Below the pieces are notes generated by a model that ran no database searches, was not told the DNA's origin, and saw only the letters and a list, made by a program, of their open reading frames with translations. Positions 1 through 64,000 of a DNA stretch of 64,000 nt are shown in pieces. Both the position numbers and the translations under genes were made by a program. Every line of letters begins with the position of its first letter. The first letter of the stretch is position 1. Source of the stretch: a virus; the IMG/VR virus record IMGVR_UViG_3300030329_006012, positions 124,001-188,000 of that record; one strand, 5' to 3'.

Positions 1-630
1 AGATCTTTTATTAGAGTTGCGGCATTGTTGTGTATACCGTTTTCTATTCCCGCAAGCAGCACCGAGGTTGGTTCCTTGTGGCAGCCAACCGCAATTTTTC
101 ACAAACAGATAACCAACAAGACCTGTGCCACCATCCCAGCTAATAAGCTCCACAGGGTGCCCGGATATAAATTTACATATCAGCAGACAGATGATTGTGA
201 TTATTTCTATCCTTCGCACACTTCTTTGGCAATGCACGTCTTTTATGTGGAGTGGATGAATAAGTTTGGGGACAATGATGGGCTCCTCTTATCAGCCCTC
301 AACGAACTCATCATTGAGTATGGCACGTATCAGAGGCTGGTTGCTCGCATTTATGGCATGGATGGGGATTTCCGTGCCGGCCAGAGTGTGGTCAACGGTC
401 TCACCGGCAACCGGGGGAAATATATTTTTGTCTGGATTGGCAAAGGAAGTCATCCTAAGTTGGCTAAAACTTCGTTCGTCCACGAGCTCGTTCACGTCGC
501 CATCTATGCGGCCAACTTTGGCGAGCATGGGGATCCCGATCATCTTGGAGACAAGTACAAGGGCTGGACACACATGCACACTAAATTTATTGAAGATACT
601 AACGAAATCCTAAAAAGCATGGATTTATAA
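1..630 (+). CDS. Secreted metallopeptidase-like protein, 5' end cut by window edge
   Basis: The reading frame is open to the first base, so the true start lies upstream; the TTG at 25 is unlikely to be the start. The visible N terminus is hydrophobic and ends in small residues (FIRVAALLCIPFSIPASS), like the end of a Sec signal peptide. Near the C terminus there is HELVHVA followed ten residues later by HGDP, an arrangement resembling HExxH zinc peptidases with a third downstream histidine (SprT/minigluzincin-like). This suggests an exported zinc hydrolase, perhaps acting on the envelope. The HExxH motif is seen; the enzyme class is inferred. A clear Shine-Dalgarno for the next gene follows within 20 bases. 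Confidence 0.6.
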   Translation, partial: RSFIRVAALLCIPFSIPASSTEVGSLWQPTAIFHKQITNKTCATIPANKLHRVPGYKFTYQQTDDCDYFYPSHTSLAMHVFYVEWMNKFGDNDGLLLSALNELIIEYGTYQRLVARIYGMDGDFRAGQSVVNGLTGNRGKYIFVWIGKGSHPKLAKTSFVHELVHVAIYAANFGEHGDPDHLGDKYKGWTHMHTKFIEDTNEILKSMDL

Positions 631-647
631 ACTAAGGAGACGAGAAA

Positions 648-911
648 ATGCAGAAAAATATTGTCATGGGAGTCAATGCGGCAATGGCGGCTGAAAACTC
701 ATCTGAAGAAAAGATTACCGTAAGTGCCCATCTTAGAGAGGCATTTAATGCAATGAAGAGCGATATTGAGGCCCTAAAGAGGGAGAACAGCCTGTTTGCT
801 GCCAAGGTAGAGGAAATGAGGGCCGAAAGCGAAGATCTTAAGGCTAAAATCAATGCCCTCCTTTCAAAGCCGGCCAAGAAATCGAAGGCCAAGAAGAAGG
901 CAACTAAATAA
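648..911 (+). CDS. Small coiled-coil protein with lysine-rich tail
   Basis: 87 aa, preceded by AAGGAG at good spacing. Residues 25-70 carry heptad-like spacing of Leu/Ile/Ala among charged residues, typical of a coiled coil, and the last 15 residues are almost all Lys/Ala (SKPAKKSKAKKKATK), suggesting nucleic-acid or membrane contact. I do not recognise the family. It lies co-directionally between the metallopeptidase-like gene and a small hypothetical gene. Confidence 0.7.
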   Translation: MQKNIVMGVNAAMAAENSSEEKITVSAHLREAFNAMKSDIEALKRENSLFAAKVEEMRAESEDLKAKINALLSKPAKKSKAKKKATK

Positions 912-935
912 ATAATGAATAATGTGGGTGTGGAA

Positions 936-1229
936 ATGAGTATTAAAAAACAATTGTTTGATAAGGCGCAGGACTCCTTAAAGCGTCAGCGCGAAGCAGA
1001 GGGTCATTCGGGCGATGTGCCAGCAGAATGCGAGGCTCTCGCCGAGGAGTACTGCAGCGACGTTTTTGCACGTGCTTCTCGTGGTGAGCTGAAGGTGTCT
1101 TTTGAGATGCAGGGCCACAGCATGGAGACGATTAAGGTTGTTTCTATTTTGATGAAAGAGAAGCTGGGCGATGTGCTCATATCCTTTTCTCCTCGCGGCA
1201 TCGAAGCAAACTGGAAGATGAATGATTAG
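936..1229 (+). CDS. Hypothetical protein, 97 aa
   Basis: I chose the ATG at 936 because GGTGTGG lies just upstream; an in-frame ATG at 915 would add seven residues but has no ribosome binding site. The product is mixed alpha/beta, with the run ELKVSFEMQGHSMETIKVVSILMKEKLGDV suggesting a beta-helix-beta core (only part is shown here as description: residues 56-80). No known motif. It is followed after nine bases by a GDLV-family gene. Confidence 0.6.
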   Translation: MSIKKQLFDKAQDSLKRQREAEGHSGDVPAECEALAEEYCSDVFARASRGELKVSFEMQGHSMETIKVVSILMKEKLGDVLISFSPRGIEANWKMND

Positions 1230-1238
1230 GTTCGTTTT

Positions 1239-1445
1239 ATGAATTTGAGTGTTGGTGATTTGGTGCAGGGTCTTAGGCCCTGGAATAGAGATGCGCTACT
1301 AGGGGTTGTTATAGCTGAAGGCACAGAGGAGACCCATACCTTTCAGGTCCACTGGGTTAATTCGGGGAAGAGCTCCTTTGGTTCAGCCATGCCGGTGACG
1401 TGGGAAGTGAAAGACTCCCTTGTGAGATTGAACAATGAACAGTAA
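1239..1445 (+). CDS. GDLV-family small protein (copy 1)
   Basis: 68 aa. This is the first of more than 20 proteins in the window that share a hydrophobic-Gly-Asp-Leu-Val motif near the N terminus (here SVGDLVQGL), then a Gly-containing turn followed by V-hydrophobic strands (LLGVVIAEG), a strand ending in W (VHWVNSG) and a terminal L-hydrophobic-x-L segment. The strand pattern resembles an SH3-like or KOW-like small barrel. The function is unknown. Its 3' end overlaps the next gene by 11 bases, implying translational coupling. Confidence 0.7.
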   Translation: MNLSVGDLVQGLRPWNRDALLGVVIAEGTEETHTFQVHWVNSGKSSFGSAMPVTWEVKDSLVRLNNEQ

Positions 1446-1731
1446 GAAGAGATACGACGAGATTTTGAGACTAAATGTTGAGAGTGTTGCAAATGAGCCA
1501 GGTGACTGGATCTCTCCACCGGAGAACGACCTCCTTATTTTACAAAATGCCATTTTCCAATCACTTTTCAGCTACTTCAGCATTTGTGCTGAGGACTCCA
1601 AGCTAGATCTGCAGTACGAAATAGGCCCAGAGAGGATCATTAATGCAATGCTAAAGAGGACAGAGATCGAGATCGTGGATGCCCTCATAAAGTCCTATAA
1701 TAAAAGGATTTATGGCGACAGCGCAGAATAG
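1435..1731 (+). CDS. Hypothetical protein, 98 aa
   Basis: The start overlaps the end of the preceding GDLV gene, whose last codons (AACAATGAACAG) supply the ATG. The product is predicted mainly helical and acidic, with no motif I recognise. The gene ends just before a strong sigma70-like promoter whose -35 box begins two bases after the stop codon, so it is the last gene of its transcription unit or the promoter is internal. Confidence 0.65.
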   Translation: MNSKKRYDEILRLNVESVANEPGDWISPPENDLLILQNAIFQSLFSYFSICAEDSKLDLQYEIGPERIINAMLKRTEIEIVDALIKSYNKRIYGDSAE

Positions 1732-1733
1732 AC

Positions 1734-1762
1734 TTGACAAATGATCCCACCTGTGATAGAAT
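1734..1762 (+). promoter_or_regulatory. Sigma70-type promoter
   Basis: TTGACA at 1734-1739, 17-base spacer, TAGAAT at 1757-1762. The expected start of transcription is near 1769, leaving a 13-base leader before the ATG at 1782 that contains an AGGAG site. This also shows that the TTG at 1734, which is in frame with the downstream gene, is promoter and not a start codon. Confidence 0.8.
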
Positions 1763-1781
1763 AGCTTTTTTAGGAGTTTAT

Positions 1782-2432
1782 ATGACAAAAGACCGGCTAG
1801 ACAGTCTGATTGAGAAAAAACAAGAAGAAGAGGATGGGGACACCATCTCTTTCCTTGAGTCCCTTAAAGCTAATCTTGAGAAATGGGGGCGCCTTACTGA
1901 AAAACAAATGGCCGCATTTGAAAGGATCGAGTATCTTGCTTCTGATGAGGGAAAAAAATATGTTGAGGATTGGCGAAAAGAGTATGTAGAAAATCTAATG
2001 CCATCTGCCCTTATTTGCGCGAGGTATTATTTGGCTAACCCTCCATATTTTAATGATATTGCAAACAAAATCATTGCCAACCCATCATTTGTGCCTACTG
2101 AAAAACAATACCGAGCACTCTGCGAAAACAAGTATGCCACGAAGGTGCTGGCGGAAGCAAGAAGAGAGCCAAAATATGAAAATGGAGACATCGTACAAAT
2201 AAGAGAAGCACAGGCAATGCCTTATCACCTTTACCCGATTAAAGGCAAACCCTCAGTGGTTATCAGCAACAAGACGGGCATCGTAACTACGCATGCCCAA
2301 GGTGCAAAAGTTTATAAAATTCTACCATTTGGACAATCACAAATGTTTGAATGTCAAGAAAGATACCTGAAAGGCTTCAGGGATCCACAACGCTCCTCAC
2401 CGGGAGCAAAGGAGGAAGACAATGAACAGTGA
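1782..2432 (+). CDS. Helical protein with C-terminal GDIV domain
   Basis: 216 aa. The start is the ATG at 1782, which has AGGAG eight bases upstream and a promoter behind it. Residues 1-130 are helical and charged and contain a repeated TEKQ motif. Residues 135-200 (from ENGDIVQI to ERYLKG) match the layout of the small GDLV proteins: GD-hydrophobic-V, a long loop, SVVISNKTG, VYKILPFG and a final L. It therefore looks like a fusion of a helical module to the family domain. Function unknown. Confidence 0.7.
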   Translation: MTKDRLDSLIEKKQEEEDGDTISFLESLKANLEKWGRLTEKQMAAFERIEYLASDEGKKYVEDWRKEYVENLMPSALICARYYLANPPYFNDIANKIIANPSFVPTEKQYRALCENKYATKVLAEARREPKYENGDIVQIREAQAMPYHLYPIKGKPSVVISNKTGIVTTHAQGAKVYKILPFGQSQMFECQERYLKGFRDPQRSSPGAKEEDNEQ

Positions 2433-2547
2433 AATGATGAAAGCTCTTAGAGAGTCTGCTATCACTACTTTGGCAAAAGGCGCCGATATCGCTTTTAAGA
2501 CTGCAGTTGTAGTTTTGACGTTAAAGTTTTTAGGCATTCTTCAATAA
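2422..2547 (+). CDS. 41-aa single-pass membrane microprotein
   Basis: Starts at the ATG at 2422 inside the end of the previous gene, with GGAGG a few bases upstream, and stops one base before the next ATG. The product has a charged N terminus and an 18-residue hydrophobic helix (AFKTAVVVLTLKFLGIL) at its C terminus. Coding status rests on the ribosome site and tight packing; no family known. Confidence 0.6.
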   Translation: MNSEMMKALRESAITTLAKGADIAFKTAVVVLTLKFLGILQ

Positions 2548-2548
2548 G

Positions 2549-2797
2549 ATGAAGACAGTAATTCATGTCAACCAGAATAAGATTCGCCAGAACACTAAGG
2601 CTGATCTGTGCGATCTTGTTCCGGTTTTAACAGTAAAAACATATAAATCTAACGAATACGGTTACGAGGCCATAATTAAAGATGATGAGGGCAACCATGT
2701 TGCTAAGGTTATTTATTCCCCACATAAGCCACTCTCTTGTGGCGCACGAGTGTGGATTGAAACAAAAAATGAAGTGGAGGTGATTAAAGATGTCTGA
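2549..2797 (+). CDS. Conserved phage-type small beta protein
   Basis: 82 aa. The N terminus (TVIHVNQNKIRQN), a central LTVKTYKSNEYGYE and the end of the core (PLSCGARVWIET) resemble a small protein I recall from marine phages and some bacteria, whose function is not established. All strands and turns; probably a compact beta fold. Overlaps the next gene by eight bases. The family resemblance is from memory and not verified. Confidence 0.65.
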   Translation: MKTVIHVNQNKIRQNTKADLCDLVPVLTVKTYKSNEYGYEAIIKDDEGNHVAKVIYSPHKPLSCGARVWIETKNEVEVIKDV

Positions 2798-2996
2798 GGA
2801 AAACAAAAAACTCTTTACGATAACAGCGGCTCGAAAATCAGAAGAGGGTGTAGAGCTTGATTTTGATTTGTCAGAGGAGTTTGTAGAGCGTTTCAAGAAA
2901 GAACAGAATTTAAAGAAATGGTCCAAGAAGAGGTTTGATGAATGGGTGACTCAAAATATTGATGTCCTCCTTAAGCTCTTAGAAGAGAACAAGTAG
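2790..2996 (+). CDS. Hypothetical acidic protein, 68 aa
   Basis: The ATG lies in the end of the previous gene (GTGATTAAAGATG, with GGAGGTG upstream). The sequence is rich in Glu and Lys, with a short beta segment (LFTITAARKSEEGVELDF) followed by two helices. No motif recognised. It ends four bases before a GDLI-family gene. Confidence 0.65.
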   Translation: MSEENKKLFTITAARKSEEGVELDFDLSEEFVERFKKEQNLKKWSKKRFDEWVTQNIDVLLKLLEENK

Positions 2997-2999
2997 AAG

Positions 3000-3233
3000 A
3001 TGACAAGACACCGCTTTAAAGTCGGCGATTTGATTCGGATGTGCACCACCACTGAGGAGACGAGTATTCAGCCAGAGGACATTGAGTGGTGCTATGGTAT
3101 TTATGTCGCCTCCGTCGAAGAGGAGCGTCCCTATGATGGTTTCTGTGGACACACAGAGAGGTACGACAGAATTTTACACAACGGCCGCTTTATGAATTTT
3201 GATCACTACTGGCACATAGAAAGGATATCCTAA
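3000..3233 (+). CDS. GDLV-family small protein (VGDLI variant)
   Basis: 77 aa with FKVGDLIRM at the N terminus, then a WCYGIYVASV strand in the position where other members have G-hydrophobic-V, and a terminal H-W-hydrophobic-I element (YWHIERIS). Its stop overlaps the start of the next small gene (TAATG). No function known. Confidence 0.65.
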   Translation: MTRHRFKVGDLIRMCTTTEETSIQPEDIEWCYGIYVASVEEERPYDGFCGHTERYDRILHNGRFMNFDHYWHIERIS

Positions 3234-3403
3234 TGTCTGACGCCGAACGAAAAGCCTTCGATACCATGATTGGCCACCACATTAAATCTTTTACTCAAGA
3301 CGACGAGCACAAGCGGGAATTCCACCGCGAAATGTACGAAGTAACCAAGCATGTCTTATGGGACTTGCAGGAAGAAAAGAAGACAAATGATAAAAACCCT
3401 TGA
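3233..3403 (+). CDS. Hypothetical helical protein, 56 aa
   Basis: Starts at the ATG overlapping the previous stop codon (CCTAATG). Product is charged and helical (motif MIGHHIKSFTQDDEHK) with no recognised domain. Its last 17 bases overlap the start of the lytic transglycosylase gene in another frame, so the two are probably translationally coupled. Confidence 0.55.
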   Translation: MSDAERKAFDTMIGHHIKSFTQDDEHKREFHREMYEVTKHVLWDLQEEKKTNDKNP

Positions 3404-3836
3404 ATATGGTGCTTTCACCATCATGCTTGCTTTCACCAGTGTGCAGGAGAAGATGATTGAGGAGGTGACACCTATCATCGTGGAAGAGTCCCTCGCCAAT
3501 GGCTTAGAGCCCGAACTCGTCGCTGCAGTTATTCAGGTGGAGAGCTCATGGTATCCGAAGGCCGAAAGCAAAGCTGGTGCATGCGGCTTGATGCAGGTGA
3601 TCCCCAAGTGGAATCCTAAGCCAGATGGCTCGCTCTACACTTGCGACGAATTAAAAGATCCGGCAACCAATATTAAGGCCGGAACAGCAGCACTGGCTCG
3701 GTGGATGCGAAGAGCGTCTGGAGACAAATACCTGGCCCTGTGTGCCTATAACGCAGGAAACACCTGCTTCAAGAAGTTGCGAATGAACTACGTCCGACGA
3801 GTGATGAATGTATATCACTCAATTGTGAGAAAATAA
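3387..3836 (+). CDS. Lytic transglycosylase (SLT family)
   Basis: 149 aa. Cleaves peptidoglycan between N-acetylmuramic acid and N-acetylglucosamine. Visible motifs in order: the catalytic glutamate in IQVESSWYPKA, the GLMQVIPKW segment and ALCAYNAG, all canonical for the Slt70 goose-lysozyme-like fold. I chose the ATG at 3387 over the one at 3351, because the region before it overlaps the preceding gene and 3387 gives a short hydrophobic N terminus (LEYGAFTIMLAFTSV) that could serve as export signal or anchor. It may act in lysis, or in local wall opening if packaged in the tail. It is a single compact domain, smaller than cellular Slt. Confidence 0.9.
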   Translation: MIKTLEYGAFTIMLAFTSVQEKMIEEVTPIIVEESLANGLEPELVAAVIQVESSWYPKAESKAGACGLMQVIPKWNPKPDGSLYTCDELKDPATNIKAGTAALARWMRRASGDKYLALCAYNAGNTCFKKLRMNYVRRVMNVYHSIVRK

Positions 3837-3857
3837 AACTCTATACGATTGTCCATA

Positions 3858-3865
3858 ACTACTTA
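3858..3865 (+). promoter_or_regulatory. ACTAYTTA intergenic motif (copy 1)
   Basis: ACTACTTA lies nine bases before the ATG of the APS kinase gene. The following bases (TTATTGTTATG) closely match those after the copy at 44724. One of six intergenic occurrences; possible phage-specific promoter element, direction not proven. Confidence 0.4.
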
Positions 3866-3873
3866 TTATTGTT

Positions 3874-4599
3874 ATGGAAAGTAGGTGGAGAACACTGGTA
3901 AAATCTATTAGCTGGAAAGCGTCCGCGTTTTTCAACCTTACGGCATTGACTTTTTACCAGACAGGATCTATAAAGAAGGCTTTAGGTACTTCGGCTGTTT
4001 ATCAACTATTTAGTTTTGTATTATACAATTTACACGAGAGGGCTTGGACGATGATTTCATGGGGAAAGAAAAAAGGATTATTTATTCAGATGACAGGACT
4101 ATCAGGGTCTGGAAAATCAACCATTGCACAAGAGGTAGCTAACATACTGCGTAAGAAAAATTACAATGTTGAAGTGATAGATGGCGATTATTATCGGCAA
4201 AACTTGTGCAAAGATCTGGGCTTTTCTAAGGAAGATAGGAACGAGAATATCCGAAGGCTCGGATTTGTAGGGAATGTCCTTTCGAAGAATGGCGTAATCT
4301 GCCTAATGTCGGCCATCAATCCCTATGAGGACATCCGCAAGGAGCTCCGCCAAATGGGGGGCAACGTAAAAACTGTTTATGTCAAGGCCCCACTGGATGT
4401 TTTAAAGGAAAGAGATCCCAAGGGACTCTACCACAAGGCCCTTTTGCCAGATGATCACCCTGAGAAGATCAAAAACTTTACAGGTATTTCAGACCCCTTT
4501 GATTCACCGCTCGTTTGTGACTTGACTATTGACACAGAACATGATACAATTGAACAGTCGGCAAAGAAATTATATAAGTTTATAATGAAAAACACCTGA
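3874..4599 (+). CDS. cysC: DUF2061-APS kinase fusion
   Basis: 241 aa. Residues 1-62 match DUF2061, a short two-helix membrane domain (SWKASAFFNL, YQTGSIKKAL, ending in LHERAW). Residues 70-241 are an adenylylsulfate kinase: P-loop GLSGSGKST, the IDGDYYRQNLCKDLGFS segment, EDRNENIRR and the DPKGLYHKA loop. APS kinase phosphorylates adenylylsulfate to PAPS, the sulfate donor for sulfotransferases. The fusion would tether PAPS synthesis to the membrane. Two sulfotransferase-like genes occur at 57.1-58.4 kb, which gives this enzyme a plausible customer. No ATP sulfurylase is visible here, so APS would come from the host. Confidence 0.9.
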   Translation: MESRWRTLVKSISWKASAFFNLTALTFYQTGSIKKALGTSAVYQLFSFVLYNLHERAWTMISWGKKKGLFIQMTGLSGSGKSTIAQEVANILRKKNYNVEVIDGDYYRQNLCKDLGFSKEDRNENIRRLGFVGNVLSKNGVICLMSAINPYEDIRKELRQMGGNVKTVYVKAPLDVLKERDPKGLYHKALLPDDHPEKIKNFTGISDPFDSPLVCDLTIDTEHDTIEQSAKKLYKFIMKNT

Positions 4600-4623
4600 T
4601 CGCACACCGAGAGAGGAGAAACA

Positions 4624-4719
4624 ATGAAACATACCGTGCTAGACATTATAGTGTGGACAGTTTCTGCACTGTTCGTGACGGGAATGTTTTTGCTTAGTAT
4701 ATTATCATACGTTGAATAG
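4624..4719 (+). CDS. 31-aa membrane microprotein
   Basis: ATG at 4624 with GAGGAG upstream. The product is almost entirely one hydrophobic helix (IIVWTVSALFVTGMFLLSIL). It lies between cysC and the promoter of the Hsp20 gene. Coding is inferred from the ribosome site and the composition. Confidence 0.55.
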   Translation: MKHTVLDIIVWTVSALFVTGMFLLSILSYVE

Positions 4720-4722
4720 CTC

Positions 4723-4750
4723 TTGACGCTTGCAAATGGGTGTGTATATT
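4723..4750 (+). promoter_or_regulatory. Sigma70-type promoter for hsp20
   Basis: TTGACG at 4723-4728, 16-base spacer, TATATT at 4745-4750. It gives a leader of about 60 bases before the Hsp20 start, which holds AAAGGAG. Confidence 0.65.
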
Positions 4751-4816
4751 ATTGTTATGTCGCCAATTGTGGGGCATATTAACCAAGTCATAACTTGCTT
4801 ATAAAGGAGAATAAAT

Positions 4817-5245
4817 ATGACTAATTCTATGATTAAACGAAACCACTACTTCCCGTCAATTATGGGGCGGAGCGTCCTTGATCAGTTTTTTGATCAGGTA
4901 TTTGATGACTCTTTGTTCCGGCGCTCGACTGAGGGTTATCCATTGACTGATATTTACAAAACTGATGAAGGAGATCAGGTGATTGAGATGGCTCTTGCTG
5001 GGTTTTCGAAAGAAGATTTAAATATCGAAGTCAAAGATAACTCTATAACAATTACGTGCGAGAAAACGACAGAGGGAGAAGTTTCCACGCGAAAGATTGC
5101 CAGACGTTCTTTTGCGAAGTCTTTTGTTGATTACAACAGCGAACTGAACATGAAGAACGCATTGGCGTCTTTTGATAACGGCTTGTTAAAGATCAGCATT
5201 CCTCAAGTAGAGGAGGCCAAGCCTACTGTTATTGATATTAAGTAG
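4817..5245 (+). CDS. Small heat shock protein Hsp20
   Basis: 142 aa, IbpA-like. The alpha-crystallin domain runs from about residue 35 to 125: the YPLTDIYKTDEGD strand, MALAGFSKEDLNIEV, ITITCEK, and the conserved late motif DNGLLKISIP (family GLLxIxIP). The N terminus has the SVLDQFFDQVFDD type segment. Holds unfolding proteins for refolding. I know Hsp20 genes from T4-like marine phages, where a role in virion assembly is suspected. It has its own promoter and a good AAAGGAG site. Confidence 0.93.
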   Translation: MTNSMIKRNHYFPSIMGRSVLDQFFDQVFDDSLFRRSTEGYPLTDIYKTDEGDQVIEMALAGFSKEDLNIEVKDNSITITCEKTTEGEVSTRKIARRSFAKSFVDYNSELNMKNALASFDNGLLKISIPQVEEAKPTVIDIK

Positions 5246-5253
5246 GAGAGGCT

Positions 5254-5430
5254 TTGATTGTTTGTATCTGCAACAGATTAAACGATAAAGATATTGAGCG
5301 CCTCTGCGACTCTTGCGAAAATAAGCACGAGTTCGCAGAGTGCGTTAGAGAGAAGATGAGCAAGAGAAGCTGTCTCTCCTGCTATGCAGAGCTTATCCAA
5401 AGTTTTGAGAAAAACGCTAATGAAGAATAA
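5254..5430 (+). CDS. Bfd-like [2Fe-2S] ferredoxin
   Basis: 58 aa, TTG start at 5254 with AGGAG upstream. The N terminus IVCICNRLNDKDI and the cysteine pattern C4-x-C6 ... C40-x2-C43 match the bacterioferritin-associated ferredoxin fold, in which C-x-C and C-x2-C about 32-34 residues apart hold a [2Fe-2S] cluster. Extra cysteines at 18, 21 and 30 are unusual. It may donate electrons for iron release or to a redox enzyme; the partner is unknown. Easy to miss because of the TTG start. Confidence 0.7.
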   Translation: MIVCICNRLNDKDIERLCDSCENKHEFAECVREKMSKRSCLSCYAELIQSFEKNANEE

Positions 5431-5434
5431 TTAC

Positions 5435-5463
5435 TTTACAGGAAGCCACTTTTGTGGTACAAT
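5435..5463 (+). promoter_or_regulatory. Sigma70-type promoter giving a leaderless transcript
   Basis: TTTACA at 5435-5440, 17-base spacer, TACAAT at 5458-5463. The predicted start site, seven bases downstream, coincides with the ATG at 5470, so the mRNA would have no leader. Confidence 0.65.
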
Positions 5464-5469
5464 GACATT

Positions 5470-5706
5470 ATGGAAGAAGATAATAAGATACAGAGCCTCG
5501 AAGCAGAGGTTCGGGAATTGAGAGAACAGATAGAAGTGCTGAGTGCTAAACTGGCACACAAAAAAGAATTACTGGACGAATGTTACGCCATTATTCACTA
5601 CAAGGGTGCTTGGCTTAGTCTTTCTGATGAGAACATCAAGGGGCTCCGCAAACACAGGGAAAGTCAAAAAAAGAAAGTAGAGACAGATTGTCTTTGGGGA
5701 GTTTAA
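5470..5706 (+). CDS. Coiled-coil protein, 78 aa
   Basis: Start at the ATG at 5470, because the upstream in-frame TTG (5452) lies inside the promoter spacer. Residues 3-45 form a clear coiled coil (IQSLEAEVRELREQIEVLSA), followed by a basic tail. No family recognised. There is no Shine-Dalgarno, consistent with leaderless translation. Confidence 0.65.
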   Translation: MEEDNKIQSLEAEVRELREQIEVLSAKLAHKKELLDECYAIIHYKGAWLSLSDENIKGLRKHRESQKKKVETDCLWGV

Positions 5707-5707
5707 T

Positions 5708-5836
5708 ATGAGTTTTGAATTTTTATCAGACTTGATGATTGTAAGTGTAATAAATTTTGTTATAGTTTTTGGGGGAACCATTGGAGTTCTCGTGTTGAGA
5801 GACAAGTTCTTTCCACCAAAAGAAGAGGAAGAGTAA
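5708..5836 (+). CDS. 42-aa membrane microprotein
   Basis: ATG at 5708 immediately after the previous stop. It has one transmembrane helix (IVSVINFVIVFGGTIGVLVL) followed by RDKFFPPKEEEE, so the C terminus is probably cytoplasmic. It ends one base before the next start codon, indicating coupling with the barrel protein gene. Confidence 0.6.
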   Translation: MSFEFLSDLMIVSVINFVIVFGGTIGVLVLRDKFFPPKEEEE

Positions 5837-5837
5837 G

Positions 5838-6350
5838 ATGAATAAGTTACTGGGATTAATGTTTGCAGCACTGTTACTACCCGCCACAGCCGACGCAACA
5901 AAGAACTCACTAGGCTTCGCAGCCGGATCTACATACGGCGTGGGACTATCTTACGCCTTGGATCTCGACAGCGGCCACGGCTTCCAATTAACGGGCCTTC
6001 CCTATTGGAGCGAGGACGGAGGATTGATTGCTGCTGGTGCAAATTATCGATATACCTTTCACCAGAACGGCAGAGTGGGCATTTATGGCAGCTTTGGCAT
6101 CGCCGGAATGATGTCTAAGGACACCTACCAGAACTGCGACTGGAATGAGGATACACAAGTTGACAATTGCACCGACGTGGTTGAGGAGAGTTTTAATCTT
6201 GCTTCTGGCCCCGGTGTTGGACTTCAAATGTTCTTTTGGGAGAATATGGTTGTTCGTTTTGAGCTTCCGCTGACCATGCGCTATGGTACGGATGGTTTCG
6301 GTATCACCCCCATCCCCAATGTAGCCCTTATGTATCGTTGGGGTGACTAA
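5838..6350 (+). CDS. Secreted outer-membrane beta-barrel-like protein
   Basis: 170 aa with a signal peptide (MNKLLGLMFAALLLPATADA, probable cleavage after ADA). The mature part alternates polar and aromatic/hydrophobic residues in strands (YGVGLSYAL, GANYRYTFH, GIYGSFGIAGM, VVRFELPLTMRYG, NVALMYRWG) as in small eight-strand outer-membrane barrels. A phage-encoded barrel could alter the host surface, for example to exclude other phages; that role is a guess. The stop overlaps the next start (TAATGG). Confidence 0.65.
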   Translation: MNKLLGLMFAALLLPATADATKNSLGFAAGSTYGVGLSYALDLDSGHGFQLTGLPYWSEDGGLIAAGANYRYTFHQNGRVGIYGSFGIAGMMSKDTYQNCDWNEDTQVDNCTDVVEESFNLASGPGVGLQMFFWENMVVRFELPLTMRYGTDGFGITPIPNVALMYRWGD

Positions 6351-6661
6351 TGGCGACCTACAACAAGCTTGTAAGAGATCGTATCCCCGAAATCCTAGAG
6401 GCCAAGGGAAAGAAATATACTGTGCGCCAAATAAAAGAAGGCTTTGAAAAGGGAAGCTACCTCAGAAAGAAGCTCGTCGAGGAGACGGATGAATTTCTCC
6501 AGCACCCATGCATCGAGGAGTTGGCTGATGTGCAAGAGGTTATCTTTGCACTGGCCGAGAACATGGGCTACCAACCAGAGCACCTGGAGGTTTTCCGAAA
6601 AGAGAAGGCCGAACAACGTGGTGTGTTTAACGACAACTGGATTTTAGAGGAGGTGCTTTAA
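6350..6661 (+). CDS. MazG-like nucleoside triphosphate pyrophosphohydrolase
   Basis: 103 aa. The N terminus YNKLVRDRIPEIL is typical of phosphoribosyl-ATP pyrophosphohydrolase-like proteins. The metal-binding pattern EExxE ... ExxD is present in LVEETDEFLQ and IEELADVQE. Members of this all-alpha family hydrolyse NTPs to NMP and PPi for nucleotide cleansing; phage copies may adjust nucleotide pools or alarmones. Starts at the ATG overlapping the previous stop and ends overlapping the next gene, so it is part of one operon. Confidence 0.85.
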   Translation: MATYNKLVRDRIPEILEAKGKKYTVRQIKEGFEKGSYLRKKLVEETDEFLQHPCIEELADVQEVIFALAENMGYQPEHLEVFRKEKAEQRGVFNDNWILEEVL

Positions 6662-6918
6662 TGAGATGGTTAGTTTTATTTATGCTGGTTGCGTCCTCGT
6701 GTGGCTCGCCTCTTTCGGTTGCTGCAGATGACGACCCTCGCTTCTGCTCCGAGAACTACCCCCACGACCAGTCGCCTGAGCTGTGTGAGTCTAGTTCGTA
6801 TGGTGACTGCTGTGCTTGGGAAATCGAAGAAGGTGGCGAAACATGCCGTTATGACTATTGCTCTTTCTACTCTTCCACCCCATGTCAGTGGGAGCTACAG
6901 TACACGGAGTGTCACTAA
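6661..6918 (+). CDS. Cys-rich secreted small protein (possible lipoprotein)
   Basis: 85 aa. The N terminus MRWLVLFMLVASSCGSP carries a lipobox-like ASSC, so the protein may be lipidated, although a Sec site after AAA is also possible. The mature part has ten cysteines and many aromatic residues, suggesting disulfide bonds in the periplasm. The family is not recognised. It overlaps its neighbours on both sides by a few bases. Confidence 0.6.
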   Translation: MRWLVLFMLVASSCGSPLSVAADDDPRFCSENYPHDQSPELCESSSYGDCCAWEIEEGGETCRYDYCSFYSSTPCQWELQYTECH

Positions 6919-7292
6919 TGGCCACACACAAAGAGAGTAAAAGCTTCAGGGCCATCTGCGAAGAGTTTAATTTAAGGTACAAGCTGAACGACGCAGGTGA
7001 ACCAGTGTCTCCCACTCGCAAGAGGGTTTCACCTGAAGACCATCTCTACGACCTCCGCGATGGAGCCGTCGGAGTTCACATATCGAGGGAGACAAAGAAG
7101 AAATATACTTTCTCAAAAAACAAGCTTGTGAGAATGGGGTGTAGTGTTATACAAGATGGCGACATGGAGGGGAACTTTTCAGTAAGCAAAGAGTGCCTGC
7201 TGGAAGTTGCCAAGGAGCTTTCCTGCGTAAAGAAAAACAGAACCTTCACAGATGAGGAAAAGCAGGCGATCAGAGAGAGGCTTAAAAAATGA
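6918..7292 (+). CDS. Conserved phage hypothetical protein, 124 aa
   Basis: Starts at the ATG at 6918 (TAATG overlap); longer upstream starts would run through the previous gene. The N-terminal stretch SFRAICEEFNLRYKLNDAG and the following SPTRKR and DHLYDL look like a conserved region I associate with marine phage proteins of unknown role. The C-terminal half contains a helical segment (SKECLLEVAKELSC). No catalytic motif seen. Confidence 0.65.
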   Translation: MATHKESKSFRAICEEFNLRYKLNDAGEPVSPTRKRVSPEDHLYDLRDGAVGVHISRETKKKYTFSKNKLVRMGCSVIQDGDMEGNFSVSKECLLEVAKELSCVKKNRTFTDEEKQAIRERLKK

Positions 7293-7495
7293 AAACAAAA
7301 AACAGAGATTCTTTTAATGATGACTTCGCAACCATTGATGGGTTTATGTCTTTCTTCAAGTATAAGACAGTCAGCGAGCTGGCCACAGAGTCGGGATTAA
7401 ATACCAAGATTGTCTCTAAAGTCATCAAGCAGATGTTGAAAAACGGCGATGCCATTAAGCGAGGCCGAGCTTACAAGTACCCCAACGGACGGTAA
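7289..7495 (+). CDS. Winged-helix-like small protein
   Basis: 68 aa. Residues 25-65 read as helix-turn-helix plus wing: KTVSELATESGLNTKIVSKVIKQM then GDAIKRGRAYKYP, typical of a small winged-helix DNA-binding domain. It may be a transcriptional regulator for the phage. It overlaps the previous gene by four bases (ATGA). Confidence 0.6.
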   Translation: MKTKNRDSFNDDFATIDGFMSFFKYKTVSELATESGLNTKIVSKVIKQMLKNGDAIKRGRAYKYPNGR

Positions 7496-7496
7496 G

Positions 7497-7706
7497 ATGA
7501 GGAAAGTTGCCGCAGGAACAAAAATAAAAGCACCTACCGAGCTTGGCATTGATTATGGGATCGTTATCGAACATCAGCCTTCTCCGTACTCTAGGGACGT
7601 TTATTTAGTACAGTGGGGAGACAGCACTCAAACCCTCTTTGAATTAAGAAAGGAAAACTTAATTTCAGAGGAGCGAAAATGTTCAAACAAGCGAAAAAGA
7701 AACTAA
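7497..7706 (+). CDS. Divergent GDLV-family relative
   Basis: 69 aa; start at the ATG at 7497, one base after the previous stop. The GD motif is degenerate (AGTKIKAP) but the following IDYGIVIEHQP, VYLVQWGDS and final ENLIS follow the family layout. Membership is weaker than for other copies. The end overlaps a 48-aa gene. Confidence 0.5.
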   Translation: MRKVAAGTKIKAPTELGIDYGIVIEHQPSPYSRDVYLVQWGDSTQTLFELRKENLISEERKCSNKRKRN

Positions 7707-7825
7707 TTAGAGGGGCAATGGATGGTGTGCTGGTTTTATACCTGCGTAGCCTCCTAACTACCGAGAAGATGGTGCAAGTCCTTAAAAAGAAAGCAGAAAG
7801 GTTTTTGCAGGATAAAGGAACTTGA
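7679..7825 (+). CDS. 48-aa basic helical protein
   Basis: ATG at 7679 with GGAG upstream. The product is Lys/Arg-rich at both ends, with a short hydrophobic helix (GVLVLYLRSLL), perhaps membrane-associated. Its stop codon lies inside the -35 box of the MoxR promoter. Confidence 0.55.
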   Translation: MFKQAKKKLIRGAMDGVLVLYLRSLLTTEKMVQVLKKKAERFLQDKGT

Positions 7826-7850
7826 CAGGATCTCGCAAAGGTGGTATAAT
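7822..7850 (+). promoter_or_regulatory. Strong sigma70 promoter for the MoxR-VWA genes
   Basis: TTGACA at 7822-7827, 17-base spacer and TATAAT at 7845-7850: a perfect consensus in both boxes. The leader is about 64 bases and ends in TTGGAG before the ATG at 7921. Confidence 0.88.
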
Positions 7851-7920
7851 GGGGATACGTTTTGGCATATCAGCCTGTTTTTAAAGGTCTTTTAGAGATC
7901 ACTTTTACCTTGGAGAACCG

Positions 7921-9006
7921 ATGACTATCGATTTTAAGACATTCAACAAAACCGCCCCCCTTATTCTTGATTCTCGCTATCCTGTCCTCCTTCGAGGTCG
8001 CCACGGTATTGGAAAATCTCAAGTGGTTTATCAGGTCGCCAAAAAGATGCGACTCCCTGTCGTAGAGCGCCGAGCCTCGCAAATGACCGAGGGAGATCTC
8101 TTGGGTATCCCCTCTCCAGATGGCATAAGCATTAATGGAGAACAGGCGTCTAAGTTCCGCCCTTTTGACTGGCTAGTGCAAGCATGTACGGAGCCAGTCA
8201 TTTTGTTTTTTGATGAGATTGATCGTGCAACGATTGAGGTTCGTCAAGGCATTTTTGAACTTACTGATTCTCGTAAACTGGCCGGCTGGCACCTTCACGA
8301 TGATACTGTGATTTGCGCCGCGATTAATGGTGGCGAGCATGGCTCCCAATATCAGGTAGGGGAGATGGATCCAGCCGAACTAGATCGTTGGGCTACTTTT
8401 GATGTTGAGCCAACGGTGGAGGATTGGTTGAGTTGGGCCAAGGGCACTGTAAATGAAATTATCTGGGACTTTATTAATCAGAACCGAAAGCACCTAGAGC
8501 ATCTTGATGATTTTGAGCCCAACAAGGTGTATCCTTCGCGTAGATCGTGGGATCGCCTTAATCAAACACTGGCTCTTGCCGATGCCTACTCTAACCCTAG
8601 ATCTCCCGTGGTCTTTAATTTAGCCTCTGTGTTTGTTGGCTTTGAAGCTGCAATCGCCTTGACGGACTTTATCAAAAACTACCAAAAAATTGTTACAGTC
8701 AAAGATATTCTCAAGGATGGCAAGATTGAACTTACTGAGGGCTTTGGGATTAACCAGCACTCCGCACTGGTAGAGAAAATGGAAGCAGAAGGGTCGTTCA
8801 ATTCACTCCTAAAGAAAAAGGAGTTAAAAAATCTTGCGGCCTACTTTAAGACCCTTCCGTCAGAGGTGGCTATGAAGCTGTGGTATTCTCTCACCAGTTC
8901 CGGTGGTGATATTCAAAACACGATCAATCTACACCCTCTCATAAAGGAAGACTTGGTTGCAATGCTCACCAGCGCAGAAGATGATTCTGCAGAACAAGAT
9001 TCATAG
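7921..9006 (+). CDS. MoxR-type AAA+ ATPase
   Basis: 361 aa. Walker A GRHGIGKSQVV at residues 26-36, then ERRASQMTEGDLLGIP, Walker B VILFFDEIDRA near residue 98 and sensor-like ICAAINGG near 136. The order and spacing are those of MoxR/RavA-like AAA+ chaperones, which work with VWA-domain partners to insert metals or remodel proteins. The next gene is such a partner, 12 bases downstream, which supports the assignment. The C-terminal 150 residues are helical. The target is unknown. Confidence 0.88.
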   Translation: MTIDFKTFNKTAPLILDSRYPVLLRGRHGIGKSQVVYQVAKKMRLPVVERRASQMTEGDLLGIPSPDGISINGEQASKFRPFDWLVQACTEPVILFFDEIDRATIEVRQGIFELTDSRKLAGWHLHDDTVICAAINGGEHGSQYQVGEMDPAELDRWATFDVEPTVEDWLSWAKGTVNEIIWDFINQNRKHLEHLDDFEPNKVYPSRRSWDRLNQTLALADAYSNPRSPVVFNLASVFVGFEAAIALTDFIKNYQKIVTVKDILKDGKIELTEGFGINQHSALVEKMEAEGSFNSLLKKKELKNLAAYFKTLPSEVAMKLWYSLTSSGGDIQNTINLHPLIKEDLVAMLTSAEDDSAEQDS

Positions 9007-9018
9007 AAAGGCTTTTCA

Positions 9019-10227
9019 GTGATAAAAGATAAGTTTGATCTCAATAAGCACACCGCTCGCCTTCTTATGGATGAGCCATTCTTCGCAGCCCTCAGCCGCC
9101 GCATCGACAAACGCGAAACTCACGCTCTGCCAACTGCTGGTATGAGGTTGGATGAAGATGGGTTTTTTACCCTTCTTTATAATCCTGATTATTTCAGAGG
9201 TCTCACTGATGAGGAGATGTCAGACGTTCTTAAGCACGAATTTTATCACGTTATCTTTGAGCATGTAACTGGTCGTCTTCCTGGAGATGGCAAGACGGTA
9301 ACTAAGCTGTGGAATTTTGCCACAGACTTAGCCATTAACAGTCATTTGCGCCACCTACCCGAAGGGGCTCTCGTGCCATCGGAGGGTGAGTTTGAGGAGA
9401 TGCCACGTGGCTTGTCTGCAGAGCAGTATCATGAGCTCTTAAAAAAGCGGCAACAACAAGAAGAGAGTAAAGGATCGGCAGGAGAAGAGTCCTCCCCATC
9501 CAAGCCTAGCTTGTCGGATATTGATGACTTCGATGACCATACTGGCTGGGGAGAAGATCAGGCCAACGCCGGAGACCACCAGAAGGCACAGGAGAGGTTG
9601 AAGCAGATGATGAAGGACGCAGCTAAAGAGGCCAGCTCTAGTGGCGGCTGGGGGTCTGTTCCACAGTCTATACAAAGGGATATTCTGCAGCGCATAGATG
9701 GCTCACTGGACTGGAAAAAGGTTTTGAGATTTTTCATTAAGACCTCCCAAAAGGCCGATAAGTCGTCCACGGTGAAAAGGATTAACAAGCGTTACCCCTA
9801 TCTTCATCCTGGCCGCAAAACCAACCGTCAAGCTCGCGTGGCAGTGAGCATTGATCAGAGCGGCAGCGTGGATGATGCCATGTTGTCTGCCTTCTTCGGG
9901 GAATTAAATAAACTTGGAGAACTGGCGACCTTTACGGTTGTGCCATTCGATACAGCTGTAAGCGAAGAGGGAGTATTTGTATGGCGCAAGGGCGACAAAC
10001 TAAAGGCCAAGAGGGTCTTGAGTGGTGGCACTTGCTTTGACGCCCCAACTTGCTGGGTAAACGAGAGGGAGTTTGACGGTCACATTATCCTCACGGATCT
10101 GTGCGCTCCAAAGCCTCGACCAAGCAGATGTCAGCGCATGTGGCTTACAACTCCTTACAACGCGAAGAACCCGTACTTTGAGACAAAAGAGAGAGTGGTG
10201 GCAATTAATTATGATTCAGAATATTAA
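9019..10227 (+). CDS. DUF2201-type metallopeptidase/VWA-like protein
   Basis: 402 aa, GTG start. Residues 70-85 hold LKHEFYHVIFEHVTG, an HExxH-type site (H-E-F-Y-H) in the putative metallopeptidase domain; the middle (residues 140-200) is acidic and low complexity; the C-terminal third starts with VAVSIDQSGSVDD, a MIDAS-like D-x-S-x-S of von Willebrand A domains, and HIILTDLCAP. This two-part layout matches the DUF2201 VWA-like family that pairs with MoxR ATPases. Likely forms a chaperone/maturation complex with the preceding gene product. Its last 17 bases overlap the next gene. Confidence 0.85.
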   Translation: MIKDKFDLNKHTARLLMDEPFFAALSRRIDKRETHALPTAGMRLDEDGFFTLLYNPDYFRGLTDEEMSDVLKHEFYHVIFEHVTGRLPGDGKTVTKLWNFATDLAINSHLRHLPEGALVPSEGEFEEMPRGLSAEQYHELLKKRQQQEESKGSAGEESSPSKPSLSDIDDFDDHTGWGEDQANAGDHQKAQERLKQMMKDAAKEASSSGGWGSVPQSIQRDILQRIDGSLDWKKVLRFFIKTSQKADKSSTVKRINKRYPYLHPGRKTNRQARVAVSIDQSGSVDDAMLSAFFGELNKLGELATFTVVPFDTAVSEEGVFVWRKGDKLKAKRVLSGGTCFDAPTCWVNEREFDGHIILTDLCAPKPRPSRCQRMWLTTPYNAKNPYFETKERVVAINYDSEY

Positions 10228-10510
10228 GAGTTTTATATTGGGATTTCTGGTTGCAGGAGTCCTTTTTTGTTTTCTTCCAGCGGTTGCCTCTGTTGCAGAG
10301 GTGGAGAAGCAGATCAGCAAATTTGTTGGCTCCTTCAAATGCCGACTGGTGGAAGTGCAGGATATCGATTTGTGGGGTGGCAGAGTGCTGGTCAAGTCTA
10401 ACGACATGGGCCTTAGTTTTGTGATGATTGCCAAGGATAGCGCCACCTACGACATCTGCCCTGTGGGTGTGGGTGTCACTAGCCTTAAAGCGATCCCTCC
10501 CAAAAAGTGA
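10211..10510 (+). CDS. Secreted or membrane-anchored small protein
   Basis: 99 aa starting at the ATG at 10211 inside the end of the VWA gene. Residues 5-27 form a signal peptide or anchor (SFILGFLVAGVLFCFLPAVA, probable cleavage after ASVA). The mature part contains strands and two cysteines (FKCRLVEVQD and YDICPVG) that could pair. Function not recognised. Confidence 0.6.
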   Translation: MIQNIKSFILGFLVAGVLFCFLPAVASVAEVEKQISKFVGSFKCRLVEVQDIDLWGGRVLVKSNDMGLSFVMIAKDSATYDICPVGVGVTSLKAIPPKK

Positions 10511-10520
10511 TCTCCAATTC

Positions 10521-10570
10521 CCCTTTAAAAACAGCTACTTACCTAAGTACTTGATTTTAAAGGGTTTTTA
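10521..10570 (+). terminator. Long stem-loop terminator
   Basis: A ten-base arm CCCTTTAAAA (10521-10530) pairs with TTTTAAAGGG (10555-10564), followed by TTTTTATTT. The loop contains a second small inverted repeat, TACTT/AAGTA. It ends the MoxR-VWA transcription unit. The AT-rich stem is weaker than a typical terminator. Confidence 0.6.
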
Positions 10571-10716
10571 TTTAGAGGTGCGTGATGCCGATGGATCTAC
10601 TAGATCCCCGTAAGTGCCAGCAATTGGCCCCAACTCCAGCAAAGGAGCCTAACTCCAGCAATGTCGTTTTACCCCTAAGTGGCGGGAAACAAAGGGAAAA
10701 AACAGTGAAAAAACCC
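10565..10716 (+). other. Non-coding module upstream of the 10.8-14 kb array
   Basis: No convincing gene. Contains the palindrome GGATCTACTAGATCC (about 10595-10609) and a direct repeat of AACTCCAGCAA (about 10634 and 10652). Shares AAAAAGTGATCTC just upstream, ACTAGATCCC and the promoter with the region at 20.4-20.8 kb, so the two appear to be related regulatory modules. Confidence 0.45.
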
Positions 10717-10744
10717 TTGCTATTTCCGCACAGTTTAGTATAAT
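10717..10744 (+). promoter_or_regulatory. Array promoter A (duplicated)
   Basis: TTGCTA at 10717-10722, 16-base spacer, TATAAT at 10739-10744. The segment CAGTTTAGTATAATGGGTAC and the following ATCTT are identical to the promoter at 20768-20795. Drives the array starting at 10779. Confidence 0.8.
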
Positions 10745-10778
10745 GGGTACATCTTAAACAGACAAAGGAAACAAAATT

Positions 10779-11114
10779 ATGGCCCATCCCTCAGTACCAT
10801 TTATCTATACCCGCAAAGACTACATCCAAAACAACGCTTGCACCCACCAACAGTATTATCGCCAGCTTGTCAAGCCAGCACTGTTGGATATGGTCAAGAA
10901 TTATTTTGGCATGGAGGCTCTCATGAGCCCGAAGAATGACGGACACTTCAACCACCTCGCACTCAAGAAGTGGGATCGTTTGGCGTACAACGTCCATATG
11001 CCCACGGATGCAGATTGGAAAATGGTTGGTGACTTCCGCACCCAAGCAGGTTGCGTATGTGTATTGAAACAAGCAGCCGCGATGGTTGTCGAACAAGAAA
11101 AGGCAGGTGAATAA
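10779..11114 (+). CDS. Hypothetical protein, first gene of array A
   Basis: 111 aa, AAGGAAAC upstream of the ATG. The central part (FNHLALKKWDRLAYNVH) is helical and the end is Glu/Lys-rich. No domain recognised. First gene after the duplicated strong promoter, which suggests early, high expression. The stop overlaps the next start (TAATG). Confidence 0.7.
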   Translation: MAHPSVPFIYTRKDYIQNNACTHQQYYRQLVKPALLDMVKNYFGMEALMSPKNDGHFNHLALKKWDRLAYNVHMPTDADWKMVGDFRTQAGCVCVLKQAAAMVVEQEKAGE

Positions 11115-11320
11115 TGAAAGAATTTGCCATTTGGGGCATTCCCCCTAACAAAACTGAAGAAGATTTGCTTTTCACAAAGGCAACCTCTATGGAAGATGCC
11201 GAAGAATATGTTAAAATCTTTACTGAACAATTCGGCGCAACCAAGGTAAGAATTCAGGTCATTGACATGAACGAATGCCCCTCTAAACTCTTTAAATCAA
11301 AGGATATTGTAAATGTATAA
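11114..11320 (+). CDS. Hypothetical protein, 68 aa
   Basis: Start overlaps the previous stop. The sequence has a beta-alpha-beta look: EFAIWGIPPN, SMEDAEEYVKIFTEQFG, VRIQVIDMN. It may be a ferredoxin-like fold; function unknown. Overlaps the next gene by eight bases. Confidence 0.65.
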   Translation: MKEFAIWGIPPNKTEEDLLFTKATSMEDAEEYVKIFTEQFGATKVRIQVIDMNECPSKLFKSKDIVNV

Positions 11321-11504
11321 CGAACACGACACTTTAGCAGAAAACTTTGCCACCCGTTTAGTTGATGATATGGATATGGGCACCCTTGTCCAAATAGCAA
11401 TAGAAAACTTAACTGATTATTATCGTGATGAGTACACACTTGAGCAATTGAAGACTGAAATCGAAGACAATGGTTGTTACGACGATTTACTGGAGAATTT
11501 ATAA
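11313..11504 (+). CDS. Hypothetical acidic protein, 63 aa
   Basis: Helical, very acidic, with a pattern (ATRLVDDMDMGTLVQIAIE, then DYYRDEYTLEQLKTEIED) that I associate with small phage proteins of unknown function. Overlaps both neighbours in the array. Confidence 0.65.
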   Translation: MYNEHDTLAENFATRLVDDMDMGTLVQIAIENLTDYYRDEYTLEQLKTEIEDNGCYDDLLENL

Positions 11505-11758
11505 TGAAATTTAAACCGAATGCAAATGCAACCAAGCGAACCAAAAACCGCTTCAGCGAACACACGATTATTCCTGTGAAGGATGACGAAAGCCCCATGT
11601 CGAGCCAATTCAGTGAGTTTGCCGACAATGTTCATGGCTTCGTTGGGCGAACCTGTCAATCGTTCTGTAGTGTTGAGCGTAACAGCAAAGACCCAAAATG
11701 GCCGCGATGGTTTGGCTGGATTCCGGTTGACGAAATTGAAGAAGTAGAAGGAGAATAA
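11504..11758 (+). CDS. Hypothetical protein, 84 aa
   Basis: ATG at 11504 overlaps the previous stop; an upstream in-frame ATG at 11474 would lie inside the previous gene. N terminus basic (KPNANATKRTKNRF), middle contains GFVGRTCQSFCSV, end WFGWIPVDEIEEVEGE. No recognised domain. Its Gly-Glu-stop end supplies the Shine-Dalgarno of the next gene. Confidence 0.65.
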   Translation: MKFKPNANATKRTKNRFSEHTIIPVKDDESPMSSQFSEFADNVHGFVGRTCQSFCSVERNSKDPKWPRWFGWIPVDEIEEVEGE

Positions 11759-11759
11759 C

Positions 11760-11987
11760 ATGAACCCAAAGACAGAGAACACAAAAACAGGCACCTTTTC
11801 AACGTGGACTACCACCGATCTGGATGGCACCTACAAAGAGGTGGGCCTGTACCGTACCAACAGCGGCAAAGTGGAGCGTAAAATGTTTGACACCGTTCGA
11901 GCAGCACTAGACTATGGCTTTGCCAATGGTTATCACCACCGAAGCCACATTAGCTACAGCGATTTCTTAGCGGGAAAAGGAGAATAA
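11760..11987 (+). CDS. Hypothetical protein, 75 aa
   Basis: Starts one base after the previous stop with GGAGAATAAC upstream. Strand-rich first half (TGTFSTWTTTDLDGTYKEVG) and a helical segment (DTVRAALDYGFANGY). Family unknown. Confidence 0.65.
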   Translation: MNPKTENTKTGTFSTWTTTDLDGTYKEVGLYRTNSGKVERKMFDTVRAALDYGFANGYHHRSHISYSDFLAGKGE

Positions 11988-11988
11988 A

Positions 11989-12192
11989 ATGACATATCAA
12001 GTGGTGATAAAAAGAGATGGTGACGCAACGGAGAACGAAGGTGCGGTTATCGCATCCTTTGTTACGAGAGAGTGTGCCAATGCCTTTGTTGATGGTGTTG
12101 AGTATGTAAACGACTCAAGCTTGCTTGTTGCAGTGGTAGAAATCGAGCGACCGGATGAAGCACAAGAGCGATACGATTGGGGAGAAGAATAA
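11989..12192 (+). CDS. Hypothetical protein, 67 aa
   Basis: YQVVIKRDG strand, VIASFVTRECANAFVDGVEY helix and LLVAVVEIE strand suggest a small alpha/beta fold. GGAGAATAAA precedes the ATG. No known function. Confidence 0.65.
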   Translation: MTYQVVIKRDGDATENEGAVIASFVTRECANAFVDGVEYVNDSSLLVAVVEIERPDEAQERYDWGEE

Positions 12193-12193
12193 A

Positions 12194-12340
12194 ATGACTG
12201 AGCAGCAAGAATTACAAGCCGTGTTAGAATACCTTAATGTAACTGAGGAACAGTTCTTCGAAATTATGGAAGTAGCCTACAAAAAGGTTATCAAAAAGCG
12301 TGTAGAGAAAGACAACCCACCACCCTTACGGAATTTATAA
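12194..12340 (+). CDS. Hypothetical helical protein, 48 aa
   Basis: ATG at 12194, chosen because GGAGAAGAATAAA precedes it and the longer frame overlaps the previous gene. Two short helices (ELQAVLEYLNVTEEQFFEIM), possibly a dimerising element, and a basic Pro-rich end. Confidence 0.55.
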   Translation: MTEQQELQAVLEYLNVTEEQFFEIMEVAYKKVIKKRVEKDNPPPLRNL

Positions 12341-12341
12341 T

Positions 12342-12557
12342 ATGGATATTCAGAAGTACCACCAGGTGATTAGAGATTTAGCCCGTTACGAATTTGGGTG
12401 CGGCATATACACGCGCCCCTCTAACCCCTCACAAGAGGTTCAGGTTGAGAACCTGCAACTCAAAATAGCAGAACACTACCCCGATTTGAAATCCGCCAAG
12501 CAAGCCCTTAAACAAGTTGAAAAAGGAAAACATAATGATTATATGTCCATCCATTAA
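12342..12557 (+). CDS. Hypothetical protein, 71 aa
   Basis: Begins one base after the previous stop. Contains helices (IQKYHQVIRDLARYEFG, SAKQALKQVEKGK) and a central polar loop. No ribosome site stronger than AATTTATAAT. Overlaps the next gene by 23 bases. Confidence 0.55.
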   Translation: MDIQKYHQVIRDLARYEFGCGIYTRPSNPSQEVQVENLQLKIAEHYPDLKSAKQALKQVEKGKHNDYMSIH

Positions 12558-12756
12558 ATCCCCCCGCATTAACAACCATCTTAAAAACACCTTTGGTGTT
12601 GATCGCGAAGAAGCAATCCTTGATGAAGTGTGCGTACCCGCGCCTATCGGTTGCGGCAAGCCTGTTATCAAGTTTCGCACCGAGGCAGACGCGAAAGAAT
12701 TTGAAATCTCAGGACTTTGCCAGTCCTGCCAAGACAACCTTTTTGACGGAGAATAA
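12535..12756 (+). CDS. Small putative zinc-ribbon protein
   Basis: 73 aa, ATG at 12535 with GGAAAACATA upstream. Four cysteines could bind zinc: one in MIICPS, one in PIGCGKPV, and LCQSCQDNLF near the end (C-x2-C). The FEISGLCQSCQ ending resembles small phage zinc-finger proteins I recall from memory. Possibly binds nucleic acid or protein. Confidence 0.6.
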   Translation: MIICPSIKSPRINNHLKNTFGVDREEAILDEVCVPAPIGCGKPVIKFRTEADAKEFEISGLCQSCQDNLFDGE

Positions 12757-12757
12757 C

Positions 12758-13036
12758 ATGGAAGATAGATTAAACACAATTTTAAACATTTTTGAACGAG
12801 CGTTGGTAGAGAACTTCAAAGGAGAGAAGTCAGACTACTCTCTAAAGAATGACTACATTGACATGAAGTACGACTTCTTGAAGCTGTTGCTTGAGGCAAC
12901 CCACAAACAACCAACCAACTTTAACTTTGACTTGTTTCAGGAAAAAGTTAAATCAACCAGTCCCCTTATGCAAGACAGTTTCAAGAGATTTGAAAACACC
13001 GAAGCATTTTCCCTTACCAGAACCATCAACGATTAG
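12758..13036 (+). CDS. Hypothetical helical protein, 92 aa
   Basis: Starts after GGAGAATAAC. Mostly amphipathic helix (RLNTILNIFERALVENF, YDFLKLLLEATHK) with no motif recognised. Longer in-frame starts would overlap the zinc-ribbon gene. Confidence 0.65.
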   Translation: MEDRLNTILNIFERALVENFKGEKSDYSLKNDYIDMKYDFLKLLLEATHKQPTNFNFDLFQEKVKSTSPLMQDSFKRFENTEAFSLTRTIND

Positions 13037-13044
13037 GAGTTATC

Positions 13045-13263
13045 ATGATTGAAATTCAAAACCTCACCACTAAAGTATTAATGGCATCACGCCCACATTG
13101 CCCTGACGTAAGCCTGTTGGCCTTCTTGTCTGAGCTTGGCAGATTGGACGACAATGGACGTGAGCAAGTCTTAGAGACAGCGCGTGTTGCTTATGATGAT
13201 TATAACCAGCGAACTCAGATGCTTTACCAAGGCCCATTTGATCAAGCTTGTTACAACGATTAG
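13045..13263 (+). CDS. Hypothetical protein, 72 aa
   Basis: TAGGAGTTATC precedes the ATG. Helical (VSLLAFLSELGRLDDNG, QVLETARVAYDDYN). No known domain. A 14-base gap separates it from the next gene. Confidence 0.65.
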   Translation: MIEIQNLTTKVLMASRPHCPDVSLLAFLSELGRLDDNGREQVLETARVAYDDYNQRTQMLYQGPFDQACYND

Positions 13264-13277
13264 CTCAGGAGCATAAG

Positions 13278-13475
13278 ATGAAGTTAGAAAACTTTAATTC
13301 AATTGTTGGTAAAATGATAGCCTACGAAGGTGGGGAAATGAACGAAGAAGAGGTGGTGGAGTTCTTTCAGGAACTACTTGACCGCAGACTTATCAACAGT
13401 TTGCAGGGAAGCTACCAACGAACTGCAGCACTTTTGCTGGAGCTTGGACATATCGATTTGCGGGAGGCAAAATGA
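13278..13475 (+). CDS. Phage-type small helical protein, 65 aa
   Basis: ATG at 13278 preceded by CAGGAGC. The layout F-N-x-I-V-G-K-M-I-x-Y-E-x-G, then FFQELLDRRLINSLQGSYQR and LLLELGHI, resembles a family of about 60-residue proteins I recall from many phages; its function is unknown. Overlaps the next gene by four bases. Confidence 0.65.
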   Translation: MKLENFNSIVGKMIAYEGGEMNEEEVVEFFQELLDRRLINSLQGSYQRTAALLLELGHIDLREAK

Positions 13476-13834
13476 GAGCATCAGACTTCTTAAACCAAGA
13501 TATGGTTACTGACATCATGTCAAATATGCACCCTGACAGCAGCTCGATTGAGTGTGTTATGTTGCAGCAGGTGAATGGTGTCAACTCGTTCAAGTCGGGC
13601 ACCAAAGAAATTAATCCCTTTATTCTTGCTGAGGTTACCAATGGTAACAGCTTTTCTCAGTACCTCAAAGGCTCTATCGTGCTTGTTCCAAGGAACAACT
13701 GTCACTTCTTGCCTAGCAAAGTTGGGCAGACAGGCCAATGGTTCCGCTTCTTCATTGCGGAAAAGCACGTCAAGGGCATTGCCCACAACAATGGCAAGTG
13801 GAACATCTCAGAAGCCAACAGGTGGGGCTCTTAA
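13472..13834 (+). CDS. Hypothetical protein, 120 aa
   Basis: Start overlaps the previous gene (ATGA). Strand-rich middle (SQYLKGSIVLVPRNNCHF, WFRFFIAEKHVKGIA). It could be a small beta fold. No motif recognised. Stop overlaps the next start. Confidence 0.6.
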   Translation: MRASDFLNQDMVTDIMSNMHPDSSSIECVMLQQVNGVNSFKSGTKEINPFILAEVTNGNSFSQYLKGSIVLVPRNNCHFLPSKVGQTGQWFRFFIAEKHVKGIAHNNGKWNISEANRWGS

Positions 13835-14034
13835 TGACGTTCTTGGAGTGGGAGATATACTACCATTGGGAGTTAGAGGACGCTGTGGAGACAACCAAGG
13901 GGCTCATAGAGGCTGCCAATGGCATCCTGCCACAGAAGCAGATAGAGGCCCTGAGAACGCTTGTGAGCCTTGCAGAACACGTAGCCGATAGAGGCACACT
14001 AGATGAGGAGACTAACAAATGGAAAATAAAGTAA
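13834..14034 (+). CDS. Hypothetical helical protein, 66 aa
   Basis: ATG at 13834 overlaps the stop of the previous gene (TTAATGACG). Tryptophan-rich start (FLEWEIYYHWELEDA) and long amphipathic helices. Ends 16 bases inside the first of four tandem GDLV genes. Confidence 0.55.
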   Translation: MTFLEWEIYYHWELEDAVETTKGLIEAANGILPQKQIEALRTLVSLAEHVADRGTLDEETNKWKIK

Positions 14035-14252
14035 CAAACAGCAGGGGAGACAGCCACCTTCAAGCTGGAGATTTAGTTAGAGAGGTTTCTATAAGGGCAC
14101 TCAAGAAGGGTTCGCCCTATCAGTTGGGTATTGTCTTATCCATTATTAATTTTGATAGGGATGTTCACAAGAATTCTGCCAAAATCAAGTGGCCTGATTG
14201 CGCGGATCCTTTGTGGCACCCAACGCGAAGGCTGGAGAAGATGAGTGATTAA
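14019..14252 (+). CDS. GDLV-family protein (tandem 1 of 4)
   Basis: 77 aa. LQAGDLVREV at residues 15-24, then YQLGIVLSIINF, SAKIKWPDC and a final TRRLEKM. It starts a run of four adjacent, overlapping family genes (14019-14950), the clearest sign of tandem duplication. Confidence 0.72.
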   Translation: MENKVTNSRGDSHLQAGDLVREVSIRALKKGSPYQLGIVLSIINFDRDVHKNSAKIKWPDCADPLWHPTRRLEKMSD

Positions 14253-14454
14253 GCCTGGAGATTTGGTTAAGCATGAAGATGCTGAATTTAGCCCTGTGCC
14301 AGCCTACAGAGATCAGGTTGGTCTTGTCCGCGCATACGACAAGGGAAGTGACGGCACCACACTTTTATCTTTCGTGGAAGTGGTGTGGCTACCTTACACT
14401 GGTGGGTGTCGAACGTTCCACCACACAGACGCACTAAAGAAGGTAGAGCAATGA
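14245..14454 (+). CDS. GDLV-family protein (tandem 2 of 4)
   Basis: 69 aa, GTG start overlapping the end of tandem 1. IKPGDLVKHEDAEF at the very N terminus, DQVGLVRAYDKG, VEVVWLPYTG and the end HTDALKKVEQ. Extremely short N-terminal extension compared with tandem 1. Confidence 0.7.
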   Translation: MIKPGDLVKHEDAEFSPVPAYRDQVGLVRAYDKGSDGTTLLSFVEVVWLPYTGGCRTFHHTDALKKVEQ

Positions 14455-14681
14455 AGGTTGGAGATTTAGTCAGGGCAAAGTACGTGGGTTATGAGGGGGA
14501 AAGACAAGTCTTTCTTATTACCACGGTAAGGCGACTAGAGGATCATCCCTTCTTCAAGCAAGGCGGCATGCTCTGCCCTGCTGACCACAACCGCGTCGAT
14601 GCCGTATCGCGCTGCATCAAGACAGGCTGGCTACACTACATTGTTGCAAGCCGCAACGAAGATTATGAGGTAATATCATGA
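14451..14681 (+). CDS. GDLV-family protein (tandem 3 of 4)
   Basis: 76 aa; ATG at 14451 overlaps the previous stop (ATGA). MKVGDLVRAKYVGYEG, then FLITTVRRL and a cysteine-containing insert (MLCPADHNRV) absent from tandem copies 1 and 2, and GWLHYIVAS. Sequence identity to neighbours outside the motif is low, so the duplications are old. Confidence 0.7.
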   Translation: MKVGDLVRAKYVGYEGERQVFLITTVRRLEDHPFFKQGGMLCPADHNRVDAVSRCIKTGWLHYIVASRNEDYEVIS

Positions 14682-14950
14682 TGAGCATAGGAGATTTGGT
14701 AAGGTATGACCCCAAGATGTTCAGGGAGCCCACATTGTCTGAGAAGCAGTCTCGCCCCTTTGGTTGGCTAAAGGATGACTACGAAGGCACAGAACAGGGA
14801 TGGGTAGGGCTGGTCCTAAAAGTAGATGAGAACATGTGGGGGAACCGATGGCACCACAAGCAAGACAATGGGCTTGGCTATGAGATTCAATGGAGCCACG
14901 GACTTAGAGAAAAAGTATATGCTTTTGAGATAGAAGAGGTTGAGGAATGA
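14678..14950 (+). CDS. GDLV-family protein (tandem 4 of 4)
   Basis: 90 aa. MSIGDLVRYDPKMF, long insert containing PFGWLKDDY, then GWVGLVLKVDEN, YEIQWSHG and the acidic end YAFEIEEVEE. Last of the tandem run; its stop overlaps the methyltransferase start (GAATGA). Confidence 0.7.
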   Translation: MMSIGDLVRYDPKMFREPTLSEKQSRPFGWLKDDYEGTEQGWVGLVLKVDENMWGNRWHHKQDNGLGYEIQWSHGLREKVYAFEIEEVEE

Positions 14951-15723
14951 AAAAGAAAGAATTTAAAAACGGAGTTGTTTATCTCGGAGATTGCCAGGAA
15001 GTAATGGCATCACTAGACAGGAATTCAATTGAGGTGTGTGTTACATCACCACCTTACAATCTTAACAAGAGATATTCAAACTACGACCACTCAAAGACTA
15101 GCAAGTCAATGACGGAGAAGTATGACAAGTGGTATGAAGATGATATGCCAGAATGGGAATACCAAGGCTGGCAACAGTCAGTCATTCACTCTCTGATGAG
15201 AGTCTGTGCCAGTAGCATCTTCTATAACCACAAGGTTCGCTTCGCTTGGCACAACCGCAACATCTTTCGTTCTGAGAGCAACCTGCACCATCCGATGCAA
15301 TGGTTGGCCAAGTTCCCCATCTGGTGTGAGATCATATGGGACAGGTGCGGCATAGGCAACCCATCAAGACGCTACCACATTCAGGAGGAGCGAGTCTACC
15401 AGATTCAGAAGCCCCGCAAGTGGAGCAATGACATGGGCCTAACCAACGTGTGGAAGATTCCGCCATCAAGAAATGATGGGCACGTCTGCACCTTCCCAGA
15501 GAAATTGGTTGAGAACTGTATCTTGCCTACCACAGAAGAAGGTGACACGATCATTGATCCCTTCTTGGGCTCTGGCACCACTGCAGTCGTGGCTATCAAG
15601 CACAACCGTCGCTTCATCGGCATCGAAAAGGACGAAGAATACTTCAAGCTGGCCTGTGAGAACATTGCAAAGGCAGAAGAAAACAGCACAAAGAAAGTAC
15701 TTGACACATCCCCAAGGGTGTGA
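14947..15723 (+). CDS. DNA methyltransferase (N6-adenine/N4-cytosine class)
   Basis: 258 aa. Catalytic motif IV VTSPPYN at residues 34-40 precedes the AdoMet-binding motif DPFLGSGTTAV near residue 203 and RRFIGIEKDEEY, the order of the beta group of amino-methyltransferases. TSPPY occurs in both N4-C and N6-A enzymes, so the base cannot be assigned. No nuclease lies next to it, so it is probably a solitary anti-restriction or regulatory methylase. The last codons contain the -35 box and spacer of the promoter at 15701. Confidence 0.9.
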   Translation: MKKKEFKNGVVYLGDCQEVMASLDRNSIEVCVTSPPYNLNKRYSNYDHSKTSKSMTEKYDKWYEDDMPEWEYQGWQQSVIHSLMRVCASSIFYNHKVRFAWHNRNIFRSESNLHHPMQWLAKFPIWCEIIWDRCGIGNPSRRYHIQEERVYQIQKPRKWSNDMGLTNVWKIPPSRNDGHVCTFPEKLVENCILPTTEEGDTIIDPFLGSGTTAVVAIKHNRRFIGIEKDEEYFKLACENIAKAEENSTKKVLDTSPRV

Positions 15724-15729
15724 TAAAAT
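15701..15729 (+). promoter_or_regulatory. Sigma70 promoter for the structured leader RNA
   Basis: TTGACA at 15701-15706, 17-base spacer, TAAAAT at 15724-15729. The boxes lie at the extreme 3' end of the methyltransferase gene and fire into the structured region. Predicted start near 15736. Confidence 0.8.
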
Positions 15730-15735
15730 GTAATC

Positions 15736-15840
15736 AAGAGAGGGATCATCTTCCCCTGCCTCAACCGGGTGTATGTACGTAATCCTCATACACTTGACGG
15801 GCAGCAAGTCGGCAGGGGCAACTGCTCATCTCTCTCGTTT
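15736..15840 (+). ncRNA. Structured leader or small RNA of unknown class
   Basis: Three nested helices can be drawn: AGAGAG (15737-15742) with CTCTCT (15830-15835); CCCCTGCC (15753-15760) with GGCAGGGG (15811-15818), eight perfect pairs; and TCAA plus GTGTATG (15761-15764, 15769-15775) with CATACAC plus TTGA (15787-15797). The hairpin loop is 11 bases. The element starts right at a strong promoter and ends about 15 bases before an AAGGAG site and the ATG at 15856, so it could be a riboswitch-like leader, a protein-binding leader or a processed RNA. It does not match any class I know and is not a tRNA. Confidence 0.6.
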
Positions 15841-15855
15841 TAACAAGGAGATACT

Positions 15856-16047
15856 ATGGAGTGGATGACACACCGAGCGGAACTGGAACAGAGAGTAACT
15901 ACGTTAGAGATGGTGCTGGTGGCAACACACAAGGCACTTGGAAACATTAAAGAGGATGTTCACTTCTATGGTGCGGCCAACGCAGCAGATAGTCTGGACG
16001 AACTTCAGGACAAACTAGAAGAGGTGATACAGTGTTTGAATTCTTAG
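15856..16047 (+). CDS. Coiled-coil protein, 63 aa, under the structured leader
   Basis: AAGGAGATACT precedes the ATG. Helical throughout (RAELEQRVTTLEMVLVATH and DSLDELQDKLEEVIQ), likely a coiled coil. It is the first gene controlled by the structured RNA. Function unknown. Confidence 0.65.
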   Translation: MEWMTHRAELEQRVTTLEMVLVATHKALGNIKEDVHFYGAANAADSLDELQDKLEEVIQCLNS

Positions 16048-16106
16048 TGTTATTTGGTATCTTTTATATTTGTTTATGTCAAACCAAGGAGTACAACCGT
16101 GACTAA
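16032..16106 (+). CDS. Possible 24-aa membrane microprotein
   Basis: GTG at 16032 preceded by GAGGTG; a hydrophobic helix (FEFLVLFGIFYICLC) followed by a polar tail. Overlaps both neighbours. Very short, so coding is uncertain. Confidence 0.35.
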   Translation: MFEFLVLFGIFYICLCQTKEYNRD

Positions 16107-16434
16107 AATTAACCCTTTTGATTTGCCAACTGAAGAAGAGCGTAGAGTACGAATTGTCCTTAAAAACATTGAGTGGGACACCAACACTTCTACGGGCTAC
16201 CATGATTATATTAACCAGAAGCTCCCATCTACGATGAGCATCCCTGTTGACAGCAACCTTCCGGAAGAAGAGATGGTGGCTGCAGCCATCGATTCAGCTT
16301 CGGACGTGTGGGGATTCTGCATCACTGATTGCGATGTTGAACCCGTTGACTATGGCTCACCTAAAGCAGACGATTCGTATGCCAGTGGAGACTCACTATC
16401 TGACACCCTTGATTATGAGGGGGAGATATTCTAA
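16099..16434 (+). CDS. Hypothetical acidic protein, 111 aa
   Basis: GTG start at 16099, chosen because AAGGAG lies eight bases upstream; an earlier ATG at 16054 would translate a region that codes in another frame. Contains EEERRVRIVLKNIEWDT and a C-terminal Asp/Ser-rich region. Some resemblance to small strand-helix-strand regulatory folds, but no motif recognised. Confidence 0.6.
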   Translation: MTKINPFDLPTEEERRVRIVLKNIEWDTNTSTGYHDYINQKLPSTMSIPVDSNLPEEEMVAAAIDSASDVWGFCITDCDVEPVDYGSPKADDSYASGDSLSDTLDYEGEIF

Positions 16435-16763
16435 TGGCTCTTACTATGGACGAGTTTTATAACATTGAGAGGGAGATGAGAAGCCATCGTGCCAATATGA
16501 GATATTACGAGGAATACTCACAGCGATGGACAGACGCAAGGTTGGAATTAGAAAGACTTCAGGGGGTAAAAAAAGAAAACCACATGGTTCCAAAAGTCGG
16601 TGATTTAATCACAGATGAGCAATACCCAAATGAAGGCGCCGCAGTCGTGCTAGAGGTCGGGGACAGAAGAAGAGAGTCGGATGTTTACCGAGTGTTGGCT
16701 CCGAAGGGAGTTATGTGGCTTAACAAGGGATATGTAGAATATCAGTGTCGCTTGTTATCTTAG
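16434..16763 (+). CDS. Coiled coil plus GDLI domain
   Basis: 109 aa. Residues 1-45 are a charged helix (EREMRSHRANMRYYEEYSQ); residues 52-109 carry VPKVGDLITDEQ, AAVVLEVGD, VYRVLAPKG and a final YQCRLLS, the family layout. A second ATG at residue 51 could start the domain alone. Second example of the GDLV domain fused to a helical module. Confidence 0.65.
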   Translation: MALTMDEFYNIEREMRSHRANMRYYEEYSQRWTDARLELERLQGVKKENHMVPKVGDLITDEQYPNEGAAVVLEVGDRRRESDVYRVLAPKGVMWLNKGYVEYQCRLLS

Positions 16764-16778
16764 GAGCTAGTTATATGT

Positions 16779-16871
16779 ATGGAAGGATACGCTGGAGTTT
16801 TCTTATATATAACGCTGCTAATAGCAGGTTTCAACCTCCTAGTTTTTTTATTAACACACACACCCCTTTAA
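16779..16871 (+). CDS. Possible 30-aa membrane microprotein
   Basis: ATG at 16779 behind TAGGAGC. Nearly all hydrophobic (VFLYITLLIAGFNLLVFLL). A competing frame from 16775 encodes a polar 40-aa peptide, but the hydrophobic helix is more gene-like. Confidence 0.4.
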   Translation: MEGYAGVFLYITLLIAGFNLLVFLLTHTPL

Positions 16872-16900
16872 GATTGGAGCAATATGTGTTATGTTAAGTT

Positions 16901-17020
16901 ATGGTTTTTGCAAAAATATGTGATGAAGCTCTCAAAGGCAATTGGTATTTGCTCTATTTGGCAGACATAATTGTCTGGTTTGCCGTAGGCTACATTTGTG
17001 GCGGAGGAATGATAAGATGA
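16901..17020 (+). CDS. Possible 39-aa membrane microprotein
   Basis: ATG at 16901; helix YLADIIVWFAVGYICGGG. Its stop overlaps the next start (ATGA), supporting coding. An alternative 28-aa frame begins at 16882 and has a better ribosome site (GGAGC), so the true gene here is uncertain. Confidence 0.4.
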   Translation: MVFAKICDEALKGNWYLLYLADIIVWFAVGYICGGGMIR

Positions 17021-17322
17021 AAAAGACTATACCAGATGTTAGTGAAATTTTAAATGCTTGTGATAAAAAAACTAGGTTTTCGATAAGAAGGCCAGAAGAT
17101 GCGAAGGAGAAGGCAGTGGAAGATATGTTAGAGAACGAAGCGCCAGGAATGATGGATTTTACGACTATGACGTTGGGAGATCTCATTGGTGCGGCCCACT
17201 CTTTTAACCGAGAGATGTTGAGTTCGGCTGCAGATACGGATCAGAGAGTAGCCTATTTTACTCTTTTTGCTTTTGAGGAGCGAGCAAAACGACTTCAGGA
17301 GCATTTTGAGCATGTTCAATAA
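17017..17322 (+). CDS. Hypothetical protein, 101 aa
   Basis: ATG at 17017 with GGAGGAAT upstream. Helical, with the C-terminal segment FTLFAFEERAKRLQEHF. It contains TLGDLIGAAHSF, but in mid-protein within a helix, so this is not the GDLV motif. Family unknown. Confidence 0.65.
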   Translation: MKKTIPDVSEILNACDKKTRFSIRRPEDAKEKAVEDMLENEAPGMMDFTTMTLGDLIGAAHSFNREMLSSAADTDQRVAYFTLFAFEERAKRLQEHFEHVQ

Positions 17323-17524
17323 ATTTAAAAAAGACGATTTAGTGGCCTATTCTGCTTATCCCAATTCTATTCCACTGGGCATTGTCAAGGAAATTAAAGA
17401 AAAGAAGGGCAAAGCAGTTGTGATGGTTTATGTTCTTGACACCTGCATCGAAGATGAGGTTGGGGTAGTTAAGTGTGTGCCCTATCATAAACTTGAGAAA
17501 GTGGCAGAGGGTGTTTTAACATGA
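17312..17524 (+). CDS. GDLV-family protein (KDDLV variant)
   Basis: 70 aa; ATG at 17312 overlaps the previous gene, and AGGAGC lies upstream. FKKDDLVAYSAY at residues 5-16, IPLGIVKEIKEK, AVVMVYVLD and YHKLEKV. The motif glycine is replaced by aspartate. Confidence 0.65.
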   Translation: MFNKFKKDDLVAYSAYPNSIPLGIVKEIKEKKGKAVVMVYVLDTCIEDEVGVVKCVPYHKLEKVAEGVLT

Positions 17525-17706
17525 GTCTGTCTTTAAACTCAGAACAGCTTACTTACCTCTATGAGACACTACATGATCGTAAGACCATGAAGAAGGTGTT
17601 TAGGGATTCTAAAAAACAGAAGCGACTTTGTGACAAAATAATGTCTCTTATTGAAGGAGAGATTCTACAACATTCGTCGGAGGAAGAGGTACATGACAAA
17701 GGATGA
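17521..17706 (+). CDS. Hypothetical helical protein, 61 aa
   Basis: ATG overlaps the previous stop. Sequence MSLSLNSEQLTYLYETLHDR followed by basic helix and SLIEGEILQ looks like a small protein type common in phages, role unknown. Ends inside the next gene. Confidence 0.6.
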   Translation: MSLSLNSEQLTYLYETLHDRKTMKKVFRDSKKQKRLCDKIMSLIEGEILQHSSEEEVHDKG

Positions 17707-17980
17707 TGGCTGTGTGTTTATGTATGAAGTGGGAGACTTGGTTGAGTTGGCTCGGTTTGGATACGCCCCAATTGATGATAAAGACAGGGTGTTCGGGACA
17801 ATCATCGGGAAGATAGAGCCGATTGACTATTATGTGCCACGATACAAGGTTCGGATTCAATACAAATCCCACGATAGGGAAAACGCGCTAGATGAGTACG
17901 TTCTTGCAGGTAAAGAGCGCATCATCACGGTGATGGAGTACGACATCGCGGGAAAGACAACAGGGGACTCTCAGGAGTAG
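17693..17980 (+). CDS. GDLV-family protein, 95 aa
   Basis: ATG at 17693 with GGAGGAAGAGG upstream. MYEVGDLVELARFGYA, GTIIGKIEP, YKVRIQYKSH and ERIITVMEYD. A longer C-terminal tail than most copies (GKTTGDSQE). A small GGCG/CGCC hairpin follows the stop codon. Confidence 0.68.
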   Translation: MTKDDGCVFMYEVGDLVELARFGYAPIDDKDRVFGTIIGKIEPIDYYVPRYKVRIQYKSHDRENALDEYVLAGKERIITVMEYDIAGKTTGDSQE

Positions 17981-18015
17981 GCGCTTGCGCCGCAAACTTG
18001 ACGGAAATTTTTTTT

Positions 18016-18351
18016 ATGACAGGGGGCAAAGAGCGGCTAAAAAAAGGTGATTTGGTGCTAGTGCAGCCCATGCGATACTGCTATACCTTCACTTCGGGCA
18101 GCATAGAAAGCCTCAACACAGAAGGCCACACTAAAGATTCCCCCAACCACACAGCACACCATTGGACAGAGGATGGTTTCAAGGCCCGTGTCATTAGCGT
18201 TGAAACACTACTTACCCCCCACAATGAAGAGGAATATGTAGAAGTAAAGCTCTTTGGGAGAGGTAGAAAGCACTTTGTGAAACGGAATGAAGAGAAAACC
18301 AAGGTGGTTTGGGTTCAAAGGCGCCTAGTTAGTAAGTGTAAGGAAGAATAA
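18016..18351 (+). CDS. GDLV-family protein, 111 aa
   Basis: ATG at 18016; the earlier TTG at 17998 has no ribosome site, and neither start is strong. RLKKGDLVLVQPMRYCY, then a long insert, FKARVISVETLL, VEVKLFGRG and WVQRRLVSKC. Among the largest stand-alone members. Confidence 0.65.
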   Translation: MTGGKERLKKGDLVLVQPMRYCYTFTSGSIESLNTEGHTKDSPNHTAHHWTEDGFKARVISVETLLTPHNEEEYVEVKLFGRGRKHFVKRNEEKTKVVWVQRRLVSKCKEE

Positions 18352-18374
18352 AAAAAGGAGACTAACCAACCAAA

Positions 18375-18665
18375 GTGACCGTCATTAGAGACTACATCGA
18401 TTACCCACCTGCAAAACCAGGAGACTTAGTGAGGTTATACAATTGCTACACTTCCCATGTGGAAAACCCAGCAACAATTGTTGGCCTTTTGTTGGGAACG
18501 AGTTGGGAGGCACAGTTTGAGTTTTATGAAGTGGCAGTCTTGCAGGACGAACAGGGGTATGGCGGATATGTTCAGCGATACTTAACTAGCGATTTCTTTG
18601 TGGGTGTGCTTCCGCCACCTGCAGAAAGTGAGGAGGAAAAAGATGAGCAGAAAGAAAAAGAATAA
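18375..18665 (+). CDS. GDLV-family protein, 96 aa
   Basis: GTG start at 18375; the only purine-rich site (AAAAGGAG) is rather far upstream. PAKPGDLVRLYNCY, TIVGLLLGTS, YEVAVLQDE and RYLTSDF, with an acidic tail. Its end overlaps the next gene. Confidence 0.65.
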   Translation: MTVIRDYIDYPPAKPGDLVRLYNCYTSHVENPATIVGLLLGTSWEAQFEFYEVAVLQDEQGYGGYVQRYLTSDFFVGVLPPPAESEEEKDEQKEKE

Positions 18666-18846
18666 ATACAGCACAAAGCAGGACAATGTTCCGCATGATG
18701 ATGAAGAGAGAAAGAGAATGATTGAAGAGTTTATCTCCCAGAACGCAGAAGATGGAGAGTGCTTTCAGTGCTATGAGGCAATTCCCTATGAAGGGGCTCA
18801 GATGGTTCGTTCCACTGTGCGCGGCAAGGGCAAGAGATCAGAATAA
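18643..18846 (+). CDS. Hypothetical charged protein, 67 aa
   Basis: ATG at 18643 with GAGGAAAAAG upstream. Basic N terminus (SRKKKNKYSTKQ) and one C-x2-C pair (GECFQCYEAIPYEG), too few cysteines for a zinc site unless it dimerises. Unknown function. Confidence 0.55.
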   Translation: MSRKKKNKYSTKQDNVPHDDEERKRMIEEFISQNAEDGECFQCYEAIPYEGAQMVRSTVRGKGKRSE

Positions 18847-18870
18847 ATAAAAAAGAAGAAGGAGCCCAAG

Positions 18871-19323
18871 ATGATGAGAAAGTTTTTATATGAAGACATG
18901 GCAGATGCCATAAAGAAGTTGAAGGCACTAGGAAGAGCCGTGAGTCCCGATACAATAACCAGAAAAGATTTGGTTGACTTAACCAGAGCAAAGGCCAATT
19001 GGAACATGGAGCCAGAAGAGATGGAAGTGGTAAACCAAAACACTAAGCTCGCTACAGACACTCCAACAAGGCCAGACCGTGGCGGCAATAAGATGCCAGA
19101 TCTTGCGGGTGACACGGACTTCACCGATACTGCAGCAACACCAGTTAATGATACAGAGGTTGATGGTGGAAGCACAACTGCAATGGTGAGCGCCCTTCAA
19201 GACAAGAAGGATGAACTCGCAGACTCTATTGCATTGGCATTGGAGCCAGAACTTGCCAACGCAGAACCAGATCTTAAACAGAAGATTGCCAAAGCTATCG
19301 AGGCAACACTTCTTGGCCATTAA
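18871..19323 (+). CDS. Hypothetical protein, 150 aa
   Basis: AAGGAGCCCAAG precedes the ATG. N-terminal helix (FLYEDMADAIKKLKALGRA), a disordered Thr/Asp-rich linker at residues 65-105 and C-terminal helices rich in Ala/Glu (ADSIALALEPELANAEPDL). No motif recognised. Confidence 0.65.
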   Translation: MMRKFLYEDMADAIKKLKALGRAVSPDTITRKDLVDLTRAKANWNMEPEEMEVVNQNTKLATDTPTRPDRGGNKMPDLAGDTDFTDTAATPVNDTEVDGGSTTAMVSALQDKKDELADSIALALEPELANAEPDLKQKIAKAIEATLLGH

Positions 19324-19340
19324 GCTACGGGGTTACAGCC

Positions 19341-19613
19341 ATGAAAAAGTCTTGGGAAGACATCACCAAAGAAGTTGAAGAAGAAATGTTAAAGAGATTT
19401 AACAGCGTCCCACTAGAGCAGAGAGCCAAGCTCGGCATCGAACCCGGAAGCGATCCTAAGTGTTATGAGAATCGACAATGGGTGCAGTGCTATGTTCAAA
19501 TGCTCGCGTGGAAAGACAAGTGCCGCCAACTGCATGAGCAATTAAATCCTGTAAAGCTCGTGAAGGAAAAACCTGCGGGAACTAAAAAAATAAAAAAGAA
19601 AAAGAGCAAATAA
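19341..19613 (+). CDS. Hypothetical protein with lysine tail, 90 aa
   Basis: Helical and charged; residues 75-90 are almost all lysine and threonine (AGTKKIKKKKSK), suggesting nucleic-acid contact. Stop overlaps the next start. Confidence 0.6.
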   Translation: MKKSWEDITKEVEEEMLKRFNSVPLEQRAKLGIEPGSDPKCYENRQWVQCYVQMLAWKDKCRQLHEQLNPVKLVKEKPAGTKKIKKKKSK

Positions 19614-19837
19614 TGAGCAACAGAAAAGAGATGCTAGAGATAAGAGACTTTAAGAGAGAACTATACGCTGCAGTGTTTGCTAATGACTCAGCGCAATTGT
19701 TGGAAGCATGGTATGGGCCAGAAGGTGGCCGAGAAGTTTATCTTTTAACTGCAGCACTTAAAATACCAAAGATAAAAGCAGCTATCCACAAGGCCGTTGA
19801 ATGGACTCAGGAAGAGAATGCCTCTAACCAAGAGTAA
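19613..19837 (+). CDS. Hypothetical helical protein, 74 aa
   Basis: ATG overlaps the previous stop (TAATG). Segments ELYAAVFANDSAQLLEAW and YLLTAALKIPKIKAAIH look all-alpha. No known domain. Overlaps the next gene by 20 bases. Confidence 0.6.
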   Translation: MSNRKEMLEIRDFKRELYAAVFANDSAQLLEAWYGPEGGREVYLLTAALKIPKIKAAIHKAVEWTQEENASNQE

Positions 19838-20057
19838 GATAACAGAACTCAATGCAGAGATAGCTTATCATGAAGTGTTATTCAGGAGGGGTAAGATATC
19901 CTATGAACAGTTTGAGGCTGAGAGACACAAGCTTATAGGGGAGTATTATATGAAGTACTATGATGATGAAATGAATTGCTTGCTAGACTATGAGAAAGAC
20001 TCAGAGCCCAAAGGGTTGTTGGGTGTTGCAGTTAAGCTGCTAAGAAAGTTGTTCTAG
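19818..20057 (+). CDS. Hypothetical helical protein, 79 aa
   Basis: ATG at 19818 preferred over a TTG at 19797 because AGGAAGAG lies just before it. Helical hairpin (KITELNAEIAYHEVLFRRGK, SYEQFEAERHKLIGEYY), then VAVKLLRKLF. A short hydrophobic C terminus may touch the membrane. Confidence 0.6.
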   Translation: MPLTKSKITELNAEIAYHEVLFRRGKISYEQFEAERHKLIGEYYMKYYDDEMNCLLDYEKDSEPKGLLGVAVKLLRKLF

Positions 20058-20356
20058 TGAAGATTGGCCAACCAACCTATAGTGTGGGAGACCTAGTGAA
20101 GATAAGGGCCTCTAACTATTATTATTGGGATGGCCCAAGGGAAAGCGTGGTCAGCGGATCTTACGGTTTAGTGGTTGGTAAGACTAACAGTTGGTATGAA
20201 GCGTATGAAGAAGCTCGCACTGATGATAGGGGAGGCACACGCTATTGGGATAATGTTAATTATTCTCCTTACAGGGTTTGGATATGTGGAACTAATGACT
20301 TTGAATGGATTAGTCCTGAGTATATGGAGCCAGCTTATAAGGATAAAAAAGGTTGA
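20057..20356 (+). CDS. GDLV-family protein, 99 aa
   Basis: GTG start overlapping the previous stop (TAGTG). YSVGDLVKIRASNYYYW, GSYGLVVGKTNSW, YRVWICGTN and ISPEYMEP. Rich in aromatic residues. Last gene before the large non-coding region. Confidence 0.68.
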   Translation: MKIGQPTYSVGDLVKIRASNYYYWDGPRESVVSGSYGLVVGKTNSWYEAYEEARTDDRGGTRYWDNVNYSPYRVWICGTNDFEWISPEYMEPAYKDKKG

Positions 20357-20925
20357 TTTTATTAGTTCCTGCGAATTGCCATTAATGGGGATGGTATATT
20401 AAGCAGGTTGGCTTGTGGGGTAACGTGAGGCCAGTTGAGGATCTAAGGGGGGTTTGGTGGTAAATGGTGGATCGTAGTGCATAACCCTAGCGCATACGCT
20501 AACTAGATCCCATCGCTAAAAAGTGATCTCTGTTTCCCTTTATTAAACGCCTACTTGCAACCCTGCGCCATGCCGCTACACCTGCCTATCTGCCCGTAAT
20601 TGCTACTCTTTCTACCCCTTGCAGTGCGCCAATCCGATGCATTATGCAGATCCGGCCCTAAGCCATTCTACGCCACCTCTGCAAGTCAAGCAAATTCGCC
20701 TAACCCCCCGAAATCATTGAATTGTCGCTTTTTGCGTAAGTGCGCGGAACTAAAGGAATAAAAACCCTTGCTTTCCTTGCTCAGTTTAGTATAATGGGTA
20801 CATCTTGAAAGGGAGGCAGCAAAAATGAACAAGTAGGGCGCAGGAGAGAAATCCAATTGAGCAAGACGTCGTGGGCTCCGGAAACAACACCTTAAACAAA
20901 AGCGAAACCGAAAAGGAAATAAGCA
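20357..20925 (+). other. 569-base non-coding region upstream of array B
   Basis: No convincing gene. Visible items: a G-rich stretch (about 20447-20470), a hairpin TAGCG-CATA-CGCTA near 20488-20502, ACTAGATCCC and AAAAAGTGATCTC shared with the 10.5 kb module, CCCTTTATTAAACGCCTACTTG similar to 10521-10541, and then the promoter at 20768. A leader of about 120 bases separates the promoter from the first gene and contains a stop-interrupted ATG (20825). It may be a replication or regulatory locus. Confidence 0.5.
20768..20795 (+). promoter_or_regulatory. Array promoter B (duplicate of 10717)
   Basis: TTGCTT at 20768-20773, 16-base spacer, TATAAT at 20790-20795. From CAGTTTAG through the -10 box to ACATCTT it is identical to the promoter at 10717, while the flanks differ. 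Confidence 0.8.
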
Positions 20926-21276
20926 ATGCAAACCACCTATCTAACAGTCCCCAATACAAAAGAAAACCTTGCCAAAGTCAAGCAAACCGTTGCCGAGCAT
21001 ATGGTTGAGAAATGCTTGACCGAAGAGCAGATCAGAGCCTATGCAGTTCAAGCCCTCGTTGATTCTTATGACGCTGGCCTGTATACCATTGGCTCATTGG
21101 CTCGCCTTGTTAAAGATACCCCTGCCGATGCAGGTTGCCGCATCCCGCAACCACAGGAAGCACTGTATTATGGCAGCATGCCAGGCTATCAAGGCAACGG
21201 CCCAGAATACTATTTCTACACTAAATCCCACGAACCAGAATATAACTCACTTGAGGTAAAAGAAGAGGTGCGATAA
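20926..21276 (+). CDS. Hypothetical protein, first gene of array B
   Basis: 116 aa, AAAAGGAAATAAGC upstream. Helical first half (NLAKVKQTVAEHMVEKCL, EEQIRAYAVQALVDSYD) and a Pro/Tyr/Gly-rich C-terminal third. No domain recognised. Position behind a consensus promoter suggests early high expression. Confidence 0.68.
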   Translation: MQTTYLTVPNTKENLAKVKQTVAEHMVEKCLTEEQIRAYAVQALVDSYDAGLYTIGSLARLVKDTPADAGCRIPQPQEALYYGSMPGYQGNGPEYYFYTKSHEPEYNSLEVKEEVR

Positions 21277-21608
21277 TGCAACTGAGCAAAGACGAAGTAA
21301 CGAACGAAGTACAATCCACAATCCTTGGCGTGTTCTGTGAATTCTTTAAAGATGAGCTTGGCCAAGATAGCGGCAACCATATTCACGCAACCAAAGCAGA
21401 CAACATTGTATGCGAAAACGTTGTAAACGCTGACGAAGATCCAGGTGAATGGAGCCGCGAAGCAATGACGATTATTTATCACGATGATCTGATGCCGTCT
21501 TACGGTGGTATTTTCCACATCGATTTGTGGGCAAAAGTCTCGGACGTCCTTGGTGATTATTATGTCGAACCAATTAACGGTGAAGTGTCTGCCGTCTATT
21601 CTTTATAG
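21276..21608 (+). CDS. Hypothetical protein, 110 aa
   Basis: Start overlaps the previous stop (ATAATGC). Acidic; helix EVQSTILGVFCEFFKDEL followed by strands (IFHIDLWAKVSDVLG, YYVEPINGEV). Unknown function. Confidence 0.65.
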   Translation: MQLSKDEVTNEVQSTILGVFCEFFKDELGQDSGNHIHATKADNIVCENVVNADEDPGEWSREAMTIIYHDDLMPSYGGIFHIDLWAKVSDVLGDYYVEPINGEVSAVYSL

Positions 21609-21617
21609 GAGCCTCGA

Positions 21618-21941
21618 ATGAAATTAGAACCATTAGGTAAGAACCAAACTCGCGTTATTGTGCAAATCCCTGATGAGGAATTAGACCTCACTTGGGACAA
21701 GGATATTTATTTCTCTTATGGACAGCCCGTGTTGGTTGTGAACTATCGCAACGCAACCATCCACGAAAGCTGTGAGAGGTATTCCAAAACCACCAGCAAG
21801 CACCTCAATGCATTCAAGCGCATGTGCAATCGTTATGATGATCGCGGTGGTCCTATCGACCCTGCCGAATTGCATGGACGCGAATGGACAATTATTCAAG
21901 CGAATGAACACCGTATGCACACCGTTGCGGGAGAACGATAA
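21618..21941 (+). CDS. Hypothetical protein, 107 aa
   Basis: TAGGAGCCTCGA precedes the ATG. Beta-rich N-terminal half (TRVIVQIPDEELDLTW, PVLVVNYRNATI) and a helical middle. No known motif. Confidence 0.65.
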   Translation: MKLEPLGKNQTRVIVQIPDEELDLTWDKDIYFSYGQPVLVVNYRNATIHESCERYSKTTSKHLNAFKRMCNRYDDRGGPIDPAELHGREWTIIQANEHRMHTVAGER

Positions 21942-21942
21942 A

Positions 21943-22149
21943 ATGACTGAACACAAATACCCACCACTCTTTGCGCGTTATGAGTTGCGCGTTCTTATTC
22001 CCGATGCTGGCCCAACGGTCTGTGGCATCTACGAAACACTGGATGAAGCAATCGAGGCAAAGCAACTGAAGATGCGCTCTCAAAGCTATCCCGTGATCAT
22101 CTATGACGCAGAAGAGGAGACACCCGTCTTGCCGGGAGTTAAAAAATAA
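21943..22149 (+). CDS. Hypothetical protein, 68 aa
   Basis: ATG at 21943 one base after the previous stop with GGGAGAACGATAAA upstream; a longer frame from 21772 overlaps a real gene. ARYELRVLIPDAG, YETLDEAIEAKQLKM and YPVIIYDAEE suggest a small beta-alpha-beta fold. Confidence 0.65.
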   Translation: MTEHKYPPLFARYELRVLIPDAGPTVCGIYETLDEAIEAKQLKMRSQSYPVIIYDAEEETPVLPGVKK

Positions 22150-22565
22150 TGATTGAAGACTATATCAACCTAATAGCAGCATGGGCAAAGACTCGCGGCT
22201 ATAGCGTGTTCGGCAAATGGGATGAGGATGCATTTTATGACAAAGACAAAGAAATCGTTTATAGTCTCAGGACTAAAGAGAAGAAGCATCAAATGTATTC
22301 CCTGCTCCACGAGTGTGGGCATGCGCTTGCGTTCGACAGCAAGAGTTACAAAGACAATTTCCCTAACCTTGCCGCCATCCGCTTTAAGACGAGTCGAGTT
22401 AGCAAGAGGCGAAATGTGGTTAAGTGCGAAACCATTGCAGAAGAATGGGACGCATGGAAGCGAGGCTTCAAGCTTGCAAGACGACTTGGCATTGAAGTAA
22501 ACAAAGAAGACTATTTTGACTATGCATCACGCAACGTGATGACTTATGTAAGGAGAATAAAATGA
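22149..22565 (+). CDS. ImmA/IrrE-like putative metallopeptidase
   Basis: 138 aa. MYSLLHECGHALAFDSKSY contains HExxH at about residues 55-59, and AEEWDAWKRGFKLA further on could give the third ligand, as in ImmA/IrrE-type small peptidases that cleave regulators. No HTH domain is fused. A role in degrading a host regulator is possible but unproven. Overlaps neighbours at both ends by a few bases. Confidence 0.65.
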   Translation: MIEDYINLIAAWAKTRGYSVFGKWDEDAFYDKDKEIVYSLRTKEKKHQMYSLLHECGHALAFDSKSYKDNFPNLAAIRFKTSRVSKRRNVVKCETIAEEWDAWKRGFKLARRLGIEVNKEDYFDYASRNVMTYVRRIK

Positions 22566-22657
22566 CAGACTGGAATCGTAAATTAGTAATGGCTCACCTT
22601 TTTGATTTAACCTGCTGGTTCATCCTTGGGATCACCATCGGCCATTATTGTTTATAG
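22562..22657 (+). CDS. 31-aa membrane microprotein
   Basis: ATG at 22562 preceded by AAGGAGAATAAA, a strong ribosome site. One helix (LFDLTCWFILGITIGHYCL). It ends ten bases before the next gene. Coding is well supported by the ribosome site and position. Confidence 0.6.
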   Translation: MTDWNRKLVMAHLFDLTCWFILGITIGHYCL

Positions 22658-22666
22658 GAGAACACT

Positions 22667-22915
22667 ATGCGTAAATTCACTCAATCAATTCTAGGCAAAG
22701 GCGTCACGTTCACCAAGCTATGCAAGGTGCGTGACAAGCGAGGCCGTGTTGACTATGCTCGCAAAGACGTAGATGGCATCGTGGTAGAGAACGATGGCTA
22801 CGTTGCAACCGTTCGCGGTTGGGATGGCGTGTTGCACACCAACGTGGAAACGGCAGAACTCACAACATGGGCAGAGGCAGACCAGCCAACCCAAGACATG
22901 CCATGCTTAGACTAA
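22667..22915 (+). CDS. Small beta-rich protein, possibly SH3-like
   Basis: 82 aa, TAGGAGAACACT upstream. KGVTFTKLCKVRDKRG, DGIVVENDGYVATVRGWDG and TNVETAELTTW give a string of short strands resembling the GDLV proteins without the GD motif. It could be a remote member; function unknown. Confidence 0.6.
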   Translation: MRKFTQSILGKGVTFTKLCKVRDKRGRVDYARKDVDGIVVENDGYVATVRGWDGVLHTNVETAELTTWAEADQPTQDMPCLD

Positions 22916-23052
22916 TCCTCATGGGCCTGTTCATCATTCTGGTGGCTGCCCACAATCGGCTTGAGTATAAGCACGAACTCTTAATGGAGTGCTACATACA
23001 ATCAAGCTATTCACTTGCCGAGTGTATTGCATTCGTTGCAACACTTTACTAA
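22903..23052 (+). CDS. 49-aa single-pass or secreted microprotein
   Basis: ATG at 22903 overlapping the previous gene (alternative 22921). N-terminal helix LRLILMGLFIILVAAHN followed by a soluble part with two cysteines (LLMECYIQSSYSLAECIAF), which could be periplasmic with a disulfide bond. Similar small phage proteins exist in my memory but without function. Confidence 0.55.
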   Translation: MLRLILMGLFIILVAAHNRLEYKHELLMECYIQSSYSLAECIAFVATLY

Positions 23053-23085
23053 CCAACCGCATCTCGCGGGAAAGAAAAAATAAAA

Positions 23086-23388
23086 ATGAAAAACACAATT
23101 AGATATAACACAAAGACATTAGTAGATAACAATAACATCATGTGGACCTTCGACTATGACAGAATAGATAACACTGTTACATTAGTAAGCGACTACTCAA
23201 CCACTGGAACCTCAGCAGTCATTAGCCAGTATAGCATGGACAATGCAACAGGGCAAGACATCCCAGAGCAAATCCTTACCAGTGCCCAAGACATGATAGA
23301 GCAGGACGACACCAAATCAATGCTGGATAGTATCATTGAACGACATACTGATAGGCGGACTATACAGTACAAGCAAAATCGAGCGTAG
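23086..23388 (+). CDS. Hypothetical protein, 100 aa, last gene of array B
   Basis: Strand-rich N-terminal half (IMWTFDYDRIDNTVTLVSDY, GTSAVISQYSM) and a helical, basic C terminus. No ribosome site stronger than GGGAAAG about 16 bases upstream. Followed by an unusual C-run region. Confidence 0.6.
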   Translation: MKNTIRYNTKTLVDNNNIMWTFDYDRIDNTVTLVSDYSTTGTSAVISQYSMDNATGQDIPEQILTSAQDMIEQDDTKSMLDSIIERHTDRRTIQYKQNRA

Positions 23389-23400
23389 GGAAAGCAAAGG

Positions 23401-23451
23401 GGTTGCAGGGGGGTGCCCCCTACCCCCTACCCCCCCTACTCGGAAAGTAGG
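23401..23451 (+). repeat. C-run/G-run repeat with two hairpins
   Basis: Three consecutive C-run-TA units (CCCCCTACCCCCTACC...) follow a GGGGGG run. Hairpin 1: AGGGGG (23407-23412) with CCCCCT (23416-23421). Hairpin 2: CCTACT (23435-23440) with AGTAGG (23446-23451). The opposite strand has G7-TA-G5-TA-G5, which could form a G-quadruplex. The sequence is very unlike its AT-rich surroundings. It might act as a transcription stop for array B, but no T-run follows. Confidence 0.6.
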
Positions 23452-23536
23452 TGCTACGTAGGGTGGTGGTTTTCAAACTAAGTACATTCACGCTCTGCAC
23501 CCCCAAAAAAATTCACAGAGAAAAAAAGGCTAGATT

Positions 23537-23755
23537 ATGGAAAACTCATTATACCACAAAGTGAAACAAGGTGACTTGGTAAAGTTCGAGAGTAACAACG
23601 AGCCCGATGGAATAGTGGGCATTATGATGGATTGGTTCAACGGGTTTAGGGACTGGCCATATCCACCATACGGTGATGAGACAGTTATCGTATGTTGGGC
23701 AAACGGTGTGTCGGACTACACAAGACGAAGAAAGCTAAAGAAGGTGACAGCATGA
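23537..23755 (+). CDS. GDLV-family protein, 72 aa
   Basis: HKVKQGDLVKFESNNE at residues 7-22, GIVGIMMDWFNG, VIVCWANGV and a final RRKLKKV. No clear ribosome site beyond AAAAAAAGG. Its stop overlaps the first gene of the microprotein array (ATGA). Confidence 0.68.
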   Translation: MENSLYHKVKQGDLVKFESNNEPDGIVGIMMDWFNGFRDWPYPPYGDETVIVCWANGVSDYTRRRKLKKVTA

Positions 23756-23868
23756 AACTACAATTAATGGGTGATATATTCGCAGGACTCATCGCAGCAT
23801 CGGTGTTCTTGTTTTCAGTATTGATGCTTAAACCAGCCAAGAAGGAAGAAAAGGATGATGACGCCTAA
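23752..23868 (+). CDS. Membrane microprotein 1 of 6 (38 aa)
   Basis: ATG at 23752 overlaps the previous stop and is preceded by AAGGTGAC. Helix IFAGLIAASVFLFSVLML then a charged tail (KPAKKEEKDDDA), so the C terminus is probably cytoplasmic. Confidence 0.6.
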   Translation: MKLQLMGDIFAGLIAASVFLFSVLMLKPAKKEEKDDDA

Positions 23869-23876
23869 TTACATAT

Positions 23877-24029
23877 ATGAAGTGGAAGAGTCCTATAACT
23901 TGGATAACAATAATCGGAGCAGCACTAGCACTAAAGATAGCTGCCGACTCGTTCGCTTTGTTCATGGAATGCATAACTTGCTCATCGCACACACTAATAG
24001 AGTGCATGATAATCGGAATACTTTATTAA
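23877..24029 (+). CDS. Membrane microprotein 2 of 6 (50 aa)
   Basis: ATG at 23877. Two hydrophobic stretches (ITWITIIGAALALKI and HTLIECMIIGILY) flank a cysteine pair (ECITCSS). No clear ribosome site; the reading depends on tight packing with neighbours. Confidence 0.5.
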   Translation: MKWKSPITWITIIGAALALKIAADSFALFMECITCSSHTLIECMIIGILY

Positions 24030-24030
24030 A

Positions 24031-24141
24031 ATGAACTATGACTTAGAATTGTGGGCCGACATCTTTTCTGCATGTTGTGCAGGGGCTTCGTTTGTAATAA
24101 TCGCATTGGTTCACAACCACATATATAGGAACAAGAGATGA
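24031..24141 (+). CDS. Membrane microprotein 3 of 6 (36 aa)
   Basis: ATG at 24031, one base after the previous stop. Helix DIFSACCAGASFVIIALV and a basic end (HIYRNKR). Overlaps microprotein 4 by four bases (ATGA). Confidence 0.5.
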   Translation: MNYDLELWADIFSACCAGASFVIIALVHNHIYRNKR

Positions 24142-24272
24142 GAACATTACAATTTGCAGGAGTTGCTCTAGTTTTTGGAGTCTTAACAATTAAGACAATC
24201 CATGCTATAGTGAAAGACATGAGAAACAAGTCAGAGAATGGTTATGATACTAGAAGAAATACTAATTTATAG
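24138..24272 (+). CDS. Membrane microprotein 4 of 6 (44 aa)
   Basis: ATG at 24138 behind AGGAACAAGAG. Helix LQFAGVALVFGVLTIKTIHA then a polar, basic tail. Overlaps microprotein 5 by 29 bases. Confidence 0.5.
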   Translation: MRTLQFAGVALVFGVLTIKTIHAIVKDMRNKSENGYDTRRNTNL

Positions 24273-24336
24273 CATTATCATGTCAACAAGTGCTATGGCT
24301 ATTTATGTGATTGCAAAAAATGGCCGGAAAAAATAA
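24244..24336 (+). CDS. Membrane microprotein 5 of 6 (30 aa)
   Basis: ATG at 24244. Almost entirely helix (ILIYSIIMSTSAMAIYVIA) with a basic end (KNGRKK). The stop overlaps the start of microprotein 6 (TAATG). Confidence 0.45.
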   Translation: MILEEILIYSIIMSTSAMAIYVIAKNGRKK

Positions 24337-24479
24337 TGAGATTTGATGAGCTTCAAGATCTGTTGCTACTTATTGGCATGGCAGTTATCTTGAGCATAAC
24401 GCTTATTCACTACCGACCTTGGAAGCGCGAACATGAGCTCAAAAAAGAAAAGGCTAGAGGCTCTAAAGGAAAGACGTGA
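24336..24479 (+). CDS. Membrane microprotein 6 of 6 (47 aa)
   Basis: ATG at 24336 with GGAAAAAATA upstream. Helix LLLLIGMAVILSITLIHY then a long basic tail (WKREHELKKEKARGSKGK). Its end overlaps a coiled-coil gene in another frame. Confidence 0.5.
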   Translation: MRFDELQDLLLLIGMAVILSITLIHYRPWKREHELKKEKARGSKGKT

Positions 24480-24600
24480 GGAGTTGGTAAAGGAATATCA
24501 AAGGCTTGTGCTTGTGTTAAGTGGCATGCAGGACCAAATCGCAGATATCGATGGCGATATAAGGATGCTAGAGAATGAGCAAAAAAAGAAATCTACTTGA
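24433..24600 (+). CDS. Coiled-coil protein, 55 aa
   Basis: ATG at 24433 inside the end of microprotein 6. The product is a single charged helix with heptad spacing (RLEALKERREELVKEYQRL, IADIDGDIRMLENEQ). Overlaps the next GDLV gene by 26 bases. Moderate support. Confidence 0.5.
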   Translation: MSSKKKRLEALKERREELVKEYQRLVLVLSGMQDQIADIDGDIRMLENEQKKKST

Positions 24601-24802
24601 AGGGTACAAGCTAGTACCGTATTATACCTTCAAGAAGGGCGACCTAGTTAGGGTGAAAGATTTTGCAAGAGACATGGCAGGAATGCTTGGTGTCATTATT
24701 AGCAGAGAGGACTACAACACAGCATGCAAGGTACTACTTAGTGATGGAAAGAAAAGAACAATAATGAAATTTTGTTTGGAGAGAGTTGATGCAGAGGAGT
24801 AA
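24575..24802 (+). CDS. GDLV-family protein, 75 aa
   Basis: YTFKKGDLVRVKDFARD at residues 17-33, MLGVIISREDY, CKVLLSDGKK and a final LERVDAEE. A compact canonical member that shows the four-strand layout well. Three bases separate it from the next copy. Confidence 0.72.
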   Translation: MSKKRNLLEGYKLVPYYTFKKGDLVRVKDFARDMAGMLGVIISREDYNTACKVLLSDGKKRTIMKFCLERVDAEE

Positions 24803-24805
24803 TAA

Positions 24806-25036
24806 ATGGCAGCAGAAAAAAATGCCGATTTTAAAATTGGAGATTTAATTAAAATCAAGGAGAATGCACACTTCGTTGAAGAGGAGTTCGTGGGCGCAGC
24901 AGGATTGATTGTGGCGTTTAACAAAACGGGCTACCCCAAAGGGTTCAGCGGTCGTGCAAAGGACAGTGTGATGTACGTGGTGGCCGCACAGGGCCAGAAT
25001 ATCAAACTATTTGAAGATGAGATGGAGAAAATATAG
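24806..25036 (+). CDS. GDLV-family protein (IGDLI), 76 aa
   Basis: FKIGDLIKIKENAHFVEEE, AAGLIVAFNKTG, VMYVVAAQG and KLFEDEMEKI. Directly follows a sister gene; GAGGAGTAATAA precedes the ATG. Stop overlaps the next GTG (TAGTG). Confidence 0.7.
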   Translation: MAAEKNADFKIGDLIKIKENAHFVEEEFVGAAGLIVAFNKTGYPKGFSGRAKDSVMYVVAAQGQNIKLFEDEMEKI

Positions 25037-25278
25037 TGAATGAGCAAATTTTAGTGGGCGATTTCGTAGAAGTACACCTCAACACAGAGCTTGATGCTTT
25101 CAAGGGCGTCGTTTTGGAACTAAACGACACGATGAGTTGGAAAGATGACGTTTGGTACAAGGTTCAACCGCTTTCACTCAAGAAAATGCCGGGAAATTTT
25201 TGGTATAGAGAGAACAAAGTGAAGAAATTGGCAGATAAAGCAGAATTTCTAGTGATCGACGGAGGAAACAGTGGCTAA
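25036..25278 (+). CDS. GDLV-family protein (VGDFV), 80 aa
   Basis: GTG start. ILVGDFVEVHLNTELD, KGVVLELND, WYKVQPLSLKK and ENKVKKLADK. Third consecutive family gene. Ends eight bases inside the next gene. Confidence 0.68.
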   Translation: MNEQILVGDFVEVHLNTELDAFKGVVLELNDTMSWKDDVWYKVQPLSLKKMPGNFWYRENKVKKLADKAEFLVIDGGNSG

Positions 25279-25498
25279 ATATCCAGCAAAATATGATCTT
25301 GCGATAAAACCCAGAACATATAAGGACGCAACATCCTATGGGCCACATGGATATACTGTTTTTCGGGTATTGACAGACTCTGCAAGCGATGTTTACAATT
25401 CACCAATAGCAGATTTTAAGAATCGCACCCATGCAGAGATATTTTTGAAGGCATTGAGGGCAGAAATCGAAAAAAAAGAGGCAGAAGACGGTGAGTGA
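25271..25498 (+). CDS. Hypothetical protein, 75 aa
   Basis: GTG start with GGAGGAAAC upstream. YTVFRVLTDSASDVYNSP is strand-loop and AEIFLKALRAEIEKKEA is helix. Resembles small DUF-type beta-alpha proteins but none that I can name. Overlaps the IscA-like gene by eight bases. Confidence 0.6.
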   Translation: MAKYPAKYDLAIKPRTYKDATSYGPHGYTVFRVLTDSASDVYNSPIADFKNRTHAEIFLKALRAEIEKKEAEDGE

Positions 25499-25826
25499 CT
25501 TCCCATTAACAGTTACAGACGCAGCTTTTGACGCTGCAAAGCTCGCACTAGATGAAAATGGCGGTGAAAACTCGTTCATTAGGGCAGCAATTCAGGGTGG
25601 CGGATGTTCAGGCTTGCAATATAAGCTTGACTTAGACACAGAACAGCGTGACGACGACTATGTTTGGGAAAAAGACGGCCTAAAAATGGTTGTTGATGGG
25701 TTTAGTGCGGTATATTTGCATGGAACCGTCCTCGATTTCGTGACATCTTTCGCAGGACAAGGCTTTCAGTTCATAAATCCGAATGCAAAACGGAAATGTG
25801 GATGCGGAAGTTCATTTGGAGTATAG
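25491..25826 (+). CDS. A-type Fe-S cluster carrier (IscA/ErpA-like)
   Basis: 111 aa, GTG start. The hallmark cysteines are present: one in IQGGGCSGLQYKL and C-x-C in KRKCGCGSSFGV near the end. VTDAAFDAAKLALDENGG and VVDGFSAVYLHGTVLDFV fit the family. A-type carriers pass Fe-S clusters to target enzymes. Because the window also encodes a radical-SAM enzyme and a Bfd-like ferredoxin, it may supply clusters to phage enzymes. Lies in an operon of small hypothetical genes. Confidence 0.9.
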   Translation: MSDFPLTVTDAAFDAAKLALDENGGENSFIRAAIQGGGCSGLQYKLDLDTEQRDDDYVWEKDGLKMVVDGFSAVYLHGTVLDFVTSFAGQGFQFINPNAKRKCGCGSSFGV

Positions 25827-25828
25827 GT

Positions 25829-25981
25829 ATGGCAAAGAAAAAGCAAGAAAAAGACAGATTGCCAAGGAATCCGCTGGTTCCAAAGCTAAATGATCACAAG
25901 AATCAAGTTTTTAAAGATAAAAAGAAAGAAAAAAGCAAGAATATTTGCAGAGAGAAGGTAAAGAACAATGAAGATGTATAG
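25829..25981 (+). CDS. Lysine-rich small protein, 50 aa
   Basis: ATG at 25829 two bases after the previous stop, with TTGGAG upstream; 24 of 50 residues are charged, mainly lysine (KKKQEKDRLPRNP, DKKKEKSKN). Probably disordered, perhaps nucleic-acid binding. Confidence 0.5.
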   Translation: MAKKKQEKDRLPRNPLVPKLNDHKNQVFKDKKKEKSKNICREKVKNNEDV

Positions 25982-26195
25982 TGATTTTGAAGAATCAGTT
26001 ATTTATTATGAAAAAGATGCTTTTGTTTACCAGTTAGTGAAGTGTAAGCAGGAGAGTGGCGAAGAGTTCTATGTTGTAAGAGACAAAGAAGACAATCCCA
26101 TGTTAGCAAGCGTGGAAAAAGAACCAGCAATGACTTTCTTTTTTCATAAATGTAAAATTGCGGAAGGGAAAGAACCAGAACCAGAAAGTCATTAA
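25968..26195 (+). CDS. Hypothetical protein, 75 aa
   Basis: Starts inside the end of the previous gene with AAGG upstream. Strand-rich (AFVYQLVKCKQESGEEFYVV, PAMTFFFHKCKIA), possibly a small beta sandwich. Family unknown. Confidence 0.6.
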   Translation: MKMYSDFEESVIYYEKDAFVYQLVKCKQESGEEFYVVRDKEDNPMLASVEKEPAMTFFFHKCKIAEGKEPEPESH

Positions 26196-26208
26196 TTAGG
26201 GTGGGCCT

Positions 26209-26400
26209 TTGGCAGAAGATAATACATTTGAAGTAGAGATGGGAGATCTCGTTGACGTTATCAGCAACTACAAGGACATTATAGTTGCAACTGGTATATA
26301 TCTTGGCCTAGATGCAAACGAACTTAAAATGAGGATTTTAGTTGATGATGGAAAAGTTAAGGAGTTTAGTACAACCTTCTACTACTTAGAGAGACTTTAA
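26209..26400 (+). CDS. GDLV-family protein, 63 aa
   Basis: TTG start, preceded by TAGGGTGGG. VEMGDLVDVISNYKD, VATGIYLGLDAN, MRILVDDGK and a final YYLERL. The shortest canonical member. Confidence 0.65.
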   Translation: MAEDNTFEVEMGDLVDVISNYKDIIVATGIYLGLDANELKMRILVDDGKVKEFSTTFYYLERL

Positions 26401-26422
26401 GATTTCGGGCGTAATATCAACA

Positions 26423-26809
26423 ATGATCCACTACCTAGACACTAACGTATATAAGCATCAAGACGAATGGTTTGAACAAGCTGCCAAGATATACATGATG
26501 TTACCAAAGAACACGGAATGGTTTGGTGACTGGGAGATTACTCAAACTAATGAAAGTCTCAGGTTCAGTGGTAAGTATTTTATATCCGAACACACTGAGA
26601 ACCCCCAAGACGTAATTGACTTTACGGTTATATTTTTTAAAGATGCCGAAAAACTTTTTAAGCTGCAGTTCAATGGAGTGAGATCACAACGCTTGGCAAA
26701 AAAGTATTATATTCGAGGGTATCTTGAAAACGAAGTGGTTGAAAGCATATATGGTCTCGGCGGAAATCCCGATTTTATTTATTCTCTTTCCCTTTGTGAT
26801 ATGTGGTAA
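26423..26809 (+). CDS. Hypothetical protein, 128 aa
   Basis: Aromatic-rich, mixed alpha/beta. HYLDTNVYKHQDEWFEQAA and YYIRGYLENEVVESIYG. The LDTN start recalls PIN domains, but the other acidic residues of a PIN fold are not evident, so I leave the function open. Confidence 0.6.
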   Translation: MIHYLDTNVYKHQDEWFEQAAKIYMMLPKNTEWFGDWEITQTNESLRFSGKYFISEHTENPQDVIDFTVIFFKDAEKLFKLQFNGVRSQRLAKKYYIRGYLENEVVESIYGLGGNPDFIYSLSLCDMW

Positions 26810-26830
26810 GAGGAAGAAAGGCATTTACTC

Positions 26831-27043
26831 ATGGTAAAATTTAAAAAAGGCGAATTGATTTCGTATAAGAGCACTTCTTCTAAGAAGCGTCTTGGTATTG
26901 TCATATCTGATCCATATCTGTCTAAGGCAGGGTGGAAAGTAAAAACATATTGTGATGGCACCATTTACAATAACAGCGTTGATAGCGTTGGGAGAGTCTG
27001 CGATGAAGTGGAACTTGTTAAGCCATATCATACCGGGTATTAA
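26831..27043 (+). CDS. GDLV-family protein (KGELI variant), 70 aa
   Basis: VKFKKGELISYKSTSS, KRLGIVISDPYL, WKVKTYCDG and EVELVKPYH. Asp of the motif is replaced by Glu. Its end overlaps the start of the transglutaminase-like gene by 41 bases. Confidence 0.65.
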   Translation: MVKFKKGELISYKSTSSKKRLGIVISDPYLSKAGWKVKTYCDGTIYNNSVDSVGRVCDEVELVKPYHTGY

Positions 27044-27617
27044 AAAGTTTTTTATAATCCAATCGTATCGGTTTGTTTGTTTTGTTAAGTGGTGGTACAC
27101 ACTCACCATGAAACTTACAAAAATTCATTCTACGCAGGTGAGATACTACCAAACTTTTGAACAAATACCAAATGATTATGGATGGGGTAGGCGATATCGA
27201 AAAGACCCGTTAAATGGCAAGCTAGACTATTTGACCCATCCGAGCAAATTGGCGCACAATGCAGCTAACGAATTGGAGTTTGGTGATTGCGATGACCATG
27301 CAATCTTTTGGTGCACTGCACTTTTAAAGAATGGCTTGGCCAAGAGAGCTTGGTTTTGTTTTTATAGCATGGAGGGCATAGATGATGGACGTATGTCTGC
27401 TCATGCCGTTTGCGTTTTTGAGCATGCCGATAAGGATATGTTCTTTTGGTGCGATTACCAATTGCCAAGCTGCCTTGATGAGTTTCGAGACAAGTGGATG
27501 CAAAGGTCTGCCGACACTTTGAATGCTCGGCCTATAGTTGGTGCTATGATTGAAGTGAAGCATGTTACCGGTGATGACACTCCTGTTTTTGGAAAAATAA
27601 CCATTTTAAAGAATTAG
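27003..27617 (+). CDS. Transglutaminase-like cysteine peptidase family protein
   Basis: 204 aa from the ATG at 27003 (27106 is an alternative that drops the hydrophobic segment HIIPGIKKFFIIQSYRFVC). A cysteine in FGDCDDHAIFWCTALL, a histidine in SAHAVCVFEH and an acidic residue in FFWCDYQLP are ordered Cys-His-Asp, as in transglutaminase/BTLCP-like enzymes. These crosslink or cleave proteins; the substrate is unknown. The N-terminal hydrophobic region may anchor it. Confidence 0.6.
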   Translation: MKWNLLSHIIPGIKKFFIIQSYRFVCFVKWWYTLTMKLTKIHSTQVRYYQTFEQIPNDYGWGRRYRKDPLNGKLDYLTHPSKLAHNAANELEFGDCDDHAIFWCTALLKNGLAKRAWFCFYSMEGIDDGRMSAHAVCVFEHADKDMFFWCDYQLPSCLDEFRDKWMQRSADTLNARPIVGAMIEVKHVTGDDTPVFGKITILKN

Positions 27618-27700
27618 CTAATAAAAAAATTACGGCCAAGCGGTTTTAGGTTTTTATAAAAAAAATTTCCGTTCCGCTGTTGGGTGTATTAATTATAGTC

Positions 27701-27919
27701 ATGCACCAAAGCTTTGATGAGTATGACAAAATTTTCGCGCTGGGCGATATGGTTGAGCTTGATAATGGGATGCCTGAATTTGAAAGCATCGTGGGAGTGG
27801 GCATTGTCATCAAAGTTGAAGATGATGATGTCATTGTCTTTTGGCAAAGCGATGTCTGGGCGTCTGGCCGGCGACAGAAAATGAAGACATGTGAAATAAG
27901 ACACGCTCATCTTCTCTAA
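27701..27919 (+). CDS. GDLV-family protein (LGDMV variant), 72 aa
   Basis: ATG at 27701 (an earlier TTG at 27680 has no ribosome site). IFALGDMVELDNGMPEF, GVGIVIKVEDDD, VIVFWQSD, ending in MKTCEIRHAH. Followed by the ACTATTTA motif and the giant gene. Confidence 0.65.
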   Translation: MHQSFDEYDKIFALGDMVELDNGMPEFESIVGVGIVIKVEDDDVIVFWQSDVWASGRRQKMKTCEIRHAHLL

Positions 27920-27922
27920 ACG

Positions 27923-27930
27923 ACTATTTA
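27923..27930 (+). promoter_or_regulatory. ACTAYTTA intergenic motif (copy 2)
   Basis: ACTATTTATAGG ends just before the ATG of the 2470-aa gene (27936), which has no Shine-Dalgarno. On the other strand it reads TATAAATAG, like the T4 late promoter; the functional direction is unclear. Confidence 0.4.
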
Positions 27931-27935
27931 TAGGC

Positions 27936-30900
27936 ATGGCTAAACAAACTAGAATACCTGAACTTGTTGTTGGTAAGATTTCTATTGACGATGGCACTGG
28001 CGATAACGTATATACCTTGGATGTTGATAATGCCGAAGGAACCCTCCGCATTGGCGATAACAAGAATGGTTCCGTTGCCACCATTAACCAAAATACTGGT
28101 CGTATCGAAGCCGCATCGTTTGCGGGAGATGGTTCGGGCCTAGAGAATCTTACCCTAGAAGACCTTGAAGAAATCAAGGGTGCCAAGCTCCTGACCTTAA
28201 CTGCGAATAGTTTGTTTTTTAAGTTCGATGCTGGTGGTGATCCGACCCCAATCAGACAGGAAATTAATTTAATACCTCAAGTTCAAAACGTTGATGCACC
28301 CGTATATAAGTGGACCAGCGATGATCCCACCTTCGTAATACCCCTTGGGCCCGGTGGCTCGATGGCAAAGATACGAGAAAGAGATTTTGGAGACCGCTCA
28401 TCCCTCACCATTACTGTGGAGGTTGAAGACTTAGACCTCTGGGACACAGTAACGTTGATGAGAGTTTCAGACGGTGCACAGGGTGAGTCGGCTATACAGG
28501 TCGGCCTCACCAACGAGGTTCACAACTTCGCAGCCACAAGTAACGGATTGGTTAATCCCGAAGATTATGCAACTGGCGGTACAGACATTATTGCTTATTA
28601 TGGCACACAAAGATTACGCGCTGGTAAGCCCTCTTCAAAGAACGACGCATTTTCGCCCTTCTTCATTGTCGCCGCATTTTCCGAAGGTGCTGATGCTACT
28701 TACCCTGATGATGGATATGTTGTCTTTCCTGACAAGGATCACATAACCCCATCAAACGTACCCGGAGACGAAAAGTATATTGTGGCCGGCCCAACAAATC
28801 TTCGGGCAGCCGTTGGCACAGTTGTGTTTAGCATAAAGGCATATGTCGAAGAAGGGGCCGACCCGATCATAGTACAGAAGATCCAGTCCTTATCGAAGAC
28901 GAGCGCCGGCGCAACAGGTGAAGATTCTTTGGTTGTTAAGTTGACAGCAGATGATTATCAGTTTGCCTATGATTCAGAGGGTTCAAACCCCAAAGGAGGT
29001 GATGACAGTCGCGATCCTGCCTATATTGTTTTTACGGCCACGCCACAAAATCACGGAGGGCTTGAGCAGTATAGGTGGTTTGTAGACGGAGAGCCTTGGG
29101 CCCCAGGCGATTCAGATTCTGGGGGACGTGCATTGGACGCGGGACAGCAGCACGAATTTACAGACTCAGATAAGATAAGATTATACGCTGAGCCAAGCCA
29201 CTCTGATTTTGGTGGCTCGAAGATCGTTAAAGTGGAAACTACAAAGACTGATGGAAGTTGTACGAACGATATATGTGCCACAGACGAACAGCCAGTTATT
29301 GCAACGAAGGATGGCTCAAATGCAATACAGGTTGTCATGAGCAATGCGGCGCATGTATATAGTGCCGACAGTGACGGCCTTGTTGACGATCCTGCAAGTG
29401 GAGAAAATGAAATATGGGTGTACCACGGAAACGATTTATTAAAACCAAACAGTGACGTCCAAGAAGAGAGCGATAACTTTGGTGGCACCGTGGGTGGTGA
29501 TATAGATACCATTGAAGAGGCCATCGACACGTTGGGCCCCAAAGAATATTTTGTTGTTTGCAACGCTTCAGACTTTATAACATCAGAGGGGAGGTCAAGA
29601 AATACAATATCAGTAAACAACCCTACCACCAACAACAATAGTATTACTTATGTGCCTGGAGCAATGCATGCAGAGACAAACCAAGCTGCTATCGTTTATA
29701 CTATTTATTTAAAAGACCACTCTGGTGCAGCTGCTTCAATAATTCAAACACAAACACTGGCTCGCAGTAAGCAGGGTTCGCCGGGAACTCCAGGAGCTCA
29801 CGGAACAGATGGCGCCGGCGCCAAGGTTGTTAAGCTAACATCTAACGATTATCAATTCGCCTATGACGAAAACGGCGGTAATCCGAAAACTGGTTTCGGT
29901 GGAAACGGCACGATATCCCTTAAAGCAAAAACCCAAGGACACCAACAAAACAATCTGTTGTGCAGGTTCATGTATAATGGCGCACCGCTGGCACCATCGC
30001 TCGAAAACAGAAGCGACGTCAACTCCCCTTGGTTTCCAGAAGGCTGGTTTATTGCCAACGCTACAACGGTTGATGACGGTGTTATACATCGGTATCACAG
30101 CCTGTCTGTGGATTGGGGCGATGTCTCCTATGACGAGTTTGGCAAAAAAAGAACGATAGAGGTTCAGACTTTGGAGGTTGGCCTGACAACAGATCGGTTG
30201 GCGATTGACGAAACTGATGAAAACGGAGATGTGCTGACGTGGGATGATGTCAAGGATCGTGCCCACTCTGCGGTTGACAGCATTTCGATCATTGCCACCA
30301 AGGAGGGGTCGAATGCACTTGAGGTCGTGGCAGACAATTTAAGCCATGCGTTTGTTGCCGACAATGATGGCACTGTAACTGACTTCACTGGTGGCGGTAT
30401 TAAATTCGAGGCATATATAGGAAATACGCCTCTTAAAAAGTGGAATGAGGCTGACGGCCTGACAGCGTTTCTGGAGGCAACTGGCGTAACAGACACTTTC
30501 TTTGTGACCAGTGGAGGCACATCGGATGGCATTAGTATCGCAAACAGAGTGCCCTGGCAATTTGGGGATACCGTATCTGCCTGGGAGACGCTTCAGTCCT
30601 TTAGCAAATACTACAACACAGGATATATAGATTGGAAGATACACGCAAGAGACAGCACTGGGGAGTTACGCCCTACCAGAACCCTAACCCAAACATTTAC
30701 GAAATCAAAAGCCGGGAGCAATGCGCCCCTTGTGAGGCTTACCTCAACCTCTAATATTTTCTCTTTCGAAGATGCCTATGACTGGACGGCTAGTCCAGAA
30801 ACCATCACGTTCTATCCCACGGCACAGAACCTTGATGGAGAGATTAAAGAAGGAGATATAACGTTCTGGAAAAACGATGTTGACGTTAGTGATAAAATTA

Positions 30901-33900
30901 AAAACTATGATCAAGACGGTACCGCTTACATGGTTAAAACTAGGATGAAGAATTCATTGGCTGCTGATGGAAGCTTTACTTTAAAGCTTGGGGACTTTAT
31001 GCCTATTGCGACAGATGATTTTGGGAACCCCATCCCGCCCAATTTGTGGACTAGCCCCGGCGGAGAAGAGAATATCACAGACTCGATTCACCACCTCAAG
31101 CGCAACGGCTTTCCCATAATTATTAAGTTTGAAAAAGGTGGCCTCTCTGATTCTGTTCCACTTGTCGCTCTTGACGGCGGATCCGATACCATAAACGTCA
31201 TAGCCCCAAACAACATACATATATTCACAGCAGATGCGGAAGGGTATGTGAGTTCAGAACTGTACGCAGATAGTGAAAACAGCCCAGACTCTCATGACTC
31301 CGGAACAGATATCCAGATATATCAGGGTTCAAGAAAGTTACTACACGAAGATGATCCTTCTGCGCCGGCAGACAAAAAAGGGACTTACAGATTTGGATCT
31401 ATATCCTACGGGGTGAAAGTGGGAAGCCCAAGCGAGAATGCTGAAGAGAACCTGTCAAATGGTCAAATGGTAGAGGTTCAATTGCGCTCAGACAATAGTG
31501 GAATAAATGTTGTGGGAGTCTCATCGGGATACACCAATCAGACAATTAAAATACCAGTCACAATAACCGCAAAAACTGGAGAGCAAATAACAGAGGGGCA
31601 CGATATCCAACTGTTTTATTCCAAAACAAAGGCTGGAAAAGATGGCACCGATCTAAAAGATAGAAATTTTGATTTTAGTCAGGGAGACACTGGGTGGAGT
31701 CTTGAGGGTGACTTAGGGACTGGCGCCGATATGATCTCGACGCAGATGTATACTGAGTCTGATCCTGATGCTGTTCACGGTGGAGCAGTTGGAGTGTTTG
31801 AACACTTATCTCTAGTAAATTCGGACAGGTTTTTTGAATTAAGCGACAGCACTTGTACGCGGCCTATCTTCATATCCAAGGCACTCCCCATCGGAGGAAC
31901 CGGAGAGACCTATACGGATACTACCGGAGAGATCGATGTCGAGCGACCAATGGACGAAGGAAAGTGGAAAATAAATTTTCGTGCAAGACCAAAGAATGGT
32001 TATACCGGAGGTTCAGTGAATCACGGGACACTAACGGAAACACGAGCGTGGGTTTTTATAAGGGCATTTAAGGGGACGGAAGAGGACGATTATAAAGATA
32101 TGGTCTTTTGGTGGGATGAGGATCTCTACGACTCTCTTTTTGTAATTGGAGACGGATCCGGCGGTACAAAGTTTGGTGGCCAACTGATGGATGGCAAAGC
32201 AGAAGTCTGGTCAGTGCCGTTAATGGGCGGCGCAGGCAAGGGACTATATATGAACTGGGGTGCTGAGTTTACTCCTCACGACGTGCTTCAGTATTTCCCC
32301 GGTGCACACTCGTTTAAGATTGGGTTTGCGTTTTGTAACCATCAAGGAAACATGAAACTAGATGTAGATTTATTCCAAGCAGAGAGAATTCCTTATGCGT
32401 CGCTTATACACATAGATAGAGAAGCTTTTGAGTTAATAAGGGAAAATGAGAGGGCAGCAGTGACGAATGCTATAAACAACAGCGACCTCTCTAGTCGGTT
32501 CGGTCACATGGTTGGAGGTTCGGCAAAAACAATATCACAAGATCTCTTCAATGGGGAGTTAAAAGTTACAGACTCGCATGGACTGCCAGAGGGAATAATA
32601 ATCACGAGATGGGATGACGACGTTACCAGAGATAGCGATAGTGTTCTCTACATGGGAGAAGGAAATCTGGTGTTGCCATCAAAATTACAAACAAAGACAC
32701 TGTTTTCAGAAGCCACCGATCAAAATAAGAGAAACGGAATTGTTTTCAGGGCAATAAAAGTTCCCAGTCAAGATCACAAACTGCACGTATCCATAAAGTA
32801 TCACACAACAGAGAACTCTAGCAACGAGAAGCCGAGCGTGTATCTTTATGCAGCAGACGAAGACTTGTCTTTTGATCAAAAATACATCGGTTCCAAAACC
32901 AGCGAGTGGCGGTTCTCAGAAAATTCTAGCGGAGAATCTGGTAGTGACATTGTATACGAACGTGCTGGTTCGAACATGTATAAGGATCTTTTAAGCTTGG
33001 ATGACAACACTGGCAACAACGCTGTCGCGAGTGCCAGCATTAGCTGTGATATTTCTGATGACGAATGGGAGGGCACCAATGATCTGGGAAATCCAAAATA
33101 TATATCGATAGTCATTTACTCAGGGAACAGTGACAACAATTCGCAACTGTGGATACACGAGGTTACTGCAGAGTGGGAAGACACGATTGCTTCAGCAGCC
33201 AGGGCGAAGGCTGAGGCAGAAGCAGCAGCAGCCGGCGTTGAGCTCGTCAAGAATACGCAAGCAGACATGACCCTGCAGAGTTCGGCTGTTGTTAATGGAA
33301 GATTTGATGTTTTAGATTCTTTTGGACAGCCCGCCAATGTTGCTTTTGTGAACTATAAATCCAATGGCACTCACACCTTTGTTGACCGTGATCAAGTAAA
33401 CATTTGGGGCTTCGAAGAGACTGAAGATGATGGCAGATATTTCAGACTACAGGGGTATAATGACTCGTACACGAGGCAGAGGGCAATAATTTTTCCCGTC
33501 ATCGCTGTTCCTGAAGGACATTATATAGAGGTGAATTTTAAATTTAAGGGAGGCTTCACCAAGGATGGGTTATCCAATAACAGTTACGGACCTCGCGTTA
33601 TGGCTTGGGCCACTTCGGAGGCGATTGACGAGACGTCAACAACTCACCTTGGGTGGGCAAACATTGGTACTGCAGACGATGCTTTGTGGAAAGCAGACAA
33701 TACATTTAAAAACAGTATACGAACCAGCGATGTCAAAACGAATTCCGCATCACCATATAGGTTCGAACCGTCCGAGGACTGGAAAGAAGAGACAGTAAGG
33801 ATCAGACTTGACGATACTGATGCGAATCCAAAGTTTTGTTCTATTTCTATTCATGGCGCTAGTCAATACTCTGCCCATACAACCACCCTGCATGGAGACT

Positions 33901-35348
33901 TGTATTTAAAATTTGTTAATGTAACATTCAAGAAGAATGTTTATTTGTCTGGCGATTCATTTCCGACTGATCTGATTAGTCAAACGGGAGATCAGTTCTT
34001 TTTTGAAAGCGGCGTCGAAGATTTTGGATATCTAACAACATATGGGAAAAAGAAGTTGTCTTTTGCAGTTGCTTCAGAAACATCCTATGGTTTTTTTGAG
34101 AATTTTGGAAGACAGGCATACGCCTATTGGCCAGAACTATTAGATGCTCAGTGGAAAAAGACCACTGGGACTTGGCAAAACGTTATAAAACTTCAATATG
34201 ATACACTAGCAGGTATCGATACAAGTTGGAAGAGTTCATACATTTTCGCCAGACACTATGCAAAAGACAACAATACATATTCCCAAAGCGTCTTGACGCA
34301 TCGACGACCATTTTTCGGAAAGGGCATGGTGAGAGTTCCTGATGTGCAGATCTGGGCTGTCTATCCCGGCTATTCAATATCCCAGGTCGAAAGCAGTTAC
34401 GGGGATATTTACAGTGGTGGCACCGCAATGACATATTTGGATAACCATCCGGCAGCAAACATAAGGACATACGTATCATGCTTGCCTGATGGTGGGTCGA
34501 GGACCACGATAAAATCTTGGGATAGAGAGAATTACAACAGTGATGATTCAGATGCGTGGCACCCAGTAACTGCCACTGGACAGTGGCAGTTGCAGATTGT
34601 GGCTCGGTCTCTTGGGCATGGATTTAACTCGCCTTATTATGATGAGGATACCGGGAAGGTATCTAATCTTTTGTGCGTCGGCTTGGGTGCCATCGAGGTT
34701 ATCTCGTTTACACCGACAACCGACGAGAAAAACGAGGCGAGGCTTTTTGAGTTGGCGGCATTGACAGCTAAGACAATAACTACCTTCACTGGTCAACACA
34801 AGTGCGCTTTTATTGGAGAAGAAGAAGGGCTCAAGACAGGGCTAATTGTATCCAGCGTTGGGAAGTATGACAATCTGAATTATGATCACCAAGGTGCTGA
34901 TGAAGGAGAAGTTTCGACAAAGAGACATTCTGTTAATCCCCAAGAAGCAGTTCCTGTTGTCGCCCTGACTTTTGAGGAAAGAGATAAAAAGGTGCTTGGC
35001 GTTGTTTGTGAAAAGTGGAATGGAAAATCTAAGAATAATTTATTCTTAACTGATGGCGAGAGATCCTCTACGACAGATCGCTACGAAATCAACTCACTCG
35101 GCGAAGGTGGCATCTGGGTTTCCAACTTCGCGGGAGATCTAGAGAACGGAGATTACATCTGCTCCTCCAACATTCCAGGATACGGAATGAAACAAGATGA
35201 CGATATTTTAAGAAACTACACAGTGGCAAAGATTACACAGGATTGTGCGTTCGACCTAGACTCAGAAATTTACGATTGTAAAGAAGTTGAACATGATGGT
35301 ATAATGTACAAAGTCGCCTTTGTTGGGTGTACTTATCACTGCGGGTAA
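27936..35348 (+). CDS. Giant repeat-built tail fibre/adhesin-like virion protein
   Basis: 2470 aa. Residues about 178-1240 are alternating modules: type A (start G-S-x-A-I-x-V, then H-x-F-x-A-D-x-x-G, then Y-x-G) at about 178, 457, 788 and 1079, and type B (VVKLT, then YQFAYD) at about 327, 625 and 926; both look Ig-like. A short collagen-like GTPGAHGTDG lies at about 617. Residues 1240-2250 hold jelly-roll-like, sugar-binding-type segments (GDTGWSLEGD; WIHEVTAEWED). The C terminus (GLIVSSVGKYDN, VPVVALTFEERDKKVLGVV, SLGEGGIWVSNFAGDL, NYTVAKITQDC) matches the chaperone/autoprocessing-like ends of phage fibres and related virus proteins. Probably a receptor-binding or virion-surface protein. 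No signal peptide. Confidence 0.8.
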   Translation: MAKQTRIPELVVGKISIDDGTGDNVYTLDVDNAEGTLRIGDNKNGSVATINQNTGRIEAASFAGDGSGLENLTLEDLEEIKGAKLLTLTANSLFFKFDAGGDPTPIRQEINLIPQVQNVDAPVYKWTSDDPTFVIPLGPGGSMAKIRERDFGDRSSLTITVEVEDLDLWDTVTLMRVSDGAQGESAIQVGLTNEVHNFAATSNGLVNPEDYATGGTDIIAYYGTQRLRAGKPSSKNDAFSPFFIVAAFSEGADATYPDDGYVVFPDKDHITPSNVPGDEKYIVAGPTNLRAAVGTVVFSIKAYVEEGADPIIVQKIQSLSKTSAGATGEDSLVVKLTADDYQFAYDSEGSNPKGGDDSRDPAYIVFTATPQNHGGLEQYRWFVDGEPWAPGDSDSGGRALDAGQQHEFTDSDKIRLYAEPSHSDFGGSKIVKVETTKTDGSCTNDICATDEQPVIATKDGSNAIQVVMSNAAHVYSADSDGLVDDPASGENEIWVYHGNDLLKPNSDVQEESDNFGGTVGGDIDTIEEAIDTLGPKEYFVVCNASDFITSEGRSRNTISVNNPTTNNNSITYVPGAMHAETNQAAIVYTIYLKDHSGAAASIIQTQTLARSKQGSPGTPGAHGTDGAGAKVVKLTSNDYQFAYDENGGNPKTGFGGNGTISLKAKTQGHQQNNLLCRFMYNGAPLAPSLENRSDVNSPWFPEGWFIANATTVDDGVIHRYHSLSVDWGDVSYDEFGKKRTIEVQTLEVGLTTDRLAIDETDENGDVLTWDDVKDRAHSAVDSISIIATKEGSNALEVVADNLSHAFVADNDGTVTDFTGGGIKFEAYIGNTPLKKWNEADGLTAFLEATGVTDTFFVTSGGTSDGISIANRVPWQFGDTVSAWETLQSFSKYYNTGYIDWKIHARDSTGELRPTRTLTQTFTKSKAGSNAPLVRLTSTSNIFSFEDAYDWTASPETITFYPTAQNLDGEIKEGDITFWKNDVDVSDKIKNYDQDGTAYMVKTRMKNSLAADGSFTLKLGDFMPIATDDFGNPIPPNLWTSPGGEENITDSIHHLKRNGFPIIIKFEKGGLSDSVPLVALDGGSDTINVIAPNNIHIFTADAEGYVSSELYADSENSPDSHDSGTDIQIYQGSRKLLHEDDPSAPADKKGTYRFGSISYGVKVGSPSENAEENLSNGQMVEVQLRSDNSGINVVGVSSGYTNQTIKIPVTITAKTGEQITEGHDIQLFYSKTKAGKDGTDLKDRNFDFSQGDTGWSLEGDLGTGADMISTQMYTESDPDAVHGGAVGVFEHLSLVNSDRFFELSDSTCTRPIFISKALPIGGTGETYTDTTGEIDVERPMDEGKWKINFRARPKNGYTGGSVNHGTLTETRAWVFIRAFKGTEEDDYKDMVFWWDEDLYDSLFVIGDGSGGTKFGGQLMDGKAEVWSVPLMGGAGKGLYMNWGAEFTPHDVLQYFPGAHSFKIGFAFCNHQGNMKLDVDLFQAERIPYASLIHIDREAFELIRENERAAVTNAINNSDLSSRFGHMVGGSAKTISQDLFNGELKVTDSHGLPEGIIITRWDDDVTRDSDSVLYMGEGNLVLPSKLQTKTLFSEATDQNKRNGIVFRAIKVPSQDHKLHVSIKYHTTENSSNEKPSVYLYAADEDLSFDQKYIGSKTSEWRFSENSSGESGSDIVYERAGSNMYKDLLSLDDNTGNNAVASASISCDISDDEWEGTNDLGNPKYISIVIYSGNSDNNSQLWIHEVTAEWEDTIASAARAKAEAEAAAAGVELVKNTQADMTLQSSAVVNGRFDVLDSFGQPANVAFVNYKSNGTHTFVDRDQVNIWGFEETEDDGRYFRLQGYNDSYTRQRAIIFPVIAVPEGHYIEVNFKFKGGFTKDGLSNNSYGPRVMAWATSEAIDETSTTHLGWANIGTADDALWKADNTFKNSIRTSDVKTNSASPYRFEPSEDWKEETVRIRLDDTDANPKFCSISIHGASQYSAHTTTLHGDLYLKFVNVTFKKNVYLSGDSFPTDLISQTGDQFFFESGVEDFGYLTTYGKKKLSFAVASETSYGFFENFGRQAYAYWPELLDAQWKKTTGTWQNVIKLQYDTLAGIDTSWKSSYIFARHYAKDNNTYSQSVLTHRRPFFGKGMVRVPDVQIWAVYPGYSISQVESSYGDIYSGGTAMTYLDNHPAANIRTYVSCLPDGGSRTTIKSWDRENYNSDDSDAWHPVTATGQWQLQIVARSLGHGFNSPYYDEDTGKVSNLLCVGLGAIEVISFTPTTDEKNEARLFELAALTAKTITTFTGQHKCAFIGEEEGLKTGLIVSSVGKYDNLNYDHQGADEGEVSTKRHSVNPQEAVPVVALTFEERDKKVLGVVCEKWNGKSKNNLFLTDGERSSTTDRYEINSLGEGGIWVSNFAGDLENGDYICSSNIPGYGMKQDDDILRNYTVAKITQDCAFDLDSEIYDCKEVEHDGIMYKVAFVGCTYHCG

Positions 35349-35351
35349 ATT

Positions 35352-35942
35352 ATGGAATCGGTGTTCGACAAGAAAGTTCTATTATTAGACAGTCGATTTA
35401 AGCCAATTCGAATTATTACAGTGCGCGGGGCCATCCATCTTTTATTTAGAGAGGTCGCGGAAGTGATGAATAGAAACTGGCAGAAATTTAATGTCACCGA
35501 GTGGATAGACGAAACTCAAAAAAATCTTAAGTTAAACCCCAACCTGCGAGTCATTCGTTCCGTTACTTGTGCCTTTGCGGTTCCTGATGTGGTTTATCTA
35601 AAGAGCTTCAAGATGAGTTCCTATGCTTCTCGCTGCGCGTGTAATAAAAAAAATATAGTTCTAAGGGATCATAATACTTGCCAATATTGCGGAACTGTGG
35701 TATCATTAGACAAAGCGTCTATAGACCATGTTCTCCCAAGTTCAAGGGGTGGGCAATATATCTGGACAAATGTTGCTACATCTTGTGTCACTTGTAATCA
35801 ATCCAAGGGAGATAAGACACCAGATGAGTGGGGCCGGCCACTGAAGAAAAAACCTGTCCCCCTAAAGTGGGATGTTAAATTTATTAGGGAAGTTTATTCT
35901 AAAATGAGGAATGGAAATGAAATCTGGAGGATGTTTTTATAA
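35352..35942 (+). CDS. HNH endonuclease-like protein
   Basis: 196 aa. The zinc/catalytic core is visible: C-x2-C in TCQYCGTVV, the DHVLPSSRGG box with catalytic His, NVATSCVTCNQSKGDKTPDE with the second C-x2-C and a conserved Asn. The N-terminal 85 residues (VLLLDSRFKPIRII, WIDETQKNL) are typical of the bacterial HNH 5 type. May be a free-standing homing nuclease or packaging-associated nuclease. Three bases separate it from the giant gene. Confidence 0.88.
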   Translation: MESVFDKKVLLLDSRFKPIRIITVRGAIHLLFREVAEVMNRNWQKFNVTEWIDETQKNLKLNPNLRVIRSVTCAFAVPDVVYLKSFKMSSYASRCACNKKNIVLRDHNTCQYCGTVVSLDKASIDHVLPSSRGGQYIWTNVATSCVTCNQSKGDKTPDEWGRPLKKKPVPLKWDVKFIREVYSKMRNGNEIWRMFL

Positions 35943-36631
35943 TGGCAACTTTCGTACAAGGTGATTGGGTAGAGGTCGTACCACGGCCAGACTATTCATG
36001 GGAGCACTGGTCTGAAGATAATACCGCTCAGTGCGGCAAGACTGGCAAAATAACAAGAATCATGGAAGGCGACTGGGTAGACGAAATTTATGTTGAAGTT
36101 GAGTATCGAGGAGACAGGGCTTGGTTTAGTGACCACCACCTAATAAAAGTGGAAAAGTATGAAGAAATCTTTAAAGAGGCAATTCACAAAGCCTGTGACC
36201 AACTACAGCAGCACGAGAAAATATGTAAAAAGCTTCGTGATGAAATCTTGCATGAAGTCTTTGGAGATGAAACGATGGAGATGGAAGAGGTTGTCGAGCC
36301 ACCACCGCCGGAAACAGATGATCAGTTTTTTAACGACTGGGAAGAGGTGACAACAAAAGAGGTTATCCCCCTCCCTGGAAACGGTGGTACCATGACGACG
36401 CCAACTGATCCAAAAGCACAGGCAAATAGTCGGCGTAAAAAAGTCAGGAAAATAAAAAGTTTAGGAAACAAAAAGGTAATCAAAAAAGACGCATCCAAAA
36501 ACCTCACGGACTCGTGGACTCTCTCGGATGAGGAAATCAGAGATCTCGAAGATTATCTGGATTCTCTTCCGAATTCCGGAATTCCCAACCAATCAGGTGA
36601 TTATGATTATGAATACGACGAATTCGATTAA
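35942..36631 (+). CDS. GDWV domain with long acidic/basic tail
   Basis: 229 aa. Residues 1-75 carry FVQGDWVEVVPRPDYSW, GKTGKITRIME, YVEVEYRGD and DHHLIKV, the GDLV-family domain with Trp in the third position. Residues 76-229 are a helix, a Pro/Glu-rich stretch, a basic segment (RRKKVRKIKSLGNKK) and an acidic end. Largest protein of the family. The stop overlaps the next family gene. Confidence 0.68.
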   Translation: MATFVQGDWVEVVPRPDYSWEHWSEDNTAQCGKTGKITRIMEGDWVDEIYVEVEYRGDRAWFSDHHLIKVEKYEEIFKEAIHKACDQLQQHEKICKKLRDEILHEVFGDETMEMEEVVEPPPPETDDQFFNDWEEVTTKEVIPLPGNGGTMTTPTDPKAQANSRRKKVRKIKSLGNKKVIKKDASKNLTDSWTLSDEEIRDLEDYLDSLPNSGIPNQSGDYDYEYDEFD

Positions 36632-36854
36632 AATTGGAGACTTAGTAAGAGAAAATGTCTTTAGGGAATACAACGATGCTTACGGCAGAGAATCTGTCTG
36701 GCGATACGGCATTGTTGTTGATGAACTAACCATAAAGGGAGTTGTCCACGACAAGATGTGCAAAGTCTGCTGGTCTGCATGTCCGCGCTTTCCGGTTTCA
36801 TCAAAACCATACACTTGCTTTGTTCAAGAAAAACAATTAGAGGTTGTTTCGTAA
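36603..36854 (+). CDS. GDLV-family protein, 83 aa
   Basis: ATG at 36603 behind AGGTGATT (36609 also possible). SIKIGDLVRENVFREYN, RYGIVVDELTI, CKVCWSACPRF with three cysteines, ending QEKQLEVVS. Last family member in the window. Confidence 0.65.
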   Translation: MIMNTTNSIKIGDLVRENVFREYNDAYGRESVWRYGIVVDELTIKGVVHDKMCKVCWSACPRFPVSSKPYTCFVQEKQLEVVS

Positions 36855-36872
36855 CTAAAAGCCTATTTATAG

Positions 36873-36901
36873 TGTAAAACATCCGTTTTTTATGTTATAA
36901 T
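36873..36901 (+). promoter_or_regulatory. Extended -10 promoter, near-leaderless
   Basis: TGTTATAAT (TGn plus TATAAT at 36896-36901) with a weak -35 TGTAAA at 36873. The predicted start (about 36908) is two bases before the ATG at 36910, which has no ribosome site. CCTATTTATAG lies upstream at about 36861, like the motif at 27923. Confidence 0.6.
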
Positions 36902-36909
36902 GGGCCAGT

Positions 36910-39900
36910 ATGAAAAACCTCGAAGATAGAATCTACAATAAATTAGTTGAAAAACCTAACCCTCTCGAAAATCACCAATATATACAGAGAGTGTTAGGCA
37001 TTAGTTTGCCATTGAACGAATCAGGCGCTACTTTCATATCCGAGAACATGAGAGAAGAGATTCTTGAAGAGCATATCCTCTATGAGAATTTTCTCAGAAA
37101 CTTAGCAAGTCAGATAAGAACAGGTGCTAAAGAAGTAAAACAATTATTCCAAGCTTTCTATTCTATGATTGCCGACAAAACTGGTGGCAAGATTGAGGTT
37201 TTTACAAAATATCTTAGTCGACTCATAAAACAACTTCGCAAAAAACTAGAAGGTGTATTGAATAAATTTGCCGGCGACACCCTACTAGAAGAAAAAATAA
37301 AAGAAAAAATACAAACACTTGCTGACATGTATGACGAGGCAAAAGGCTGGAAAAGAGTTATGCTTGGCAGCACAGTGTATCTTATTGTAACCTATCTTGT
37401 TGACAAGGTGGAAGATGCTGTAGAGAACATTAAGAGCAGCGGAAATTTAAAAGATGAGCTGATAGACAGGATCGTTAATTCTGACTTTGCTCAAAGTATT
37501 CTCAAGACATTGGGGAACCCAGAAGCGTGGCTTGGCTGGATCGGTCCTGTTGTCGGTGGAACCAAGTTTGTCGCCAAAGTTTTAAACCCGATAACGAGTA
37601 GGGTGTCTCACGATCCGGAAAGTTTAGTTAGCGAAGAAACTAAAAAACTTACGAATGAACGCCTCGACGTTGGGGGCCAACTAAGCCGCTTGACTCAGAT
37701 GATGATGGCCAGTGATGCATGTTGCGACACTGAGTCTATTTCTGGTTTGTGGTCAGAGAGTGATCCTCAATACGATATGTCTTTTCTCCTTCCCGAACCG
37801 GAATGGCGAGATTGGGAAGAAGGCGATAGCTATGAGGAAGACAAAGAAGAGTGGATTGAAAAAGAGATGGAGAAACGTAGAGTTGCCGACAAGGGAATCT
37901 CTATGGAAGAAATCTACAAGTCCAGAGAAGAGCTCGGAGAACTATCTCGGCAGGGATTAGTACAAGACGGCATCGCAACGCGAAGTCCTGACGGCTCTGG
38001 TGCCGTTGTGAAAGTCTGGCGATGCGGATCAACCAAGCAAATGGATGACAGCGATCAACCTGTCACTTCTGTAACGTGGAGTGAGAAGTATGCGTATAGG
38101 TTCTGCCAAGGCAAGAAGAAATACACACACCACAAGCACGACCACACCGAGGTTGATGCTTATTATGTAAATTTAAAAGACGTTCTTGTTTCAATCCCTC
38201 ACGTTTGGGACAACGCCTATGACGAGAAGGAATTGCTTGTGCGACCACAGGATTTAATTCCGGTAGAAGGATACGAACGAAAGATGGAAAATAAAATATA
38301 CGAACGCCTTGTTGGTGAAGAAAAAGAAATCAATTACAAAGACCACGCCAGTTTGACTTTTGATCAATTAAGCGATGCAGTTAGAACAGCACAAGACGCG
38401 AAAGAGAAAGCCGAAGAGAAGAAGATGGCAAAGACTGTAATCCCAGGAGAGGACTACAGGAAGCTCGACAGCGTGTCTCCACATTTTGAAGTTGTTGTCC
38501 CTATGTCAACAAAGGCTTCTTGCATTTATGGTGCTGGAACAAAATGGTGTACAGCGTCCAACGAGAAATACACCAAGAATTATTTTAGTGAGTATTATAA
38601 TGAGAATGGCTACACTCTTTATTATGTTCTCCCGAAAAAAGTTGATCCTGAACTGGCCAGACCTTTTGATTTCTTGGAAAAATCGCCGGAAGAGGTTGAA
38701 GACTTTGTTGGACAGTTTGATGATCTCTTCGAGGGAAAGAAAGAAGACTTAAAGAAGAAGTATCCACAGTTTGATTTGCCAGCCTATGGTGACGACACCG
38801 AATTAGCAGGAAAGCTTCGTGGCATCGACAGAATGGCGCAAGACGATCCTTCTGGGAAAAACAAATACCTTCCTTGGATGGTAAAGCAGCTTGACAAGAA
38901 AACACCACGAGAAGAAGACGGCACAATCAGCGATGTTGCAGCCGATGCTTGGCGGAGCAGAATTGTCAGACTCATTCAGCGGTATCACGACCTGTTGCCC
39001 TATATTGGCAAAAAGCCGGATCTAGATAAGAAGAAAAAAGAAGAGAAACCTCAAGAGCAAAGCAGATACGACAAGATTGCCGTTGTTATGGATCCTGATG
39101 ATGGAATCAATTCTGTTTATGATGCCGAAGACAATAGTGTCGAGATAACTTGGCTCACAGATGAGCTCCTTCCCTCGTGGGGATTTGAAAGAGGCGATGA
39201 AGCCGATTTAGTTTGGAGCAACCTCATCGATGCAATACACGACGACTTAAAAGACAACCCAAACACTTCACACCAAGTTAGTGACTTTTGGGAAGCAGAA
39301 GCAGACGATGCCTACTTCAAACACCTCTCCATCAACAGTGGAACTGAAGCTAGTTATGGAAAATTAGAAGTCAGCTTCACCTGTTATGTTACACTATCTG
39401 TGCCAGACATCGATGCTGATTGGGCAAAGAGATACGACAACGATACATTCAGAGGAGAAGACAGATCCAGACTTATGAAGTATTGGGATTTTGTTCAGCA
39501 ATGGCTGGACGTCGACGCGCTGTCCGAGAGAATCAAAGTGTTGGGTATGGCCCCTCTTAGAGAGTTTCCCGGTGCGCGAGCTCACAGCAGTCTCCCGCCA
39601 ATAAAAGAAGAACTAAGCAAGTCTAATGATGGCACACCACATATGGTGTTTAGCCAAAGCTGCACATATCGTTTCAAGCGAAACTGGCAGAATGACTGGC
39701 GGGACGATATGGAACCTAGCGCCAAGATAAGAGTTCAGAAAGCGGCAATCGAAAGTGTGTTCCGCTCCCTCAAGGATTTGGACGCTTCAATTGGCACAGC
39801 GTTTAACACCATATCCGCTGCAGCTCCCGATCACAACTTTGAAAAACCACTGCGAACAGAATGGCTCAAAGAACTTGAGAAGATAACCGAAGAGTGGATG

Positions 39901-42900
39901 GAAGCAAACCCACGAGGCAATCCCGAAGAAGAGGCTGCAGCATCCGATGCGGCCGTAGCCCAAATTATGAAACAACTAAACTTGGAAAACAGGATTTATA
40001 ACAAGCTCACTCTCAACGAAGTTACCTTCGAGGATGCAGAGAAGAACCTCGACGGCAAAAAGATTCGTAAGATGATAAAGGCATATAACTATGAGCTGGA
40101 TCCAGAAGCTGATCCTGAACGTGGTATGGGTGTGGCGCTGCAAAGACTCAAGAACACTATGAGGAAATTTATGCCATCCGATGTTGCAGACGGTGACAGA
40201 GGACAATCAATGCTTTGGGTAATTCGCATGCTCCGAACTCAAGAAGAGTTCCGCAATGCAGTGCTGGATTATTCCATTGGCGACGACACAGATCATCACG
40301 GCAACCGAACAACGACAATGGCGTGGAACATGCTGGTTCAGCGAATATCTCGAAACCTTGAGAAGTTTTTCCAACACAAGCGGCACATGAAAGTGAATGA
40401 TTTAAACAAAATTGACAGCGAAGAGATGTTGAACGATGTTGTTGACAAAGCAGAAGAAGCAATCGAGGCAGAGAACGAAAGAAAACTAGACTCAGATGCT
40501 CCACGAGGAACAGAATTTTTTGAAGGCAACTACCAATATGATGAAGACGGAGAAGTTGCCAGACATCCCGAAACGAGAATACCTTTATTCGATACCGAAA
40601 CGGGATGGGTTGTTGCTGCAGCGCACAATAAAGGCGCAGCTTGTCTGCTCGGCAAGAAGACAGAGTGGTGTACCGCTGCTCCTGGAAGAGATTTCTTTAA
40701 GCAATATTACGGCGGCGAAGATGATCCTCTTTTTGTTGTTCATACTCCTGAAGATGAGCGATATCAATTGGCGTTTGGCAAAGGCGAGTTTATGGATGTT
40801 GATGATGTCAAGATGACCGGCGAAGCATTCGAGCGCGTTCATGACAGGATAAAGTCAGCCATTGAAGCAAAAGGGCTGGAAGACAGATTTGAAAAAGTTA
40901 TGAACTATGAGCGCGTTGATATAGCAGCAAAAATTGCCGAAGCTGTTGAAGAAGTCAAGTCAGAGCAGAGATTCCCACGCGAAGTGGATATCAGTGCCGA
41001 TGTTGAGGACGATTATGATAGCGTAGGTATCCACGGCTATTGTACCACCAAGTTCGAGTTCGCTCTGAATGGCGGCCACGGCGATCCTCTCTGGAGTCAT
41101 CGCGACGAGGACGAAGTTGTTGAAGAACTTATTGAAGCATTTAACGACGCCAATGGCTCATTCTGTGTTGGCAATGAAGACTGCGAAGATCCAGCGGAGA
41201 ACATTGAGTGGGGCAAGTCGGGTGATAAGGGATACCAGAATTTTGAAATTAGCTATTCATTTTTTAAATCCTGGTACTCCTATGAAGACGACGATGGTAC
41301 ACCTGAATTGGATGACGCCACTTACTGGATGGGAGAGGTGAGGCGAACTATCGACGACGATTACGAAGGAATAAAATCCAAGATTCGCGGTGCCCTCTTA
41401 AATCTTGGTGTCGTTAAGAAAAACGAAATTGACGAACTGATTGATGAAAACGATGGCGAAAAGATAAAAGGAATGTTTGACAACTTTGAAGTTTATGTGT
41501 TACCTCAATATAGCCAAGCCAACGTATATATGCGAGGCGACTTGCCAAAAGAAGGCTGGGATTTGAGTCGCGACGGCATTAACGTACTAGAGCGCCCAAC
41601 GTTCGGCAGAAAATTATGGTTCTCGGCAATCAAAGCAGTCGAAGAGGTTGCAAGCCGGCAATTGGGGTTGGATTTTGGGATAGATGAGCCAGACGACGAA
41701 ATCAACACAGCCCACGGAATGTTTGATGTTCCGAATGGGGCCGCATTAAGTATTAACAACGAAATGATCGCCGTAGACACTGGAAAAAGGAACGTAAACA
41801 AGGAACCAATTCCAATGGGGATACCTCGCCCTCGACAATGGGTAATGAAGGTGCCAATCGAATCTGATGGTTCTGATGGGAGCGTGAGAACGACAACTCA
41901 GTTTATACAGAATTTAAAAATTGCAAACAGATATCCTAAATTATTTCGAAGTGCTGTCGAGAAGCTGATTAAAATAGAAATAGACAACCTGCAAAGAGAC
42001 GAAGACAACCGCAATGCCGATGCAGAGAAAAAATACTTTATGGAACCAATCGATCCCGAAAGACTAATGCCGGGAGAGTTGGCAGAAGGATTAGAAAGAC
42101 TTGAAGAAGTCTCTTTCGATGACGCCCTCAAGTCAGTCGATAAGCAGGGCAAGAAAATGGCAAAGGGTTATAACTATGACACTGGCCGCGAGCCCGATCA
42201 TAACTTAGATAAAATGATGATAGCCTTCGCAAGAAAGGTTCGCAGGTTCATTCCTCGCGACATAGATGATGGACAGAAAGCACTTGCCACACTATGGCTT
42301 TTGAGGACAATAAAGAAAGAGCCTCAGATGCGTGAAGACTTTTTCAACGACAATGCATATCTCGGAGGCTATGAATATAATAGTCTAAAGAACGACTTGG
42401 AAAAATTCTTCCAATATAATCGTTTTATGGAGCCTCGTGATTTAAATGCTGTCAAGAACCATCACCACTTGCACAAAGTCACAGGTCAAGCTCAGGCCGC
42501 AATCGAAGCAGATGCAGCGAAAAAGCTGGAAGCTGATGCTGAAGCTGGTACAGATGTTTTGCGCGACGACGCAGAATGGTATATCGCAATCATCAATAAC
42601 AAGGGAGCAGCGTGTACTCTTGGTAAAGGAACAGACTGGTGTACGGCAGCTCCTGGATTAAACTACTTCAAGCAATACTACGAGGAAGATGATCCTTTAT
42701 TCTTCATCGAATCCAAAGATACCGAAGAGAAGTGGCAATTTCATTATGGCTCACGCCAATTTATGGACGTCAACGATCATCAGGTGGACAGAGAAACGTT
42801 CGAGAACCTTCACCATGTTTTAATGTCTGCGCTGGAAGAAAAGGGTTACGAAGAGAGATATCCAAAAGTGTTTGAACACGAGCACAAGGATTATCATCAA

Positions 42901-44145
42901 GAAATGAAAGACCTCATCGAAAGAGAGGAAGAACTTATAGATCACAAGATGATTGAAATCAACGGAAGTGTCGATGACGACGTAGACGCTCAACACTTTC
43001 ACGCAGAGTGTCATGTTGACTTTATTTTTGATCGCCCCGAAGGTAAGTACGCAAGCGCCGAAGTTGCAATGGGCCCAGAAGAATATGATATGCTGGCGGA
43101 GAAATTCACCACCGAAGCTGGTGAAGTTATTTATGTTGCTTCAAACAATCGGGACACTGGTATGGATGACAGTATGGAAGATTATATACAAATAGTCGAA
43201 ACTGACAGATCTATTAAAGTGGGCATTGCATCTTGGTATAGTGATTATGCTATGGATGGCGACGGTGTTGAAAGCGCCTTTGAAGGCGTAAAAGACTTCT
43301 TTGATAATGTTCGTTACGGAATTGACAGAAATTATGAAGACATCAAAGAGGGTATCCGTGCATTGCTCATTAGCTGGGAAATGCTCGACGGAACAAAGTA
43401 TGATAAAATACTTGATGCAGGAGAAGAAGCCCACGAGGAATTCGAGGAACAATTTAAACCACTCCAAATGACAATGGATGCAGACGACAGGGAAATAAGA
43501 ATTAATTTTACTTTCCCCAAAGGACCAGAAGCACAAGACGTCGTTGGCTATCAACTTGGCGTCGGAATGCAGAGGCTCAGAAGGTTCATATTTAGAATGG
43601 GCATCAAAGCGGCAGCAAACAAATTGGGTGATGAAACCAAGCAACCAACACAACTCGGACTTCCGGGAACTGACACCGAAGAACAAGAAACCGATGCAGA
43701 GAAATTAAACCAACTTGCTTGGCTCTTGAGCGCAAGCAACGCTTATCTGAAGGCGATGGATTCTGCAGCAGAAAACGTTTATGTTCGGATGGATGCCAAT
43801 GCTGGCCAACTCCTTGCTTGGAATGATATGTTCTTCGAAGGAATGAAGGCTGTTTCGCGGAACTACGAACTTGTGCAAAAGGCTCTATCGAAAGCACTGG
43901 AATTTGTGGTTATAGAAAATCCAGAAGACTTTCCAATGCCGGACAAGAAAGAAAAAGAATTAACTGAAATTATAGCTGACGAGGTTGTAAAAGCCATGAC
44001 AGAGATTGAGCCTTATCAAAAGAAGGCCAGAAAATGGCAAAAGCGAGCTTTGAAACTAAATATTAAAGGCGGCAATAAATATTTGACCAAGGGAATGAAG
44101 ATTGCTTCAACCAAATTGGGTAAGTCTGCCCCACCAGGAGGATGA
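36910..44145 (+). CDS. Giant modular virion/ejected protein with ART-like and WCTA modules
   Basis: 2411 aa. Tag-like segments EDRIYNKLVEK (residue 5), MENKIYERLVGEE (about 458) and LENRIYNKLTLNE (about 1024) mark module borders. Residues 345-445 have R (VWRCGS), S-x-T (TSVTWSEKYAYRF) and E-x-E (YDEKELLVRP), the order seen in ADP-ribosyltransferases such as T4 Alt. A module with GTKWCTAS, KTEWCTAAPG or GTDWCTAAPG followed by YF/FF-x-QYY occurs at about 542, 1249 and 1906; modules 2 and 3 share long flanks. Function of WCTA modules is unknown. Possibly a capsid-internal polyprotein cleaved on assembly. No signal peptide. Confidence 0.7.
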   Translation: MKNLEDRIYNKLVEKPNPLENHQYIQRVLGISLPLNESGATFISENMREEILEEHILYENFLRNLASQIRTGAKEVKQLFQAFYSMIADKTGGKIEVFTKYLSRLIKQLRKKLEGVLNKFAGDTLLEEKIKEKIQTLADMYDEAKGWKRVMLGSTVYLIVTYLVDKVEDAVENIKSSGNLKDELIDRIVNSDFAQSILKTLGNPEAWLGWIGPVVGGTKFVAKVLNPITSRVSHDPESLVSEETKKLTNERLDVGGQLSRLTQMMMASDACCDTESISGLWSESDPQYDMSFLLPEPEWRDWEEGDSYEEDKEEWIEKEMEKRRVADKGISMEEIYKSREELGELSRQGLVQDGIATRSPDGSGAVVKVWRCGSTKQMDDSDQPVTSVTWSEKYAYRFCQGKKKYTHHKHDHTEVDAYYVNLKDVLVSIPHVWDNAYDEKELLVRPQDLIPVEGYERKMENKIYERLVGEEKEINYKDHASLTFDQLSDAVRTAQDAKEKAEEKKMAKTVIPGEDYRKLDSVSPHFEVVVPMSTKASCIYGAGTKWCTASNEKYTKNYFSEYYNENGYTLYYVLPKKVDPELARPFDFLEKSPEEVEDFVGQFDDLFEGKKEDLKKKYPQFDLPAYGDDTELAGKLRGIDRMAQDDPSGKNKYLPWMVKQLDKKTPREEDGTISDVAADAWRSRIVRLIQRYHDLLPYIGKKPDLDKKKKEEKPQEQSRYDKIAVVMDPDDGINSVYDAEDNSVEITWLTDELLPSWGFERGDEADLVWSNLIDAIHDDLKDNPNTSHQVSDFWEAEADDAYFKHLSINSGTEASYGKLEVSFTCYVTLSVPDIDADWAKRYDNDTFRGEDRSRLMKYWDFVQQWLDVDALSERIKVLGMAPLREFPGARAHSSLPPIKEELSKSNDGTPHMVFSQSCTYRFKRNWQNDWRDDMEPSAKIRVQKAAIESVFRSLKDLDASIGTAFNTISAAAPDHNFEKPLRTEWLKELEKITEEWMEANPRGNPEEEAAASDAAVAQIMKQLNLENRIYNKLTLNEVTFEDAEKNLDGKKIRKMIKAYNYELDPEADPERGMGVALQRLKNTMRKFMPSDVADGDRGQSMLWVIRMLRTQEEFRNAVLDYSIGDDTDHHGNRTTTMAWNMLVQRISRNLEKFFQHKRHMKVNDLNKIDSEEMLNDVVDKAEEAIEAENERKLDSDAPRGTEFFEGNYQYDEDGEVARHPETRIPLFDTETGWVVAAAHNKGAACLLGKKTEWCTAAPGRDFFKQYYGGEDDPLFVVHTPEDERYQLAFGKGEFMDVDDVKMTGEAFERVHDRIKSAIEAKGLEDRFEKVMNYERVDIAAKIAEAVEEVKSEQRFPREVDISADVEDDYDSVGIHGYCTTKFEFALNGGHGDPLWSHRDEDEVVEELIEAFNDANGSFCVGNEDCEDPAENIEWGKSGDKGYQNFEISYSFFKSWYSYEDDDGTPELDDATYWMGEVRRTIDDDYEGIKSKIRGALLNLGVVKKNEIDELIDENDGEKIKGMFDNFEVYVLPQYSQANVYMRGDLPKEGWDLSRDGINVLERPTFGRKLWFSAIKAVEEVASRQLGLDFGIDEPDDEINTAHGMFDVPNGAALSINNEMIAVDTGKRNVNKEPIPMGIPRPRQWVMKVPIESDGSDGSVRTTTQFIQNLKIANRYPKLFRSAVEKLIKIEIDNLQRDEDNRNADAEKKYFMEPIDPERLMPGELAEGLERLEEVSFDDALKSVDKQGKKMAKGYNYDTGREPDHNLDKMMIAFARKVRRFIPRDIDDGQKALATLWLLRTIKKEPQMREDFFNDNAYLGGYEYNSLKNDLEKFFQYNRFMEPRDLNAVKNHHHLHKVTGQAQAAIEADAAKKLEADAEAGTDVLRDDAEWYIAIINNKGAACTLGKGTDWCTAAPGLNYFKQYYEEDDPLFFIESKDTEEKWQFHYGSRQFMDVNDHQVDRETFENLHHVLMSALEEKGYEERYPKVFEHEHKDYHQEMKDLIEREEELIDHKMIEINGSVDDDVDAQHFHAECHVDFIFDRPEGKYASAEVAMGPEEYDMLAEKFTTEAGEVIYVASNNRDTGMDDSMEDYIQIVETDRSIKVGIASWYSDYAMDGDGVESAFEGVKDFFDNVRYGIDRNYEDIKEGIRALLISWEMLDGTKYDKILDAGEEAHEEFEEQFKPLQMTMDADDREIRINFTFPKGPEAQDVVGYQLGVGMQRLRRFIFRMGIKAAANKLGDETKQPTQLGLPGTDTEEQETDAEKLNQLAWLLSASNAYLKAMDSAAENVYVRMDANAGQLLAWNDMFFEGMKAVSRNYELVQKALSKALEFVVIENPEDFPMPDKKEKELTEIIADEVVKAMTEIEPYQKKARKWQKRALKLNIKGGNKYLTKGMKIASTKLGKSAPPGG

Positions 44146-44146
44146 G

Positions 44147-44341
44147 ATGAAATTACATAAAGTAAATAACAGGAGAAACGAAAGACTTTTTAAAAGGCTG
44201 ACTGAAGGATTCGGCCCAGCTGGTATTTCAAATCTTGCTGATTATGAACAAAGACAAGATCATGATGAGGATGATTCTATTGACAACACTGAAATGATGG
44301 AAAACGAATCCATCGATGAAATGATTGAACAGCAGCCCTAA
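44147..44341 (+). CDS. Small tagged protein, 64 aa
   Basis: ATG at 44147 behind AGGAGGATGAG. Starts with NNRRNERLFKRLTEGFG, close to the tags in the giant protein and in the 45268 protein, and contains L-T-E. The remainder is very acidic (EDDSIDNTEMMENESIDEMI). Possibly a packaged internal peptide or scaffold. Confidence 0.6.
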   Translation: MKLHKVNNRRNERLFKRLTEGFGPAGISNLADYEQRQDHDEDDSIDNTEMMENESIDEMIEQQP

Positions 44342-44358
44342 GCGAAAGTTCTCAACTT

Positions 44359-44700
44359 GTGACCAAAAACATTTTAATTTTCACCCTCCTCATTTGTATA
44401 AGCCACGTTATTTTTTGGTTTCAAGTGAACGGGCAGTTCATGTGGAGCTTTTTTAAAGAAAATCCCCTCATCATTGCCCTAATGGGATTACCATCAGGCT
44501 ACCTCGTCATCATTGCAGCAAAATATGGCTATGAATACTTCGATGGAAACATCTGGCCATTAAGAATTGTGGGTTTTTCGCTCGGAACCATCATTTTTTC
44601 GATACTGGCGTATACTTGTATGTCCGAAGGGCTCACTTTGAAGACAATATTGTGCCTCATACTGTCCCTAGTCATCATTATCATCCAAATAGCCCTTTAA
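44359..44700 (+). CDS. Four-helix membrane protein, 113 aa
   Basis: GTG start. About four hydrophobic helices: ILIFTLLICISHVIFWF, PLIIALMGLPSGYLVII, IVGFSLGTIIFSILAYTC and TILCLILSLVIIIIQIAL. The spacing and the FKENPLIIALMGLP segment resemble a small membrane protein I recall from T4-like marine phages, of unknown role (possibly holin-like). No ribosome site is obvious. Confidence 0.65.
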   Translation: MTKNILIFTLLICISHVIFWFQVNGQFMWSFFKENPLIIALMGLPSGYLVIIAAKYGYEYFDGNIWPLRIVGFSLGTIIFSILAYTCMSEGLTLKTILCLILSLVIIIIQIAL

Positions 44701-44723
44701 AAGAGCATAATGCATGTTATAAT
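44696..44723 (+). promoter_or_regulatory. Extended -10 promoter
   Basis: TGTTATAAT with TATAAT at 44718-44723 and a weak -35 TTTAAA at 44696. The -10 context ATGTTATAAT equals that at 36892-36901. The start would be near 44730, so the leader is about 11 bases. Confidence 0.55.
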
Positions 44724-44731
44724 ACTACTTA
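44724..44731 (+). promoter_or_regulatory. ACTAYTTA intergenic motif (copy 3)
   Basis: ACTACTTACTATCTGTTATG runs straight into the ATG at 44741 and is nearly the same as the stretch before 3874. Confidence 0.4.
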
Positions 44732-44740
44732 CTATCTGTT

Positions 44741-45271
44741 ATGCATAACAAAAACACCATTCACGAGCTTATAAGGGAGTTTTACCCCTATGCAAAGGAA
44801 AAAATGGGCTTTAACAAGCCATGTAGAGTCTTTTTGCGCGAAAATAAGGAAAATTACGCTGATCCACTCGGAAAAACGGCATATTATGACCCACAGGGTA
44901 TGGAAATACACCTTTTTACCACCGGACGGCACCCAAAGGACGTCATGAGGAGCTTTTCTCATGAGCTGGTCCACCATACCCAAAACTGCCGAGGATCACT
45001 GGATTCTGTCGGGCCAACGGCCGAAGGATACGCCCAAAACAACAAACACCTTCGAGAAATGGAAAAAGAAGCCTACTTAGAAGGGAATCTCTGTTTTAGA
45101 GACTGGACAGATACTCGCGAGAAGAATAATCAGGGAATAGCGAAACACCGAGGGGACGGAACAAACGATCAGGGCTCGATACCGCTTAGAAACAACGATA
45201 GAGAGGAGTGGCTTGGGCCTGCAGGAAACCATTCTGCCCACTACTCCAAAGGAAACAGGGATCCATCATGA
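44741..45271 (+). CDS. HExxH metallopeptidase-like virion-region protein
   Basis: 176 aa. FSHELVHHTQNCRG near residue 77 is an HExxH site with a following His, and MEKEAYLEGNLCFRDW about 35 residues later offers an acidic third ligand, as in zinc peptidases of the gluzincin type. I recall similar genes from T4-like marine phages. C-terminal 45 residues look disordered. It could process virion proteins or the cell wall. The stop overlaps the next start (ATGA). Confidence 0.68.
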   Translation: MHNKNTIHELIREFYPYAKEKMGFNKPCRVFLRENKENYADPLGKTAYYDPQGMEIHLFTTGRHPKDVMRSFSHELVHHTQNCRGSLDSVGPTAEGYAQNNKHLREMEKEAYLEGNLCFRDWTDTREKNNQGIAKHRGDGTNDQGSIPLRNNDREEWLGPAGNHSAHYSKGNRDPS

Positions 45272-45894
45272 AAAAATATCTAAACAACAGAAATAAAAAA
45301 TTATTCAACAAACTATTTGAAAATCAGGGCATAAAGGTTAAAGAAATCGGAATTCCAGAGAAGACCGCTTGGTTAGCAAAGGAAGAAAGCCTAGACGAAG
45401 AGTCCGAGGTAAATACAGCCGGCATAGAAAGGCTCTTGACTCAAATAAGTGATAAGCTCGACACACTCGATGATATCGACATCAGTATTGATTATTTAAC
45501 TGCTGCACTTACCGGCATCGATCCCGACGTGGCAAATAAAGGACAGGCCGTTTTTGGCAGAGAAGCAGAGCCAGTCGTTAATGTGAAAGAAGGTGAAGGG
45601 CATGTTGTTATATCACCAGATGATGAAGACGACGAAGAGGATAGTGAAGATTATATTGACGAAGCTCAGGCATTAAGAGGCGACAGCATTGCGAAAATTC
45701 AAAAAACCCTCCGGCCGGTAGCAAGCATTTTAAGGACAGTTGACACTCCTCAAGAAACGGCTCAGGTGGTCAACTTTTTGCTGAAGCACATAGCAGAGAT
45801 GTCGAAAGGGCAACTTACAAAACAAGAGATGATGGTCGCCCTAAAGAATCTTGTTCAAGATCTAAATGAAGCGAAAGCTTCAAAAATAAAATAG
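45268..45894 (+). CDS. Tagged helical protein, 208 aa
   Basis: ATG at 45268 overlaps the previous stop. N terminus YLNNRNKKLFNKLFENQG matches the tag of the 44147 protein (N-N-R-x-x-x-LF-x-[KR]-L) and has L-F-E. The middle is acidic (SPDDEDDEEDSEDYIDEAQ); the ends are helical (IERLLTQISDKLDTLDDID; VNFLLKHIAEM). No enzyme motif. A scaffold-like or internal virion protein is a reasonable guess. Confidence 0.62.
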   Translation: MKKYLNNRNKKLFNKLFENQGIKVKEIGIPEKTAWLAKEESLDEESEVNTAGIERLLTQISDKLDTLDDIDISIDYLTAALTGIDPDVANKGQAVFGREAEPVVNVKEGEGHVVISPDDEDDEEDSEDYIDEAQALRGDSIAKIQKTLRPVASILRTVDTPQETAQVVNFLLKHIAEMSKGQLTKQEMMVALKNLVQDLNEAKASKIK

Positions 45895-45911
45895 AAAGGT
45901 GGTGATATATT

Positions 45912-46238
45912 ATGGCAAATCCAAGACGAAGGCGAGAACGGAAAGCAGCAAGGGAGGCAGCAGCGAAGGCTGCAGCTAAATCTGCTGAAGTTTCCATTGC
46001 GGCCGAAACTGAAATCAATTTACCAGAAGTGGAAAAAATCTCTGAAGAGGTTTTAGAAATTTCTGAGGATTTATTGGAAAATGCTGAAAGTTTGTTAGAG
46101 TCTACTGAAGAATCATTAGAGGCTAGTGAGCCGTTAAGCAAGAAGAAAACATCCTCAAAAAAGAAAACTTCCAAAAAGAAGGTTTCCAAAAAGAAATCTC
46201 TAGGAAGAATTAGTCTTTTTGGCAGCGAGGATGACTAA
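45912..46238 (+). CDS. Histone-H1-like lysine-rich protein
   Basis: 108 aa, GGTGGTGATATATT upstream. N terminus RRRRERKAAREAAAKAAAK (basic, Ala-rich), a central acidic helix (EEVLEISEDLLENAESLL) and a C-terminal run of KKKTS repeats (residues 78-98), as in H1-like tails. It may bind or compact DNA in the virion or host nucleoid. Inferred from composition only. Confidence 0.55.
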   Translation: MANPRRRRERKAAREAAAKAAAKSAEVSIAAETEINLPEVEKISEEVLEISEDLLENAESLLESTEESLEASEPLSKKKTSSKKKTSKKKVSKKKSLGRISLFGSEDD

Positions 46239-46493
46239 ATGATTGATTTTGATGGTATGACGAGGAAATTTCTCCTCGGAGAGAGAAAGCAAGCCGGCGC
46301 AAAGGCATATTTGAGAGCAATACAAGATGGCTTGAGGAAATTGAGACCGGTCTCTCAATCTCAGGCAGTAATGATTGAAAATATGATATCTCAGATAAAA
46401 AGTGTAGCCAAGGAAGTTATTTCTCTTCAGGAGAAGGTCAGCCTATTAGAAGAGCAGATAAGTGTACTTGAAGAAAGTAAAGATAAGGAGTAA
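46239..46493 (+). CDS. Hypothetical coiled-coil protein, 84 aa
   Basis: ATG directly after the previous stop. N-terminal basic helix (GMTRKFLLGERKQAGAKAYL) and a C-terminal coiled coil (VISLQEKVSLLEEQISVLEE). It may pair with the following ligase-like protein; unknown family. Confidence 0.6.
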   Translation: MIDFDGMTRKFLLGERKQAGAKAYLRAIQDGLRKLRPVSQSQAVMIENMISQIKSVAKEVISLQEKVSLLEEQISVLEESKDKE

Positions 46494-46496
46494 TTG

Positions 46497-49298
46497 ATGG
46501 GTGGCCTAGCAGGACATATGTCTCATTTATATGATAACCCTGATCTCACTTTCGGAGAGATAGAGGATATTTTTATTAAGGCGAGCTCTGGTGCCCTCGT
46601 TGGCACCGAGAAGACCGATGGTCAAAATATCTTCCTATCTTATTCTGTTAAAAACAAAAAAGCCGTGGCTGCACGGAATATAACTAATATCAAAAAAGGC
46701 GGCATGACCGCATCAGAACTGGCCGATAAGTTTGCTGGGCGAGGTAATCTGGAAAAATCTTTCACAGATTCCTTTGCCGCCTTTGAAAAGGCAGTCAACA
46801 TGTTTCCACTAGAGAAGCAAATAGATATTTTTGGCCCTGATGCAAACATATGGTACAATGCCGAAATTCAAGATCCTCGCACATCGAATGTAATTAATTA
46901 TGATGATAAATCCCTAACTATTCATCGAGTGGGCCATAAAGAGTTTGATAAGCAAAGCGGCAAACCACTAGATAAAGATGTTTCCGCCCACGCCGAACAA
47001 CTGGAAGATGCACTGGGCAATATACAATCTAACGCGGGTAGGGAAGAATATAAGGTTCAAGTAAACGCCTTAAAAAATTTGGACTCTCTGGGTAATGATG
47101 AGGCGCTAAATGTTGCCCTGTCTCGTCTCTTTAACCTGATGGAGTCAAATCATCTTACAAAATCAAACACAGTAATGGACTTTTTATCTAAAAGGGTTAA
47201 AGAAGTTATAAATAAGGTGATCCCGGAAGCGGATGATGATCTAAAACACGCGGTACTCGAAAGAATTTTCAAAGTAAAGGGCTCCAACCTAAGAAAGATT
47301 ATTAAAATGATCGACCCTGAAGACACCGCTCAGATCAAGAAAGTTCGAAACCTCATCGATAAGGCTGCCAAGGTAGCTACTGCTTCGATTTTCCCTCTAG
47401 AAGATATTGTTCACGACTTTTCCGTAGAAATGCTGAAGGGTTTAGAGTCCGCGTTTGTATTAGACAACGCTAAGGAAGTTAAAAGATTGAGAAGTGAAGT
47501 TGCCGAGGCGATAAAAGCAATCGAGAAGTCAAACAACGAAGAGGCTCTTGGGATTCTCGCAAAGCAAATGAAGAAGCTGAAAGATGTTGAGAATGTATCT
47601 ACTGCAGCTGAGGGTTTTGTTTTTGACTACGACGGTGTTTCTTATAAGTTTACTGGCAATTTTGCACCAGTTAATCAACTGCTTGGACTGTTTAGGTATG
47701 GCCGTGGCAACGTTCCAGCAATGCAAATTGACCTAGAAGAAGACTTGGGAGAGTCAGGGGTCAAGGCAGATGTAGCCTTTATTCCAGGTTCATTCAAGCC
47801 ACCACACAAAGGTCACTTAAAGTTGATGAAGGATTACCTAAAGTATGCCGACAGGGTTGAGGTGTTGATATCTGAGCCTAATATGGGAGGCGATAATGTC
47901 CGATGGATCAATCTGCCCCCAAGGAAAGAGGGTGATGCACCTTTGGAGCTAATGATTGATGCAGATACTGCGGCGGACTTGTTTGAACATTATATTGAGC
48001 TTGAAGGTCTCTCTGATAAAATAACCGTTCCAAGAATTTGGAATGGTGGCTCTAACAACCCAATACAATATATATTTGGAAAGATTTCTGACTGGGAAAG
48101 TCAAAAAAAGAATATGAATGTTGTCCTCGGCGTTAGCACAAAAGACGAGGGCGATGAGAATAGATTTAAGGATAATAAATCAAAATCACCATTTAAAGAT
48201 CAGGAGTATGTTAGAGTAAAGGATATTCCGCTGCCGCCTGACCCAACCAAACTTCGGGCGAATGATTTTAGAAAGTCAATTGCAAAGGCTTGGTCTACTG
48301 GCGATCTGGGCTCTATATCCAGATTCCTTCCTGAAAAATGGGTGGCTGCTCATGAAACACCGGCGAAGGCCGCGCTAGACTTTATAGATATGATTGGTGA
48401 CGCGCCGGTAAAAGAGAAGGAAATAAATGAAGCTTCATCTTGTGCGGGTGGTGCAATTCAGGGCTCCAGTGGCGGTCAAGAACTTGAAGACACTCTAATT
48501 AGAGAAGAGGACGAAGATATGAAAGAATACATGATTAGCAGAGAAGAATTTATAGAGGAGTTGTTCCTTCGGGAAAAAATAAGGGAAAAACTCACCAAAG
48601 CCCTTATCAACGAGAAAATAGAAGAGTCCAAGGTTCGTGATGCCATTAGGGCTATGATACAGGAAGAAGTCAAAGATGCACCTTACAAAAGCACAGGGAT
48701 CAATGAGTTGGAAACTTTGTTGAAAAAGATTATCCCCGTCATAGAACCCGACTATAAGAGCCTGACAACCGCATCAGAACAAAGAGAGTCTTTTCGGGCC
48801 CATATTTTAAACGCTGTGCAGAACTCTCTGTCGCCCACAGGCGCGTCGGGTGCCATGCATCGCGATGACATTGGTGTGTTGGATTTACCAAGCGAAGAGG
48901 ATTTCGGACTTGAAGAAGATGGGCCTAAAGAGGAAATAAATATTGCAGTTAGTGATGATAAATTTATTGACATCGACGAGAAGCCGCCAACAGAAGAGGA
49001 TGAGGAAGAGAAGGAATTTTCACTAGAAGGTGAAGAAGAGACCGGAAGAAATTTTGCTTCTATGACTTGGGGCCGCATTGAAACAAACATTGTTGACTCT
49101 TATCGCAAACTATCGAATAATAAAGATCGCGACTTGTTTTATGATTATCTAATCGCCAATTTGAAACTTTATTTTGATAAATTTGAAGATGAGCTTTCCT
49201 CCATCGTCGATGAACCAGAGAGTGACATCTATGATCAGGAGACTAATAAATCTCCAGAAGAAGACTTTGAACTAGGCGACGAAGAAGCAGCGATTTAA
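46497..49298 (+). CDS. KxDG ligase-like plus HxGH nucleotidyltransferase fusion
   Basis: 933 aa; ATG at 46497 (TTG at 46494 in frame) with AAGGAG upstream. Residues 1-400: MGGLAGHMSHLYDNP, then GTEKTDGQNIFLSY with the K-x-D-G of covalent nucleotidyltransferases (RNA/DNA ligases), later EGFVFDYDGVSYKFTG resembling ligase motifs IV-V. Residues 425-600: FIPGSFKPPHKGHLKLM, an HxGH cytidylyl/adenylyltransferase fold. Residues 650-933 are acidic and helical, likely disordered. I recall related genes in T4-like marine phages; the substrate is unknown (RNA repair or NAD/nucleotide metabolism possible). Confidence 0.78.
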   Translation: MGGLAGHMSHLYDNPDLTFGEIEDIFIKASSGALVGTEKTDGQNIFLSYSVKNKKAVAARNITNIKKGGMTASELADKFAGRGNLEKSFTDSFAAFEKAVNMFPLEKQIDIFGPDANIWYNAEIQDPRTSNVINYDDKSLTIHRVGHKEFDKQSGKPLDKDVSAHAEQLEDALGNIQSNAGREEYKVQVNALKNLDSLGNDEALNVALSRLFNLMESNHLTKSNTVMDFLSKRVKEVINKVIPEADDDLKHAVLERIFKVKGSNLRKIIKMIDPEDTAQIKKVRNLIDKAAKVATASIFPLEDIVHDFSVEMLKGLESAFVLDNAKEVKRLRSEVAEAIKAIEKSNNEEALGILAKQMKKLKDVENVSTAAEGFVFDYDGVSYKFTGNFAPVNQLLGLFRYGRGNVPAMQIDLEEDLGESGVKADVAFIPGSFKPPHKGHLKLMKDYLKYADRVEVLISEPNMGGDNVRWINLPPRKEGDAPLELMIDADTAADLFEHYIELEGLSDKITVPRIWNGGSNNPIQYIFGKISDWESQKKNMNVVLGVSTKDEGDENRFKDNKSKSPFKDQEYVRVKDIPLPPDPTKLRANDFRKSIAKAWSTGDLGSISRFLPEKWVAAHETPAKAALDFIDMIGDAPVKEKEINEASSCAGGAIQGSSGGQELEDTLIREEDEDMKEYMISREEFIEELFLREKIREKLTKALINEKIEESKVRDAIRAMIQEEVKDAPYKSTGINELETLLKKIIPVIEPDYKSLTTASEQRESFRAHILNAVQNSLSPTGASGAMHRDDIGVLDLPSEEDFGLEEDGPKEEINIAVSDDKFIDIDEKPPTEEDEEEKEFSLEGEEETGRNFASMTWGRIETNIVDSYRKLSNNKDRDLFYDYLIANLKLYFDKFEDELSSIVDEPESDIYDQETNKSPEEDFELGDEEAAI

Positions 49299-49336
49299 TC
49301 GATTTAAGTCTTCAACCCAACAAAACTCCACAGGAC

Positions 49337-49364
49337 AGCAGGCGATCAGCCTGCTTTTTCTTTT
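49337..49364 (+). terminator. Rho-independent terminator
   Basis: AGCAGGC (49337-49343) pairs with GCCTGCT (49349-49355), loop GATCA, followed by TTTTTCTTTT. Ends the virion-region operon. Confidence 0.88.
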
Positions 49365-49380
49365 AAGTGGCCTTCTAAGA

Positions 49381-49410
49381 AGGAAAAAAAGAGAGCCCCG
49401 AAGGGCTCCC
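49381..49410 (-). terminator. UUCG-loop terminator of the minus-strand gene
   Basis: On the minus strand GAGCCC-TTCG-GGGCTC is followed by CTCTTTTTTTCC: a UUCG tetraloop and a T-run. It lies 26 bases after the stop of the 49436 gene and faces the plus-strand terminator. Confidence 0.88.
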
Positions 49411-49435
49411 TTGAGATATGGATACTATCGGGGCT

Positions 49436-50653
49436 CTAGTTTATATGACTCACACGAGTGAACATTTGTGCCTTCCCCGTCGACTTCGAAAAATCTTCTT
49501 CTTCATCCAATTTTAAAACCTGACTTTGGTTGACCATGTGATGCATGTTCTCGTCTCTATATTCTCCGATAGTTATCTGAGGATAGAAATCTAGGTCATC
49601 AAAAAGGGGTCCGCTATTGGGCCCAAAGCCATAGGAATTGATTTCCCTAACTTCTCGAACGACCTTCAGGCGATCTCCTTGTACGGCACTGGGGGCTACT
49701 GCAGTTAAGTTCCCCACCCCGTAGATAAGTAAGATTTTAAGATCTGGATCTTTTCTTTTTGCACCTATCGCGTTAGCAACACAGTCCTTTGTCACTTGTC
49801 GGATGCTCGTGGCGAGAAGTATTCTCCATCTATCGCCATTAAAGACGTGGATCTCGCCCATAGTATCTTTATTGGGCTTTTCACCCCCCGATTTCCAGCC
49901 AATCGCATTGTTGCCTGTTTTGGCTAATGCGAACATAGAATCTTTATCACATGGCTTGCTCAACTTCCCTCCAGATCGAGATTGAAGGCCCTTCTTTAAC
50001 TCTCTCTCGATACGGTCCCGGCGCCACGCGCATTGGGGAAGTTGTGTCTTATACACATTCGCACAACTGGCAGCCCACTTGTTAATAGACTCCTGCGTGG
50101 ATAAGTCTGGCCGTGGAATTGGCACCTGCTCTCCGCCGATAACGCCGGCGGGTAACGAAGAAAAATATTTATCCTCCGAAACTAACAGCTGAATGTTTCT
50201 CTTCCTTGTTGAATCATCATGAGCCAGTCCGTCAATTGGGTGATCGTTGGAAATCTCTTTCTCCATTCGTTCGGCAAACCGTGGAGTATTGGTACTCTTC
50301 CATGTTGAAACAAAAATGCGCGTTACACCCAGATTTCCAAGGGCCCCCTTTCGATGTCGACCATCATCGTTTCTGTAACCCTCGACAACATTCCCTACTT
50401 TTATTTCAGACACACAAATAGGAACCTCGTTTATGGGCTCCCCAAGCGAGCTCGTCCTTCCAGAGTCCAATATTAAGACCTCTAAATTATTAACGTGATC
50501 TTTATACTGAGACTTTGTTCTTATCTGAGTCTCTTCGTCATTGTTCATTGTTGTTAGGATTTGGTTAAGTGGTACTTCGAAAAAATAATCACTTAAATTT
50601 GCTCCCTTTTTCTTGAGATCGGAGCAGATCTTTTTATATTCTTTTCTGTTCAT
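49436..50653 (-). CDS. ParB/sulfiredoxin-like fold protein (tentative)
   Basis: 405 aa. Start at the ATG at 50653 (AAAGG upstream), since the longer frame to 50749 runs into the promoter. Residues about 45-125 contain VLILDSGRT, VPICVSEIKVGNVVEGYRND and DGRHRKGALGNLGVTRIFV, resembling the GxxR-x2-A-hydrophobic-x-LG box of ParB-like nuclease/partition proteins. Residues 200-405 have no recognised domain. It is alone on the minus strand with its own promoter and terminator, which suggests a self-contained module, perhaps acquired by transfer. No partner ParA seen. Confidence 0.5.
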   Translation of the reverse strand: MNRKEYKKICSDLKKKGANLSDYFFEVPLNQILTTMNNDEETQIRTKSQYKDHVNNLEVLILDSGRTSSLGEPINEVPICVSEIKVGNVVEGYRNDDGRHRKGALGNLGVTRIFVSTWKSTNTPRFAERMEKEISNDHPIDGLAHDDSTRKRNIQLLVSEDKYFSSLPAGVIGGEQVPIPRPDLSTQESINKWAASCANVYKTQLPQCAWRRDRIERELKKGLQSRSGGKLSKPCDKDSMFALAKTGNNAIGWKSGGEKPNKDTMGEIHVFNGDRWRILLATSIRQVTKDCVANAIGAKRKDPDLKILLIYGVGNLTAVAPSAVQGDRLKVVREVREINSYGFGPNSGPLFDDLDFYPQITIGEYRDENMHHMVNQSQVLKLDEEEDFSKSTGKAQMFTRVSHIN

Positions 50654-50739
50654 CTTGTGAACCTTTCTGGCCAATGGTGGCCTGTTGATTCGGTTAGCTT
50701 TCGTACAACGAAAATTCACCTCGCAAAGCGCGTGATCCC

Positions 50740-50768
50740 ATTGTATCACTATTCCTAAAGGTTGTTAA
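50740..50768 (-). promoter_or_regulatory. Sigma70 promoter for the minus-strand gene
   Basis: Minus strand: TTAACA (50768-50763), 17-base spacer, TACAAT (50745-50740). Predicted start near 50733, giving an 80-base leader. Confidence 0.78.
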
Positions 50769-51010
50769 GTGGAAAAGTAAGCTTTTTTGTAAAAAAATAT
50801 CAAATAATTTAAAAAGCCTTTAAAAACAGCTAGTTAGGTGATATGCCCAATTTGCCTGCAAAAAGTACTTTACAAACCCTGAGAATTGTAGCATAATAAT
50901 TATACTCACCTAAGCAATTAAGCAGATCTGCTTATTGGCTAATATGCTTATTAATAATATTATATAAATATAATATATTATTAATATCTAATACTAACAG
51001 AGAATATATT
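50769..51010 (+). other. Divergent AT-rich region with palindromes
   Basis: Contains CCTTTAAAAACAGCTA (50817-50832) identical to 10522-10537; a promoter TTTACA (50869)/17/CATAAT (50892-50897); a perfect 16-base palindrome TAAGCAGATCTGCTTA (50919-50934) amid further AAGCA/TGCTT copies; and an all-AT inverted repeat TATTAATAATAT (50949-50960) / ATATTATTAATA (50975-50986). Could hold operators or an origin-type unwinding site. No ORF of note. Confidence 0.6.
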
Positions 51011-51388
51011 ATGAAAGAAACCTGGAAGAATAAAAAGTATTTTCAAGGAACTAATAAAAACTACTCAGTATCTAAAGTTCTTAGAGAAAAGAAAAAAGTT
51101 ACAGATGAGTTTGAAGCTATATTTAATTCTTTAAGTTTAGAAGAAGTTATTTCACTAAAGCTTGAATTAGCTGCTAAGTCTGCAGGATCAAAGATGTATG
51201 GTATTCCTATTTATAAATACCTTGACTTAATTGTGAAAGATGCTATTATTAAATACGCCCTCAGTGCCTGTCATTCAAAAGCTGAAGCTCAGAATTTTCT
51301 TGGCCTCTCTAGTAAAGATTGGATGGAGCTCTTAAAAGGATTCAATCCTGACCCCTACTTTGATGAAGAAAAATTAGATAATTCATAA
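51011..51388 (+). CDS. Possible Fis-type HTH protein, 125 aa
   Basis: Lys-rich N terminus. Residues 78-110 (KYALSACHSKAEAQNFLGLS, then KDWMELLK) fit a Fis/NtrC C-terminal helix-turn-helix: A-L-x3-C-x4-EA-x3-LG-L-S. Located right behind the palindromes, so it may bind them and regulate itself or the Lon operon. The HTH call is by eye. Confidence 0.5.
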   Translation: MKETWKNKKYFQGTNKNYSVSKVLREKKKVTDEFEAIFNSLSLEEVISLKLELAAKSAGSKMYGIPIYKYLDLIVKDAIIKYALSACHSKAEAQNFLGLSSKDWMELLKGFNPDPYFDEEKLDNS

Positions 51389-51427
51389 ACTTTAAGCATA
51401 CTTATATATGATGGATAGGAGAATGCA

Positions 51428-53782
51428 TTGTTCGGAAGTAAAAGTTCTAAAAAAGCAATAATACCGATTTTAACTTTAAAGAATACTGTATTTTTCCCAA
51501 ATACCGTAGTTCCGTTATTGGTAGGTAGAGAAAAGTCTCTAAAGCTGATCGACGACGTTATTAGGACAGGGACTGTGTTAGGGGTCATAGCCCAAAAGAG
51601 CGCCGAAACAGAAAACCCAGAAATAGAAGATCTGTATGGTGTCGGCACTTTAGCCAAGATTGTTAAATTCTCTAAAAATTCTGAAGGATATTATAATATA
51701 ATCATCGAAGGCTTATCAAGATTCGAGATAGAGGAGTTTAGAAATACTGAACCATACTTTACAGCAGAAATAAAAGAGCTTCCAGACACAGCTTCTTCAG
51801 AGCTCTCGGCCCATGAACTGCCAATTCTTTTTGAAACCCTCAGAGAAACGGCCTATGATATCTGCATGTCTTTGCCAGAACTCCCAACCAGTGTACGGGG
51901 ATTTATAGAGACGGTGAACGAGCCAGGAATGTTAGCAGATATTGTTGCCAGCAACCTTGGCCAAGATACCAAAGAAAAGCAATCAATATTGGAGACAATA
52001 GATGTCGCTGATCGGATGATGAGAGCGTTGGAGCTATTAGGCCGAAAGCACGAAATGCTCACACTTTCAGATAAAATAAATAACTCGGTCAAAGAAGAAA
52101 TTTCCAAAAATCAAAAAGAGTATTATCTTAGGCAACAGTTAAAAGCCATCAATAGCGAACTTGGCGAAACAGCCGAAGAGAACGAAGATCTTAATAACTT
52201 AAAAGAAAAGATGAAAACAATTGATCTACCAGAAGATGTTGTAAAGACCGTTACTAAAGAAATTAAGAAGATGCGAAATATGCAGCCAAGTCAGGCAGAA
52301 TATAATGTGGCTTTAAACTATGTCGACGCTCTCCTTGAATTTCCTTGGGATACCAAAACAAGAGACAGTCTAGACATAGAGAATGTTCAGAAACAATTGG
52401 ACGCAGATCATCATGGCCTTGAAAAAGTGAAGGAAAGAATTGTAGAATATTTAGCAGTTCGAAAATTAAAAGACAATATGGCCGGCCCAATCCTTTGCTT
52501 GCTGGGCCCACCAGGAGTTGGAAAAACATCTCTTGGGAAATCAATTGCTCATGCCCTTGGCAGGAAGCTGGAGAGAATCTCATTAGGAGGGGTATCCGAC
52601 GAGTCAGAGATCCGAGGCCATCGCCGAACCTACATCGGCGCCATGCCAGGAAAGATTGTCAAATCATTTACGAAATTACAAGTTAATAATCCCCTTATTT
52701 TACTCGACGAGATCGATAAAATGAGTAAAGACCACAAAGGAGATCCAGCTTCGGCAATGCTTGAAGTATTGGACCCAGAACAAAACAATAGTTTTATGGA
52801 TCACTATTTTGATGTTCCTGTCGATTTATCGGACACGCTATTTATTGCCACCGCTAACGACATAAGTACAATTCCTGGCCCACTAAGAGACCGCATGGAA
52901 GTCATAGAACTTTCGGGCTATACTTATGATGAGAAAGAAAATATTGCTAAAAAACATCTTATTCCAAAGCAGGTAAAGAAAAACGGGATTACAGAAAATA
53001 ATATCATTTTTAGAGACAAGGCCCTTACAAAGTTGATTCTTCAATATACTCGTGAAGCCGGCGTTCGGAGCCTAGAGAGGGAAATCGCCAAGGTGTGTCG
53101 CCAAGTCGCTGCAGAAGTAGCGAAGGGAGAGGAAAAGCCTGAAAATATAATTAAGATTATCAACAAAAAGAACTTGGAAGACTTCTCAGGGCCCACAAAG
53201 TTCGACATAGAGGCCGACATGCGAGCCCGTAATCCTGGCGTCGCAACCGGCTTAGCGTGGACAGCCGCCGGAGGAGATGTCCTCTACATAGAGGCAACTA
53301 AGATGGCTGGCAAGGGAAATTTATTGTTGACAGGGAAGATCGGGGATGTCATGTCCGAATCTGCCAAGACAGCCTTGAGTCTGATTAGGAGCAAGGCTAA
53401 GAAGCTGGGGATCGTAAAAGACGAGAAAGATAAGTTTTTAGAGGATGTAGACTTGCACATCCACTTCCCTGCAGGAGCAGTGCCAAAAGACGGCCCATCA
53501 GCCGGTATAACTATCAGCACAGCCCTTGTCTCTCTCTTGACGGACAGGAAAATTAGGATTGACACTGCAATGACAGGAGAAACAAGCCTCAGAGGATTGG
53601 TGCTTCCCGTCGGCGGCATTAAGGAAAAAGTAATAGCAGCCCACAGGCTTGGTATTAAAAGAATTATTCTTCCTCCGAAAAATGAGAAGGATATGAAAGA
53701 CATCCCAGAGAATATCAAAGAAGAAGTAGACTTCTTTTTTCCAGAGACTGTGGAAGAGGTTTTTGAATTGGCTCTAGAATAA
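51428..53782 (+). CDS. lon: Lon ATP-dependent protease
   Basis: 784 aa, TTG start with AGGAG six bases upstream. N-terminal substrate domain (PILTLKNTVFFPNTVVPLLV), coiled linker (NQKEYYLRQQLKAINSELGE), AAA+ module with Walker A LGPPGVGKTSLGKSI at about 358-372 and Walker B LILLDEIDKM at about 421, then the serine-lysine protease domain: catalytic Ser in KDGPSAGITIS (about 690) and Lys in GGIKEKVIAAHRLGIK. All active-site residues are intact and the length equals typical bacterial LonA. In a phage it may replace or compete with host Lon, degrade host regulators or help virion assembly. No phage-specific domain added. Confidence 0.96.
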   Translation: MFGSKSSKKAIIPILTLKNTVFFPNTVVPLLVGREKSLKLIDDVIRTGTVLGVIAQKSAETENPEIEDLYGVGTLAKIVKFSKNSEGYYNIIIEGLSRFEIEEFRNTEPYFTAEIKELPDTASSELSAHELPILFETLRETAYDICMSLPELPTSVRGFIETVNEPGMLADIVASNLGQDTKEKQSILETIDVADRMMRALELLGRKHEMLTLSDKINNSVKEEISKNQKEYYLRQQLKAINSELGETAEENEDLNNLKEKMKTIDLPEDVVKTVTKEIKKMRNMQPSQAEYNVALNYVDALLEFPWDTKTRDSLDIENVQKQLDADHHGLEKVKERIVEYLAVRKLKDNMAGPILCLLGPPGVGKTSLGKSIAHALGRKLERISLGGVSDESEIRGHRRTYIGAMPGKIVKSFTKLQVNNPLILLDEIDKMSKDHKGDPASAMLEVLDPEQNNSFMDHYFDVPVDLSDTLFIATANDISTIPGPLRDRMEVIELSGYTYDEKENIAKKHLIPKQVKKNGITENNIIFRDKALTKLILQYTREAGVRSLEREIAKVCRQVAAEVAKGEEKPENIIKIINKKNLEDFSGPTKFDIEADMRARNPGVATGLAWTAAGGDVLYIEATKMAGKGNLLLTGKIGDVMSESAKTALSLIRSKAKKLGIVKDEKDKFLEDVDLHIHFPAGAVPKDGPSAGITISTALVSLLTDRKIRIDTAMTGETSLRGLVLPVGGIKEKVIAAHRLGIKRIILPPKNEKDMKDIPENIKEEVDFFFPETVEEVFELALE

Positions 53783-53826
53783 ATGAAAGAGATAGTCAAT
53801 ATTAATAAACTTTCGTAAAAAAAGTA

Positions 53827-53834
53827 ACTACTTA
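53827..53834 (+). promoter_or_regulatory. ACTAYTTA intergenic motif (copy 4)
   Basis: ACTACTTAATTACATG: six bases before the ATG of the ATP-grasp/QueC gene, which lacks a Shine-Dalgarno. Confidence 0.4.
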
Positions 53835-53839
53835 ATTAC

Positions 53840-56374
53840 ATGAAAAGAAAGCACTATTTCCACATCTTCGGGCCTGACATCATAGAAAACGAAGACGGTG
53901 AACTGGTTCTTATAGAAATGAACCACAATTGCTTTTTTCTAACTCCTTATGAATATTTTGAAGGAGTCAGGAATAATGTGAGCAGAGAGGCTCATTCTAG
54001 TTATTTTTCCAAAAAGGGCGCCCTCTCAATAATAAAACATGCACAAGAGAATAATTTAAAAAAAGTGGTAGTGTTTTGCAAAAAAAGACACTTTGCTACT
54101 AATGTTTACGATGACCTTTTAGAAATCAAAGAAATTCTTGCAAAAGAGGACATATCCTTTAGTGCAATTGGTGTGGATCCGCTAGAAGAAGTTCTTAGTG
54201 GGGAGATCGAATTTTCCCAATACAAAGAGAGCCAAAGGCTCATCAAGAGCATGAACGATGATGATACACTTTATATTTCCAATACCCCAATTGAAGGAGA
54301 GTTTGAGGATCTATGGAATACCCCGTATAACAAAGGTCAATTTGACAAGTTTTTAAGAAAAGAAGGTGCAATCAGAGTACCCTCCGCAACACCGCACTCG
54401 TTTGACGAAGCGTCAGAATATCCAAACTGCGTAATTAAGCCAGTCAACGAAGGGCAGGGTGACGGAGTAACTTTTTACAAATCCCCAGAGACGCCACTAC
54501 TTTTGAAAAACGAAACCATGCAAGGGTACGAAGTGCCAAAAAAAGCAGAGCACCTTTACACCTATGCAAGCGGATCAGTCACCCCGGTCAGCGGCTTTGA
54601 TACCAATCGAGCCACCGACATTCGCTCTAAGCTTGCTGTAGCTCCTGATGGAAGATGTTTTCCTCTCTTTACCTATAGGAAGTTTTCGCCCCACACGTTG
54701 CCACCAACTCTACCGAACGGCCACGTCCAACCGGAAGCTTTTTTAACAAACATATCTAAAGGAGGCTTCTATGGTTTTTGTAGTGAAGAGGAGGACAAGA
54801 AATTTTCAGAATTTGGCAAAAAGGCCGCATCCCTGTACTGCCAGTTTTTGAGAGAGTCTGATACTCCAAAACACATCTTGTGGACAGGTGGATATGATTC
54901 TACTTTTTATTTATTTTCGCAGGCCCTTAAAGGAGTGGTAAAGCCGATATATCTGTCCTCCATCGATGCAAGGGAGTCAGAGATCAGGGAGATCATTGCG
55001 ATGATAAGGCTGAGCCGCCTGTTTAAAAAAACATTCCCGGATTATGCCGAAAATATGTTAGATTTTGATATTGTAACATCAATAGAGGAGGACGCCGAAG
55101 TTGAATTCAAGTGCACCCGCATTGGCTACGGAACATCGTTTTCCAAAAGAATGGGGGTACAAAATTCGAGAATAGCTCATTTTGCAAAGTCCCACAGTCA
55201 CCCGCTGTATATGTGTGTGGAGAACGAACACACCTCAAGAATGAGGAAACTGATAATTGAGTATGTTTCGCCAACGGAAGAAGGCTTTGTAATAAAGCAG
55301 CGGGAAGATTTTGATGAGATGGGGAAAACTCTTGATATATTTGAGAACATTATTTTCCCAATATTACATTTAACAAAAGAAGACATGCTCCGCATATCTC
55401 ATAGGCTTGGCTTCCTCGACTTGATGAGGGAAACATGGACGTGCTGGTTCCCTCGAAAGGGTAGCCCGTGTGGAGAGTGTGTGATGTGCCACGAAAGAAT
55501 TTTGAAGCCGAAACAGAAGGTTGACAAATCACGACAACCTGTAGTGGTTAGTTATTTCACGAGAAACGGAGACTATCCAGAATTCGCAGAAAACCTCAAG
55601 AAACAACTTCGTGCTGCCGGCATTGATTACGAGATCCCGCTTCTTGTCCCCGCTCACGACAGAAGAACCACAATAAACCTAAGATGGAAGCTACTCAATG
55701 AGGCTATGGAGAAGTACAATAGACCACTTGTTTGGCTTGACATCGACAGTGACGTGGCCAAAGGGGACCAATTTATAAGATTCTACGAGAATTGTGCAGA
55801 TAATTTTGATTTTGTGGCAAGAGATAAAATCCATATGCCCCATATGTTTTTCCGAAACGATTCAGAGCTAAGAGAGTTTTCAGGATGGTCTGTTCCGATT
55901 GACAACAGGTGGTCAGGAACTCAACAATTTTACAATAACACCGCAGCCGGAAAAGAGATTTTGAAAAAGTGTCTTTCAATTCACGAATACGAGAAAAATC
56001 AAAATTGTTATGATGAACAGGTAATCACCCTAGCTCTCAGAAAGGTGCGCCAAAAATATACCGCACTAGGGTTGCGATGTGCAGTCACAACACTACCGCC
56101 AGAATTCATTGTCTGCCGCTCGTGGATGAAGAACGAACTGGAACACAAGGAACTTAAAAAACAAAAGATGGATTACGATAATCCTGCTGCAGTGGTAAAG
56201 TATATAAAGATAAACACTGCTGATGAAGATCGTGGATTGGGAATAGAGGAGGAGTACTATCATGCACCTTTTGTATTCGACCCCGAAGATGATTATGAAG
56301 CATCCTATATAGAAAAGAAACAGGGCCTTGCAGAGAACGAGGCAAGGCGCCTAAGTCGGGAGAACAAAAAATGA
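53840..56374 (+). CDS. ATP-grasp / QueC-like PP-loop / glycosyltransferase fusion
   Basis: 844 aa. Residues 1-110 unknown. Residues 165-340 look ATP-grasp: CVIKPVNEGQGDGVTFYKS (about 196) and FLTNISKGGFYGF (about 302). Residues 342-560 look QueC-like: PP-loop ILWTGGYDSTF (about 345) and Cys cluster TCW ... CGECVMCHER (533-555), the zinc motif of 7-cyano-7-deazaguanine synthase. Residues 565-790 look like a nucleotide-sugar transferase: VVSYFTRNGDYPEF and D-x-D in LVWLDIDSDV (about 632). Together they suggest carboxylate activation or ligation plus sugar transfer on one polypeptide. Product unknown. The stop overlaps the HAD gene. Confidence 0.68.
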   Translation: MKRKHYFHIFGPDIIENEDGELVLIEMNHNCFFLTPYEYFEGVRNNVSREAHSSYFSKKGALSIIKHAQENNLKKVVVFCKKRHFATNVYDDLLEIKEILAKEDISFSAIGVDPLEEVLSGEIEFSQYKESQRLIKSMNDDDTLYISNTPIEGEFEDLWNTPYNKGQFDKFLRKEGAIRVPSATPHSFDEASEYPNCVIKPVNEGQGDGVTFYKSPETPLLLKNETMQGYEVPKKAEHLYTYASGSVTPVSGFDTNRATDIRSKLAVAPDGRCFPLFTYRKFSPHTLPPTLPNGHVQPEAFLTNISKGGFYGFCSEEEDKKFSEFGKKAASLYCQFLRESDTPKHILWTGGYDSTFYLFSQALKGVVKPIYLSSIDARESEIREIIAMIRLSRLFKKTFPDYAENMLDFDIVTSIEEDAEVEFKCTRIGYGTSFSKRMGVQNSRIAHFAKSHSHPLYMCVENEHTSRMRKLIIEYVSPTEEGFVIKQREDFDEMGKTLDIFENIIFPILHLTKEDMLRISHRLGFLDLMRETWTCWFPRKGSPCGECVMCHERILKPKQKVDKSRQPVVVSYFTRNGDYPEFAENLKKQLRAAGIDYEIPLLVPAHDRRTTINLRWKLLNEAMEKYNRPLVWLDIDSDVAKGDQFIRFYENCADNFDFVARDKIHMPHMFFRNDSELREFSGWSVPIDNRWSGTQQFYNNTAAGKEILKKCLSIHEYEKNQNCYDEQVITLALRKVRQKYTALGLRCAVTTLPPEFIVCRSWMKNELEHKELKKQKMDYDNPAAVVKYIKINTADEDRGLGIEEEYYHAPFVFDPEDDYEASYIEKKQGLAENEARRLSRENKK

Positions 56375-56742
56375 AAGAAGTAAAAACATCCTTTAAAGAA
56401 AAGACCATCGCGATTGATTTCGATGGCGTTATTCACAGATATTCAAAAGGCTTCCAGGGCCTCGACAATGCTTACGATCCACCAATGCCAGGCGCTCTTG
56501 AGTCAATAAAGGAACTAAAAAAGCATGGGTATAGGTTAATTATCGTATCAAGCCGTCCCGTACCTCCCATTTTGGAGTGGCTGGATAAATATGAAATGAG
56601 CGAGTATTTTGACGAGGTTACGAATATAAAGCAGCCAGCCAGATACTATATTGATGATCACGCAATAAGGTTTGAAAAGGATATTTCAACAAACTGGGAA
56701 GATACAATGACTTTTATAAAAAAGAAGGAGAATTTAAAATGA
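56371..56742 (+). CDS. HAD-family phosphatase-like protein
   Basis: 123 aa. Motif I IAIDFDGVIH (D-x-D), motif II IVSSRPV and a later acidic motif YYIDDHAIRF: a minimal capless HAD hydrolase. Starts overlapping the previous stop. May dephosphorylate the sugar or nucleotide intermediate of the cluster. Confidence 0.82.
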   Translation: MKEVKTSFKEKTIAIDFDGVIHRYSKGFQGLDNAYDPPMPGALESIKELKKHGYRLIIVSSRPVPPILEWLDKYEMSEYFDEVTNIKQPARYYIDDHAIRFEKDISTNWEDTMTFIKKKENLK

Positions 56743-57131
56743 AAAGAGCAATGTTTATTGGCAGGTGGCAGCCGATGCATAACGGCCACAAATGGCTCAT
56801 TGGCCAGAAATTAAATAAAGGGGTTCCGACTCTGATCTGCGTAAGGGACATCCCGCCAGATGAAAAGAACCCATTCACCACAGAGCAGACTGTAGAGATG
56901 TTGGAGAAAGCATACGAGGACGACGATGTTGTGGTTATGGTGATACCTGACATTGAAAGCGTAAATTGGGGTCGTGGTGTAGGATATGAAACTAACGAAC
57001 ATAAGCCGCCTCAAGATATTGGCTTTATATCTGCAACTGACATTCGGAACAAAATATCCTCCGGAGACGACTCCTGGAAGGACAACGTGGACGAAAAGAT
57101 TCACGATCTGGTGGAGAAATATTTGAAATGA
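56739..57131 (+). CDS. HxGH nucleotidyltransferase (NadM/TagD-like)
   Basis: 130 aa. FIGRWQPMHNGHKWLIGQKL has the HxGH nucleotide-binding site; ISATDIRNKISSGD is the ISxTxxR type motif. Transfers an AMP or CMP onto a phosphate; NMN or a phosphorylated alcohol/sugar are candidates. Overlaps its neighbours by four bases each, so it belongs to the same operon. Confidence 0.85.
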   Translation: MKRAMFIGRWQPMHNGHKWLIGQKLNKGVPTLICVRDIPPDEKNPFTTEQTVEMLEKAYEDDDVVVMVIPDIESVNWGRGVGYETNEHKPPQDIGFISATDIRNKISSGDDSWKDNVDEKIHDLVEKYLK

Positions 57132-57730
57132 AAAAGAAGAGACTTTTTAACCCCAAGAGAGGGATTAACGCTAGTGAGGAATATGGATGCGTTTTTATAC
57201 ACGTCCCAAAGGCAGCCGGAAACTCAGTAAAGTCTATTTTTAAGATTAAGTCACATGCTCACAGGCCAGTATCGGAGCACGAACCTGAACTACTAGAAGA
57301 GAATTATGTTTTTTCTTTTGTCAGAAATCCGTGGGATAGGTTTGTGAGTGCCTACTTCTTTCTACGTGGCGGCGGAATGGGATGGTATGATAAAGAGTCT
57401 AAGAAAAAATATATTGACAAGTTCTCATCATTTGATGATTTTGTTAAAAATTCAAACTATGATGATCTGATGAAGAATCAAATCCATTTTAGGCCACAAT
57501 GTTATTATCTTGATGGGCCCGTGGATTTTCTGGGAAGATATGAAGATCTTCAGTCTGGAATTGACACAATTTGCGATCAACTAGAAATTCCAAGACAGCA
57601 GTTGCCCCATAAAAATAAATCTAACCACAAGGATTACACCAAATATTATAATGACGAAACAAGGAAAATTGTTGCTGAGAAATACGCTGACGATATCAAA
57701 GAGTTTGGATACAAGTTTGGAGGAGGCTGA
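57128..57730 (+). CDS. Sulfotransferase-like protein 1
   Basis: 200 aa. GCVFIHVPKAAGNSVKSIF is the 5'-phosphosulfate-binding P-loop of Sulfotransfer_2 family enzymes; SFVRNPWDRFVSAYFFL is the 3'-phosphate-binding R-N-P-x-x-R motif. The C-terminal YYNDETRKIVAEKYADDIK is also typical. Uses PAPS to sulfate a sugar hydroxyl. Cytosolic, no membrane segment. Confidence 0.85.
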   Translation: MKKKRLFNPKRGINASEEYGCVFIHVPKAAGNSVKSIFKIKSHAHRPVSEHEPELLEENYVFSFVRNPWDRFVSAYFFLRGGGMGWYDKESKKKYIDKFSSFDDFVKNSNYDDLMKNQIHFRPQCYYLDGPVDFLGRYEDLQSGIDTICDQLEIPRQQLPHKNKSNHKDYTKYYNDETRKIVAEKYADDIKEFGYKFGGG

Positions 57731-57732
57731 TT

Positions 57733-58407
57733 GTGAAAAAAATACTCTATGTTAGGATGCCAAGAACTGGCTCCACTTCCCTAGTGGAATATTGCAAGAG
57801 CACCAAGGATGCCAGAGCCCTTGGCGGCGGCCAGTGCGGGTTTTGGCTCCCCCAAAAATTGGGCCACAGCATCCACAAATCTACGAACGTCCACCCCAAC
57901 TTAGTCGAGTGTTGTCGATTGAAATTGGGAGACGAGAAGTTTTCTGAGTTTATCACGTTTTCTTCTGTGAGGAACCCATTCTCAAGGGCCGTGTCTTCTT
58001 GGAAACACTGGTCTTGGCAGAGACACGGAAACAAGCTTAGTTTTGAACAGTTCTGTGAAAGGTTAAAAAATAAAGATTATCCATCCAAGGTCGCCGAGTG
58101 GCATGCCGTCTCTCCATCAGATCACCTCTTCACCTCTAGCGGTGAAATGTTGGTTGACTATATTGTGAGGCTGGAGAATATACAGGAAGATTTTGAAAAG
58201 ATTTTAGCAGTTGCCGGCCATCCCAAGAGGGAAGTCCAGCACAGAAATCAGTCGGCCAAGAGCTATTGGAGTACCAAAGAATTACGCAAAAATGAACATT
58301 ATTCCACATACTATAACGACAACACAAGGAAAATCATAGGCGAAGTTTATAAGAGGGATATTGAGAGGTTTGGGTATGAATTTGAAGAAGCACCGGAGGA
58401 AGAATAA
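57733..58407 (+). CDS. Sulfotransferase-like protein 2
   Basis: 224 aa, GTG start with GGAGGCTGATT upstream. P-loop LYVRMPRTGSTSLVEYC and TFSSVRNPFSRAVSSWKHW with the R-N-P motif. The end (YYNDNTRKIIGEVYKRDIERFGYEF) parallels sulfotransferase 1, so the two are distant paralogues. It could act on a second position of the same acceptor. Overlaps the GT25 gene. Confidence 0.82.
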   Translation: MKKILYVRMPRTGSTSLVEYCKSTKDARALGGGQCGFWLPQKLGHSIHKSTNVHPNLVECCRLKLGDEKFSEFITFSSVRNPFSRAVSSWKHWSWQRHGNKLSFEQFCERLKNKDYPSKVAEWHAVSPSDHLFTSSGEMLVDYIVRLENIQEDFEKILAVAGHPKREVQHRNQSAKSYWSTKELRKNEHYSTYYNDNTRKIIGEVYKRDIERFGYEFEEAPEEE

Positions 58408-59153
58408 TGACTATTAGCAAGATTGTATATATTAACCTAGAGCATCGCACAGACAGAAAGGAGATACAAGAGGAGCAACTGAAAGCCTCTGGTATCCCAT
58501 ATGAAAGGTTTGATGCAATTTGCCCAACCTACGAGCAACTCGTCCCAGAGGATGGTGAATATCATGAGTTCTTCAAAAGATCAGTCCCCAGAATAAGAGA
58601 CTATATGCTTCGCGAAAACAAAGCTCGCGGACGTGGTGTCTTTGGTGTGTATCTATCTCACTATAAAATTTTACAACGTGCCCTTGAAGAAGGTTGGGGT
58701 GATTTTTTGATATTGGAGGATGACGCAGTTTTCGGCGAAGAAACAATATCGGATCTTGTGTCTGCAGCAAACAATGAAGAATATTCAGACTGGGATATAA
58801 TACGGGATGTCTGGGTTGCCAAAAGAGATATGGAACTCGAAAAGCTGCAACTCTCTTCACGCAAAGCATCCACCGTATATCTCAATGGAAAAGCAAAGGG
58901 TCTCTTTAGACACAGAAACTCAGATATACAATCTAAGTTCTATTCTGGGCCCCCACCTAATATTGTACGATGGGGTGGCGCCCACTTTCAGCTTATCCGA
59001 GCAAAGAGTTTGAAGAAGATTTTAGATTTTATGGATAAAGACCATGTATATAATATAGATTCGATATATTGCACCAATCAACTTAATGTATATTGGTCGA
59101 AATTTGGCCTAAGCGGATTTTTCGAGCTTGGCACTGATATTCCAAAAGATTGA
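58407..59153 (+). CDS. Glycosyltransferase family 25 (LPS-type)
   Basis: 248 aa. IVYINLEHRTDRKE at the N terminus, GVYLSHYKILQRALEEGWGDFLILEDDA with the E-D-D metal site, WGGAHFQLIRAKSLKKIL later. Matches GT25 enzymes that add galactose or similar residues to LPS cores. Context suggests it builds or finishes the acceptor of the sulfotransferases. Confidence 0.9.
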   Translation: MTISKIVYINLEHRTDRKEIQEEQLKASGIPYERFDAICPTYEQLVPEDGEYHEFFKRSVPRIRDYMLRENKARGRGVFGVYLSHYKILQRALEEGWGDFLILEDDAVFGEETISDLVSAANNEEYSDWDIIRDVWVAKRDMELEKLQLSSRKASTVYLNGKAKGLFRHRNSDIQSKFYSGPPPNIVRWGGAHFQLIRAKSLKKILDFMDKDHVYNIDSIYCTNQLNVYWSKFGLSGFFELGTDIPKD

Positions 59154-59172
59154 CGACAGACTACTTAATGCC

Positions 59173-59352
59173 ATGCAAATAGATTTAACAAAGGTTGCCA
59201 CAGCACTTATCACAACTTTAGTTGTCGGAGTCATGACATATCAACTAACAACAATCCGCCAACTTGAGATTGATAACGAACTCATTAAGATTCGCTTAGA
59301 GTACGTCGAGAAAAAGCTAAAAAAAGCCAAAAAAGGCCCTAAAAAACCCTAA
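59173..59352 (+). CDS. Small membrane protein with coiled-coil tail
   Basis: 59 aa from the ATG at 59173; a TTG at 59128 would add 15 residues overlapping GT25. Helix KVATALITTLVVGVMTY then a charged coiled coil and a Lys/Pro-rich end. The layout recalls small phage lysis or tail-tube accessory proteins, but no family is certain. Confidence 0.55.
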   Translation: MQIDLTKVATALITTLVVGVMTYQLTTIRQLEIDNELIKIRLEYVEKKLKKAKKGPKKP

Positions 59353-59360
59353 TAAAATCA

Positions 59361-59368
59361 ACTACTTA
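59361..59368 (+). promoter_or_regulatory. ACTAYTTA intergenic motif (copy 5)
   Basis: ACTACTTACGTACC soon after the previous stop and about 100 bases before the promoter at 59460, so not next to a start codon here. Confidence 0.3.
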
Positions 59369-59459
59369 CGTACCATCCTTAACTACCTGTTTTTATTACA
59401 CTTTTTCTCCTCGTAACACGCCGCGTCAAACTTAAAGCACTACTTTAGCTTTACATCGC

Positions 59460-59488
59460 TTGACACTTTACTTTAACTATGGTAAAAT
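59460..59488 (+). promoter_or_regulatory. Sigma70 promoter for the barrel gene
   Basis: TTGACA at 59460-59465, 17-base spacer, TAAAAT at 59483-59488. A 48-base leader follows with GCAAACG repeats (TTTGCAATTCCGCAAACG can form a hairpin) and AAAGGAG. Confidence 0.85.
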
Positions 59489-59543
59489 GGATACAACTTG
59501 AACCTCGTTTGCAATTCCGCAAACGAATAAAAGGAGAAAAACT

Positions 59544-60182
59544 ATGAAAAAAGCACTATTAGCGACCGTTATGGCGTTTTTGGTAAGTGGCGTGAGTTAT
59601 GCAGACGAATTACGTTTGGAAGCTGGCGCATCCGCGAAGCTTGGCGATAATACGCTCACTGTTGAAGAGCAAACTCGTCATGATCTAAGCATTAGTGAAG
59701 ACATGGTAACAAAGGCAGCTCCCTATGAGCATACCGTGTTCGCAATCGGACGAGCCTTGGGCGACAATAATGCCGTTCAATTCCGTGTTCGAAACACAAA
59801 CACTAATGGTACATCTGAGAACCGTTTATCTTTAGATTTAAACACCAGTGTATCTTTGCCTTATGGAATCGGGCTGCAGAATCGTTTACGATTGCAACTT
59901 GATGAAACCGGTGACATCACTACGGTTACTACTGATGACTTGCGTCTTCGTGAGCAAATCTCAGTAACTCGTACTGTTGCATTACCGTTTGTCAGCTTAG
60001 ACCTCGCCGTGGGTGATGAAATCCATGCCGATGCTAGTGGCATTACTGAGAACCGCATTCAAGCTTCTGCAACTACAGAGGTTTGTCCCGGTGTAACAGC
60101 GACAGCAGGATACTTCCGTCAGATGATGACAGAAGGCGATGACGCAAATGTGGTCACGTTATCTGCTGCATTACGATTCTAA
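59544..60182 (+). CDS. Outer-membrane beta-barrel-like protein
   Basis: 212 aa with a signal peptide (KKALLATVMAFLVSGVSYA, cleavage before DELRL). The mature chain alternates in strands (AVQFRVRNTN, RLSLDLNTSVSLPYGIGLQNRL, VTRTVALPFVSLDLAVG) and ends in ALRF, the C-terminal Phe signal recognised by the BAM complex. It may change host surface properties or phage exclusion. It has its own strong promoter and terminator, so it is monocistronic. Confidence 0.7.
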   Translation: MKKALLATVMAFLVSGVSYADELRLEAGASAKLGDNTLTVEEQTRHDLSISEDMVTKAAPYEHTVFAIGRALGDNNAVQFRVRNTNTNGTSENRLSLDLNTSVSLPYGIGLQNRLRLQLDETGDITTVTTDDLRLREQISVTRTVALPFVSLDLAVGDEIHADASGITENRIQASATTEVCPGVTATAGYFRQMMTEGDDANVVTLSAALRF

Positions 60183-60204
60183 ACCGAATCAACAATGAAT
60201 TAAG

Positions 60205-60232
60205 AAAGAGCCCCTCGTGGGCTCTTTTTTTT
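60205..60232 (+). terminator. Rho-independent terminator
   Basis: AAAGAGCCC (60205-60213) pairs with GGGCTCTTT (60219-60227), then a T-run to 60232. The T-run abuts the -35 box of the next promoter. Confidence 0.93.
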
Positions 60233-60259
60233 GACAAAGCCCTACCTATGTGCTATAAT
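60231..60259 (+). promoter_or_regulatory. Consensus sigma70 promoter for kamA
   Basis: TTGACA at 60231-60236, 17-base spacer, TATAAT at 60254-60259: perfect boxes and spacing. AGGAGGT lies eight bases before the ATG at 60278. Confidence 0.92.
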
Positions 60260-60277
60260 GTTGACAGGAGGTGTAGC

Positions 60278-61651
60278 ATGAGCCTAGTTTTATTAAATGA
60301 TAATCAACACCTGAAGCCTATTGTTTCTCCCGAAAGTTTGGAGTGGCGAAATCTGCGCCGTGATGCCTTCTGGCAGAACATTCCTGCTTGGCGGGAAGTA
60401 GATGAAGAAACTTTTTTAAATTATAAATGGCAAGAAAAGAATGCCATCACCAATCCGAAGAAGCTCATCGCTGCAGTGCAAGATATTGCATCTCCAGAAT
60501 TCATTGCCGACGTGGAAGCTGGTTTTGGCCACGCTCCAATGGCGGTTAGAATATCTCCTTATCTTCTGGGCCTCATAGACTGGGAAAACCCATATACCGA
60601 CCCCATCCGGCGACAATTCCTTCCTCTAGGCTCTCAGCTTGAACCAGACCACCCCATGTTGACGCTAGACTCCCTCCACGAGCAAGCAGACGCCCCTGTG
60701 GAGGGCTTAACTCATCGATACCCTGACAAGGCCCTGTTCCTCGCTCTCGACACCTGTCCGGTGTACTGTCGCTTCTGTACGCGCTCTTATGCGGTTGGCC
60801 TAGATACCGATACCGTTGAGAAGGTGAGCCTCAAAGCAAGTCAGGAGAGATGGGGTGCAGCTTTAAAATATATCTCAGAAAGAAAAGAAATTGAAGACGT
60901 TGTGATTAGTGGCGGAGATATGTATCGACTGAAGCCATCACAGGTTCTTGAACTAGGAAACGCTCTGCTTGACATTCCTCACATCCGACGATTTCGCTTT
61001 GCCACCAAGGGAATAGCAATTCAGCCGATGAAGATCCTCACGGACACCGATTGGACCGATGCAGTGACGAAGGTTTTTGAGCGAGGCCGAAAGATGCACA
61101 AGGATGTTGTCATTCACACGCACTTTAATACACCAAACGAAGTTACAGGAATTTCTCAGGATGCAATGAATTTATTGTTTGAAAGAGGTATCACTGTCAG
61201 AAACCAAGCAGTGCTTCAGGCAGGAGTGAACGATACCCCAGAACTTATGATGGACTTAATCAGGAAATTAGGATACATCAATGTGCAGCCTTATTATGTT
61301 TATGTTCACGACTTGGTTCAGGGAACCGAGGACTTGAGAACAACGGTTCAGACTTCTCTTGACTTGGAGAAGGAAGTGCGAGGAATGACTGCTGGATTTA
61401 ACATCCCTTTGTTTATTGTTGATACCCTCGGCGGCGGCGGAAAAAGAGACATCCACAGCTACGAGCATTACAATCGGGAGACTGGAATTTCTGTCTACAA
61501 AGCGCCAGCAGTAAAGCGAGATAAGTTGTTTACTTATTTGGATCCGCTCCGCACATTGTCGCCATCTGTTCGTGCCGATTGGCAAGACCCCAACAAAAGA
61601 GAACAAATGCTTGCCGCTGCATTCGAGGAAGCAAGGAAAAACTCAAAATAG
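60278..61651 (+). CDS. kamA: Lysine 2,3-aminomutase-like radical SAM enzyme
   Basis: 457 aa; start at the ATG at 60278 behind AGGAGGT, not the GTG-type start upstream. Radical-SAM cluster motif C-x3-C-x2-C in DTCPVYCRFCTRSYAVG near residue 160, the GGDMYRLK GGE-like loop near 212 and the PLP-related C-terminal region (FIVDTLGGGGKRDI). Converts L-lysine to beta-lysine using AdoMet, PLP and a [4Fe-4S] cluster; some relatives act on other amino acids. It is long enough to be complete. In a phage it is a surprising metabolic gene; a partner EpmA-type ligase was not seen. Confidence 0.9.
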   Translation: MSLVLLNDNQHLKPIVSPESLEWRNLRRDAFWQNIPAWREVDEETFLNYKWQEKNAITNPKKLIAAVQDIASPEFIADVEAGFGHAPMAVRISPYLLGLIDWENPYTDPIRRQFLPLGSQLEPDHPMLTLDSLHEQADAPVEGLTHRYPDKALFLALDTCPVYCRFCTRSYAVGLDTDTVEKVSLKASQERWGAALKYISERKEIEDVVISGGDMYRLKPSQVLELGNALLDIPHIRRFRFATKGIAIQPMKILTDTDWTDAVTKVFERGRKMHKDVVIHTHFNTPNEVTGISQDAMNLLFERGITVRNQAVLQAGVNDTPELMMDLIRKLGYINVQPYYVYVHDLVQGTEDLRTTVQTSLDLEKEVRGMTAGFNIPLFIVDTLGGGGKRDIHSYEHYNRETGISVYKAPAVKRDKLFTYLDPLRTLSPSVRADWQDPNKREQMLAAAFEEARKNSK

Positions 61652-61728
61652 TGCTTTTAATTAAATAAAAAATGTGCTAAAATGATCTCTCGCTATTAAT
61701 TATAACCGCTTAATAAAGGAGATCCATT

Positions 61729-61902
61729 ATGCCCAATTCACCCACCACATCGCTAACCAAAGAAGAAGCCCTTTTATATATCTCAAGGCTTCACGAAAAC
61801 CAGATGGTAAAAATTGTTTTAGTTTCAAGTGAGAGCAAGAGGGAAAACAAACAGTTGTTGGTGGAGAATCAAAAATGGGATTATGGATGCTATAAGGATT
61901 AA
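61729..61902 (+). CDS. Hypothetical protein, 57 aa
   Basis: ATG at 61729 with AAAGGAGATCC at ideal spacing; a possible -10 TAAAAT lies at about 61676. Helix SLTKEEALLYISRLHENQM then strand VKIVLVSSE. No known family. Four bases before the next gene. Confidence 0.6.
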   Translation: MPNSPTTSLTKEEALLYISRLHENQMVKIVLVSSESKRENKQLLVENQKWDYGCYKD

Positions 61903-61905
61903 AAA

Positions 61906-62172
61906 ATGAAAAAGTTGCTTTTATTTAGTTTGCCTGCATTATTCGCATGCGGCACAGACGCACCGGTTCAGAATGAATCGTTCGCCGCCCAAGAGGTGTT
62001 TATTTCCCGCACAGCTGTATGTGAAAACTTAGATGCATCAGTAAGAGAGGACATGGATGCAGGAGAGTATGAGAAACTCTGCGGACATCCAAAGGTCTGT
62101 GAGGAGTTCGAGGCCGAAATGGTCTGTGAGGGAGAGTGGTGTGTTATTCATCGCTCGTGTCGGGTGAAGTAG
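61906..62172 (+). CDS. Small Cys-rich lipoprotein
   Basis: 88 aa. Signal KKLLLFSLPALFACGTD with a lipobox-like LFAC; the mature part has several cysteines (VCENL, KLCGHPKVCEEF, MVCEGEWCVIHRSC) likely in disulfide bonds in the periplasm. Its last 29 bases overlap the convergent minus-strand gene. Confidence 0.62.
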   Translation: MKKLLLFSLPALFACGTDAPVQNESFAAQEVFISRTAVCENLDASVREDMDAGEYEKLCGHPKVCEEFEAEMVCEGEWCVIHRSCRVK

Positions 62173-62821
62173 CCCTTATCTTGAGACCTAATTGGGATTG
62201 GATCTTTTTTTCAATAGAGTTTCGACTAACGCCTTCAGAATGATACCATATCCACTCAACAGTACTTTTTATTTCACTAATGTCTTCTTGAAGCATTAGT
62301 ATTTTGCTAGACAGCCATTCGGTTTCTTTGGTTGCATCTATTTTTATACTTATGCCAAGCTCATAGGCGATTTCTAGAAGTGCCATACCATCCCCTAGCT
62401 CTGCAGCATTGGCAGCTTCTTTATATAGTTCTGTGAGCACCTCTATCTCGTCTTCATCTTCATCTTTTAGTTTATCGGGATGGGTCTTAATCGCTATTTT
62501 CTTAAATAGGTCTCGAAGGTCTTTATCTTCTGGCAAGATTTCTTCGTGCTCCTCTCGGTTTAAGTCCCGCTCTTCCTCTTTTTCTCTCTCTATTTCATCG
62601 AAGCCTCTGTGTGATTCCGTAATCTTGTCGCTATCTGGCTCTACGATTTCTTGACGACCAGTTTCAAACCTCTTGTTGAAGTGGCCCATGCATTCTTCCA
62701 ATATTATTTCCGATTCCAAAAGTTCTGCAGATGTGGCTTGAAATTGTAGTCGCATCCTCTTGAGGGTTATCTCGTCCCTCTTTTTGCCTCGTGATTTTTT
62801 GTTTTTAATTTTTCGAACCAT
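62144..62821 (-). CDS. J-domain-like protein
   Basis: 225 aa. LRDLFKKIAIKTHPDKLKD (about residues 104-122) has the HPD tripeptide after an amphipathic helix, as in DnaJ domains; the next helix (VLTELYKEAANAAELG) follows. The N-terminal 100 residues are highly charged. Stimulates Hsp70 (DnaK) ATPase if functional, perhaps recruiting host DnaK. I recall similar proteins from large phages. Overlaps the lipoprotein gene tail to tail. Confidence 0.72.
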   Translation of the reverse strand: MVRKIKNKKSRGKKRDEITLKRMRLQFQATSAELLESEIILEECMGHFNKRFETGRQEIVEPDSDKITESHRGFDEIEREKEEERDLNREEHEEILPEDKDLRDLFKKIAIKTHPDKLKDEDEDEIEVLTELYKEAANAAELGDGMALLEIAYELGISIKIDATKETEWLSSKILMLQEDISEIKSTVEWIWYHSEGVSRNSIEKKIQSQLGLKIRATSPDTSDE

Positions 62822-62830
62822 TTTGGCCCC

Positions 62831-63526
62831 CTAATCTTGAGGGACAGATGCTCTTAAGAAATTCTTTAGTTTTTCAAATGGTACAGAAAGTGTTATGTGA
62901 TGAAACCGCGAATGAATAGCCCAGACCATTCCAACGAGTTTTCCTCTTGAATTAATAATGGGAGATCCAGAACTACCTGGGTTGGCGGGGAGAGAATATA
63001 TATCTGCATCGGGATTATGAAACCCATCTCCCTTTAACACTCCTGAATAAAATCCCTCAAAAAGCATTACCAAATCTTCTCCGAACACTCCTTGGGGCGC
63101 AGCCATATTATAAACTTTTTCCCCAATATCAGGTTTCGTCAGGGCCATGCCAATAGCTTTGACTGGCAACTTTGGCGCCGATAAAACACATGCATCCATG
63201 TGGTTGCTTTTTGCCACCACTTTAGTTTGTACAGATTGTGACTTTTGTGTGTGTGCGTCAATAACATCAATATATCCCTTGGCTTCTTCGTCACAGAAGT
63301 GCCTCGCAGTCAAAATATATGATTTACCGTTGTGATGTGCAATAACTGCACCGGAAGCAGTTGCCATTCCAACCATCTGTTTTTCCTGTGTGAAAATCAT
63401 TTTTGTGAGACCAACAAAGGATTTCCTTCGCTGCTCTAGTAGGTTTTTGGTAAAAAGATTTGTGAATGCACAGCTGGACAGAAGCAAAACGGCTGATAAA
63501 ACTGATACATAGATAGTTTTTCTCAT
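62831..63526 (-). CDS. Trypsin-like serine protease, lipoprotein
   Basis: 231 aa. Lipobox signal VSVLSAVLLLSSC. Catalytic triad: His in YILTARHFCDEE, Asp in NHMDACVLSAP, Ser in PANPGSSGSPIINSRG (GSSGS, like GDSGG-type). A periplasmic, lipid-anchored S1-like protease. Next to a J-domain gene (10 bases apart, same strand), so the two form a small operon. Substrate unknown; one possibility is host envelope or receptor processing. Confidence 0.82.
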   Translation of the reverse strand: MRKTIYVSVLSAVLLLSSCAFTNLFTKNLLEQRRKSFVGLTKMIFTQEKQMVGMATASGAVIAHHNGKSYILTARHFCDEEAKGYIDVIDAHTQKSQSVQTKVVAKSNHMDACVLSAPKLPVKAIGMALTKPDIGEKVYNMAAPQGVFGEDLVMLFEGFYSGVLKGDGFHNPDADIYSLPANPGSSGSPIINSRGKLVGMVWAIHSRFHHITLSVPFEKLKNFLRASVPQD

Positions 63527-63585
63527 AAAAGTAAGTATGCAGAGATAACAATAAAAGTAAAACTTATCTTAAAAAGATCGATAAA

Positions 63586-63593
63586 ACTACTTA
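63586..63593 (+). promoter_or_regulatory. ACTAYTTA intergenic motif (copy 6)
   Basis: ACTACTTATTTGATAG lies 41 bases before the ATG of the PIN-PhoH gene, in the divergent gap. Confidence 0.35.
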
Positions 63594-63633
63594 TTTGATA
63601 GAAAGTTATGGATAAAATCGAAAGAAGATTCTT

Positions 63634-64000
63634 ATGAAAAAGAGTATCTACGTTTTAGATACAAGTGTTTTCCTTACAAATGCAAATTCCGTATTCTCTT
63701 ACGGAACAAACGACATTGTGGTTCCTATGAAGGTGTTGGAGGAGATCGACAAACATAAAAAGAGGCAAGACTCTGTTGGCTCAAATGCCAGAACTATAAT
63801 TAGAATCTTTGATGATCTGAGAGAAAGAGGCTCCTTGTATGATGGAGTACAAATTCAGGAAGGCCACGGAATTCTAACAGTAAGGCCGAGCGCAATTGAT
63901 ATCAACGCCTATTTGCCGGATGATTTATCCCCTGACGTTCCAGATCACAGAATTATCGCCACTGCAATGCAAGAGAGGGAAAAATGCCCAGACAACGATA
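63634..64000 (+). CDS. PIN-PhoH-type protein, 3' end cut by window edge
   Basis: ATG at 63634. KSIYVLDTSVFLTNANSVF with the PIN Asp, VVPMKVLEEIDKHKKRQD with the acidic second motif, VGSNARTIIRIF and DHRIIATAMQ with the third acidic residue: the N-terminal PIN ribonuclease of PhoH2-like proteins. The expected C-terminal PhoH ATPase lies beyond the window, so its presence is inferred from the family. I know PhoH genes as common in marine phages. Confidence 0.82.
   Translation, partial: MKKSIYVLDTSVFLTNANSVFSYGTNDIVVPMKVLEEIDKHKKRQDSVGSNARTIIRIFDDLRERGSLYDGVQIQEGHGILTVRPSAIDINAYLPDDLSPDVPDHRIIATAMQEREKCPDND

What the first reader, a model, noticed from the sequence alone, without database searches (positions are those of the whole stretch)
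36910..44145. Giant protein with repeated tags, an ADP-ribosyltransferase-like region and three WCTA modules
Three copies of a short tag ([ED]-[NR]-[RK]-I-Y-[NE]-[KR]-L) lie at residue 5, about 458 and about 1024, and the first and third contain L-x-E. This equals the prohead-protease cleavage pattern of T4 (L/I-x-E) that trims capsid-targeting tags from internal proteins such as Alt, itself an ADP-ribosyltransferase. Here a region with R, S-x-T and E-x-E follows the first tag. The design suggests a polyprotein packaged and cut into several ejected enzymes. The WCTA modules are a separate, unexplained repeat.
Basis: partly seen in the sequence, partly recalled or inferred. Interest (0 to 1): 0.75.

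Follow-up and report, generated by a model that had tools for sequence, protein, structure and literature searches.

The report
Fused, repeatedly tagged phage head protein
A T4-like phage appears to have strung several head-packaged proteins into one 2,411-residue chain and kept a start-of-protein packaging tag in front of most of the pieces, which suggests a precursor that is loaded into the phage head and cut into separately injected parts; this is inferred from sequence and not yet shown by experiment.

Summary
The ORF (36910-44145, 2411 aa) and its three tags are real. A tag model built only from the N-termini of three orthologous giants ranks the internal tags 2nd and 4th of 54,138 windows in this genome. 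Two downstream genes begin with related tags. The phage encodes a T4-type prohead protease (gp21) and capsid protein (gp23). The bare L-x-E count is uninformative (32 seen, 31 expected), but L-x-E sits exactly where WCTA modules 2 and 3 begin.

The key finding: WCTA modules occur as stand-alone proteins in unrelated phages. Nearly all of these start with a short tag ending in [LI]xE, and some continue into sequence homologous to the giant's module starts. One (PA5oct) is a mass-spectrometry-confirmed virion protein. The giant is therefore most likely a tandem fusion of head-targeted proteins; cutting by gp21 is plausible but unproven. Tag 2 and the orthologues' first tags lack L-x-E.

WCTA modules look like divergent PcfJ-like domains (predicted-fold match) with no solved relative. 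The ADP-ribosyltransferase call is unresolved: motif only, no family match, failed structure model. It lies in a cassette recently exchanged between phages, bounded by tags.

The parts
36910..44145 (+). giant tagged fusion protein, 2411 aa
   Evidence: orthologues L001 (2215 aa) and L036/G001 (1646 aa)
36919..36951 (+). tag 1, residues 4-14 LEDRIYNKLVE, N-terminal; candidate cut after E14
   Evidence: L-x-E not kept in the orthologues
36955..37629 (+). X domain, residues 16-240, with hydrophobic stretches; present in L036, absent in L001
37642..38361 (+). exchanged cassette, residues 245-484, holding the ART-like region and tag 2; nearly identical in L001
37927..38274 (+). ART-like region, residues 340-455 (R371, S387-V-T389, E439-K-E441); identity unproven
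   Evidence: sequence; no family match; weak PHROG matches; failed model
38284..38316 (+). tag 2, residues 459-469 MENKIYERLVG, starts with Met, no L-x-E
38323..39966 (+). module 1, residues 472-1019, first WCTA (W546)
39967..40020 (+). tag 3, residues 1020-1037 MKQLNLENRIYNKLTLNE, with L-N-E just before module 2
40021..42099 (+). module 2, residues 1038-1730, second WCTA (W1253)
42100..42108 (+). junction L1731-E-E1733 before module 3 (no full tag)
   Evidence: L001 LQE, L018 LTE, L020 LNE at the homologous place
42109..44004 (+). module 3, residues 1734-2365, third WCTA (W1910); N-terminal 267 aa modelled with pLDDT 84.7, PcfJ-like
44005..44142 (+). basic C-terminal tail, residues 2366-2411 (13 K/R, 1 D/E)
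44147..44341 (+). 64-aa gene with N-terminal tag RNERLFKRLTE
45268..45894 (+). 208-aa gene with N-terminal tag RNKKLFNKLFENQ, sharing LFENQ/LLENQ with the capsid-protein propeptide
44741..45271 (+). small HELVHH metallopeptidase-like protein, conserved near the giant in all three phages; alternative processing enzyme

Best explanation
The ORF is an in-frame tandem fusion of several T4-type internal head proteins. Each short tag ([E/N]-x-[RK]-[IL]-[YF]-[NK]-[KR]-L, with a nearby [LI]xE at some units) is the packaging signal that units of this kind carry at their N-terminus when encoded separately. The tags direct the chain into the prohead scaffold core. During head maturation the phage's own gp21 protease then probably cuts after L-x-E at residue 14, residue 1037 and residue 1733, giving three pieces of about 1023, 696 and 678 residues that stay in the head with the DNA and are ejected into the host. 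Shown here: the tags, their rarity, their use at gene starts, homology of module starts with stand-alone tagged proteins, and cassette gain and loss at tag boundaries. Inferred: packaging, cutting and injection. The activities of the WCTA (PcfJ-like) modules and of the ART-like region are guesses; host-takeover or anti-defence roles fit best.
For: gp21 (Peptidase_S77, E=6.5e-33) and gp23 (E=2e-61) in the same genome. The capsid protein has a T4-like propeptide with ELLREA. Tag profile ranks and regex rarity. Downstream genes in this phage and in G001 start with the related tag RNE[RK]L[LF]xKLFENQ, with a similar tag in L001. The LFENQ/LLENQ string occurs only twice in the genome's ORFs, in one such tag and in the capsid-protein propeptide, and T4 gp23 has IFENQ there. 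Stand-alone WCTA proteins: [LI]xE in the first 25 residues in 17 of 20 against 32 of 95 other ORFs, p=3e-5; 14 of 16 after collapsing close paralogues by hand, p=7e-5. L018 LLTE|ISFEQAV, L020 LLNE|LSLEDVEKRF and the giant LNE|VTFEDAEKNL align at their module starts. The PA5oct WCTA protein is a virion protein by MS; the Paride one lies between the large terminase and a virion protein. A start-like Met precedes internal tags in all three giants. Cassette swapping at tags. Independent fusion with an internal RDLLIEA junction in L046.
Against: Tag 2 lacks L-x-E, and the first tags of both orthologues lack it. Module 3 has L-x-E but no tag. L-x-E as a bare motif is at chance level in the giant. 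No proteomic data exist for this phage. In SPN3US the mapped prohead-protease cuts, apart from the protease's own, remove N-terminal propeptides rather than splitting proteins (PMC10052503), so polyprotein cutting would be a departure.
Confidence: 0.55

Rival explanations
1. The internal tags are fossils: tagged genes fused, the N-terminal tag packages the whole chain, and the giant works uncut as one multidomain injected protein like N4 virion RNA polymerase.
For: Tag 2 without L-x-E; N4 precedent (PMC5512222); long chains can be ejected.
Against: Tag 3 keeps its pattern and L-x-E in three giants although the sequence has diverged and the linker before it has not been conserved.
Confidence: 0.25
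2. The giant is a polyvalent-type protein cut by another protease, for example the HELVHH metallopeptidase-like protein encoded just downstream, before packaging or after injection.
For: The HELVHH gene lies near the giant in all three phages; polyvalent proteins use metallopeptidase domains for this (PMC5512222).
Against: The peptidase assignment is only a motif with sub-threshold Pfam matches; L-x-E at the junctions points to gp21.
Confidence: 0.1
3. The giant is an intracellular or tail protein and the tag is a general interaction helix unrelated to head packaging.
For: The locus follows a large fibre-like ORF, far from the head-gene cluster; a weak tape-measure match to residues 59-189 (E=0.02).
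Against: Stand-alone WCTA proteins with [LI]xE tags, one in virions; tag similarity to the capsid-protein propeptide.
Confidence: 0.1

Closest known systems
T4 internal head proteins (IPI, IPII, IPIII) with capsid targeting sequence, and Alt
   Same: Short N-terminal tag, T4-type protease and capsid protein, expected gp21 cut after [LI]xE
   Different: T4 proteins are separate short polypeptides with one tag each; the tag sequence differs (MKTYQEFIAEA); here several units share one chain with internal tags
Polyvalent proteins of phages (Iyer et al. 2017, PMC5512222)
   Same: Several unrelated domains in one protein thought to be delivered with the DNA; ART domains common; mosaic cassettes
   Different: Those described often carry embedded peptidase domains; none recognised here; instead repeated head-targeting tags. 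The paper does not mention PcfJ
PcfJ (PF14284)
   Same: Predicted fold of the WCTA module matches PcfJ-like phage proteins in BFVD at E 2e-4 to 1e-2; single Cys after a Leu-Gly segment at the same place
   Different: No PF14284 match to the window genome or to PA5oct and Paride; profile comparison not significant; WCTA/QFMDxxD signature instead
PHROG families 28193 and 17056
   Same: Sequence match over the WCTA modules at E 1e-18 and 1e-16
   Different: Function unknown in both

Membership tests
T4-type capsid-targeted internal head protein | phage encodes a gp21-type prohead protease and gp23-type capsid | tested here: met
T4-type capsid-targeted internal head protein | N-terminal tag shared with other proteins of the phage | tested here: met
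T4-type capsid-targeted internal head protein | [LI]xE cleavage site at the end of the tag | tested here: inconclusive
   met at tags 1 and 3 and the module 3 junction, not at tag 2; first tag not conserved in orthologues
T4-type capsid-targeted internal head protein | present in the virion head and cleaved by the protease | not testable with these tools
   only a homologous domain (PA5oct) is MS-confirmed
ADP-ribosyltransferase (Alt-like or ART-PolyVal) | significant match to an ART family | tested here: not met
ADP-ribosyltransferase (Alt-like or ART-PolyVal) | ART fold | tested here: inconclusive
   model pLDDT 33
ADP-ribosyltransferase (Alt-like or ART-PolyVal) | R, S-x-S/T and E-x-E in order | tested here: met
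   R371, S387-V-T389, E439-K-E441, identical in L001; only two close sequences, so weak
PcfJ (PF14284) | Pfam profile match | tested here: not met
PcfJ (PF14284) | similar fold | tested here: inconclusive
   BFVD hits to PcfJ-like proteins E 2e-4 to 1e-2 with low TM-scores
Polyvalent protein | several unrelated effector-type domains in one chain delivered with DNA | tested here: inconclusive
   multidomain and tagged; delivery not testable
Polyvalent protein | embedded peptidase domain (common, not universal) | tested here: inconclusive
   no peptidase family matched in the giant; HELVHH protein encoded separately

The most novel reading that the evidence does not exclude
A phage head polyprotein: one precursor with repeated capsid-targeting tags that is loaded into the prohead and cut by the maturation protease at internal tag ends into several injected effectors, with tags also serving as the joints at which effector cassettes are exchanged between phages.
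Probability: 0.45. Interest if true: 0.8.

Novelty: new variant of a known kind. Interest (0 to 1): 0.6.

Why it matters
If true, it shows a tailed phage building a cleavable polyprotein of injected proteins with the head-maturation protease as the cutter, a logic known from eukaryotic viruses and proposed for polyvalent proteins only through embedded peptidases. It also gives a handle on a widespread family of phage proteins of unknown function: WCTA/PcfJ-like domains preceded by [LI]xE tags can now be predicted to be head-packaged and tested as such, for example in PA5oct or Paride.

Tried and rejected
Direct similarity searches of the full giant in 50,697 phage records found nothing. ART identity: Pfam, NCBIfam, PHROGs and PDB searches and a two-sequence AlphaFold model gave no usable result; scans of viral contigs and bacterial genomes for ART relatives found only L001; following the weak PHROG 8590 lead through other genomes found nothing. 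Internal translation starts: an AUG precedes tags 2 and 3, but Shine-Dalgarno sequences are absent, badly spaced or inconsistent among the orthologues, so separate initiation is unlikely as a general mechanism. A tag profile trained only on the downstream genes' tags does not rank the internal tags highly; only models including the giants' own N-terminal tags do. PDB fold search with the WCTA module: nothing at E<=0.001. Profile comparison of WCTA with two PcfJ sequences: not significant.

Full report
What is there. Window 36910-44145 is a single open frame of 2411 aa in a 190,225-bp virus record. The record encodes a T4-type prohead protease and major capsid protein, with portal-like and scaffold-like genes around them. 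The giant has no significant Pfam, NCBIfam or PDB match and no relative among 50,697 phage records when searched at full length. Two PHROG families of unknown function match its WCTA modules.

Checking the tags. A tag pattern occurs eight times in all ORFs of the genome: three times in the giant, twice at the N-termini of downstream genes (44147 and 45268), three times inside unrelated proteins. To avoid circularity I trained a BLOSUM profile on the N-terminal tags of three orthologous giants only; the internal tags then rank 2nd (tag 3) and 4th (tag 2) of 54,138 windows, and the matching internal tags of L001 score about as high. The third giant's tag 3 is weaker (77 windows score as high). 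A profile from the downstream-gene tags alone finds tag 1 as the best genomic hit outside its training set but not the internal ones. The bare L-x-E motif is at chance frequency (32 against 31.1); what is notable is position. L-x-E ends the segment just before module 2 in all three giants and just before module 3 in the two that have it. Tag 2 has none.

Relatives. Two orthologues were found. L001 (2215 aa) lacks the X domain and starts directly with tag 1 plus the ART-like cassette. L036/G001 (1646 aa) has X but lacks the ART cassette and tag 2 and has two WCTA modules. The ART cassette together with tag 2 (residues 245-484) is 87-98% identical in protein between window and L001, with third-codon-position identity of about 0.65-0.78, against about 0.25-0.56 there and mostly 25-70% protein identity elsewhere. 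So cassettes are gained, lost and exchanged, and their edges fall at tags.

The modules as separate proteins. A WCTA search of viral contigs gave 18 loci. The encoded proteins are mostly 240-820 aa, and [LI]xE lies in the first 25 residues of 17 of 20 against 32 of 95 other ORFs in the same loci (p=3e-5; 14 of 16 after collapsing close paralogues by hand; the set includes proteins from the annotated phages PA5oct and SCTP-2). Several continue into sequence homologous with the starts of modules 2 and 3: L018 LLTE|ISFEQAVDRM, L020 LLNE|LSLEDVEKRF, giant LNE|VTFEDAEKNL and LEE|VSFDDALKSV. Neighbouring genes in L018 and L019 carry the same kind of tag (MKILLENWRGFLNE and similar). In PA5oct the WCTA protein is a virion protein by ESI-MS/MS. 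L046, a contig in a Mycoplasmatota bin, encodes 900 aa with an ART-PolyVal-like N-terminus (E=0.0012, below Pfam's cut-off), an internal RDLLIEA junction and a WCTA module: a second, independent fusion.

Link to the capsid. The string [LIMF][LFIY]ENQ occurs only twice in the ORFs of this genome, in the capsid-protein propeptide (MSRLLENQAKELLREA) and in the tag of the 45268 gene (KLFNKLFENQ); T4 gp23 has AKIFENQ in its propeptide. This suggests that the tag imitates the part of the capsid precursor that meets the scaffold core. This is inference.

What the domains are. The model of the first 267 residues of module 3 is confident (pLDDT 84.7): a helical N-terminal part and a small alpha/beta WCTA part. 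No PDB entry matches at E<=0.001. In BFVD the hits are other WCTA proteins and then PcfJ-like proteins (E 2e-4 to 1e-2), so the WCTA module is probably a divergent PcfJ-like domain, function unknown; a profile comparison with two PcfJ sequences was not significant. The ART-like region keeps R371, S387-x-T389 and E439-x-E441 in both sequences, but the model failed (pLDDT 33) and no ART family matched. I treat it as possible, not shown.

Mechanism and rivals. The best reading is a tandem fusion of head-targeted proteins, packaged through the tags and probably cut by gp21 at E14, E1037 and E1733. The main rival is that internal tags are leftovers and the chain works uncut, as N4 virion RNA polymerase does (PMC5512222). 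A second rival is cutting by the HELVHH protein encoded nearby in all three phages. Internal translation starts are not supported consistently. In SPN3US the mapped prohead cuts are N-terminal apart from the protease's own, often several per propeptide (PMC10052503), so the machinery for multiple cuts exists but polyprotein use would be new. T4's capsid targeting sequence is established as sufficient to package foreign proteins (PMC9958956; PMC3012670).

Verdict. It is a new variant of T4-type internal head proteins and of polyvalent proteins.

Noticed in passing
window 37642-38361: The ART-like cassette with tag 2 is nearly identical to that of L001 while the rest of the gene is far more diverged: a recent exchange with edges at tags.
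   Followed up: yes
window 44005-44146: The basic C-terminal tail is almost invariant between two phages, and its last codons (GGAGGA) carry the Shine-Dalgarno sequence of the next gene.
   Followed up: partly
window 36800-36909: About 100 bp upstream of the giant is conserved in L001, ending TTATAATGGGCCAGTATG, with no clear Shine-Dalgarno sequence.
   Followed up: no
window 51428-53782: A phage-encoded, full-length Lon protease with all domains; L001 encodes a relative at its 3' end.
   Followed up: no
window 36955-37629: The X domain has hydrophobic stretches (around residues 150 and 207) and is found elsewhere only in L036; possibly membrane-active.
   Followed up: partly
L016: Salicola phage SCTP-2 has at least six WCTA paralogues in one 24-kb stretch, most with the tag MKVKHITQYLFES; L032 and L022 also have more than one.
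   Followed up: partly
window 46494-49298: 934-aa protein with a cytidylyltransferase-like core between long extensions, conserved next to the tagged genes in L001.
   Followed up: no

Follow-up and report, generated by a model that had tools for sequence, protein, structure and literature searches.

A phage protein combining a QueC-type PP-loop domain with predicted ATP-grasp and glycosyltransferase regions, a candidate surface-glycan tailoring enzyme

The locus and its carrier phage

The window is the whole stretch of DNA analysed here, 64,000 nucleotides (positions 124,001 to 188,000) of the virus record IMGVR_UViG_3300030329_006012, which is 190,225 bp long. The record carries a T4-type terminase, portal, major head protein, and UvsX; hence, the carrier is a tailed phage (T4-like, ~190 kb). 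The initial annotation had placed a three-domain enzyme at 53840-56374, and the open reading frame (ORF) as well as the quoted motifs (VIKPVNEGQGDGV, TNISKGG, WTGGYDST, TWTCWFPRKGSPCGECVMC, and LVWLDIDSDV) are present as claimed. The ORF starts with ATG, has no internal stops, and encodes 844 residues. No obvious Shine-Dalgarno sequence was found when the sequence upstream of the first ATG was inspected. The N-terminus is probably right as called, because the residues just after the ATG are conserved in a distant relative, G001. The gene is the first of a tight six-gene operon, whose members overlap or nearly touch, with ATGA overlaps at 56371 and 56739. It is followed by genes for a HAD phosphatase, a nucleotidyltransferase, two sulfotransferases, and a GT25 glycosyltransferase.

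53840-56374, plus strand: multidomain ORF (844 residues; N-terminal residues conserved in the G001 relative)
56371-56742, plus strand: HAD phosphatase (Pfam Hydrolase, E 7.5e-7), starting inside the stop codon of the 844-residue gene (ATGA)
56739-57131, plus strand: CTP_transf_like / NMN-adenylyltransferase-like nucleotidyltransferase (profile matches; ATGA overlap)
57128-57730, plus strand: sulfotransferase 1 (Sulfotransfer_2, E 1.3e-18; phrog_3347 galactose-3-O-sulfotransferase, E 6e-26)
57733-58407, plus strand: sulfotransferase 2 (Sulfotransfer_2, E 2e-16)
58407-59153, plus strand: GT25 glycosyltransferase (Glyco_transf_25, E 1e-14)

The HAD phosphatase also matches the capsule phosphatase profile EcbF-BcbF weakly, under the cut-off of that profile. 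A second glycan cluster of the same phage lies at 0.6-11 kb (G000:579-11442, L003). It contains GT4-type glycosyltransferases, GT2-like and DapA-like proteins, a KdsA/DAHP-synthase-family enzyme, a CMP-sugar-synthetase-like cytidylyltransferase (CTP transferase), a sulfotransferase-like protein, a PhyH oxygenase, and a HAD-like protein.

Directly upstream of the 844-residue gene, the window has a complete Lon protease gene (51428-53782) matching the phage family phrog_15585. It also holds a 437-residue ORF on the strand opposite to most genes here (49436-50749, minus strand; a weak PHROG match and no Pfam match), a 934-residue ORF (46494-49298) with an RNA-ligase-like KTDGQN motif near its N-terminus and an NMN-adenylyltransferase-like middle part, and two very long ORFs of 2470 and 2411 residues (27936-35348 and 36910-44145). 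A KamA-family radical SAM aminomutase, which scores above the TIGR00238 cut-off and could make a beta-amino acid, is encoded at 60248-61651.

Domain organization of the 844-residue protein

The protein is divided into the following parts, all encoded on the plus strand.

53870-53929, plus strand: predicted ATP-grasp terminal strands GPDIIENEDGELVLIEMNHN with the metal-site E-x-N (residues 11-30, at the N-terminus; from G001 profile matches and hhalign)
54011-54193, plus strand: putative Rossmann-like pre-ATP-grasp region (residues 58-118; modelled as alternating helix and strand, with a block pLDDT of about 43-73)
54332-54847, plus strand: predicted ATP-grasp core with K200 (VIKP), D260/R262, and LTNISKGG (residues 165-336; residues common with G001)
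54857-55504, plus strand: QueC-type PP-loop ATP pyrophosphatase domain of the WTGG branch (residues 340-555; from Pfam QueC, phrog_1550, and AlphaFold)
54881-54904, plus strand: WTGGYDST pyrophosphate-binding loop (residues 348-355; near-invariant in 48 aligned sequences)
55433-55489, plus strand: predicted zinc site C-x8-C-x2-C-x2-C, TWTCWFPRKGSPCGECVMC (residues 532-550; cysteines near-invariant in the 48 aligned sequences)
55541-56374, plus strand: predicted GT-A-like glycosyltransferase region (residues 568-844; from motifs)

Residues 340-555 are almost certainly a PP-loop domain, and the initial assignment of a PP-loop with a QueC zinc motif holds. The protein matches Pfam QueC (PF06508) with an E value of 9.1e-7 and 29 bits versus a curated cut-off of 22, the aligned part being residues 503-553 only. 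The domain also matches phrog_1550 in the PHROG search, and its AlphaFold model is mostly above pLDDT 90. Foldseek with the full-length model was dominated by low-confidence parts, so the PP-loop matches alone were used; the best folds among them are the N-type PP-loop enzymes LarE, TtuA, beta-lactam synthetase, and GMP synthetase, and viral QueC-like proteins are returned as well. Across the alignment, W-T-G-G-x-D-S-T, one Glu, one Lys, and four Cys are invariant or nearly so. Alignment to E. coli QueC equates the Glu with Glu42, the Lys with Lys165, and the cysteines with the zinc ligands C188/C197/C200/C203. The domain thus resembles QueC in its PP-loop fold, its GGxDS loop (here TGGYDS, not SGGxDS), the Glu and Lys, and the C(x)8CxxCxxC pattern. 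Unlike QueC, it is fused to other domains, lacks pathway partners, and falls far under the cut-off of the equivalog TIGR00364 (23.5 versus 150.3 bits); its PRK11106 score is 17.9 versus 378 bits. Neither the 844-residue protein nor its WTGG sub-family has the QueC substrate motifs YxQxH(xxE), VPxRN, or YPDC; of the first motif, the Glu alone persists. Residues in these three motifs matter for queuosine formation, as judged by mutation (PMC13329287). From the retention of the loop, Glu, Lys, and Cys and the loss of the three motifs, we infer that the domain probably still carries out ATP-dependent activation, though on a substrate other than the deazaguanine.

The initial annotation based its ATP-grasp-like region on VIKPVNEGQGDGV (residues 198-210) and TNISKGG (residues 303-309). 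The 844-residue protein in its native order has no ATP-grasp match in Pfam or PHROG, and the claim is supported through G001, a 540-residue protein with 33% identity over residues 174-557 (E 3e-58). The N-terminal region of G001 alone scores 25.8 bits with ATP-grasp_3, above the cut-off of 23.2, and its residues 129-192 correspond to positions 2-63 of the 160 in the profile. At 28-33% identity, the two proteins conserve N-terminal and ATP-grasp residues, and the K-P loop lysine K200 and the metal-site (E-x-N) residues E26 and N28 are identical. These similarities make an ATP-grasp fold very likely. Overlooked by the initial annotation was the terminal D...E-x-N hairpin of the predicted ATP-grasp domain at residues 11-30, opposite to the end where it would be expected. 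The corresponding part of G001 matches C-terminal profile segments, namely positions 144-173 of 188 in RimK (residues 3-32) and 235-260 of 278 in ATPgrasp_ST (residues 6-30). In hhalign, residues 4-30 of the two proteins align to the end of the ATP-grasp profile A8. Hence, the segment order appears reversed in G001, with N-terminal residues matching the C-terminal profile segment. In neither protein do E-x-N-like strands follow TN[IL]SKG ahead of the PP-loop domain.

Purely to probe the order of segments, we then moved the N-terminal 50 residues (38 in G001) behind the ATP-grasp core. The rearranged 844-residue protein gave its first ATP-grasp match (YheCD, E 0.005, under the cut-off), and the RimK score of G001 rose from 18.6 to 21.5 bits, above the cut-off; these gains are modest. 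With hhalign, the permuted order matched 155 instead of 27 columns, the score being unraised (31.5 versus 31.6). AlphaFold models the ATP-grasp region mostly below pLDDT 50 in the 844-residue protein and at 36 in G001, and the case for permutation thus comes from sequence profiles. Searches of PDB sequences with the N-terminal alignment gave no match in either order, scans with the N-terminal region of the 844-residue protein returned G001 as the sole relative, and an ATP-grasp DNA pattern search gave no match. On balance, the profiles argue for a circularly permuted ATP-grasp domain in both proteins, which we consider fairly likely. The domain shares the K-P and E-x-N motifs with ATPgrasp_ST/TupA/RimK-like ligases, whose profiles match G001 and which also adjoin WTGG proteins in bacteria, and it differs from them in this apparent permutation. 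Both phages with the apparently permuted domain encode J-domain-like proteins with a common THPDKLKDEDE motif (window 62144-62821 and L069:9334-9906, both minus strand), in G001 directly upstream of the ATP-grasp gene.

The C-terminal region displays a GT-A-like pattern consisting of VVVSYFTRNGDY, LVWLDIDSDV, SGTQQFYNNTAAG, and DEQVITLAL. The D-x-D motif that the initial annotation relied on follows a hydrophobic strand (LVWLDIDSDV, residues 630-639, 55727-55756); it is a short motif and not strong alone. Residues 568-844 have no significant match in Pfam, PHROG, NCBIfam, PDB sequences, or phage or plasmid records, and no glycosyltransferase family profile matches them at E <= 1. Searches of phage and plasmid records and two IMG/VR scans with the whole protein or this region returned no homologues. 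The structure prediction proposed as a check yields the PP-loop fold at pLDDT mostly above 90, and the ATP-grasp and glycosyltransferase-like regions at low confidence. The motif pattern nonetheless suggests glycosyltransferase activity, to which we lean. Pairing of this kind is supported by L050, a phage protein of 719 residues in which a GT2-like domain lies C-terminal to the PP-loop domain (Glycos_transf_2, E 1e-4, slightly short of the cut-off).

The WTGG branch and its neighborhoods

Phage relatives were collected by a search for the motif WTGG[FYW]D[ST]T, and their alignment was then used to scan 84,980 species genomes. The scan yielded 234 relatives of the WTGG[FYW]DST branch, 80 of which were kept. 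Most relatives read out are stand-alone proteins of 220-290 residues from many phyla, and PF06508 matches 27 of the 29 family members at E <= 0.01. The text of the 2026 survey of the QueC family does not describe this branch among its clusters (PMC13329287). Co-directional neighbors in bacteria include ATP-grasps of TupA, ST, YheCD, and TTL types, GT4 glycosyltransferases, Wzx/Wzy-type proteins, and PEP mutase. Among the second and third neighbors, the raw counts are 11/77 for glycosyltransferase group 1, 3 for TupA ATP-grasp, and 3 for Stealth, and polysaccharide synthases also occur. Two operons have the orders GNAT-WTGG-ATPgrasp_ST (L119) and THDPS-type acyltransferase-WTGG-ATPgrasp_ST (L096). 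At some bacterial loci, such as L102 and L082, no glycan genes adjoin the WTGG gene. Taken together, the neighborhoods point to a branch tied to surface polysaccharides, often in such loci beside ATP-grasp and glycosyltransferase genes.

The initial annotation knew of no enzyme with this domain order. The full three-part combination was indeed not seen elsewhere, but partial pairs exist: ATP-grasp with PP-loop in at least two other phage lineages, and PP-loop with glycosyltransferase in another. G002/G003 are also fusions of PP-loop and ATP-grasp domains, with the ATP-grasp in the usual order, and are encoded directly after UDP-glucose dehydrogenase. The three ATP-grasp-fused PP-loop domains form one clade (support 95/88), and the 844-residue protein groups with G001 (99/89). 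A further phage fusion joins the PP-loop to a GNAT domain, which Pfam detects in L015. An extra region ahead of the WTGG PP-loop is present in the phage proteins L015, L023, L024, L027, L030, L032, L034, L037, L051, L054, and L064; Pfam detected no GNAT domain in that of L023. The apparent N-terminal extensions of L081, L104, L124, and L134 were left out, as they were taken for open frames that run on too far in GC-rich DNA.

Proposed function and alternatives

We propose, with a probability of about 0.55, that the 844-residue protein is a surface-glycan tailoring enzyme that first forms an amide on a sugar-acid carboxylate, or on a related substrate, and next attaches a sugar. The three-part architecture with an amide-forming, sugar-linked product, as initially suggested, remains the best reading, and the option of a surface modification is favored by the operon, by the other glycan genes of the phage, and by the neighborhoods in bacteria. 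A role in glycan synthesis is likely; amidation of a sugar acid is the more tentative part, at slightly less than even odds. We infer the reaction chemistry entirely from fold and context. The ATP-grasp and the QueC-like PP-loop would be two ATP-dependent acyl-activating sites (acyl phosphate and acyl-adenylate) forming amide-type bonds. The most likely target would be a sugar-acid carboxylate, that of either a uronic acid or an ulosonic acid (for example, Kdo), or else the amine that becomes coupled to it. A carboxylate-bearing sugar is favored as substrate because of the family neighbors, the adjacency to UDP-glucose dehydrogenase, and the KdsA-family and cytidylyltransferase genes. The C-terminal GT-A-type domain would then attach a sugar, either directly to the modified residue or beside it. 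Supply and decoration of the remaining glycan, which the phage may place on the host surface or its own particles, would fall to the HAD phosphatase, nucleotidyltransferase, sulfotransferases, and GT25 of the operon. No glutaminase partner is evident.

An amidoligase joined to a glycosyltransferase is known biochemically, and also bears on the claimed uniqueness of the architecture. In Cj1438 of Campylobacter jejuni, glucuronic acid is amidated by a TupA-like ATP-grasp domain before a GT2 domain lengthens the chain (PMC11800379). By description, Cj1438 thus has glycosyltransferase and ATP-grasp domains on one polypeptide, as predicted for the 844-residue protein, and glycosylation comes after amidation of a sugar acid. 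Cj1438 differs in that its glycosyltransferase is N-terminal, its ATP-grasp is C-terminal, and it has no PP-loop domain. It is the best biochemical precedent, and the 844-residue protein may be comparable to it with an added QueC-like domain.

N-sugar amidotransferases of WbpG/PseA type make amidines, and the PP-loop site could instead use ammonia to convert an N-acylated amino sugar to an amidine at its N-acyl group, with the ATP-grasp attaching an amino acid to that sugar. The protein would then still act on glycans, but through another type of bond. WbpG and PseA are likewise PP-loop enzymes of surface polysaccharide synthesis; WbpG, which acts in O-antigen synthesis, belongs to the same Pfam family (PMC13329287), and the glycan context of the WTGG branch fits equally. 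However, both the loop and the cysteine signature differ, being SGGxDSxY and CxxC(x)6CxC in the WbpG type (PMC13329287) versus TGGxDST and C(x)8CxxCxxC in the 844-residue protein, and we consider this reaction unlikely. Conjugation to protein is quite unlikely: the enzyme would place an acyl or aminoacyl group on a phage or host protein, as Cap9/QatC or R2K ATP-grasps do, and the third domain would glycosylate it. Members of the QueC family are able to conjugate to the N-termini of proteins (PMC13279940, PMC11996544), predicted protein-modifying ATP-grasps are carried by jumbo phages (PMC7824862), and a profile search of the PDB returned Cap9 weakly (E 0.086). Cap9 and QatC have carboxylate-activating domains of the QueC superfamily as well, but they act on protein substrates and reside in defense operons, whereas the operon and family context here is that of glycans. 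As the 844-residue protein has no PADLOC match, a defense role was dropped; no defense-type neighbors were seen either.

A nucleobase or tRNA product, the other option raised initially, would make the protein a sugar-linked deazaguanine (preQ0-type) enzyme. The Pfam QueC score is above its cut-off, and the genome has a second QueC-like gene. This addition to the initial list of preQ0 genes (G000:54364-54996, L002:1447-2079) encodes a 210-residue PP-loop protein with a GTG start, an SGGLDS loop, and CGECRPC; it lies downstream of an SbcC-like gene and matches the QueC and QatC profiles weakly. Otherwise, the claim that no other preQ0 genes are visible agrees with profile searches of the 190,225-bp record, which gave no match to FolE (PF01227), QueD (PF01242), or TGT. 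QueE was not found either, the sole radical SAM match in the record being the KamA-family gene. Every control search gave matches in known genomes; precursors could come from a host, and the record may not be complete. A deazaguanine role is unlikely because these four genes are absent from the record, evidence that is strong, not absolute, and with the QueC substrate motifs also missing we regard it as very improbable. The gene could also be decayed or chimeric without an integrated function, for example a dead ATP-grasp remnant joined to a glycosyltransferase. The lack of an obvious ribosome-binding site, the unusual ATP-grasp order, and a glycosyltransferase part found in this phage only would fit, but 2.5 kb of open frame with tight operon overlaps and the conservation with G001 noted above render decay improbable.

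To return to the tailoring enzyme, a circularly permuted ATP-grasp ligase and the PP-loop site might act in sequence within one chain to form a new sugar-amide, amidine, or nitrile linkage capped by the fused glycosyltransferase. This extension is doubtful; if true, it would give phage-made glycans a chemistry not described before. The apparent circular permutation of the ATP-grasp domain, common to two divergent phages, is structurally unusual and can be tested. More broadly, the analysis points to a widespread WTGG[FYW]DST branch of the QueC superfamily, and its repeated fusions in phages with ATP-grasp, GNAT, and glycosyltransferase domains suggest the pairing partners directly.
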